Positions 1-64,000 of a stretch of 64,000 nucleotides of DNA are shown here, in pieces (position 1 is the stretch's first letter; each line of letters begins with the position of its first letter). This stretch comes from Asterias amurensis (taxonomy: Eukaryota > Echinodermata > Asteroidea > Forcipulatida > Asteriidae), in assembly GCF_032118995.1 (NCBI RefSeq), contig NC_092649.1, positions 20,521,832 to 20,585,831 of the forward strand, given 5' to 3'. The position numbers and the translations under genes were made by a program. The notes beneath the pieces were generated by a model. It was given only the letters and a program-made list of their open reading frames with translations, was not told where the DNA came from and searched no databases.

Positions 1-797
1 GTTTTACAATAACATCAAACTTTTTCTTGGCTGTTTTCGTGGCAGCCAGTTTATTACAATTCGGAAAAGCTTCAGAGCTCCCTCAGTTTTTGGCTGGTAG
101 CCAAATGACTGATGACAGTATCCACACACTGACTTTCCAGTGTGTAGCGTGCACAGACAGGCACCTATCGTGCTTCACTTTTGTTTTGCCTAAACAAAAT
201 AGATACAAGTAACTGGTAATGAGAAATTGTTGTCTTTCTATTGTCAAATCATGGTTTCATTGTTGCAAGCAATGATTTCAAAGGCAAACAGTTACTCAAG
301 AAGGTTCCAAAGGTTCCTAAGAATAGTACCGCCAAAAGGCACAGAACTTATTTAAGAATACCGACCCAAAGTGGTTAAAGAGTTTATTCATAAATACCTC
401 AGACAGTTTCGCTTTTCCTATTGGTGGAGAGCGCTTCACATGGGTGTGTATAAACCTTTGTTTATGACAGGAAAAAAGTGTTTATTCATGGGCGTGACAC
501 GTGACCTTGCACCTGCTCTTATAAGACAGTTTCTTCATTCCTATTGGTCGAGAGCAACGGCTGAAACAGTCGTGCCACATCACGCGATACGCGCGACGTG
601 CACAGCATTCCCTTATAAGGAGTTGTTTACCCGAGGGCGGCGGAGGGCTTTACCATTTCATAGCTGGAGGGGTGTTGTGTTGAAAGGAATCGTTTAACAA
701 TTATATTTTTTGCATTCATTTTACTTTTAGACCAAAAAGTGATGATGTTTTTGACCGAAAAGGTATTTATGAATGGGAATCAAAGTGTGTTGACTCG

Positions 798-915
798 GTT
801 TTCAACTAGTGGTTTAAACCCGCCGAGGCCTGGTTCTTGATAATTTACCTCGACTTTGTCTCGGTAAAAATATCAAGAACCAGGCCTCGCTGGGATTAAA
901 CCACTAGTTAAAAAC
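798..915. repeat. Hairpin (palindromic) element
   Basis: Two arms of about 45 bp, reverse complements with a few mismatches (left begins GTTTTCAACTAGTGG, right ends CCACTAGTTAAAAAC), surround a short CTCGACTTTGTCTCGG core. It lies beyond the last sulfatase exon I could find. One of several hairpins of similar design in this window. Confidence 0.8.
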
Positions 916-963
916 CTCTTCACCACACATTGATTCCCTTATTTAAAAAAGGAAATGATTTAC

Positions 964-3900
964 CTCTGTATCATAATGTGTCCAGTAATCTTGTTTGCCG
1001 AGGTAGTAACCAAAATGAGTATCAAACCCTCGCTGGGTTGGAGTATACCTCTCATCAAAGAATCCAAGATGCCACTAGGATTCAAACCAATTCAAGAAAT
1101 TCATAAATAATTAGGGGTTGAACAAAGAAAAATAGGATTCATCAAGGCATAGGACCATGAGAGGAGATTCTTGCAACAGAAAAGAAGAGTAAACTGAGCT
1201 GGTATGGTCACATCACCTGGACCCATTTTCATGGCCCTGCCTACCGCTGAATTGTGCATTTACGATCACCATTCTGTGCTTATGTCCAACATGTCCAAGC
1301 GCCAATTTCTGCGCTAGCCTTTTAACATGTTTAAGTGCAAAATGCTTAGTACTGTTGAGTATGCACGTGCACAAGCCGAAATTCCCCGCTAACCCATGAA
1401 ATACGCTTGACGTAAGTACGGAATTCCCTGCTTCCGTAAGCGCCGATTCTTTGCTACAGTAAAGCAGAGCCATGAAATTTGGCCATGGTCAACAGGACTC
1501 TCAAAGACCATAAGGCACTGTTCCAGGGAAAAGGAAACAAGGAGGACACTCTACCTGGCAAGTGATTTACACGCATGTTGTTACCGCCAACCAAATACAT
1601 ATTGCTTTACTCATTTCTCAAAAACTGCAGCAACTTAGCAAGTAGTATTTTCAGGGAAGCTTTTTAACATTATCTTCAAACTGTGTAAGTTTAATGTAAA
1701 TATGTGGACACTGTGTTTTTTGTCCTACAAAAAGTAAATAGACCCTTTAAAGCCATTACACACTTTTGGAACAGAAAAAAAAAATTCACATATTTACAAA
1801 TAACTTACAGGGTTAACAGAAGGTCATGGTGAAAGACTTCTCTTGAATATTATTCCATGAAATGCTTTACTTTTTGAGAAAACATTAATACAATTATCAA
1901 TTCTCATTGTCGAGAATTACGGATTTATTTTGAACACATGTTATGACACCGCAAAACGTGCGGAAACAAGGGTGGGTTTTCTCATTATTTTCTCCTGACT
2001 CCGATGACCGATTGGGCCTAAACTTTCACAGGTTTGTTATTTTATATATATAAGTTGTGATACATGAAGTGTGGGCCTTGGACAACACTGTTTACCGAAA
2101 GTGTCCAATGGCTTTAAGGGGTTTGGCCTATAAAATAGTTTAAAATGGAGAAATCAAATCCCTGTTTATGACTTACCTTCCCCACCATGTGTGTTTTGTA
2201 GCCTTGCTGCTTTAGCAGTTGCGGCAAGAGGGTTTCATTCAGGCCAAGCCCCCATGGTTCTGCACCAAGTATAACGCTGTGCCACATACCTGAAATATAA
2301 CGGTGGAGAAAGAAATAATTAGAAGAATCAAGAATTTCACCTTGCTGGAGCCCCTATGAAAAGTGTTTTGAAGTTTTTTGGCCATGACATGAATCCCCAC
2401 TCACTGCGAATAAAGATGTTTGTATTTACCTGTAGAGGCTTCAGCTTCATTAGTCGTCAAGTTTTTGAGAAAAAAAGGGAAAATCACAGAGCAATGTTTT
2501 CAGGAGAGTTGCATTAATCATGTACAAAATGCAAATTTTCAAGAACAAAAAATTATTTTTACCAATTTCTCAAAATCTACAGCACCTCAGCAGAAATATT
2601 CTAACGGAAGATCTCATTAGGGCCTTTCTGTAAATCTTGGCAAGTTTAATAGAATTCTCTGGACTCTTGTGTTTTGTGGTGGACAAAAAGTACCCAAACC
2701 CTTGAAGATAATTTTCTTACCTGTGTGAATTGGATATTTTCCAGTCATCAGAGAGCTCCGTGTTGGAGTGCAGATGGGAGACACATAATAGTTGGATAGG
2801 ATCACACCATTGTAGGCCAACTCATCTATATTAGGGGTAGGGATCTGGTAGGAACCGTGAAAGCTTACATCGTTCCAACCCTGTCACAAATAAGAGAGAT
2901 ACATTAATACAGTTGTTGCATGCTGTGACGGGGTCCATGGCGTTTTGTACACCCGAGGGGGAAAATGGCACCCGAGGCGAAGCCAAGGGTGCCATTTCAC
3001 CCCCCCCCCCCCCCCCCCGAGGTTGTACAAGACCCATGGACCCCAAATCACAGCGTTCAACAATTGTTTTGTTATACCTTGGTAACATGATTATTCCTCT
3101 TCTCAAAGTTATGTTGTCATCTTCAAACATTATAACAACGAAGTATGCATAGTTTAGTAGCAGACGATCATTTGTTCAAATAAGAAACCATTCTTCACTG
3201 TTCCCTCAAACCCGCAGCCGTTTCGTACTAAGCGCTGGAAATCGATCAACGGTGGGAACGATCAAGTTGATGTACACCGGTTAACATCACTCATGTTACA
3301 CGCCGTGCTGTGCGTTACGCGTAGCACACATCCTTAGCCGTGGTACATGCCCATTTGTTGCAAGGCACGTGATTGGTTCTCGACCAATCAAACTTCTTAC
3401 CGTGGTAAGAACAATGTTGATTGTAGCCTTGTCCACGGCTCTTTACGCAACAGGCCCCCTCTCTTGTGGACGACGAACTGCATGGATACATGCACTGGCA
3501 CGGTACTGGGTATAGTACTTGATACCGTGGGGTCGAAGCATGGTTTTCTTTAAGGTTTTTCAACCTTGTACAACGAAGATTGTTGAGGCTTTGTTTGTAC
3601 GAGGTTGAAAAACCTGGATTGAAAAAAAAAGTTAGGGGAAACCGCTGTAACCTCCAAAAACCATACTTCGCCCCACGGTATCAAATACCCAGTACCGTGC
3701 CAGTACATGTATCATGCAGTTCGTCAACCAACGCTATGTGGTCAATTCAGAGCCGGCACACCGATGCTTGCGTTAAGAGCCTTGGACAAGGCTATGTTGC
3801 TTGCAGAGATTGGTACTTTTTTTTATGCAAGGTAGCAGGTAGAATGACTAGAATATAAGTATTGCCGCCTACAAGTGTAGTTTGAATTAAATCACATTTG

Positions 3901-4938
3901 GTTACTTGATGTGTGCAATTCATAATCATAGACGTCAAACTAATGTTTGTGTCAGAGAGAGATTGGCTGTGCCAGAGCCCACCTTGTTTGTGTTTAAAGC
4001 TTTGCATGGTGTGAATAATAAGAAAAACTATATATATAAATAGTAGACTTGCGGGTACAACCATGTGTAAAATCTCTTTTGCGGGAGTGTTGGCTCTGAA
4101 AAGAGCCGATGTTCTCCTGAAGATGAGCAGAGAATACTGTTCGAAACGTCGAGACCACACCGGCAAGTCTACTATTTATAGTTATATTTTATAGTTTTGT
4201 AAATATATCATATTTGCCATTACATGACAAGGTTGATGATAAAAGAGAGTCTTAAACATGTTAAAGGCAGTGGACACTATTGGTAGTTACTCAAAATAAT
4301 TATCAGCATAAAACCTCACTTTATAACGAGTAATGGGGAGAGGTTGGTAGTATAAAGCATTGTGAGAAACGGCTCCCTCTGAAGTGACTTGGTTTGAGAA
4401 AGAAGTAATTTTCCACAAATTTGATTTCGAGACCTCAAGTTTAGAATTTGAGGTCTTGAAATCAACGATCTGAAAGCACACAACTTCGTGTGACAAGGGT
4501 GTTTTTTCTTTCATAATTATCTCGCAACTGCGACGACCAATCAAGCTCAAATTTTTACAGGTTGGTTATTTTATGTATATGTTGAGATACACCAAGTGAG
4601 AAGACTGGTCTTTGACAATTACCAATAGTGTCCACTGTCTTTAACCATGTTAACAAATAACAACCCAACAAGATGGGCTAGGTATCCCCTTGTGGAGGCT
4701 TGCTGAGTTCCCTTGACAAGAAGATCATCTAAACAAACAAACCAAACTCTGTAACCTCTGCCGTACTTACCAAGTCATCAGCTAAGATGAAAATGATGTT
4801 TGGTGATGTCTGAAGCTCAGGGTTGCCATTCTTTCCACAGACTGGATACTCGGCAATGCTTGCCAAAATGACAACCAAAGCCAAGACATTCTTCATGTTT
4901 GAGATACAACCAACGTTAGACACAGATGAAATCATCAC
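964..4938 (-). CDS. Arylsulfatase B-like sulfatase, N-terminal exons (partial)
   Basis: Secreted or lysosomal sulfatase of the ARSB/ARSI/ARSJ group, which hydrolyses sulfate esters on glycosaminoglycans. Four exons join in frame: 4938-4771, 2880-2721, 2289-2177 and 1074-964 (184 codons); the rest lies off the left edge or in exons I could not find. Residues 1-36 hold a hydrophobic signal peptide; Met15 (about 4896) sits directly before the hydrophobic core and may be the real start. Visible motifs are the metal-binding Asp pair (ILADD, residues 51-55, continuing GWND), the sulfatase signature with C93-T-P-T-R97, where Cys93 would become formylglycine, and HMVGK-WHLG (143-151), split by an intron. 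The last seen exon carries the GFDTHFGYY block. Introns hold several MITEs. Subfamily is uncertain; sulfatase identity is firm. Confidence 0.87.
1203..1490. repeat. Dispersed repeat rich in AAGCGC-type motifs
   Basis: Shares blocks with 41250-41430 and 43846-43875: repeated CTTACGCGC-like and CGGAATTC-like words ending in GCAGAGCCATGAAA. Interpreted as a dispersed non-coding repeat; the open frame across it is not a gene. Confidence 0.5.
1605..1750. repeat. Partial MITE (family with CTACAGCACCTCAG motif)
   Basis: Half copy of the palindromic element that is fuller at 5285-5665; another half copy lies at 2540-2710. Shared blocks include TTTCTCAAAAACTGCAGCA and CTTCAAACTGTGTAAGTTTA. Confidence 0.6.
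1743..2125. repeat. MITE, TTAA-type family 2
   Basis: About 380 bp beginning TTTAAAGCCATTACACACTT and ending with CCGAAAGTGTCCAATGGCTTTAA. Same family at 28143-28516, 34141-34920 (interrupted), 47333-47706 and 48493-48862. The TTAA at both ends suggests a TTAA target duplication. Confidence 0.75.
2909..3067. repeat. Hairpin element with C-homopolymer
   Basis: Inverted arms (GTTGTTGCATGCTGTGAC... and its reverse complement ...CACAGCGTTCAACAATTG) enclose GGGTCCATGG / CCATGGACCCC and a CCCGAGGCGAAGCC core plus an 18-20 bp C run. It sits at the 5' side of sulfatase exon 2. Confidence 0.75.
3430..3810. repeat. Long palindromic element
   Basis: Inverted arms of about 150 bp: GGCACGGTACTGGGTATAG...GATACCGTGGGGTCGAAG on the left and the reverse complement on the right, around a GGTTTTTCAACCTTGTAC loop. 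Non-coding; within a sulfatase intron. Confidence 0.7.
4258..4644. repeat. MITE, TTAA-type family 1
   Basis: Complete copy, about 385 bp, with ends TTAAAGGCAGTGGACACTAT and the inverted counterpart ATAGTGTCCACTGTCTTTAA. Internal landmarks are GAGAAACGGCTCCCTCTGA and an inverted pair around GAGACCTCAAG / CTTGAGGTC. In sulfatase intron 1. Confidence 0.85.
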
Positions 4939-6155
4939 TCATTACTGATGCTGAGTACCTCTGTAGACGACTTCTTGAGCTGCAAAAGTAAAACCAACAA
5001 AATATGGGAGTGTGATCCATTATATCCATCACGTGATAGACTTGTGGACAAGTCGTTGATTACCGCAGTTTTCTTGCGAGACTGCTGGCCAGGCGAGACT
5101 ACTGCTCTCACAACGGTCCCGAGTAAACGACGGCAACCATCAGTTCGCGCGAGAGCAGTGATCATGTATGAGCATCGCCACAGTATGACTATCTAACCAC
5201 AGCACACCATTAACGACTTGTCCACAAGTCTTCTCACATGAGGGATGGAAAACAATACACAAATTTTTGCTTTTTCCTATTGTCCTTGTGAATTTTGCAG
5301 ATTCAAAGGGTCTATGTAACTTTTGTAGGACAAAAAACACAATGTCCACAGATTTACACTAAACTTACACAGGTTGAAGATAATGATAGTAGAAAGCTTC
5401 CCTGAAAATATTACGTGCTGAGGTGCTGTAGTTTTGGGGAAATGAGTAAAACAATGCCATGAAAATAGTTTTCGTCTCATGACACAAAAATTATTTTAAT
5501 CATTTACAAACGTATTTTCATGACATTGTTTTACTCATTTTTCAAAAACTACAGCACCTCAGTAAGTAATATTTGAAGGGAAGCTTTCCACTATCAGTAT
5601 CTTCAAACCCTGTAACGATGTAAATCTATGGACATTTTGAATAGGTACCCAAATCCTTTAAACTGATTTGACTGCAGATGCTACTCAAAAATCATCACTT
5701 GCTACTCAATATTTAGCATCAGTGTGCAGACAACATGTTCAGTCTCTATATTTTCCTAATTGCAAGTTCGCAGGAAAACTTGTTCCCTGATTATCCATGT
5801 ATTATAGGCCTATGTTTAATGAGATTCACTTCCAAGATTTTAAGTAGGGGTCGATTTTTATGCGTATGGGACGGATTTAATAGAATTGATAAACACTAGG
5901 GCCTACCAGTCTACAATGTACAGTTTCAACTAATTTATTGAAAATTGTATAAATTTTTCTCAGTAATTATGAACAATGAATAGTTCATGAATTGTCAAAA
6001 GTTAGTCAAGTACACTCGGAAAACTGGAAGGAGCTTGGATTAAAATATGGATCATTATCTGCTTCTTATGATTAAATTGAGAAATTCTTAAATTTTTATC
6101 AGATGTTTATGTTTACCAATTTTGGATCGCACTTATTATTAATCCTGTTCTGTGG
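4939..6155. other. Upstream region of the sulfatase gene: MITEs, no gene
   Basis: Contains a 190-bp element with inverted ends GACTTGTGGACAAGTCGTT (about 5040-5058 and 5212-5230) and a palindromic MITE at 5285-5665. The rest is AT-rich sequence with no supportable coding region. The sulfatase promoter should lie here but I see no clear core motif. Confidence 0.6.
5285..5665. repeat. Palindromic MITE, fullest copy of its family
   Basis: Arms of about 170 bp (ATGTCCACAGATTTACAC ... GTAAATCTATGGACATT) meet at a centre near 5480-5500; half copies at 1605-1750 and 2540-2710. Confidence 0.75.
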
Positions 6156-7288
6156 GATGCTGGTCATCTCGCCCCCTAGCCAGCTCGCCCACCGACAAAG
6201 TAGCCCCTGCTAAGTCGCCCCCTAACAGGCTCGCCCCGAGGCTTTACAAAGTCATCCCCTCAAAATGTCCACACCAAACAATGTCGCCCCCCTAGCGAAG
6301 TCGCCCTCCTAGCGAAGTCGCCCTCTAACAGTGTTGCACCCTGACAATGTCGTCCCCTAGCAAAGTCATCCCAACAAGTATGTTTAGTTTGTGCTTGGGT
6401 AAAAAGCGACATCAAGTAATAAACTCCATGCCCCAAATATTTTTATATTATAAAAAAACATTTTTTGGGAAAAATAATAATGCATTATGCACAGGCCTAC
6501 AAATTAAAACAAATTGAAAGCTCAATATTTTATTAGAGTTTCTAGATAAAGTTCCAGATTCAGAACAAACAAATTTTCATGAATTGACATAAAAAAAATA
6601 TTGCAAAAACAAATAAAGGCCGGAGGGTTATGAGATCATCAGCCTATTGGATTGACGAACTGCCGAGCTGCGGCCGAGTTGGATCTAACCATTCTGTGAA
6701 AGGGGTGTTACAAGGCAGTGCATGTACGCTGTCCGTACAATTGCCTGCCGTTCACTCATAATTTGGCGCGCACGCACGCACTGCAGCACTGCCTTGTAAC
6801 ACCCCTTTCACAGAATGGGGATAACTTTCTGCACTGTGCCACCACCTTTTCACTGATTTTTACAAAAAGGGATATCTCATTGAGGTATTAGATACTATAT
6901 TATATTATTTGCTATATTAGATACTATATGTTATGGCACGTGGCGCCATACGGAAACTCGACCGCGGCTTGGCAGATTGTCAATCCAGTAGGCTGGTACC
7001 TGCGGTATGCTTGGTGAAAAAAAAAAGGCATTCGCAAAATGGTGTTTTGAGTGTTCATTAGACATTGAGGATATATTCGTGCCCTTAGCTTAGAATTTGT
7101 GTCATGATTTTTGAAAATGGTAAAAAAGGGGCAAATCTGGTGACTAGCCACTGTCAAAATTATATGTGTTTGGACAGGATTGTCGTTTGCTGCTCGAGAG
7201 CAACCAGGGCCACTTTGCAGGGGGTGACTTTGTTGGGGGCGAGCTGGCTAGGGGGAGAGCTGGCTAGAAGGTGAGATGACCAGCCCCC
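6156..7288. mobile_element. Foldback element, family GGTCATCTCGCC, with 9-bp TSD
   Basis: 1133 bp between perfect 9-bp direct repeats GTTCTGTGG (6147-6155 and 7289-7297). Both ends carry GCTGGTCATCTC in inverted orientation, followed inward by tandem about 16-bp units containing GTCGCCCCCTAGC. This design (inverted arms of short tandem repeats) resembles foldback and sea-urchin TU elements. No coding capacity. The interior includes a fragment related to the MITE at 23096-23232 (near 6822-6960). Confidence 0.85.
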
Positions 7289-7352
7289 GTTCTGTGGCCT
7301 AGTGTACAATACATGTACATTTTCATACACAAGTACATGAAGTAACATGAGT

Positions 7353-7541
7353 CAAGCCCGGTTCATACTTCATGCGAATACGAATGCGAAGCGAATTTGA
7401 TGTGAATTTGACGTCACAGCCCTCCTTTCGCAGCGATATTCGCAAGTGAGTCGAGCAGAGTTCAACTGCTGCGAATTATTCGTTGCGAACCTGTGATGTC
7501 AACATTCGCTTCGCATTCGCAAGAAGTATGAACCGGGCTTA
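7353..7541. repeat. MITE with GCCCGGTTCATACTT inverted ends
   Basis: About 189 bp. Begins AAGCCCGGTTCATACTTCAT and ends AGAAGTATGAACCGGGCTT, with inner inverted CGAATGCGAAGCGAA. Short palindromic non-autonomous element without coding capacity. Confidence 0.8.
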
Positions 7542-7556
7542 ACAACCCATAATAAT

Positions 7557-8571
7557 GAATACCGGACACTTCGGCACCTTGCAAACTCGGCACCAGCAAA
7601 CTTGGCACCTCTCAAACTCGGCACCCACAACCTCGGCACCTTGCAAACTCGGCACATGCACAACTACAAACTCAGCACCTGGTTGAAAACGCTCAATCTG
7701 CTACAGTCGCAAACTCGGCACCCAGTTGGAAATTGAAATAAATCCTGACATCGTCGTGTGTCGACAGCGTATCGACGATAAATACCTAATAATTAATATG
7801 TATTTTTCACTGTCATAGTGAGGTCGCCCTTTTCAAAGATCTGTATTATGAATATTTATTTCGTGTAAACTGACATAGTGAGGGCGCCCTTTTCAAGACG
7901 TTTTTGAGTCGAAAATACGTATTTCGATGTCCAAGTATTTTTGGGGAACATTTACATGAAACTTTAATCTAATAAAACATTAAATTCAAAATAAAGAGTA
8001 CAGGTAAATAAATCAATTCTGTTACAAACTGTCGTAACCCACTTTAGTAGCAGCCTTACTAGGTTGCTGAGACATTGCACGATTCCACTGAACACCGGGT
8101 GAGCACACTGAACTGTCGCTGCCGCCGCCGTGGTGGGGCAAACCATGGAGGTAGGATCTCTTCAAAATCAAAAAGTCATTGTCAACCAAACGCTAACATT
8201 TTCAAAGCCCAGTACATCAACAAATAGCGATGCACTTTCACCAACATGAAAACAAAAACTAAAACAAAAACTGAAGGTACCGACGTAAAGTTTCTGATGC
8301 AAATTTTTCAAAAGTTCGGAAGCGGTTATGGTCATATAAGCTATCCTAACTACTAATTATTTTAACTAAATTCAAACCAGTTTTATGGTGTTATGTCATT
8401 ACTCGATCTTAACTTATTTTAATACTACACTTCGGGTGGTATTTGCTGTTGGTGCCGAGTTTGGGACCAAAATAGGCCGGTGCCTGGTTTGTTTGGTGCC
8501 GACATTCTTGGTTCCGAGTGGGTGCCGAGTTTGCGAGGTGCCGAGTTTGCAAGGTGCCGAAGTGTCAGGTA
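7557..8571. mobile_element. Second foldback family (ACTCGGCACC subrepeats)
   Basis: Left arm 7557-7730 and right arm 8450-8571 are inverted and built of tandem ACTCGGCACCTTGCAA-like units; outermost bases are ACCGGACACTTCGG / CCGAAGTGTCAGGT. An 11-bp direct repeat CCCATAATAAT lies at 7546-7556 and 8572-8582, the probable target duplication. The core is AT-rich and non-coding. Confidence 0.75.
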
Positions 8572-8599
8572 CCCATAATAATATGCCATGCCATGCCCA

Positions 8600-9367
8600 T
8601 CCATCCATACATCAGAGGTGCCAAGTCCAGAGGCCAGCTATGCGTGAGATTTTTCAAAGCTCACCACCACCCCCCCCCCCCCCCCCCGAAAAAAATTGCA
8701 AGTTTTAGAAGGCCTTTCAAAATCACCGCCAAACTTTTTGAAAAAAATTGCAGAAATTTAATTGTGGACTAAAAAGTGTTCCAAAATGTATCAAAAACCT
8801 CTTCAGAATAAATAAAACTCACATGAGGTACACAGGAGATGTTGATAGTTAATGTGGAGGTACGATTGTGTCAGATTTCCCCCTCCCCCCCTCCCCCCCC
8901 CCCCCCCCCCCCCCCCCCCCGCCTGTTGTGTCTTCGCTAGTGGAGCGCATTTAACGAATTTGCTAAACGAATCGGGGAAAAAATCGACTAAAAATGATGT
9001 CAAAATCCTCCGCTCACTTCTTCTGCCTGTTGTGTCTTCGCTAGTGGAGCACATTTAACGAATTTGCTAAACGAATCGGGAAAAACTTGACGCAATAAGC
9101 GTTTTGCGCTCTGCCGAAGCTGAACCTGCTGGGTGAGCAAAAGCGTGCGCAATCTGCAAATTTGTGCTCTGTCTGTACGGCAGCTCAATCTGAAGATTGT
9201 GCAAACATTGTAGATTGCATTTTGTGTACACACGAGCGTGATTTGGCAATGCATTGTCGTAAAAAATCGGTCTGGCCCCAATGCGTGAGAAACTGGTTGC
9301 TGTGCGTGTGAGCGTGAGACAGAGCCCAAATGCATGAGTCTCACGCCTAATGCGTGAGACTTGGCAG
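8600..9367. repeat. Dispersed repeat with C-tracts, also present in RAG2L intron 1
   Basis: Starts CCAAGTCCAGAGGCCAGCTA and includes CACATGAGGTACACAGG, CTAGTGGAGCGCATTTAACG and GCGTGCGCAATCTGC blocks plus two long C runs. A related copy lies at 12440-13100. An internal 75-bp direct duplication (GCCTGTTGTGTCTTCGCTAG at 8921 and 9024) is visible. Open frames here are proline- or glycine-run artefacts. Confidence 0.7.
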
Positions 9368-9376
9368 GTCTGATAC
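9368..9376. repeat. 9-bp target-site duplication, left (foldback)
   Basis: GTCTGATAC, identical to 22883-22891, immediately outside the foldback element that hosts the RAG transposon. Confidence 0.9.
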
Positions 9377-9587
9377 GGGGGCTGGTCATCTCGCCACCTA
9401 GCAAGCTCGCCACCAACAAAGTCACCCCCTGCAAAGTCGCCCCCTAACCGGCTCGCCCCGAGTTGTTTCAAAGTCGCCCCCTGACAATGTCGCCCCCAAA
9501 CAATGTCGCCCCCTAGCAAAGTCGCCCCCTGACAATGTCGCCCCCAGCCAATGTCGCCCCCTAGCAAAGTCGATCCCCAGAAAATAG

Positions 9588-9692
9588 TTAAGGGTTAGGG
9601 TTAGGGTTAGGGTTAGGGTTAGGGTTAGGGTTGGGGTTAGGGTTAGAGTTAGGGTTAGGGTTAGGGGTAGGGTAGGGTTAGGGTTAGGGTTA
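9588..9692 (+). repeat. Interstitial telomere-like (TTAGGG)n
   Basis: About 105 bp of GGGTTA units with a few variants, inside the core of the foldback element. TTAGGG is the usual metazoan telomere unit. Confidence 0.9.
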
Positions 9693-9867
9693 GACCTTCC
9701 ACAAGCACATTACTTCGTACGGAATTTTTTCTGAAAATGTTTTGGGGCCTAACTATATTTTTTTACCATAATTATTGTAGCCTTAATTATTTTCCAAACA
9801 ACATCTGGGGGCGACTTTGCTAGGGGGCGACATTGGCTGGGGGCAGCATTGTCAGGGGGCGACTTTG

Positions 9868-9872
9868 CTAGG
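9868..9872. repeat. 5-bp target-site duplication, left (RAG transposon)
   Basis: CTAGG, identical to 22742-22746. Five base pairs is the length made by RAG and Transib transposition. Confidence 0.9.
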
Positions 9873-9891
9873 CACAGCGAAAAATCACCCA
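9873..9891 (+). repeat. RAG transposon left terminal inverted repeat
   Basis: CACAGCGAAAAATCACCCA; the heptamer-like CACAGCG abuts the target duplication. Inward similarity to the right end fades after about 19 bp. Confidence 0.88.
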
Positions 9892-11669
9892 TGTGTACTG
9901 CAATACGGATAGCCGCGGCACGCTGCCAAGCTAGCGCGACGCTCATTGGCTGGCTCTCTGCTTTGCCTTGCTCGTGACGTCATGAGCGAGTGCGGAAGCC
10001 AACCCGCACGCACCGTGGCCAGCCTGTACAGCACCACGCACGCGGTCGAGCGAGTAGCCATGACAACTTCGCTGACACCCGCTCTGACCTTTCCTCGCTT
10101 ATCTATCTGCGGTTTTGCAAGAGTCCATAATTATGCAGGCCTTTTTCCAAGGCCGGAACGATGGTGCAATACGTTGTACACGTTGTATGTATGCATGGAG
10201 CAATGTGTGTGTTGGGTGTATTGTGCGACTGTGTGGACACGTTGTATGTATGCATGGGGCAATGTGTGTGTTGGGTGTATTGTGCGACCCTGTCTGCTTG
10301 CTTGTTTTACTAGTGGATGTTTTAATGCAATGATAGAAAGACAAGCAGACCCAATTATTTTATATCTCCATGGGCTGTGGGTGTCTTTTACATGATTCTT
10401 ATGCTGATTATCATTCAAAGCTAGCTCATAATTATTTAAAGTTTCCAAGTATACACGATACGAAATGCTAAGAAGTCTAATGGATTGATAGGCTTTCTAG
10501 GTTCACTTTTATTTATCCTGATGGCCACCTTTCCTGTCTATTTTATAAATAAAATAATTCACTCGCATTGATTTGCCAGTGTTCTGTGTCAATTCCCAAT
10601 TATTGGTTTACAATTGTGTAGGGCTAGGCATCACGTGTTTTTAAAGGTTTACATTCGTTGTTTCTTACACACTGTTATATTTTTTTCAGTAATATTGTAT
10701 CATGTATTGTTTGTTGAAATCTTGGCCGAATAAATAATAATAATAATATGGATCTATAACTTGAAGTTGAAGTCCATACTCGATTGCTTTTCGTTTTGTT
10801 GAGAGATATAATCCAGCAGCGTAAATCATGTTTTATATTCAATTAATATTATTTTATTTGTTTGTATGTTCTATCATGAGCATCAGCATGGACGAATCAA
10901 ATCACATAAACAGTCGAATGTAGATATCCCGATGCGACAATGTACGAGTTACCCCCCCCCCAACCCCAACACTAATTTTTTTTTAAATAAAATCAATCAT
11001 TATTTTAACCCAGTGACTTTGGATGGCGTATATTCATGTAATGTTAAATGTCATTCTTCTTAGTCTTGTGCGCGAATTCTTGCGCTTTTTTTTATGTCAG
11101 CACTTTGAACGCTGTGGAACATCGCAATTAATAAGAAGGTGGTCTTTTGGGGGGTATAATTATTTCAACTATATTGCTTAGTTCGGGAAGTAGCTGTTAA
11201 AGTTTTACCATCGTTTCAAAGTGTGCCGCTTCCATTTTTCATCCGTGTCCCCCACTGTTTTCTACATCCATGATTAGCGCATAGTTCCCTTTTGTAGAAT
11301 TGCCCTTCCCCCAATTCCTTCGCTGAAAAATCAACTATACATCAATATTTCAGTGAAGTGTGACTCAATTTTCCAGGTTTGGAAGTAAGTTCGAGTTTAT
11401 TACCAACTTTTCATGGCTTATTGGGTGTTTGCCATCCCAATGTACACCTGATAATTTATTTTCCCCCGTTGCCCTCCCCGGCCCCCACCATATTCGCAGA
11501 CGGAAAACAGTTTATTTGCACCCTTATCATCTCATTGGCTCCCGAATAAACTTGAAGCATGGGGCAATAAACTAATTTTAAGATTGTTGGAACTCACACC
11601 ACTTACTTACACGGTGACAAATTCAGGTCTTAGTGTACTTTTAAACTTAAGACATTATAAATTACAAAA
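9873..11669. other. RAG transposon left subterminal region, no gene
   Basis: Contains a palindromic TGACGTCA at 9975-9982, a two-copy 59-bp tandem duplication near 10180-10298 (unit with GTTGTATGTATGCATGG), and otherwise unstructured AT-rich sequence. The RAG2L promoter and 5'UTR should lie in its right part. Confidence 0.6.
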
Positions 11670-14600
11670 ATGGCCGAGCAGGAGCAGGAGGTTGACCATG
11701 GCCGGTACACAGATTTTGACTATATTCCCCTTAAAGCCGCGAAAGACAGCAAACGAAAAGTTACAAGAAAACGAACTCAACTGGAAATGAAGATTGGAGA
11801 AAATTACCCAGCAGAAGGTCACTGCTCAATAACGTGTTCATCACCAGAAGAAAACTGTTATCGCGTCTTGTCTTTTGGCGGAGCGCGAAGGAAAGAGGAG
11901 AGAACGTGGCAGGACGGAGCAGCAATAACCGAGTTTATCATTTCAGCTGACGATGAGGATGTGTCTATTAGCTCCATAACAACTTGCAGGACAAAAGGTA
12001 AAAAATAACACAATACAGATATGTAGCTGTAGTCCGAAATTAGTATACGAAAACAATTTAGAAAAAGTTTTGTTTAATAATAAAATAATATTCTAGAAGG
12101 CAGTATCTCAAAATAGAAAGAAAGAAAAGTTAACCCAAATGCAATGGATAAAAGTTTCATCATCTTACAACGAAGTTTTATAATTTGGCAAAAAGCTTAA
12201 GTTTGGAAAAAAAAAGAAGCAAGTTAACAACCGGAATAAACAGAAAACCGTTGTTCATTGCTTTGAATGCGTTTTTACACACTGATGAACCAGTGAGTTT
12301 GGGTGATTTCGTCGGGTTATCATCCGACACAACTTTAAAACACGAAAAAACAAAATTACTTTTAATTTGCCGGACGCGAAAGCACACCACAAACCAGATG
12401 CAAATGTTTGCTATTATACTTATGTCAAAAGGTTCACCATGAACCACCAGGTGGTTCCAAGTCCAGAAGCCAGCTATGCGTGAGATTTTTCAAAAAGATC
12501 ACCTACCTCCGTCCGCCCCCCCCCCAAAAAAAAAAAAGAAATTGTCGCCAAACTTGTTTCTTAAAAAAAAAAGTTGCAGAAATTTCATTGTGGACAAAAC
12601 GTGTTCCAAAATGCATCAGAAACCTCTTCAGAATACTTCAAACTCACATGAGGTACACAGGCGATGTTGCTGGTTAATGTGGAAGTGCGATTGTATCATA
12701 TTATTCCCCCCCCCCAAAAAAAAAAAACAAAAAAAAAAATGTCCAACATCCTCCGCTCACTACTTCTGCTAGTGGAGCGCATTCAAAGAATTTGCTCAAC
12801 GAATCGGGACAAACTTGTGCGCAACAAACGTTTTGCGCTCTGCCGTATTTCAACTGAACCTGCCGAGAGAGCAAAAGCGTGCGCAATCTGCCAATTTGCG
12901 CTCTATTTGTACAGCAGCTCCAGTTGATGATTCTGATAAACTGCGTGCAATCTGCAGATTGTGCAAACTTTGTAAATTGCGTTTTTGTATACACACGGGC
13001 GCGATTTGGCAATGCATTGTCGTTTGAGAAAGAAAAAAAAATGACTCGGAACCCGCAAAAAAAGCATGCGTGCTCGAAAATTTGCGAGCATGAAGCTTGA
13101 GCCCACATTTAAAGCCTTACTCTACAATCTGAGGAGTTGTTGTGGTTATATCTCAATTTCTTTCTTATTATAACTCTTCTTTTCGTTTCTTTTTGAGGAG
13201 GGGGGAGGGGCAGGTAAAAAACTAACGAAATTTCACCCTCTTTTTAGGGCAAACAAAAAGGGAATTCCGTTTCCAAACGAAGAAATCACATCCCCATGTA
13301 GTGTTAGGAACAGACATTTCTTTGTTTGCTACACATTTCATTCAATGATCATATTATGTTTATTTCCTAGGAGGAAGTCTTCCACCGCTCCACGGTGCTG
13401 CAATTGTTGATCTCGGCACAAAGCTTATCATGTGGGGCGGTCTCGATCTCAATGAGTACAGGTGTCGAGATGACTTACTCGTCATCACAGAACAACATCA
13501 AAGAAGAGGATCAGCCCTGTTTCAGATAACATATGTAGAAACTCTTTGTCCAAAAACACCGTCCAGACAAGGGCACGACACGCCACATCAAAGCGGCCCA
13601 GTTCCTTCAGGTAAATAACTTACATATGTACCCCCCCCCCCCTGCATTGAGTGTCCTTTTGAAGACCACATCCCTCCCAATAATCAACATTTCTTTTTAG
13701 AAGCGACAAACTCTTTCATATTAATATTTTACAAACCCTCAAAGCCCTTCATCATGCCTTGAGTTCACCCCAAATGTCTGTATTTTTGAAGACTATAAAT
13801 AGACTGTCCCTACTTCCATGTTTTTTCCCTCTCTATGTTTCTTTCGTCAATACGAGGTGGTTCCTTTTTCTGGTATTATTTTAACTTGATTTTGGAATTA
13901 TTATTTAGAGACAAAGTACACAAATTGAAGATTGGTGTGGACAATTCATTTAAACTATGTACAAAATTTATTCAAATATATACAAATCAATATACAAATA
14001 TATACAAATAAAGAAAGTAGCAATCTTCTACCAACAGACTAGCTGGGGAGGGAAAAAATGACATGCTGAGTGAAAACTGATTGATCACAGATCAAAGATC
14101 TGTAAAATTCTGCATAGACATTCCACCTCAATGTCATTATTTCCCTCATGTAGATATACAGAGCTACTTTACTGAATACATAGCTGCTTGGAAGTGGGTT
14201 AGCTGGTTTAGGTAGAAATGGTTTGTAGTACAAAAATAAACACTTTACTGAATACATATAGCTGTTTGGAAGCGGTGGGATAGTTGGTTGAGGTAGAAAT
14301 GGTTTGTAGTACAAAAATAAATACAGTTCTATAAAATGTACAAATGTACAAATTTTTATATAAAGCAATATATACAAATAGAACAGGAACAATGGGAAAG
14401 CAGTTATTTGTACTTTATCAGTGCAAGCATGCATAGAATTTCATTCAAAATCTTGGGAATGAAGCAGATAAAGGTATTGAAAAAGGAAGATCCATTTGAA
14501 AACCACATTCTTTATTTTGTGTAGCACTTTTTGATGTATGTATGTACATGTACAATGAACATGTACTACAAATCGTTCACTGGGCATGTCAAGTTTTTTT

Positions 14601-15485
14601 TAATGATTTGCATTTTTTGGTTTGTTCTTTTTTACAGGAAGAACAGGGCACACATTGACGAGAATTGCAGAAACTGATAAAGCTCTTCTGTTTGGAGGAA
14701 TTAGTATGGGACAGCGAAACAAAGGCTTTGGGTCCAGATTTTGCAACAGCTGCAAGGATGGCAGGTTTTACATTCTGAACACAGAAACTTTCGAGTGGCA
14801 GCACGTTAAGGTGCCTCTGATTACATCAAGGGCATATCACTCCACAACATGCATCAGCAAAGATTCAGAGTATGTCATAGCTTTGATTGGTGGAGTTGTT
14901 TTTGATGGAAACCTACCCAGCCACCGGGAAGCACTGAGTGAAGTTGCTATTCTCACCATGGACAAACAGTTTAATAATTGTACCTTACAAGAATTGTCCC
15001 TAGCCCCCACTGCACCAAATACTCGGGAAGTTTTTCTGTCATCCCATGCCACAGTTGTGCACAACAGTAGCATAATTGTAGTTGGTGGAATACAAACTAC
15101 TACAAAGGAAGTACAAAACAAAGCACCAAAAGCTCTAGCCACAGCCTACCGTATAGACTTGCCTGGTAAACAGTATGAAATTCTCCCTAAAACTACTTCT
15201 GCACCTATTTTGTTTTCAACTTATGGCCATTCTCTCCACAATCTAAAATCAGACAACACAATCTTAGTACTTGGTGGCAGCTCCAGACAAATTTCTTTGC
15301 TCACTGACAGAAGCTTCGAGCCAGAACCCTGTGATTTCATCCCTTGTACAATTATTTCTTCTTTACATCTTAATGACACAACCTGGATTCAATGCGACAA
15401 ATGCAAAAAATGGTACCACACACATTGTATAAACCTAGATAAAGTACCAGATGGGCAGTATTTTTGCTTTAGTTGCAAGAAATAA
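11670..15485 (+). CDS. RAG2L: RAG2-like protein (kelch propeller and PHD finger)
   Basis: Cofactor of the RAG1L transposase; RAG2 proteins stabilise the synaptic complex, and their PHD finger reads histone H3K4 methylation. Three exons join in phase: 11670-11997, 13371-13610, 14638-15485 (471 aa). Six kelch Gly-Gly pairs at residues 70-71, 132-133, 209-210, 274-275, 339-340 and 402-403 predict a six-bladed propeller. Residues 421-469 form a PHD finger with all eight ligands visible: C421, C426, C442, C445, H450, C453, C466, C469. Vertebrate RAG2 is about 527 aa, and amphioxus ProtoRAG RAG2L is reported to lack the PHD, so this matches echinoderm-type RAG2L. The basic N-terminus (KRKVTRKR, 29-36) could be a nuclear signal. 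Splice sites are consensus. A candidate poly(A) signal AATAAA lies at 16101. No frameshift or internal stop. Confidence 0.93.
12440..13100. repeat. Dispersed repeat inserted in RAG2L intron 1
   Basis: Related to 8600-9360 over most of its length (CCAAGTCCAGAAGCCAGCTA, CACATGAGGTACACAGGCG, GTGCGCAATCTGC blocks; C and A homopolymers). The exons are not affected. Confidence 0.7.
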
Positions 15486-16300
15486 TTGACAATTTGATGT
15501 CACAATAACATAGTGCTTATACAAATCACACATATCGGTTGGTCATTCCTTATACAGACCCAACACAGAAATAATTGTTTGTTTAACTATCTCATAAATT
15601 GACTTTATATTGTAAAGCCATCCATGTCAGCAAATGAACCGATTTTTTCATATGATAAAAAAATACAGCAATGCTATGTGTACGTTTTTGTATATAATAA
15701 TTAACAAGGCCATCTACCCTATTCATTATATATAATAATTATGCATACATATCTGTGTTCTCAGTTCAAATATGAGGTATTTTGAACCCATAAAATTTCA
15801 CGCATTGCCCATAAACATTCTAACAGGTCATGATCATTTCCATTGAAATCAGGTCTAAAGAAATTATTCATGGGCATGTGATATCAAAGAACAAACCAGT
15901 TTGAAATAAGTTCTTGCTGTTATGATTATATATTACTTTGAGTCAAAAGATTAACTATACATGTAAGTTTTGAATAACAACAATTTTTGAACTTAACTTG
16001 TTTGCTACTAGCCATGTGTCATGATTGAAAATAATTTATTCTCAAGTATTGTTTTCCAGTATAGGTAAGGAAAAAGTATTGCTGTAATTTCATTAGTTTA
16101 AATAAAATGGACAGTCATTTCTTGAGTAATCATAAAAGACATCTGTTCTCACTTGATGTATCTCAACATATGCACGAAATAACAAACCTGTGAAAATTTG
16201 AACTCAATTGGTTGCCAAGTTAAGTTGCGAGATAATAATGGATATTTTAGTGAGAAACACCTTTCGCAAAGTAAAAGGAAAACCTTGCGATTCCGAACAT
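15486..16300. other. Convergent 3' intergenic region of RAG2L and RAG1L
   Basis: 815 bp, AT-rich. AATAAA at 16101-16106 suits RAG2L, and its reverse complement at 16035-16040 suits RAG1L, so the two transcripts may overlap at their 3' ends. A truncated TTAA-family-1 MITE lies at 16144-16245. Confidence 0.6.
16144..16245. repeat. Truncated family-1 MITE inside the RAG transposon
   Basis: Matches the inner block of family 1 (CACTTGATGTATCTCAACAT, AACAAACCTGTGAAAATTTG, GCGAGATAATAATGG) but lacks both termini. Confidence 0.65.
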
Positions 16301-19300
16301 TTATCTTTGACAACTCCTTGCGTTATGCCCAAGCTCATTGCAGTTGGAGCATTGATACTTTCTGGTCTTAACATGGCTAATTCGACGTAGTTTTGGGCTT
16401 GTGTATAACCAGTGGTACCAGATGATGTCTTTAAGTGATTGGGACTCGTCTGTTTTCCGAGAGAAATGTCCTCGGAGCTCCCTAAATAATTTATTAGCAG
16501 CCTCGTTGCCTTCGCCACTGATGGTGCCAACAGCTCCTGGCCCTTCCGGATCTTGGATTATCTCCTGTACATGCTCGATGATCTTATGAAGATAGTTAGG
16601 CCAGCCAACATAGGTAAAGTTGACCAGCAAAAGGCGGCCCATCTTAACAGCTTTGTCCTTGTAGAGGCATACATCTTCCGGGTTCGGATGGGTTGAGCGA
16701 TAAACTTTTCGAAGAAAGACAAAAATGTTCAAAATTTCCTTTAACTTCTGCTTCCTATCCTCATCAGGAATCAAAGAAAGGAAATTGTCAACCTTGGTCT
16801 GATTGAACAAGTCACGAGCAAAGTTGCCTGGCATCATAAGTTTGGGTACCAAACCAATCGTCGCCGTTAAGTTGTCGTTGAACCGCTTCTCGGCATCGTC
16901 AAACATGGGTTTGAGATCTCTGGTGATGTCCCAGCTTTGGCAGCGGGCAATTTCGCATATAATAACTTTCTTGAAGAAATTGCCCAAGTTGATGTCAGCA
17001 TGGGTTGCATCAAGGAGCTTCTGTTTGGGGTCAGATCTAAGTACTGGATAAGACTTTACACCCCTGGCAACTTCCGACAGTTCAGCAGCAGAAACATTAT
17101 CGGGGTTGACCTGGAGGTATTGGGCAGTGGCTTTGGTTTCCTCATAGCTGCGTGAAATGCAGAAGCTGCCCAACTCGCTCTTCGCCATCTCCTTCGTTGC
17201 TTGGCACAGAGTGCAAACATACCTCGACCCACTCCCCTGCAAACCGCCGTCTGCTCGATCCAACTTCTCATCTATCATGCTGTTGAAGAACTTCAGTGAA
17301 TGTCTCCTCCATACAGAATCAACATTCACTGAAAGCTCTCTTCCTCGGAGCACCTCCCGATCATGCTCCATACCTTTGAGCAGAACAACAGCCGACGATC
17401 TATTGTTCTCATCCCCTATTGCCTCAATGAGGGGCCGAGTTATGAAGGTGGAATCAGGTGCATCGGGCTCATACACCGTAACTCTCTCCCCATCCTTCTC
17501 CACCTCGCACTTGATTATTGCAAAGGCTGCCCGGAAGGCCTTGTCTGGCAAGAGACGATCCCTTGCCGCCTTAATGATGGAAACATCTCCCATCCCATCT
17601 GCACCGTCCTTCACAGTTGTGATGACAAGGTGATCTCCTTCGGGGTCCAGTCCTACCTTGCTCATGCCCTCAGCAATTTCTGGATCCAACTCCTCCAGCA
17701 TCTTAGCAAGAGCATGAGAGTACGGCCAAGACATAGCTTTCATGTTCGGGAAAGGGGTTTCTAAACCAGGGAAGTCATCCTCATTAAGGTTAACTGGGTC
17801 AAAGGAAAGCTCACCAAACTCAACATGCTGCGCTTGTCCAACCTTAACCGGGGTATGGTGGATGACGTCCTCTCCTCCCTGCAACCTAAACCTGACACTG
17901 CCTGGCATAAAGGTTTTCTCAAGTTCAGTGAGGACGTGCGGGGGTTTGAGGATGTTAACTCCTTTGGACTTCAGCCTTTGATACTGGGCCTGGTAGTGTG
18001 CCTTTGATGTCTTTGTAGTGACCCTCATCGCAAGACAGTCTTCTGCAGACAGGTGTATGGTTTCCTGCTTCCAGGATGTTAAAACCTTATGGAAAAAAGA
18101 ATAACAAAAATATACAATATAAGTTTGTTGTTATGATACAGTAGTCTAATAAATGACACATTAGATAACAGACTCAAATTCTTTAATGTACATGTAAGGC
18201 ACTCTTTTGTTTGGTAAGGCATACTTATGTTTAGCTTATCTCATAAATGAAATGAATCATTCCGAATTGAACATTAAAAAGAGCGAGAGCAAGATAATGT
18301 GAAGATCAATCTATTTGTGCTTCACATTTCAAATAAAATAAAGAACACATTTTTTGTTTACATCAGGACCAATGATTTGCTTCGATCGCAGAAACATGTA
18401 TAATTTGCAGAACTTTCCCTTTCGAAACTAAAAAGAGGATTTAAGTTTGTTGTAAAAAACATATGTGTACAGTGTGAAAAAGAAATTTCAAATTTTTTTT
18501 TTTTTCGTGTTAAGCCAAAAATGAAATGAAAACAAAAACTATTACATGTCATTTTAAAAGAAGGTTGGTAGGTGGATAGCTTGTTTTTTTATGTAAATAG
18601 TTTTAGTGTGTTCTGGTTTCTCACTTCAATTTTGTTAAATTCTTGTTGAATTGGTGATACTTAACATAATTTGTTCTCAGTAAAATTATTTTTTATTAAT
18701 ATCCTCCCCCCAGAAAAAAAATTATTATTTGTTTTCATTACTTTTATTGGATATAAAAACAACCTTTTCTCTATTTATTGTGTCTGAAACTAAAATCCAT
18801 GGTTTTTTGTTAACGGAATTTGCACTTTTCGGCAACCAAAAGTGATTGACCCTAATACAATGAAAAATAAGCAACATATTAAGAAAGGGGGAAAAAAATA
18901 CCTCGTTATATCTTGAGTCACCAGATCCGTGAAGGTTTTCAGTGAGCAGGAAGTAAAGAAGATCCAGCTGGTTCTCTTTCTGCCTACTACAGAAGTCACT
19001 AATGAAGGTCGATGCCTCTTGCGTCCGCTTACGTGCATAATCGCGCCTCACATCCTTCAAACTGGCTTTCACACTCCATACTCGTTTCTTTCCTTGAGTT
19101 GCGGGTGCAGGGTCTGGAGCTGTTTCTTTGAAAATTGCCCTTGTAGCAGTAGAAAGGCTTGGTTGAGGAGGAGGCATTGATGAGCTGCCTGCTTGCAGCT
19201 CTGGGGGTGCACTGGTTGATGAGGACAGGCCTGCCTGCAGCTCTGGGGGTGCACTGGTTGATGAGGACGGGCCTGCCTGCAGCTCTGGGGGTGCACTGGT

Positions 19301-20214
19301 TGATGAGGACGGGCCTGCCTGCAGCTCTGGTGGTGCTGCACTGGTTGGCAGGGACGGGCCAGCTGCTGCAAACTTGGGCTGAAGTAGTGACTTATGTGTT
19401 GCATGAATTCTACACACCGAACAAGAAGAAGTATGGGATTGGAACTTCCTGATCTGTGGAAGATATCCTCCATACGGCTTGCCATGCTGCATGGAAGTAT
19501 GTGTTCGCTTCACCTGTAGTCTGTATAAAAAAAACCATAAAATTATGAAAGAAATTATTAACACTGATTTAAAACTGAAGGAAAAAACGAAAAAACTAGA
19601 CATCATATGTTTGTGAAAACTATGGTGAAATATATTTGAGTATAGATTATAGCATTTTTAACTTTCCATAAAACACAAAAACAATTGTGTGTTGACGTCA
19701 CCATGAAGTCATTTCAAAATTCACAAAAAATTGCCAATATCTAACAACCTACCAAGCTTCATTATGATCACACGTACTTTGGAGGTATTGACTATAAAAA
19801 GTGCACATGTGATTTCATGTCGTGTGACCCTAGATGACGTCATTGATCTGAAACTTTACACATATGATTGCTGCCTGACGATCAAGTAAAATAGTAATAA
19901 TAAAAATAATAAAGTCTTGGTGAAAACAAAGGTGGTTTCGGCCAACATGTAGAAACCCCCAATTAAGCTTGCAAAATTTTAAGCGACTCAGCTAAGTTTG
20001 TATAGAAATCTTAACTCAAAAATAATTACCTGCATTTATTGCACAAAAATGATGGATGAATGTCCACCTGGTCTTCATCTACATCCAGATTGTACACTGC
20101 AAGAAGCTCCGTCTTGTGCTTTGCTAACTTGGACCTGTTCTTCGCAGATGGGGTGATCTGACCACAGATCCTACATATCAATGCAAGGGCATTGATGTGT
20201 TCCTCCATCGTCAA
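16301..20214 (-). CDS. RAG1L: RAG1-like transposase/recombinase
   Basis: DDE-family recombinase that binds and cuts the CACAGCG ends. Three exons join in phase: 20214-20030, 19520-18902, 18085-16301 (862 aa). The N-terminal zinc region has C14/C17, H53, C58/C61 and C95/C98. Residues 121-178 are four 14-residue Pro/Ser repeats (APPELQAG) where vertebrate RAG1 has its RING/zinc-finger dimerisation region. The nonamer-binding-like segment starts about residue 206. Core: catalytic D431 (DGMGDVS), D632 (THAD) and E796 (GEGNE), zinc ligands C559/C562 (CTLC) and H768/H773, and the YHWLYTS motif near 825. The tail ends in a CCGHC zinc knuckle (C847, C850, G854-H855, C860), typical of invertebrate RAG1L and absent from vertebrate RAG1. 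No stop or frameshift. Start Met could also be Met3. Confidence 0.95.
19187..19335 (-). repeat. 42-bp coding minisatellite in RAG1L exon 2
   Basis: About 3.5 near-identical 42-bp units (GCAGCTCTGGGGGTGCACTG on the plus strand), encoding 14-residue Ser/Thr/Pro-rich repeats. The frame is preserved because 42 is a multiple of three. Confidence 0.9.
19690..19890. repeat. 200-bp module in RAG1L intron 1, repeated at 21000-21210
   Basis: Shares GCCAATATCTAACAACCTAC, AAAAGTGCAC and ATGACGTCATTGATCTGAAA with 21000-21210. Probably fragments of one dispersed repeat. Confidence 0.7.
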
Positions 20215-21739
20215 CCTGCAACATTAATTCAAGGCAATGATGTTGTTACAGTTTATGTGCATAAAAGTAGCTGGCCGTTAAAGTTAAACCCTAATCTTAC
20301 AGCAGAGCTTTAGTGCAGAGCTAGAGAACAGTTTCTGAAATAATGAAAATAAACCATTTTGATTCAAAGTCTAGAGCAAAGCCTAGTTTTGTTATTGAAA
20401 CCAAAGATGAACCCGACATCGTGTTATCACAACTACATGAGTGTACATTTGATTAAAAAATTACTCCCGTTTGATAACAAAATAACAATCACAAAGAATG
20501 AAATTTCTCCACCACAATTCTCCCCCACAAATTTGACAAATAAGTGTGTTCCCAAGTTTGATTAAAACAATATTTTAATGGACATTGTTATATTATAGCA
20601 AGTGAGTAAGAAATTTCTCCCCACAATTAGGGGGGAAAAAATCCACAAATTTGATAAATAAGTGTGTCCCCATAATTCAATAAAAATATATATATTCTTA
20701 TTTGTTATATATATAAAATATAAATTACTCCCGTTTGATAAAAAAATAACAATCACAAGAGACTGAAATTTCTCCCCCATCATAAAACAAAAAATAAACT
20801 AGACATGATTGCATTTGTGCACAAATGCAGAGCTGTTTCGTTAATAACAATTTAAATTTTGTCAACTGAATTTGAAATTTATTCTTTTTTTAAAGAAGTT
20901 ATGACTAATCCAGGCTATTAAAAAAAACAAATTGGATTATACCATGTTCTGATAGCAATTTATTCGTTAAAGGTGCAAAAATTGAAAAAATCATAAAATA
21001 TCATGTGATGACGTCACTATGACGTCATTTCACAATTCACGAGAGCTTGCCAATATCTAACAACCTACCAAGTTTCAACATAATCGCATAATTACTTAGA
21101 GAGTTATATTAGTTCAAAAAGTGCACCTTTAAGGCCGCGTCACGTGACCCCCAATGACGTCATTGATCTGAAATTTCACACATATGATGGCTGCCTGACA
21201 GTTAACGTGTGTGTAAAATTTGAAGTGATTACAAAAAACTTCACCACACACATCTTCAAAAAGTCCATTTTGATGAGTTTTCAACCTGCCGCTAGAGGGC
21301 GCCGTTGTATTTTGTGACGTCATTGGTATTTTTTTTGAACTGCCCACCCTTGCCACGCACTAACATCGTTAAAAGCAACTTCATATCTTTTTCCAATTTT
21401 GAATTAGAGGGCCACTTCCGGTTTCGACCGGAAGTAGAGGTCATGTGAGGTCACGCACACGAAACAAAATGAAGACCTTATTTATCCCTCCCCAATCCCG
21501 CAAACAGAAACCTACGGTCTCTTGTGGCTGATTTGTTATAAATTTTCAAACACTTAAAATACAACACCTTTAAGATGACGTCACGTGACTTCTGATTATG
21601 TCATAATGACATCCTTGTTTCGCAATGATCATTGCACCAATACCTTTCATCCCTGAAAATTTCATTGCAATTGCTCTTTGGGAACATTGCAAATCAGCAC
21701 TTATATGAAATTTTTCTGAAGACGACAAATAAAAAAAAA

Positions 21740-21774
<35 letters not shown>

Positions 21775-22741
21775 CTTTAACAAAAACAAGAGCTGTTTCG
21801 CTGCGCTTCGCTACGAAACAGCTAAAAAATGCACAAATTTACAACAATCACAAGTGAATTATATATTATATATGTATATACACAAATTTTATCAACGTCC
21901 CAAAGTTTGATTAATAAAACCTAAACTAACCAATCACACAGTAGTACAGGACCAGGAGAGTTAAGAAAATTCTCCCATCATCATTTGTAAAAAAAAAAAC
22001 CAAGAGAGAGATTAGAGAACAATATTGAGAAATGTACCCAACATTTGCTTTAAAAAAAATTACAGGAGATCAACCAGAAACTTCTCCTAACCCGACGTTT
22101 GATAAAGAAAACATTGCATATTAAACTCTTTACGCCCCCCCCCCCCCCAAACTGTGTATTATAAACAAACTCTTCATTCCCCCGAAGGTCAACAACCCGC
22201 CCGCGGTCAACTCGTGCACGGAATCGCATCACGTATGCGCATCACGCATGCACCTTGCGCACCTCACGTACGCACTTCAAAAAACCCAGTCCCGTCCCAT
22301 GAATAAAATTGACGATAGCTTGTACTTTGACCCCATGCATGGAAACACGTTGCAAACGAATCTTGAATGTATCATGAACACTTTGAGACACTGACGAACT
22401 TTCTCACTAAAAATGCAATGAAAATATGACTTACCAAACTCCAAAATTCAGGTACGTATCTGCAAGTTGTTGATGTTCAGGTTGACGTCAACAATATTCA
22501 GTAAAAAATAGAAAAAAACTGCCAATTCGTACGATTTTGGGATCGTTCTTAAGAGCGTAGGCTACTCTGTCGAAACGATGCATCGGAAGAGGTCGAGACG
22601 CTAACCACGGCGCATGCGCAGCAATTTCATTCATAAAAACTGCCATAAAAGGAGCGTATCCGTGACGTCATAATCAAGCGCTTGGTGAGGCCCTCTCGTG
22701 GCCGCACCGTTACCAAGCCGTGTGGGGGATATTTCGCTGTG
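20215..22741. other. RAG1L upstream and right subterminal region, no gene
   Basis: AT-rich repeats with GATAAATAAGTGTGTCCC-like phrases (20520-20780), a dispersed repeat about 20820-21830 bounded by AGAGCTGTTTCG words (including the hairpin AGCTGTTTCG...CGAAACAGCT at 21790-21823), a short (AAT)n at 21740-21767, a C run at 22136, and TGACGTCA at 22663-22670. No coding region is supportable. Confidence 0.6.
22723..22741 (-). repeat. RAG transposon right terminal inverted repeat
   Basis: Read inward on the minus strand: CACAGCGAAATATCCCCCA. Followed outward by the CTAGG duplication. Confidence 0.88.
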
Positions 22742-22746
22742 CTAGG
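22742..22746. repeat. 5-bp target-site duplication, right (RAG transposon)
   Basis: CTAGG, matching 9868-9872. Confidence 0.9.
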
Positions 22747-22882
22747 GGGGCGACATCGTTTGGGGGCGACATTGCCAGGGGGCGACTTTGTTTCAACCTG
22801 GGGCGAGCTGGGTAGGGGGCGACTTTGCAGGGGGCGACTTTGTTGGTGGCGAGCTTGTCAGGTGGCGAGATGACCAACATTC

Positions 22883-22891
22883 GTCTGATAC
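22883..22891. repeat. 9-bp target-site duplication, right (foldback)
   Basis: GTCTGATAC, matching 9368-9376. Confidence 0.9.
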
Positions 22892-22893
22892 AT

Positions 22894-22986
22894 AGCCCCA
22901 CTTGTGTGGCCAAGGATAGCTGAATCCTTATATTATAAAACTTATAAGGATTCAGCTATCCTTGGCCACACAACACAAGTGGGGCT
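22894..22986. repeat. Short near-perfect hairpin beside the foldback edge
   Basis: 93 bp. Arms of about 40 bp start AGCCCCACTTGTGT and end ACACAAGTGGGGCT and differ only by a 5-bp indel; the loop is AT-rich. It begins two bases after the 9-bp duplication. Confidence 0.85.
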
Positions 22987-23095
22987 AATCCATACATAAA
23001 ATTAAAATAAAACCCTATCATTTATCAATCAGTATCACATATTCATTATGTTTTTCTTTTAATTATTTATATATAGCAACTGTAGACGAAACCTT

Positions 23096-23232
23096 TATTG
23101 GAAAAGTTTCGGTATGACGCCACCACTTTTTCATTCGATATAAAATAATATAGTATCTAATTTACCTCAATGAGATATCCCTTTTTGTAAAAATGAGTGA
23201 AAAGGTGGTGGCGCCATGCGGAAAGTTATCCC
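23096..23232. repeat. Small MITE, GGCGCCACCACTTTTTCA type
   Basis: Inverted ends GACGCCACCACTTTTTCA and TGAAAAGGTGGTGGCGCC. Relatives at 6822-6960 and 59395-59470 share CTCAATGAGATATCCCTTTT. It lies about 330-460 bp upstream of the vezatin start. Confidence 0.8.
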
Positions 23233-23556
23233 CTTTATTTATTAAACAACAACAATTCATACCTCCCGTGTCGACACACTGCACTTGAACTAAAGAACTT
23301 GCACTTGCAGTTGCACTTTGCAGAAGAAATGTCAAACTTTGCAGCCGCAGAACTTTCTTGTTGTGTCCCGTCACGTGCTGCAAAATGGGTTTTCACAAAC
23401 GGGCTCTTGAGGGCGCACTACATGAAAACAATCAGCAGGTGTTGATCAAATCGAAACCACACAGCGGCCAGCGAGACTCTCTAATTGAGCCGAGTTATTA
23501 GAACAATAAATTGTTATTTTAGAGCTGAGATTGTTATTTATTCTGCTAAATTCATA

Positions 23557-26500
23557 ATGGCTGATGATTGCTACGATGATGAAGTTTTACTAGAGGTAAA
23601 TAATCTTGCGGATTAATCGTAGATTACCCCCTCACTTGTGTTGTGGGTTTTTTAGAGAAATCTCGATCAATCATCAAGTCGAGCTGTCAAATGAAATCAA
23701 GTCCTATTTTCGGTCGTCGTGTGAGAGTCGAGTGTATTCATGTTCTTTGGTCTATTCAGTATGTCCAATTAGTCTTTTGTTCCAACCCTACTCACCCCAA
23801 ATCAAGGGATGGAGATCTGGATCAAGGAATAAGATCAGGTTGGTCTTTGCCCGTCCACCTTCTACTTCTACTTCGCTACTCCGCAAAGTCCCATGATGAT
23901 GGGATATCACGCCAAGATTTGACCGATGAAGCAACTAGGGTAGATTAAGAGTGGATTTGAACAGGGAGAGCGGGGCAGTGACAACAGGCACTGGAAGATT
24001 GTTCCATGCAGGGGTAATTCTTGGAAAAAAAGAGTTTTTGTAGATGTTGGTGCGGGGAGAAAAGAGATTACCTCTGCTCTGGTACCTGGTTCGAATCCCA
24101 CCAGGGGGCACGTACGTATGTGATGATTACGTGGATTGGGCTTTAATATTTCAGTCCCGACTATAACCGAAGCTTCCTGACTTTGTCTTTGCTCGCCCAG
24201 TAAATTAGATAGTAGTTGCGATCGCACCTGCATGCCTCCGGCTGCTGAACAGGTTTTGATGTAGTTGCGATAACGTATGAAGTTTATTACTGTATGAAGT
24301 ACATATCTCCTTCATTGTATTTGTTATTTTATTTTTCAGAATTCTCCACTGAGTCAATATCTCAGAGAAGCTTGTCCTGACCAGGAGTTTGACACTGTCC
24401 CCTCTGCACGCAAGTCTGTACAGCCTGTAGTGGAGAAGAAAATCTATACCGTCAGTGGGTTTGTTCATGCCGCTCAGGTAAAATATGAAATGCTTTGCTC
24501 AAATTAAAGTCACTGGACATGTTTTGTAATTTTTCAAAGTCTAAGATCAGTTCTCACTTGGCATATCCCAACATGCATTAAGTAACAAACCTGTGAAATG
24601 TTGGGCTTAATTGGTCATCGAAGTTGCAAAAGAATAATAGACAATATAGAAATGTTATGACTATCTCTAATGAGTTGGGGTGATTCTGAAAAGAACCGTT
24701 GGCGTTGGTTTCAACTTGACGTTTCGATCAGTATGCTCTGATCGTCTTCTGGAGAAAACGCATCACCGAGCTCCATTTCCCGCTCTCCCGCCTTCGTGCA
24801 TCACCAAGCCAATCCACCTCCACAGCAGCATCAGAATCCAGCTTTTCTCCAGAAGACGATCAGAAACTAACTGTTCTTTTCAGAATCACCCCAACTCATT
24901 AAAGATAGTCCTTACATGGTGTTACCGCAAACCTTTCTATATCGTATTTCCACCATGCAAAGTTTCAAATCCTACTTAATAATAGACAACAAAACACCCT
25001 TGTTGCATAACTGTGTGCTCTTTCAGTTGCCTGAAAAAGGCTTCAGGTCTGAAGATAACATTCTACCTTTTTTTATCATCTTGCATGTCTTGGGTCTCTT
25101 TCTCTCTCGCTTAGGAACTACTGTTGAAGTTCTTCCAATGGCTTTATCCTTCAGTGATTGAACACGTAGTAAGTATCATTAGTATTTCTTTCTCATGTTT
25201 TCCCCATTGGTCTTAGTCTGAAGTATCAGTAAGGGTATGGGGAGGGCTGTTTCATTTCTAACTCCTGACGATGCCTAGTGCAGGCTAGTCGTTCTTTTAT
25301 TTTAATCCACAAAGAGAAAGTTGTACCCAATTTTCTACTTCGTCAGGTGGTACATGTACTCAATAAGCAGGACTGTTCTTTTCAGAACTATTAGTCTCCT
25401 GAATTCTGAAATCTGCTCTGTGACAGTAAAATAAATCACAGGACAAGTTCTCAAAGATAAGTCTACACAGCAAAGCTAGAAAGTTTGATTGTGCAATAGA
25501 AAACACGATATGATGTTTTGCATTGCATAATTGTTGGTCACTAATTCGTCATGCTTGTTGAGGTGAAGGTGTGGACCTTTAAAATTTCTAGACCTGTTGG
25601 TCTATAAAAATGATCTTCAAGTACAGACACCAGTAGGATTAGAAACTGCTTATTTTTGCAAGCTTACTTATATAAATACACTTAGTTGGTATTGCAACTG
25701 TCAGTCATTCTGAACACAATTTGTGTCACCGTATTTAAATATTAAATTATTTCACTTCAAGGTCAGGCTATAGGCCTGATGAAGAATGCTTTTGTTTTGT
25801 TTTCTTTTGTATCTCAGACAAGTCATTAATATATCGGATACTGATGTTTTGTCTTTTCAGAACGCCACGTTTGTTCCAGAGTATTCGGCACTGGCTTTAG
25901 AGAGTAGATGTTTATTTGACTCAGATAAGCAGATTGTGAGCGCTTATTATCCTAAGATTGGTTTAAGCAAATCTCATGGCGTATCACTAGCTTCGTACAA
26001 CAGGATATGGTTCTTTGGTTTCTGGTAAGTTGGGCATCACTGACCTTTTTAACGGGCCAGCCTACTCGCAAATTCTCGTATTAATAATAGTTATAATCGT
26101 TTTTTTATGTTGAGCTTTACACTCTCAAAGCGCTTCCAACACTGGGCCCTAGTTCATTCCTTAAACCATCTCAGCTCCCTGGGGAGTATACAGCCTGTGA
26201 ATAAATGCGCTACTCAACTAAATCAATCACAAGAACCATCTCTGCCCTCACAGGTACCCATTTACTCCTGGGTGGAGAGAAGTAACTATCATGACTATAG
26301 TTAAGTTTCTTGCTGAGGGACACAAGTGTCACGATCGGGACTCGAACCCACACTCTGCTGAACAAAAACACCAGAGCTTGTAATACCAGCCCAAAGTGGT
26401 TAACATTTTTCTGTTTTTTGTTCACACAGCTGTCTGTTTTTTCTGTGTATCGACCTGGGTGCCTGTGTCCATCTTTTACCAGCAAGTTTAGCGTCTAGTC

Positions 26501-29500
26501 TTCCACACCTACCTGTAGTACTCAGTTTTAATCCCGTCTTGCAAGTGGCTTGTTATTTGTACACGCCTTTCTTAATCCATCTCATATGGACCGTCTTCAC
26601 CCTGAAGAGGCGCCACAAGAAAGGCATAGGATGTATGAAGCAATGTCTGCGGCTGTTAGATCAACAGGGGGCGCTATTGAGAAAGTGTATTCGCTACATA
26701 CAAGAGGTGGAGGTGATCTCAAGAGGATTTACAATGTAAGTAAAACAGACGGAGAGAGCCCAGCGTATATATTAAAGGCAGTGGACACTATTGGTAATTG
26801 TCCAAGACTAAACTCTACAGTTGGTGTATCTCAAAATATGCATAAAATAACTAACCTGTGAAAATTTGAGCTCAATCGGTTATCAAAGTTGCGAGATAAT
26901 AATATAAATAAAAAAACACCCTTATCATGCGAAGTTGTGTGCATTTAGATGGTTGATTTTGAGACCTCAAGTTCTAAATCTGAGGTCTCGAAATCAAGTT
27001 CGTGGAAAATTACTTCTTTCTCGAAAACTATGGCACTTCAGAGGGAGCCGTTTCTCACAATGTTTTCTACCATCAACCTCTCCCCATAACTCGTCACCGA
27101 GAAAGGTTTTATGCTAATAATTATTTTGAGTAATTACCAATAGTGTCCACTGCCTTTAAGCCTTGTTAACACTAACCCAGGGAATTACCGCCGGCCCTTT
27201 CACACTTGGAATCGCTTTACCCCTGATCTTACCTGGCATATGGTCATACCCCGGTGAATAGCTACCCCTGCTCTGGAGTAGGGATAAGTCATTAAGTGGC
27301 AAAAACCTAGGGTATTCTTAAAACGCGCAATCATAACGTTTTGGACCTAGGTGGGGACGGTGTGAATGTTTGCCAGGGTAACCGTGGGGCAAAAAACCTC
27401 TCTGGACCTCCCGATGGCCTATTCCACAGGGATAAGAGATACAATGTAAAAACAGCTGTCGTCAAGTAAAAACTACAATAGGCTAGTATACACACCACTT
27501 TTCAATTTTCCCTCTCATGCCAATGGGCCAGTACACACATTTTCCTCATCTGTGTTAACTGGTTGTACATAAATTTGTCTCCAGGGTTACTCCTTATACA
27601 CCAATCGTTCGTCTTGAAAACTCAACATCTTCAACGACACGTCGACAATGTGCCGTTCTACGCCAGTCATGTTTCACTGCAGCAAAGTGTCAGTTCAGTG
27701 TACTACGTGATGCAACGTTGGCAGGAATGAGGGAACTTCCGTTACTAGCAGAGATTGACCACGTCAGCAATTATTTGGCTACAGTGGACTTACAGACCAT
27801 AGCTCCTTGGTTTAAGGTAAAGAATATTACTTTTACTCGTACCCAGAACCCATTTTTCAAGTTTTGTACAACTTACATTGGTTACTAGTTAAACACAGAA
27901 TAATTTTCAAACACCTAGTTTCGACATTCAAATATACCTCCTAAATACCTCACAGAATTAATCCACGACTTTTGCCTACTAACAATTTTTGTTCTTGCTT
28001 GCAAAATCTTCTCATTCCTTTTCCAGCCACCACCAAAGCATATGGATAAAGGGCCTTTCACATTGCATCTCCTGAATTCGGGAATGCACTCCCAACAACG
28101 TGAAAGAAAGCTCCCTTCTAGAACAGTTTAAGTCTTTTTTTATAAAGCCATTGGACCCTTTCGGTACAGAAAACAAAAATAAAAGATCACAGATTTACAA
28201 ATAACTTACAGGGTTTACGGAAGGTAGTGGTGAAAGACTTCTTTTGAAATATTGTTCCATGAAATGCTTTACTTTTTGAGAAAACAGTAAAACAATATCA
28301 ATTCTCGATAGCGAGAATTACGGATTTATTTTAAACACATGTCATGACACGGCGAAAAGCGCTGATACAAGGGTGGGTCTTCCCGTTCATTTCTCCCGAC
28401 TCTGATGAACGATTGAGCCTAAATTTTCACAGGTTTGTTATTTTATATATAAGTTGTGATACACGAAATGTGGGCCTTTGACAATACTGTTTACCGAAAG
28501 GGTCCAATGGCTTTAAGACAAATCTCTTTGTGAAATAACTTTTACTTTTCATTGTGTGCATTTGAACCTCAAAGAAATAAAGACTTATGAAGGATTCATA
28601 GTTTGAGAAATGATGATACTGGTGTAAATGTTTTCATAATTTTAGCACTCTGAGGATGATGATGAAGAATTCCAGGACACTATTGCTGAGTTTACTAGTC
28701 ATTTCTCACTCTCTGCACTTAAGGTAATAACTTACATGATATATTTGAATCAAAATGAGTCGTTTGTATTAATCAGGCATAATAATCTTGCTGCTTAAGT
28801 CTGACTTTTGAATTTGTTGCCCTTGGGAAAAATCAGAAAAACTGTGATTAATTAGCCTAAAAAGACTATACAACCCTGTACTAAATGAACATGGACCAAA
28901 TATCACGCCTGATTATTCCGTCCGTGTGAAGACTTTTTTCTTTCTTTCCTTAGGCTCTGGACTTAGACTTTGTACATAAAAATTCTGTGCAAAACTTCCC
29001 TGTCGAGATCTATTTATATTTTCTACATTTTAATGTACGTATTTACAGGCAATGAACAGCCTCTTCTGTGAGCAGAGGTCAGAGTTCATACGAAGACTAG
29101 TATTGAGTATAAGTCCTGCTGCATTATTACCAGATCAAACTATAGGTGAGTTAATCTTTCAACATCAGTTACAATACATTAATAAAGATTATTTAACTCA
29201 GAATATGGTAATTCTGTGAGCTATGCTGCAACCAGATGTCTAATAATTGCATAGAAAACTTCTGCGTTAGACCCTTATATACCCTGGGTACTGCACCCAG
29301 TTCTATACAATGTTCCTGCCCAACCATGGAAGCATGTACTCTTTACATAACAGGTGTAAAGTAGAATTCTAATTCACCTAGGCACTCAATCAAATAAATC
29401 AACATGTTTAAAGACACTGGACACTATTGGTAATTGTCTAAGACCAGTCATCTAACTTGGTGTATCTCAACATATGCATAAAGTAACAAACCTGTAAACA

Positions 29501-32500
29501 TTTGAGCTCAATCAATCTTTGAGGTTGCAAAAGATAAAAATGAAAGAAAAACACCCTTGTCACACAAAGTTGTGTGCTTTCAGATGCTTGATTTTGAGAC
29601 CTCAAATTCTAAATCTGTGGAAAATTACTTCTTTTTCGAAAACAAAGTTTCTTCAGAGGGAGCCGTTTCTCACAGTGTTTTATACTATCAACAGCTCCCC
29701 ATTACTTGTTACCAATTTAGATTTTATGCTAATAGTTATTTTTAATAATTACCAATAGTGTCCACTGCCTTAAGAGGTGTTAAATTTGAACCAGGATGTC
29801 CAGGATAAAGAATATTATTTTGTGTTACCCTTGCAACAATATGTGTGTAAAGCAATGAATGAGAGTACTTTCCTGAGTCCTGTGAGAAAAAAAATACAAT
29901 TATTTTTACTCTGGTGAGATTAGAATCCATGACCTTTATCACTCTAAAGCAGATTACTAAAATTCATTTTCATTTCAACTTGATTTCTAGATAAGAGTGT
30001 TCTAGAATCTTGGACAAGTATCGTATGTGGCGTCAATGACTCATGTGAAGCGAGTCTCGGCAAGCTACAGCGAAGTTATGACTGTCATCGGCAGAGACCA
30101 AGTCACAACAGAGAACAATTGCCCTCAGATATACAGATGCAGGCTAAGGATGGTGTATCGTCGCAGCATAGAGTGATCAATGCTGTTCGTAGTTTAAGAC
30201 TTCATCTGGAGGCAACTCTGAACAGGTGAGTTTTTGTGAAGAGCATATTTTAAAAATGTTTCATACAGATGGCTTGGATATCATCCATCAGAAGCCTAGC
30301 TGGTAGCTCAGAATGCCCTACCTCCCCAACTTTACGAAACAATCATGGCTAAGTGTCTTGCTTGAGGACACTAAGTGTCACAACCAGGACTTGAACCAAC
30401 ACTCTGCTGATCAAACATCAGAACTCCTAGGCCACAACAAGCCACATTATTATCTGCCTATGAGATGCATTTGCCTTTAACCCCCCTTATTGTTTTAATA
30501 AACTGTAAGCGTCGTCTTGACTATAAAGATATTTTTGTTTCTTTTGTCTACAGAGTGATTTCAGTTGAAGATGCTTTGGAAGAAGCTGATGGCTCAGTGA
30601 CGAAGGAGAGCAAGGTTGGATGTCTTACATCTGAGATGCTAGATGCTGTCAAAAGGGAGCTGACTGCATCTCAAGATTGCCTTCAAGAAGCATCCTCATC
30701 ACTGGAGAAGATGAATGACAAACATCAAGGTAAGAGGAAATTTTACTCAGTTTATCAAGACATCTTTGTCTTGTTCCTTATCACACTTCTCTATTATATC
30801 CTTGCGATACTCGCTGCCAAAACTTAGTTGTCTCCCAACTCCGACTGCCAATCAAGCTCAAATTTCCACAGGTTTGTTATTTTATGCATATGTTGAGATA
30901 CACCAAGTGAGAAGACGGGTCTTTGACAATTACCAATAGTGTCTAGTGTTTTTAACACACTTTTCTTGTTTGTATGAATAGGGTATTTTTTCACACTGAG
31001 TGGCCGAGTTGGCATAGTGGTATCTTTCCTGGCCTTCCACCTCTAGAACCCCGACTCGAATCACGCAGGGAGCACTATGTGGATTGGGTTTTCAGTCCCT
31101 ACCCGACTGCATGGTTTTCCCCGGAATAATTCTGTGGGGTTTTCCTCCCACATCTAAAACTGAAACTTCCTTCCTTGTCTTCTCTCCATTGGGTTCTTGG
31201 TTAGGATGGTGCCCAAGTTACTGTATTGAATGTCCTTGGCTTCACAACCAAAATAAATAAAATTAAAGGAAATAAATTAAAGAACCGTTTGTTAAAATTA
31301 ACAAAGCATTTAGAGTGCATCAGTTTTGGAACATTGGTTGTTATTTGATGTGTTTTCTACTATAGGTATGGCACACAGTCAAGATAGGAAAGATGATGCA
31401 GATAAGCAACAAGATGGGATTCAAGACAACAGAATTCCAATTCCGTTGCTACCGATGAGCACTGAAATAGAGTTTGATGACCAGGTAAAGCTTTTCTTTT
31501 GTTGAATGGTAACTCTATTAAATAACTAAAAGTTGATTCATAGATTGGTTTAGTCAACGTAATGCTGATTTAAAGGAACAATTATAAAGAAGGATACATT
31601 AAGAGTCACATGTGAAAGTTTCAGTTGAATATTAAGTGTCTACTTACTGAGAAAACAGCAAAAAACTTTCGCAGTATTTGAACAAGCATGTCAAGTCTGT
31701 CTACGTTTAGCAAGGTGACAGCGGGTACCAACCACATGTCTGGCCACAGCTTTCGCCAAGGGACACCAACCCTTACTTATCGTGGAACGATTAGAGTATG
31801 AATAATTATATATAAATTGCTTATATCATTATTGATTTATGTTTTAAGTAGTTTAAAATATATTGTAATCCTCATACAATGATCCCATTTGCAGGTTTTT
31901 GAGGCCTACACAGAGAACGAGCCATGGGAACGCTTCGATGAAGATGACTGGGGAGAAGGGATCTCAGAACAAGAAAAAGTGGGTATTTTTATCAGCAAGA
32001 ATTTGTTACCATTTTAATAATAATAATAGGTTCTTATATAGCACCTTATCACACCCTTGGGGCATATCAAAGCCCTCATTATTATTTGTTTTCAACAGGA
32101 TAAGCAGAGTAAGGTTTTCAATTATGAGACCCATTTATGTAGCATTTTCTAACGGTTTACAAGGTGCTACAGTGCAGTCAGCAGCCACTTCCAGAAACAC
32201 CAGGGCAAATTCCTTCTCTTTTCGATAAGTGCACTGGGTTCTTTTACATGCATTACACAACACATAGGACCATAGCTTTACGTCCCATCCAAAGGCTGGA
32301 GTAATAATGGTCAAGTGTCTTGCTCAAGTACACAAGTGTCTTGATCGGGACTCAAACCCACACTCTGCTAATCAAAAACACCACAGCTTGAGTTCAATGC
32401 TTTTATCCACCCTCATCAGCGACATGCCAAGAATTCAGTTTTAGTTTGTCATGTATAGATGAATCTTAGAATACAGTTTGAATTAGTTACTTGAATTTCA

Positions 32501-33229
32501 AACAAAGTAAAGCATCCAAAACACAATACAATAGTTACTAAGTAACTTTTTCTTTCTCCTTTTTCTCAGTTGAAGCGTCGAAGAGAGGCCGAAGAAACCA
32601 AGAGACTGCTTCAGGAACTACGCTCTGTCCTGTCAGTCAGAAAAGCTGAGCGGGAACATATGAAATTAAACCGAGCCAGGACTGATGCTGAAACTAACAA
32701 CCCAACTCCAGCCAATGAGGTCTTACAAAGTAAACTAGATCCCAATGTGGGTATCGATAATACCGGATTAGAATGTAGAACGTCGGAGGATTCCCTCGAT
32801 GGAAGAGGTCTTCCAAAGGAGGGCGGTGAGCGTCAAGAATCAAGTGCAACAACTGCCGCTGTTCATGCTGTTGATGGAGACATGTCCACGCCTTCAACCA
32901 GATCCGATGATCATTGTGAATTAGGCGATAAAGATGCCATGAACGAATCCGAGAGCGAGTCTAAATTTATCCATGACTCCAAACAGACTGAACCAGAATC
33001 TGTTAATGAAACGACGAATCATCAATCATCAAACAATGCCGATCAAGAAACGGCTACCTGCGGATTTAGAGACTCTAGTAAGTTGGCAACAGCAGAAGAT
33101 GAGGAACAGCCGACACAGTTGAGGTTGCCAATTAATTTCCTGCAATCTTTAGCAGCTGAAGCGGCCAAGAAGTCTGGACTTCAGGCTGAGGAGATGTTTA
33201 TAGGTAGCGATGAGGAAAGTGATGAGTAG
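23557..33229 (+). CDS. VEZT: Vezatin
   Basis: Adherens-junction membrane protein linking cadherin-catenin complexes to myosin VIIA in vertebrates. Thirteen coding exons join in phase: 23557-23595, 24340-24477, 25115-25168, 25861-26024, 26430-26735, 27585-27816, 28646-28723, 29049-29145, 29991-30225, 30554-30729, 31366-31484, 31895-31978, 32570-33229 (793 aa; human about 779). Recognisable blocks are an ENSPLSQYL N-terminus, hydrophobic segments about 126-148 and 168-190 ended by KRRHKK, the family motif EVEVISRGFT (224-233), and KRLLQELRSVL in the acidic C-terminal exon. Exon 5 is read in the frame giving that motif; the other frame in the same stretch is spurious. Introns hold SINEs and MITEs. 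Confidence 0.92.
24505..24645. repeat. Degenerate family-1 MITE fragment
   Basis: Starts AAAGTCACTGGACATG and includes AACAAACCTGTGAAATGTTG; related blocks resume near 24970-25030. In VEZT intron 2. Confidence 0.55.
24660..24915. repeat. Element with inverted ATCACCCCAACTCATT ends
   Basis: Left AATGAGTTGGGGTGATTCTG, right CAGAATCACCCCAACTCATT, with inner CTCTGATCGTCTTCTGGAG / CTCCAGAAGACGATCAGA. Resembles the end structure of the Penelope-derived element at 50490-50985. Confidence 0.7.
26085..26395 (-). repeat. tRNA-derived SINE
   Basis: Minus-strand copy of the family that is fullest at 34271-34676 (CACTCTGCTGAACAAAAACA head, ACAAGTGTCACGATCGGGAC B-box region). Lies just before VEZT exon 5. 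Confidence 0.75.
26774..27160. repeat. MITE, TTAA-type family 1
   Basis: Complete copy with TTAAAGGCAGTGGACACTAT and ATAGTGTCCACTGCCTTTAA ends, in VEZT intron 5. Confidence 0.85.
28143..28516. repeat. MITE, TTAA-type family 2
   Basis: AAAGCCATTGGACCCTTTCG to CGAAAGGGTCCAATGGCTTT; nearly symmetric ends; VEZT intron 6. Confidence 0.8.
29410..29775. repeat. MITE, TTAA-type family 1
   Basis: TTTAAAGACACTGGACACTA to CCAATAGTGTCCACTGCCTT; VEZT intron 8. Confidence 0.8.
30285..30440 (-). repeat. Partial tRNA-derived SINE
   Basis: Shares CTTGAGGACACTAAGTGTCA and CACTCTGCTGATCAAACATC with the 34271 family, reverse orientation; VEZT intron 9. Confidence 0.6.
30847..30956. repeat. Partial family-1 MITE (right end)
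   Basis: Contains CACAGGTTTGTTATTTTATG and TTACCAATAGTGTCTAGTG; left part missing; VEZT intron 10. Confidence 0.7.
30998..31262 (+). repeat. tRNA-derived SINE, second family
   Basis: A-box-like GTGGCCGAGTTGGCATAG and B-box-like CCCGACTCGAATC are followed by GTTTTCCCCGGAATAATTCT and a 3' end of AAATAAA units; VEZT intron 10. Confidence 0.7.
32005..32395 (-). repeat. SINE-like repeat with ATT tail
   Basis: AATAATAATAGGTTCTTATATAGC at one end, and the reverse of the tRNA-like head (ACCCACACTCTGCTAATC) at the other; related to 61972-62400. VEZT intron 12. Confidence 0.65.
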
Positions 33230-33424
33230 CATGGATGCAACCTGGGACATCGGTCATGCTTCGCCATCCTCATCGGACTTATGCATGGGGAGGGGGGGGG
33301 GCGGGGGGGCGGGGGGGTTGGAAATTTGCTAGCCCAGCATGTAAGGCAAGGGTTGGGGGAGATCTTCAATAACTCCCCCTTGATTGCATGATTGAAAAGA
33401 AGTGCCATTTAATTATAACACTCC

Positions 33425-33570
33425 TTAAGGGAAGGTACACGTTTGGTAATTACTCAAAACACATATTAACTTAAAAACTGACTTGGTAACGAGCATTGGA
33501 GAGCCGAGTATAAAACATTGTGGGAAACGGCTCCCTCTGAAGTAACATAGTTTTTGAGAAAGAGTTAATT
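33425..33570. repeat. TTAA-type family 3 fragment
   Basis: Begins TTAAGGGAAGGTACACGTTTGG; the matching opposite end is at 56215-56252 (CCAAACGTGTACCTTCCCTTTAA). Inner block GGGAAACGGCTCCCTCTGA is shared with family 1. Confidence 0.65.
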
Positions 33571-34140
33571 TCTCAATAAAAAATTAAAAGACTTCTAGCT
33601 AGAACTAGTTTTTAACCATAGCACTTGAAGCAGTCAATATACATTCTTGCCCGCAGTAATACGACGCGAACCATGGCATTGTACCCTATAAACAAGGTAC
33701 ATGTAACTGGCAAAATGAAATAAATACAATCGATTAAAAGCAAAAGTCATGTCTTTTGAAATCCAACTGTGTTCTTTTATTGCAGTCGTTTGTGCTTTAA
33801 TTCTAAACAAAACCAATCTAAAATTGCAAAATAATACAATAGTAAAGCTATTATATTATAATTAAACTATTTATGAGGCAAAATGGTGATGTAAATTTTG
33901 CTTTACAACTTTAAAAATCTTCTACCGTTTATTTTACAGATACTTCATTTTGTACAGGACTTCTCATTACCTTTTTACACCCTGATAAACGTCACACAAA
34001 ACCAATGCACAAATATCCAACTCAAACATGTATGTATAGAAGTCTTTTATTATTTTAGTGAGAAATGTACATTTGTACCTCAAATCAAAACCCCAAAACA
34101 AACAAAAACACAAAGTTTTAAACTTTGAAAAAACCACCAC

Positions 34141-34619
34141 ATTAAAGCCATTATACACTTTCGGTAAACAGTATTGTCCAAGTCCCACACTTCGTGTATC
34201 ACAACTTATATATAAAACAACAAACCTGTGAAAATTTAGGCTCAATCGGTCAGCGGAGTCGGGAGAAAATAACGTGGGGTGTCGTGGCCGAGCGGATAAG
34301 AGCACCGAATTCAAGCTCTGATGCTTCTGTTCAGCAGAGTGTGGGTTTGAATCCGGGTCGTGACACTTGTGTCCCTGAGCAAGACACTTAACTATAATTG
34401 CTTCTCTCCACCCAGGGGTAAATGGGTACCAGTGAGGGCAGAGATGGTTCTTGTGATTGATTTAGCCGAGTAGCGCATAACTAATGGTGCACAGGCTGCA
34501 TACTCCCCACCAGGGAGCTGAGATGGTTTAAGGAGTGATTTAAGGCCCAGTGACCAGGGGTAATAATGTGAAGCGCTTTGGGACGCCCTTCGGGTGTGAA
34601 AAGCGCTATATAAAAACGG

Positions 34620-34676
<57 letters not shown>

Positions 34677-34920
34677 ACGGGAAAACCCACTCTTGTTTTT
34701 GCGCGTTTCGCCGTGTCATGACATGTGTTTAAAATAAATCCGTAATTCTCGCTAACGAGAATTTATATTGTTTTACTGTTTTCTCAAAAAGTAAAGCATT
34801 TCATGGACTAATATTTCAAGAGAAGTCTTTCACCATTACCTTCTGTAAACCCTGTAAATTATTTGTAAATCTGTGAACTTTTTCTTTTTTTTCTGTACCA
34901 AAAGTGTATAATGGCTTTAA
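34141..34920. repeat. Family-2 MITE interrupted by a SINE
   Basis: Left part 34141-34270 and right part 34677-34920 belong to one family-2 copy (TTAAAGCCATTATACACTTT ... AAAGTGTATAATGGCTTTAA). The SINE at 34271-34676 is inserted between them. Confidence 0.85.
34271..34676 (+). repeat. tRNA-derived SINE, fullest copy
   Basis: Starts GGTGTCGTGGCCGAGCGGAT (A-box) and continues to GGGTTTGAATCCGGGTCGTG (B-box), like a Leu/Ser-type tRNA. It has a non-tRNA body with GAAGCGCTTTGGGACGC and ends in AAAACGGG followed by (TTA)n. Confidence 0.85.
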
Positions 34921-35003
34921 ACCAAAAACAAACAAAAATACCAACTTAAAATTTTGAGAAAACCACAGCATTAAGTCTTCTAACCTTCTTGGAGCAGTGT
35001 TTC

Positions 35004-35380
35004 ACTTACAGTGAGCATTCCTCGATGAGAAGGAACGCATGGAGTGACAAACTTACAATTACTGTAAGGAGAATCCCATGCACTATGGAGCCAGTGTAAA
35101 ATGTGGAATCTATGGAATTAGTAATAGGTGTATTTAGGACATGGTACATGTTAAAAAGAACTAGCTATTCCGTCAAGGGGTGTTTCTCCCCTAAAACTTA
35201 CAGTGAGCATTCCTCGATGAGAATGAAAGAATGCAGTGACAAACGTACGTTTATTGTAAGGGGAGTCCTATGCACTTATACGGAGCCAGTGTTAAATGTG
35301 GATCCGATGGAACTATTTACGGGAGTGTATTTAGGACATGGTACACGGATATAAGAACTACTCCGTCAAGCAGAATACAG
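35004..35380 (+). repeat. 192-bp tandem duplication
   Basis: ACTTACAGTGAGCATTCCTC occurs at 35004 and 35196. The two copies also share GTATTTAGGACATGGTACA and are diverged by small indels. Confidence 0.75.
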
Positions 35381-37585
35381 ATTACAAATTGTTATGTACA
35401 AATTATGTTTTCAAACCGGTATTCAGCGCTTCGGTGTTGTGCTATTTTAGGCTATGAATCAAATTTACCTGAAGATAAAATTGTTATCACAACTCGGCCT
35501 TCAAGCTTGGCTGAAACTACCCCCCCCCCCCCAAAGTTAAGGCCGTGATCAAACTATAACAATCACATTTGGTGCTTAATATGTGGCATGGTACCCCCAC
35601 CTTCTATAAGGTTTTCATTGCATTCTATGACCCTCAGGAATTCTTTGTAGTATTTTTATTTTATTTTTTTTTTTTTTGGGGGGGGGGAACTTCTTTACAA
35701 GGGAGGACAGTATTGGAGGACACCCTCGGCCACATATTGGGCTTGTTTGTTAAACAAATAAGTTACATGAACATGGTAAATGAGTTGTGGAAGTTTAAAT
35801 TGTAAACAGCACCAATTTATATACATCTAAAGCAATTTATACACACTCAAAATTGTAATAATATGACCAAAGAGCTAAATACATGTTTGCTAAAGTCTTG
35901 TGATTTTGACTAGAGCAAGCTAGTCGAAAGGTTGAGACCATTTTGAACTCGCTCCGCGGTAGTGAAGTTTATATTACACGTGAAGTCCCCTCCATCCACT
36001 ATAGACCTTTATCATGGGGCAGCCATCTTGAATTTTTCCCATTTGATATCAATGTTACCAAACCGAGGCTGGAAGAACAAAATAGTCTGGTTCCTATTTG
36101 CGAAGTGATTATTAGCATTCATTATTGTTGTCCGATACGAGGAACATGACCAAGATGAAGGCAGCATGATAAAGGTCTATTGGAGCAAGCCTGCCCAGTG
36201 CCACCCTTGCACCATGGCTATATAACCCTGAACCTGTCATACTTTGTGCGTGGACTGTTCGGAGTGTGTGCGTGTGTCGTCCTGACGGACTGTGAGCGTG
36301 GGCATGTCCACGCATTCAAACCGAGGACTTGGAGAGGGTTATAACTAAAGGGATCTGGGAAAAAGTCACACCGAGGACTTCCTCGATTCGATTTCGTGAA
36401 CAAAACCAATGGGTAAGTCTGAAAAATAAACTATGTCCAAACAATGGGAGAACAAAGAGATGTCCTCGGTTGACACCCTTAACACAGCTGTGTGCGTGTA
36501 TATCATCATGAAGAACTCTGTGCGTGGATAACTGCATAAACTAACTACATGAGTAGAGCGAGACAGCCTTGATTAAGATTACAACTCCACAGGCCCAAGT
36601 TGGAATTTAGCAATCTTCAACAAGTACTTTCGAAACGTCAAGTCCACTTGTTCCATTCGAACAACATATACTCAAAAGTGCGATTTAACTCTTTCATGCG
36701 ACGACCAGACTGCTCTTAACCATTTATTCTTTGGCACAAACATTTTATGAAAGACTATTGACTGTACAAGGGAATAGAATAAGTTACATATGACATTCTT
36801 TTTCTATTTTAAATAAAAGAAAAAACTCTTGATATACATGTACACAAACAGAGACCACTACTGTAGGTCTCTGTTGCCCTAGTCTTGCCCTTGGTTCCAC
36901 TGCAAAAGTCTCCCATAGACTTGAAGATTTTCCAGTGGAAGTGCCCACTTGCGAAACGAAAATGGCCTTGCCCTCTCAAAGATGACATTCCAGACTTGAC
37001 AATTTTTTTTTTACCAAAACAACATTTGGTTTCTTTGGGTTTTCGTCTGTATATGTATACATTTGGGAAGCTTGATGAAGACATCTCAAATGAACTGCTG
37101 GTGACCTTCTTCAAGATGCAACTTGCATACTGCCATTGTAAGAGAGACTCAAAGACATAAAGTCTGCTGCAGTACTGTCTGCCAATCTGTAGAACACACA
37201 AAGAAATCATAGTTTAGAACTGACACACAATGTACAAAACCACTTTTCTTGTTAATTTTTAGTTTCTCACATGTTCAAATAATGTTCATAGAAGCATACA
37301 ATTTCATGAAGTTTCATCACTTCAAGAGCTTTACTTTTTTAATAAGATTATTGATCATTGTAAACTGACAATTATCACTTTCACGAACTGAAATCAAGGT
37401 TAAATTTACCATTATAACACATGGCACGCACTGACCTACTAAAACACCAACCTCAAATGTGAAAAAAAAATGCTGCATTGTAATACATTGCATGGTGTCA
37501 GTTTGTGACAACGGAAAATGTTTGTTTTAATTGAACGAACCAACACAAACAATTCCACAGTATCATCAGGCTTTCATGTCAAAGT

Positions 37586-58757
<21,172 letters not shown>

Positions 58758-58800
58758 TGTGCAACAACATTTAAGAGCTCTCTGCTTCTGCCATCCTGAA

Positions 58801-61800
58801 AAATAGAAAATATAAATAACAAAACAATGTAAGAAAAATGTTAGTGTAGTCCATGTAATAATAATAATAATAATGCAATTAATGATGCGCCATCTATCTA
58901 GTGTACAAGAAACAACTTTTTGTAAACAACAAAAAAAGAAATATAGAATACAATAATAAATTATACAATGAATAATCTAAGTCAAGATGTGTATGAGGAT
59001 TTAAATAAATGAGTTTTCAGCAAGTTTTTTGAACAATGGAAGAGAACTACAGCATCTGATGTTATTACATTAGGTAAAGCGTTCCAAAGTTTAGGAGCAC
59101 AAGCGGGAAAGGCACGATAGCTTTAAGATGAGGAAGTTCTAGGAATAGTTTAAAAGGGACTTAGCAGAAGAACCACGAGTGCACTGCCCTTGAATTCAAT
59201 TACACGTTTATCACCGAAATGAAATACTTGAAAAGTACAGTGTCAGTTAAGTAAGTTCGAGTTCGGTTGTCTTTAAAATAACATTCTTTGATGTAAAATA
59301 GTCAGCGAGAAAACCATCTATTAACTGCATAAAAACAAACAGTTACCAAAAAAACATTTTTGTTCAGAAGTTCCGGTCATAAAATTATATACATGTAGTA
59401 TCTAATTTACCTCAATGAGATATCCCTTTTTGTAAAAATGAGTGAAAAAGTGGTGGCGAAAGTTATCCGCTTGGTTCATTGAGGAAACATTTTTTTTCCT
59501 CCATGCTTGGTTGTCTTTCAGTTATATGTCGACATGGTTGAGGTACATGTATAGACACAGGTCCAGTGGGTTGTACTTCTCTTTTTGAAATTTTGACTTT
59601 TTAAGAGCGCCATATCACTGAACTTCGAAAACGGCAGAATTCAGATAAACAGCGCCCCAGTTTCACTTCAGTGTCAGTGTAGGACTGTAGTCCTGAATTA
59701 GAGACGGGATGAGATTGAGAGAATATACTTACTTTACCAAAAACTATTTTTAGTTTGACAACTGAACTTCTGGAGACGGTGGTGCTCTGTTGGAATTATC
59801 CATAATTCATTTTGTTGTGGCAAGTGTCGTATACTTAAAGGTAACGTTCTGAGCTGAGCGAGTCCTCCACACTCTACACCGTTGTCCTACACATTTGCCT
59901 GGGCCTTGGTGGTGTGCCACTGGACTGGATGAAGTTGTGTTTTGTGTGTTGTGGATTGTTCGGGTTTTTTTCCAGATCAGAGCCACAACACACACAGAGT
60001 GCCACACACGACGAATGTAGTAAAATGATCCTGTGTGTTGAAACGTTATATGCCTTGTCTTGTTCGTTGAATTCTGGTAACTAATTTTAATAAAGACTAT
60101 CCAGTTTCATGAGTTGACGTTCACTATCCCGCCCTACATTTCGTGCTAACAACAAACTCTATCAATTAGACATAATTAAAATAAATTAGTGTTGTGCTTA
60201 CGGATTAGCAGCGCAATACACGTTCTGCTGGCATAAAGTTGCCATGCAACTGCTCAATATAAATTTACACTTTTAAACGAGTAGATGGTGTTAGTATGGA
60301 AACAGTTGTTATCTCAAAGTTTGGCTTATAAATAAAAAATAAATATATTTCTGTATAAAATTGAGCTAAGGTCCATTTAAAAATCGATAGAATACTTTTT
60401 AAAATGCTTTTAAACAATAGATTACAGGAAGTATAATGCATCACCAAACCTAAGATAATGGCAGTTTGTTTTCTCTCAAGAGTCCGTACTTATTTAACTC
60501 AACAGAGGGCGCTATTCAATTAGTTAATTTGCGCTTTGCAAGGTGCAGTCGGCTCACTTTTTTTGTCTAAAATCCTTAAATTTCACAGTAAAAAAGTCCT
60601 TATTCGGGAGTCTGTCAGTTTTTGGCAGGTCCATCTTTGAGAATAAACCAACTCCCTCCAAACCAAGACAACACTTTCTCCCTTGCACACTTCTTGTTCT
60701 ATGGTTTACATGGTTATTATTAACTGTTTGCCTCAAGTGTTGATCGCCCAGTCATTCACCCTGGGGGTGTGCGGTTGTGTGGGTGTGGGTGTGTGTGGCG
60801 GGGGGGGGGGGGGGGGGTGGGAGTGCTCAACTAGTTTGAACTAAAATCATTTAAATTTTTGATAGTGAACCGTTAATTTTTTTTGTAACAATCCCGTGAA
60901 ACAAAGAAAATAGAACTAAAGACATGGACAATCACACAAAGTGATAAAAAACACAATATTGCCAGCACCTGTTTTATTATTCATAAACTTTATTACATCG
61001 TCTTTAAATAAAACAAAGGCATATCTCCCTTTTTATGTCACTTAAAAAACGAATTACATACAGTTTTTGTAACTATCGAACATGACCACCTCATTTTTAA
61101 CACCTTGGCACTCCTTAAGTAAAATAAAAACTCTTCAAACGAGGTATAATGGCAGTCGCCCTATTTTGTCAATATCTTTGTTTGGGGGTGGCAGTCACAA
61201 GCCTGTAACTGACGTATAGCCACGGATCACACCAAAGAAGAAACAACCTAAGAAGCGACAGCAAAGGGATCACCTGAAGAGGGAGATATGTGACTTTTGT
61301 ATTTCCAATATCAAGTAAAAAACCACATAGATAACTGACTGGGTCAATTTCTGAATAGTTTCTTCACTTGATAATACCTAGGTTGTGTCCTATTGAATGA
61401 GCTATGATATTAGGCAAAGTCAGATTGAGGTGTAATAGAGTCATAATTCATTATTTTGGAGGACAACAGGCCTAGAATTACAAGCAGGCCATGGCCTCTG
61501 TTTGCCCATGGTCTTGGCCTTGATGCCCCTCCAAAACAGTTTCCCATTGATTTTAAGATTTCCAATGGAATATAAATTGGCCTTGCCCTTTCAAAGATGA
61601 AATTCCAGGTCTGCCACAAAAGATGTTGGTACCGAATTAGCTATGGGTAGTTGTAGTCTCTTCAATAACTTAGTGGTACTACAATTGATAACAAAGTTGC
61701 AGATCAAATCTTCCAGCCTGGAATCTTCCATGACCGTGTGGGGGTGTGCAATACTTGTTGAGAGATTGCTGGAAATTTCTGGATGGAGCTGAGCTGTTGT

Positions 61801-62452
61801 AATAAAGTAGCTGTTGGAGTGAGCAAGAGTATCTTGATGGATCCAAGTATTGATGGTCTTTGGTCTGGAAAACGATGGGAAACGAAAACACAATCAGAAA
61901 AATGAAAATATCTGCAAATCGAATAGCAAGAGTTCAACAAACATGTTTAGTATGTAAAGAAGGCTCATGGCACGTCGTGGCCTATCGGTTTAAGAGCACT
62001 GGACTCGAGCTCTGATGTTTCTGATCAGCAGGGTGGGTTCGAGTCCCAGTGGTGACACCTGTGTCCTTAAAGCAAGAAACTAAACCATGATGCTTTGTCC
62101 CTCGGATGGGACGTAAAGCCATTGGTCCTGTGTGTTGTGAAATGCACGTAAAAGAACCCAGTCACTTATCGCAAAGAGAAGGGATTTGCCCTGGTATTCC
62201 TTGTTTTATTGGCTGCATAGTTAGCCACAGCACCTTGTCAAACTTCCCCTTATCATGGTGCTTCGTAAAAGGAGTAGGTCTCACAATTCAAACGTAGTCC
62301 CACATACCTTGCAGGAAAATACTGTATGTTAAAGCGCCTTGAGCACCACTAAGTGACGATGTTAACAAGAAGCCACATATTGTTATTTATATACACATTA
62401 TTTTACCTAATTATTGCATCACCATTGTACACTGTATCCTGTTAGAGTTTAA
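58801..62452. other. Repeat-rich interval, no supportable coding gene
   Basis: Upstream side of the FAM194-type gene (its noncoding 5' exons may lie here). Contains a SINE/LINE-like tail repeat with (AAT)n and GCGTTCCAAAGTTTAGGAGC (58850-59170), a relative of the 23096 MITE (59395-59470), a GT/G-rich run (60766-60820), and a repeat shared with 36880-37020 (61430-61620). An exon-like stretch near 61679-61891 could not be linked to a gene. Confidence 0.5.
61972..62400 (+). repeat. tRNA-derived SINE, diverged
   Basis: ACGTCGTGGCCTATCGGTTT head, GGTGGGTTCGAGTCCCAGTG B-box region, then body with TGCACGTAAAAGAACCCAGT and GTTAAAGCGCCTTGAGC. Confidence 0.75.
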
Positions 62453-63705
62453 TTATGCTATAGGTGGAGCAGCTGGTGTTGTTATGTCCATATCAGCGAA
62501 CTCTCTCGCAAACCATACTCCAAAGGCGAAGAGAAACGCATTTTTGATGAACGACCTAAAACAAAAAAGTTTAATGGAAAACAGGGTCAGTTCCTACCTC
62601 CATGGTTAAATCAATCTGAAAGATTTACATGTATCTGCAAAATACAATCATGAAGGAAGGAAAAACCATGGTACAATGTATCTGAAATTTCTTTGAGATG
62701 GGGGGCGGGGGGGGGGGGGGGCCTGGAATTACACGAACTGACCGACTGTTTATAAGATTTCACAGCATAGGCTTTACTAGACCCACTAACTGGGGTGCCG
62801 TACTCCTTTTGTCAAAATTTTGACATTCTCTGTCGACAGAGCAATTCAATTCAATTTAATTCAATAATACGTTTATTCCATACTCTTGTTGAACAATTGT
62901 GAGAATTAAACAGTACATAGAAATGTACCAAATATAAAGCGCATTAAATTGTACAGCTAATAAATTAATAACTAGGAATTGACTATGTACAGAGAATGTC
63001 AAAATTTTGTCAAAAAAAAGAGTACAGCGCCCCAGTTACTGGGTCTATGGCTTTATAATGAAGAGCCCTTACTTGCAAGCTTCGATGCTTTTCTTGCATA
63101 TTAAAATAACAATTACCCTGAATTAACTTTTAGGCCGGTCCGGGTTGCAGAGGAGAGGGTTTTTTGTTTCTTTTCTGTTTTTCAAATGACAAAAGTGTTT
63201 TCTTTCTTTGGTTAGTTTTTATTTCACTTCAGACTTCCTACAGTTTTTAAAAATATTACTTGTTTATCAAGCAGTTTAGAAAGAGTCACAAAATCTTGAC
63301 GACCATCTTAAATGAAATGTATAATTTGGGCGAAATAAGATACTCGTCAAAAACAGAAAGTTAAACACGAAATCAAGGAGAGGGCAGGGAGGGGAAAAAT
63401 AAAAATCTTTAGTGGTGACCCAAAGGTGCAAAGTCCCCAAGCGTTTCATCATGCAACTATACACTGCTTGCACACAAAATATGCACGCTTGTGGCCAGGG
63501 ACCCGACTATTTATTTTACTTATTTGCAAGCACAACTTGTGTCTTCTTTTCCTCCTAAACGCTGGAAAAGTTTATCAATTTAAAAAACATCAGTGAAACA
63601 TTACTCAAATTCTCACCTCTTAAAAGGATTTTTGTACAAATCCTTGGTGAACCAAACACACTTTCCAACCAATGATGTTGTCTCTGTCGTTTTTACGTCC
63701 TTCAT
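62453..63705 (-). CDS. Small single-pass membrane protein, 63 aa
   Basis: Two exons, 63705-63617 and 62555-62453, join in phase through consensus splice sites (AG|GTGAG donor; TTTTAG acceptor). The basic N-terminal half (VWFTKDLYKNPFKRS) leads into one hydrophobic segment, about residues 34-45 (AFLFAFGVWFA), and a short tail ending TTPAAPPIA. The size and layout resemble small mitochondrial inner-membrane or microprotein families, but I do not recognise the family. An alternative start or further upstream exon is possible. Confidence 0.6.
62789..63047. repeat. MITE with inverted GTCAAAATTTTGAC ends, nested insertion
   Basis: Left GGGGTGCCGTACTCCTTTTG and right reverse counterpart AGAGTACAGCGCCCC. 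The centre carries an AATTCAATTCAATTTAATTC segment, a common 3' tail of retroposons in reverse orientation. In the intron of the 63-aa gene. Confidence 0.7.
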
Positions 63706-64000
63706 TTTGCTTGCCGACTCAATGGGTTGAATAATCTTTTTTTATTTTTATTTTTTATATATGACGATAGCGTCAGTTGGCTGGTGTTCACATCACTATA
63801 GCTATGCTTGTGTTAATTTGAACTATCTTTTACTAAAAAAAAAAATATTTGTAAAAGATTTTATTTCAATTACCTTTTACTAGCCTTTCGCAAATAATTC
63901 ACGAAAACAAAACGATAAACAAGTTGGATATCACTGCTTGAAACCATAAAGCTTGATGGCTTGTCCTTTACCGTCACACAAAAACAAATAGACCATTTAT
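63706..64000. other. Upstream of the small membrane-protein gene
   Basis: AT-rich, no coding region seen; presumably the promoter and 5'UTR of the 63-aa gene. Confidence 0.4.

What the first reader, a model, noticed from the sequence alone, without database searches (positions are those of the whole stretch)
9873..22741. Complete, apparently autonomous RAG transposon
Seen directly: inverted ends CACAGCG..., a perfect 5-bp duplication CTAGG, and two open three-exon genes arranged tail to tail. Established: ProtoRAG-type elements have this gene order, CAC-starting ends and 5-bp duplications, and are the relatives of vertebrate V(D)J recombinase. Most invertebrate RAG-like loci are fragments or lack recognisable ends, so an element with both ends, TSD and both genes intact is rare. 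Inference: it may be, or recently have been, mobile.
Basis: partly seen in the sequence, partly recalled or inferred. Interest (0 to 1): 0.97.

Follow-up and report, generated by a model that had tools for sequence, protein, structure and literature searches.

The report
Intact two-copy sea star RAG transposon
A starfish genome carries a complete, recently moved mobile DNA element with both genes related to the enzyme that shuffles our antibody genes; it belongs to a known family, but this one is unusually whole and young and could be tested for movement.

Summary
[quoted passage not shown]). It has inverted ends (17 of 20 bases), a perfect 5-bp duplication CTAGG, and two convergent three-exon genes: RAG2L (471 aa, kelch plus PHD finger) and RAG1L (860 aa, all three catalytic acids). 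The decisive new fact is a second full copy 11.4 Mb away on the same chromosome, with the same ends, its own perfect 5-bp duplication (CGCGA), unrelated flanks and both genes open. The copies differ at 61 of 11,783 aligned bases (0.52%), less than the 0.96% heterozygosity reported for the species. The exact end pattern was found four times in the genome, at these four ends only. So the boundaries are the transposon's own, and it moved recently on a population scale. This is a new member of a known kind: RAGL/TransibSU elements are known from amphioxus, molluscs, a ribbon worm and, incompletely, the bat star. In the held literature I found no description of this element. Present-day activity is plausible but unshown: no transcripts, insertion polymorphisms or assays here.

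The parts
9868..9872 (.). 5-bp target site duplication CTAGG, left
9873..9892 (+). left terminal inverted repeat (CACAGCGAAAAATCACCCAT)
   Evidence: exact pattern found only at the four ends of the two copies
11670..11997 (+). RAG2L exon 1
   Evidence: A. rubens RAG2L model P0045 covers it
13371..13610 (+). RAG2L exon 2
   Evidence: P0045 covers it
14638..15485 (+). RAG2L exon 3 with stop; rest of the kelch propeller and the PHD finger
   Evidence: PF00628 PHD 28.0 bits (cut-off 24) in the whole protein; kelch families
16301..18085 (-). RAG1L exon 3 with stop: catalytic core (D429, D625, E791; M684 at the mouse R848 position) and the C-x2-C-x4-H-x4-C tail
18902..19520 (-). RAG1L exon 2, with an in-frame 42-bp tandem repeat at 19187-19347
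20030..20208 (-). RAG1L exon 1 (start ATG at 20208)
   Evidence: 67% identical to Acanthaster residues 1-60
20797..21823 (.). 1,027-bp dispersed repeat present in this copy and absent from copy 2; probably a secondary insertion, not part of the ancestral element
22722..22741 (-). right terminal inverted repeat (CACAGCGAAATATCCCCCAC)
22742..22746 (.). 5-bp target site duplication CTAGG, right
9807..9872 (.). 16-bp minisatellite (host target DNA) up to the left end
22746..22868 (.). similar minisatellite beyond the right end (two rows, 22746-22790 and 22800-22868); joining the flanks gives a continuous array

Best explanation
Window 9873-22741 is a complete RAGL (RAG1L-RAG2L) cut-and-paste DNA transposon of the echinoderm TransibSU / RAGL_B kind, and the family it represents transposed recently in Asterias amurensis. 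Shown: the unit, its ends, its duplications, open genes, a second nearly identical copy in unrelated DNA. Inferred from the family: two RAG1L and two RAG2L subunits pair the CAC ends, nick 5' of CAC, free the element through hairpins on the flanking DNA, and join both 3' ends to a GC-rich target with a 5-bp stagger; gap repair leaves the duplication. Also inferred: the methionine at the mouse R848 position and the lack of an acidic hinge leave strand transfer unrestrained, and the PHD finger directs the complex to chromatin rather than shutting transposition off. Whether it moves today is left open by this statement.
For: Second copy G000:C2:9150162-9162019, 11,858 bp, same ends, own duplication CGCGA on both sides. 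No flank homology between the two sites (2.0 kb on the left of each; 2.0 and 3.5 kb on the right) apart from a 148-bp dispersed repeat at different distances, a weaker inverted match in the same place and a 24-bp match; the alignment begins at the first element base and ends at the last, one base further being a shared C. 61 differences in 11,783 aligned bases, 21 in 3,999 coding bases and 40 outside, against 0.96% heterozygosity from another individual of the species (PMC11090083). Both genes open in both copies: RAG1L 860 and 847 aa, RAG2L 471 and 471 aa. Left 200 bp and right 500 bp: two places each in the genome. RAG1L exon 3 matches Pfam RAG1 at 248 bits and amphioxus RAG1L 6b40 at 483 bits against at most 247 for vertebrate RAG1; the predicted core (mean pLDDT 85) finds 6b40_A first, TM 0.82 by query length. 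RAG2L's only PDB sequence match at E up to 0.001 is amphioxus RAG2L. Catalytic D429, D625, E791 and M684 are present, and at the matching residues of copy 2.
Against: Two full copies only, no population data, no transcripts and no assay here. Copy 1 carries a 1,027-bp insert upstream of RAG1L exon 1. Nonsynonymous codon changes between copies (12 of 20) are not significantly fewer than neutral (P = 0.115, transition weight set by hand). The joined-flank search for an empty site elsewhere did not complete. The tree support for the two copies excluding A. rubens is 88, below the 95 mark. The RAG2L partial fold was too poor to use. Dispersed repeats in the window give chance pairs of ends as similar as these, without duplications.
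Confidence: 0.93

Rival explanations
1. A domesticated RAG1L-RAG2L gene pair (host function), with terminal-looking repeats that are remnants or coincidence.
For: Sea urchin RAGL genes without detectable ends are suspected to be domesticated (PMC9885083, passages); both genes are open, and A. rubens has both proteins annotated on a contig of the same length.
Against: Two copies with the same ends, two different perfect 5-bp duplications and unrelated flanks; coding and noncoding DNA differ equally between copies, 0.53% and 0.51%; genome-wide the exact ends were found only here.
Confidence: 0.04
2. A recently fossilised transposon (a sub-case of the best explanation, not exclusive of it): it jumped within the species but neither copy can transpose now (silenced, or damaged in an unseen way such as promoter loss or a bad residue).
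For: Copy number is two; copy 1 has an insert in the 5' region of RAG1L and three core residues that differ from both copy 2 and A. rubens (M395, K503, Q561); no transcription evidence here; older broken relics show that earlier copies died.
Against: Frames, intron borders and ends are intact in both copies; none of the differing residues is one of the three catalytic acids.
Confidence: 0.45
3. A segmental duplication or assembly artefact made the second copy, not transposition.
For: Both copies are on one scaffold.
Against: Similarity stops at the element ends, flanks are unrelated, and each site has its own 5-bp duplication; HiFi plus Hi-C assembly with 22 chromosomes (PMC10625585, assembly section).
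Confidence: 0.02

Closest known systems
TransibSU-1_PM / TransibSU-2_PM, bat star Patiria miniata (Kapitonov and Koonin 2015, PMC4411706)
   Same: Sea star; RAG1L and RAG2L each of three exons; short inverted ends with an RSS-like first 7 bp; 5-bp duplication (CCAGG for TransibSU-2_PM)
   Different: The Patiria copies were pieced together from contigs: RAG2L deleted in one, the second incomplete, the TransibSU-2 interior not complete. Here two continuous full copies. Ends could not be compared base by base (not given in the text seen); newer Patiria assemblies were not examined.
ProtoRAG of amphioxus (RAGL_B; PMC8289069, PMC7204232)
   Same: Convergent genes, CAC ends, 5-bp duplication, RAG1L core fold, CCGHC-type tail
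   Different: RAG2L here has a PHD finger (absent in amphioxus); end heptamer CACAGCG, not CACTATG; no TR5-like block was found (longest word shared by the ends beyond base 20 in the first 70 is 6 bp)
Protostome RAGL transposons (Crassostrea virginica, Pinctada imbricata, Notospermus geniculatus; PMC7204232)
   Same: Intact gene pairs with ends, 5-bp duplications, PHD finger, AAA at end positions 8-10
   Different: End consensus there CACTWMC...; here CACAGCG. Different phyla, and the bivalve RAG1L rows fall outside the echinoderm clade in the tree
Vertebrate RAG1/RAG2
   Same: Catalytic triad, kelch plus PHD in RAG2; 6 of 7 bases of the RSS heptamer CACAGTG
   Different: Mobile ends and duplications present here; no acidic hinge; Met, not Arg, at mouse position 848; no RSS nonamer recognised by eye

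Membership tests
RAGL (RAG1L-RAG2L) transposon | Convergent RAG1L and RAG2L genes | tested here: met
   RAG2L + 11670-15485, RAG1L - 20208-16301, 815 bp between the stops
RAGL (RAG1L-RAG2L) transposon | RAG1 core with DDE acids | tested here: met
   Pfam RAG1 248 bits; D429, D625, E791 by motif; fold match 6b40
RAGL (RAG1L-RAG2L) transposon | RAG2L with kelch propeller (and PHD outside amphioxus) | tested here: met
   Kelch families, GG at 70, 132, 209, 274, 339, 402 plus one more at 110, PF00628 28.0 bits over cut-off 24; 6b40_M match. Partial fold mean pLDDT 63, not used
RAGL (RAG1L-RAG2L) transposon | Inverted ends beginning CAC | tested here: met
   17 of 20 bases, both copies
RAGL (RAG1L-RAG2L) transposon | 5-bp target site duplication | tested here: met
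   CTAGG and CGCGA, perfect
RAGL (RAG1L-RAG2L) transposon | RAG1L groups with RAGL_B / echinoderm sequences | tested here: met
   Inside an asteroid clade (100) next to two further rows, one of them Lytechinus (100); 39 rows, 7 of the 44 hits (under 495 aa) left out. No vertebrate RAG1, RAGL_A, C or D row was in the tree, so the B label itself is inferred
RAGL (RAG1L-RAG2L) transposon | End-dependent cleavage and transposition | not testable with these tools
   needs protein and substrate
ProtoRAG in the narrow (amphioxus) sense | RAG2L without PHD; end heptamer CACTATG | tested here: not met
   PHD present; heptamer CACAGCG
TransibSU (echinoderm) | Three exons in each gene | tested here: met
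   Three exons each
TransibSU (echinoderm) | 13-bp identical ends (as reported for TransibSU-1_PM) | tested here: inconclusive
   12 of the first 13 end bases agree: one short of identical
Domesticated RAG locus | No mobile ends, single fixed locus | tested here: not met
   Ends, duplications and two copies

The most novel reading that the evidence does not exclude
This is a RAG transposon that is still moving in a living deuterostome, with a PHD-bearing RAG2L: both insertions are younger than typical allelic divergence and may be present in some animals and absent in others. That would give a natural system in which a kelch-PHD RAG2 supports transposition in the wild, so the PHD alone did not end mobility, and the loss of mobility in vertebrates would rest on other changes (acidic hinge, Arg848).
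Probability: 0.35. Interest if true: 0.87.

Novelty: new member of a known kind. Interest (0 to 1): 0.62.

Why it matters
V(D)J recombination arose from such an element. Amphioxus ProtoRAG, the one with shown activity in the papers seen, lacks the PHD finger that vertebrate RAG2 has, and sea urchin RAGL genes have no recognised ends (PMC9885083). An intact, young, two-copy element with a PHD-bearing RAG2L in an accessible sea star supplies native ends, native proteins and living individuals. It allows a direct test of which vertebrate features shut transposition off. A 2025 preprint (PMC11844651, passages) credits the PHD and acidic hinge together, calling both specific to jawed vertebrates, whereas PMC7204232 reports PHD fingers in all invertebrate RAG2L except amphioxus.

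Tried and rejected
Ends of unrelated elements: the 65 genome matches to the end pattern at up to 2 mismatches comprise 4 exact, 1 with one mismatch and 60 with two (reversed control: 24). Of the 26 non-exact loci held (L019-L044, of 61 non-exact places), 17 fall in three recurrent motifs (12, 4 and 1); in the 12 and the 4 the similarity runs on upstream of CAC, so those are interiors of other repeats, not RAGL ends. The one-mismatch place (L019) has no BLAST match to the element. The other 8 loci held and the 35 places not held were not looked at one by one for this. No non-autonomous derivative was found.

Bipartite, RSS-like ends: the longest word shared between the ends beyond base 20 (first 70 bases) is 6 bp, CCAAGC, at offsets 53 and 56; too short to claim. 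CACAGCG matching 6 of 7 bases of the RSS heptamer is also weak once CAC is required (my estimate, about 5% by chance).

CREB-like TGACGTCA lies 103 and 72 bp from the two ends, but it also occurs 8 more times inside copy 1 and 4 times elsewhere in the window; set aside.

Different chromosome in A. rubens: both A. rubens proteins are on a contig of 18,069,988 bases. I tried to learn which chromosome answers to C2 by searching a vezatin-like host gene of the window; only Acanthaster came back. Unresolved.

Selection between copies: 12 nonsynonymous of 20 changed codons, neutral expectation 74%, P = 0.115: no conclusion.

Empty site in the same genome: joined flanks of copy 2 were sent six times and never answered; only the continuity of the minisatellite at copy 1 speaks to it.

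RAG2L exon 3 structure: pLDDT 63, discarded. The global alignment of the ends was uninformative (gap settings), so the ungapped count is used. First exon models had one splice site off by one base and a missed border in copy 2; corrected. A paper search for R848M found nothing.
Full report
What the window is. The window is G000:C2:20521832-20585831 of a 491,506,623-base genome in 23 contigs. Contigs C1, C9 and C19 are 38,009,675, 23,750,475 and 15,767,093 bases. These are the maximum, N50 (9th) and N90 (19th) scaffold lengths of the Asterias amurensis assembly (PMC10625585, assembly section), so the species is settled. The total differs a little from the paper's 491,537,102 (not explained; possibly the way gaps are counted). 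C23 (16,427 bases) is probably the mitochondrion (inference from size).

The observation. The element spans 9873-22741 (12,869 bp) with CTAGG on both sides. The two ends agree at 17 of 20 bases. Controls: 0 of 200,000 random 20-mers matched as well; of 1,223 CACAG...CTGTG pairs in the window 3 have equal 5-mers outside, and the other two match at only 11 and 10 of 20 bases. Pairs made by dispersed repeats reach 19-20 of 20, but without the duplication. A 16-bp minisatellite runs up to 9872 and resumes at the right end, so joining the flanks gives a continuous array.

The genes. RAG2L (+, exons 11670-11997, 13371-13610, 14638-15485; 471 aa) has kelch repeats and a PHD finger (PF00628, 28.0 bits, cut-off 24); its only PDB sequence match is amphioxus RAG2L (6b40_M, E 4.6e-28). 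RAG1L (-, exons 20208-20030, 19520-18902, 18085-16301; 860 aa) matches Pfam RAG1 (249 bits) and RAG1_imp_bd (25.7 bits, cut-off 23.3). Its third exon scores 483 bits against amphioxus RAG1L and at most 247 against vertebrate RAG1. The predicted core (mean pLDDT 85.3; alignment of 20 rows, 19 of the 44 hits plus the window) finds amphioxus RAG1L first (TM 0.82, 40% identity), then mouse and other vertebrate RAG1 chains, then HzTransib. The three acids (mouse D600, D708, E962) are D429, D625, E791, and the mouse R848 position is M684; these were placed by motif, and the mouse numbering is recalled (R848 is also named). PMC7204232 (passages) says a hydrophobic residue at R848 activates transposition and that invertebrate RAG2L lacks the acidic linker that inhibits it; here 5 of 32 residues (395-426) before the PHD are acidic. 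The A. rubens RAG2L model, from another genome, follows the same three exons apart from a short insertion at the exon 2/3 border and two residues near the start.

The second copy. G000:C2:9150162-9162019 (11,858 bp) has the same ends, with CGCGA on both sides. Its flanks share nothing with those of copy 1 except a 148-bp dispersed repeat at different distances, a weaker inverted match at the same place and a 24-bp match. Aligned bases differ at 61 of 11,783 positions (0.52%; 21 in 3,999 coding bases), with 17 gaps. The largest gap is a 1,027-bp insert in copy 1 (20797-21823); about 620 bp of it are 97% identical to a locus on C6 (L037, match cut by the locus end), so it is most simply a later insertion. 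Both genes are open in both copies; RAG1L is 847 aa in copy 2, 39 bp shorter in an in-frame tandem repeat of 42-bp units. Each site has its own 5-bp duplication; the chance of a match between random flank 5-mers is about 0.5% and 0.2%.

How young. The heterozygosity of A. amurensis is given as 0.96% (another individual) and the split from A. rubens as about 28 million years (PMC11090083, passages). The two copies differ, in substitutions, less than two alleles of an average locus. In RAG1L they differ at 5 of 574 residues, and from A. rubens at 15 and 14 of 574; in RAG2L at 4 of 471 against 15 and 15 of 467. The tree puts the copies together (SH-aLRT 88), then A. rubens (100), Acanthaster (100) and two further rows including Lytechinus (100); 39 rows, 7 shorter hits left out. 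That is the pattern of vertical descent with movement inside the species. No absolute date is claimed.

Copy census. Exact end pattern: 4 places, the four ends. Left 200 bp: 2 places. Right 500 bp: 2 places. RAG1L exon 3: 7 matches = 2 full copies, one broken region on C4 (4 matches, all with stops, up to 88.6% identical in DNA), and one on C7 that holds the N-terminal exons and only the first 45 or so residues of the third. RAG2L exon 3: 6 matches = 2 full copies and 4 pieces at C4:16.51 Mb. The tool calls its counts lower bounds. No end-like match at up to 2 mismatches lies within 400 kb of a relic. So earlier RAGL copies lived and died in this genome.

Mechanism. Shown: the unit, the ends, the duplications and the open genes. 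From the family (PMC8289069 passages; PMC7204232 parts 1-3 and passages): RAG1L/RAG2L recognise CAC ends, and the 5-bp duplication comes from staggered joining; target duplications favour GC, as do CTAGG, CGCGA and the CCAGG of Patiria. Inferred: this complex does the same, and the PHD finger reads chromatin. The motif WIQCDKCKKWYH resembles two-tryptophan H3K4me3 readers; that comparison is from memory.

What is known. RAGL elements with ends and duplications were reported from Crassostrea virginica, Pinctada imbricata and Notospermus geniculatus (PMC7204232, parts 1-3 of 8 of the full text). In echinoderms, Patiria miniata had incomplete TransibSU copies, and an Asterias forbesi RAG1L transcript exists (PMC4411706, one section and passages); sea urchin RAGL genes had no ends identified (PMC9885083, passages). 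Searches for RAG terms with Asterias or sea star names found no description of this element: 7 of 7 listed; 12 of 204 listed; 5 of 232 listed; 1 of 1; one review naming both turned out only to cite the genome (PMC13428168, passages). Subscription papers are not held. The verdict is a new member of a known kind, with unusual completeness and youth.

Limits. No RNA, population or biochemical data; two copies only; the A. rubens locus was not seen; no vertebrate RAG1 or RAGL_A/C/D rows in the tree.

Noticed in passing
window 24298-33229, +: Exons of a vezatin-like host gene (only match Acanthaster vezatin-like, 39% over 72% of the six pieced exons). The element ends about 1.6 kb upstream of the first recognised exon; effect on its expression unknown.
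   Followed up: partly
L010 1981-2010 (copy 2 left junction): The target of copy 2 itself contains CACAGCG ten bases outside the left end, and short GCGCGATCGACCGATTGTT-type repeats lie close by; both known insertions are in or beside tandem repeats (two cases only).
   Followed up: no
window 19187-19347: In-frame 42-bp tandem repeat in RAG1L exon 2; copy 2 is 39 bp shorter there.
   Followed up: partly
window 20797-21823: 1,027-bp dispersed repeat in copy 1 only, with GAGCTGTTTCG words near both ends; possibly a non-autonomous Helitron-like element (recalled resemblance).
   Followed up: partly
window 12453-13023 and 16146-16242: Dispersed repeats carried inside the transposon: one in RAG2L intron 1 (about 85-89% like 8617-9260 in the left flank), one between the gene tails with nine further matches in the window.
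   Followed up: partly
window 37880-39713: About 1.7 kb of an (AAT)n-type simple repeat, open in several frames; no gene.
   Followed up: no
G000:C4:16510547-16511318; C4:23174569-23177100; C7:12896381-12898277: Older, broken RAGL relics: RAG2L exon 3 pieces, a partly doubled RAG1L core with stops, and RAG1L N-terminal exons with only the start of the core.
   Followed up: partly
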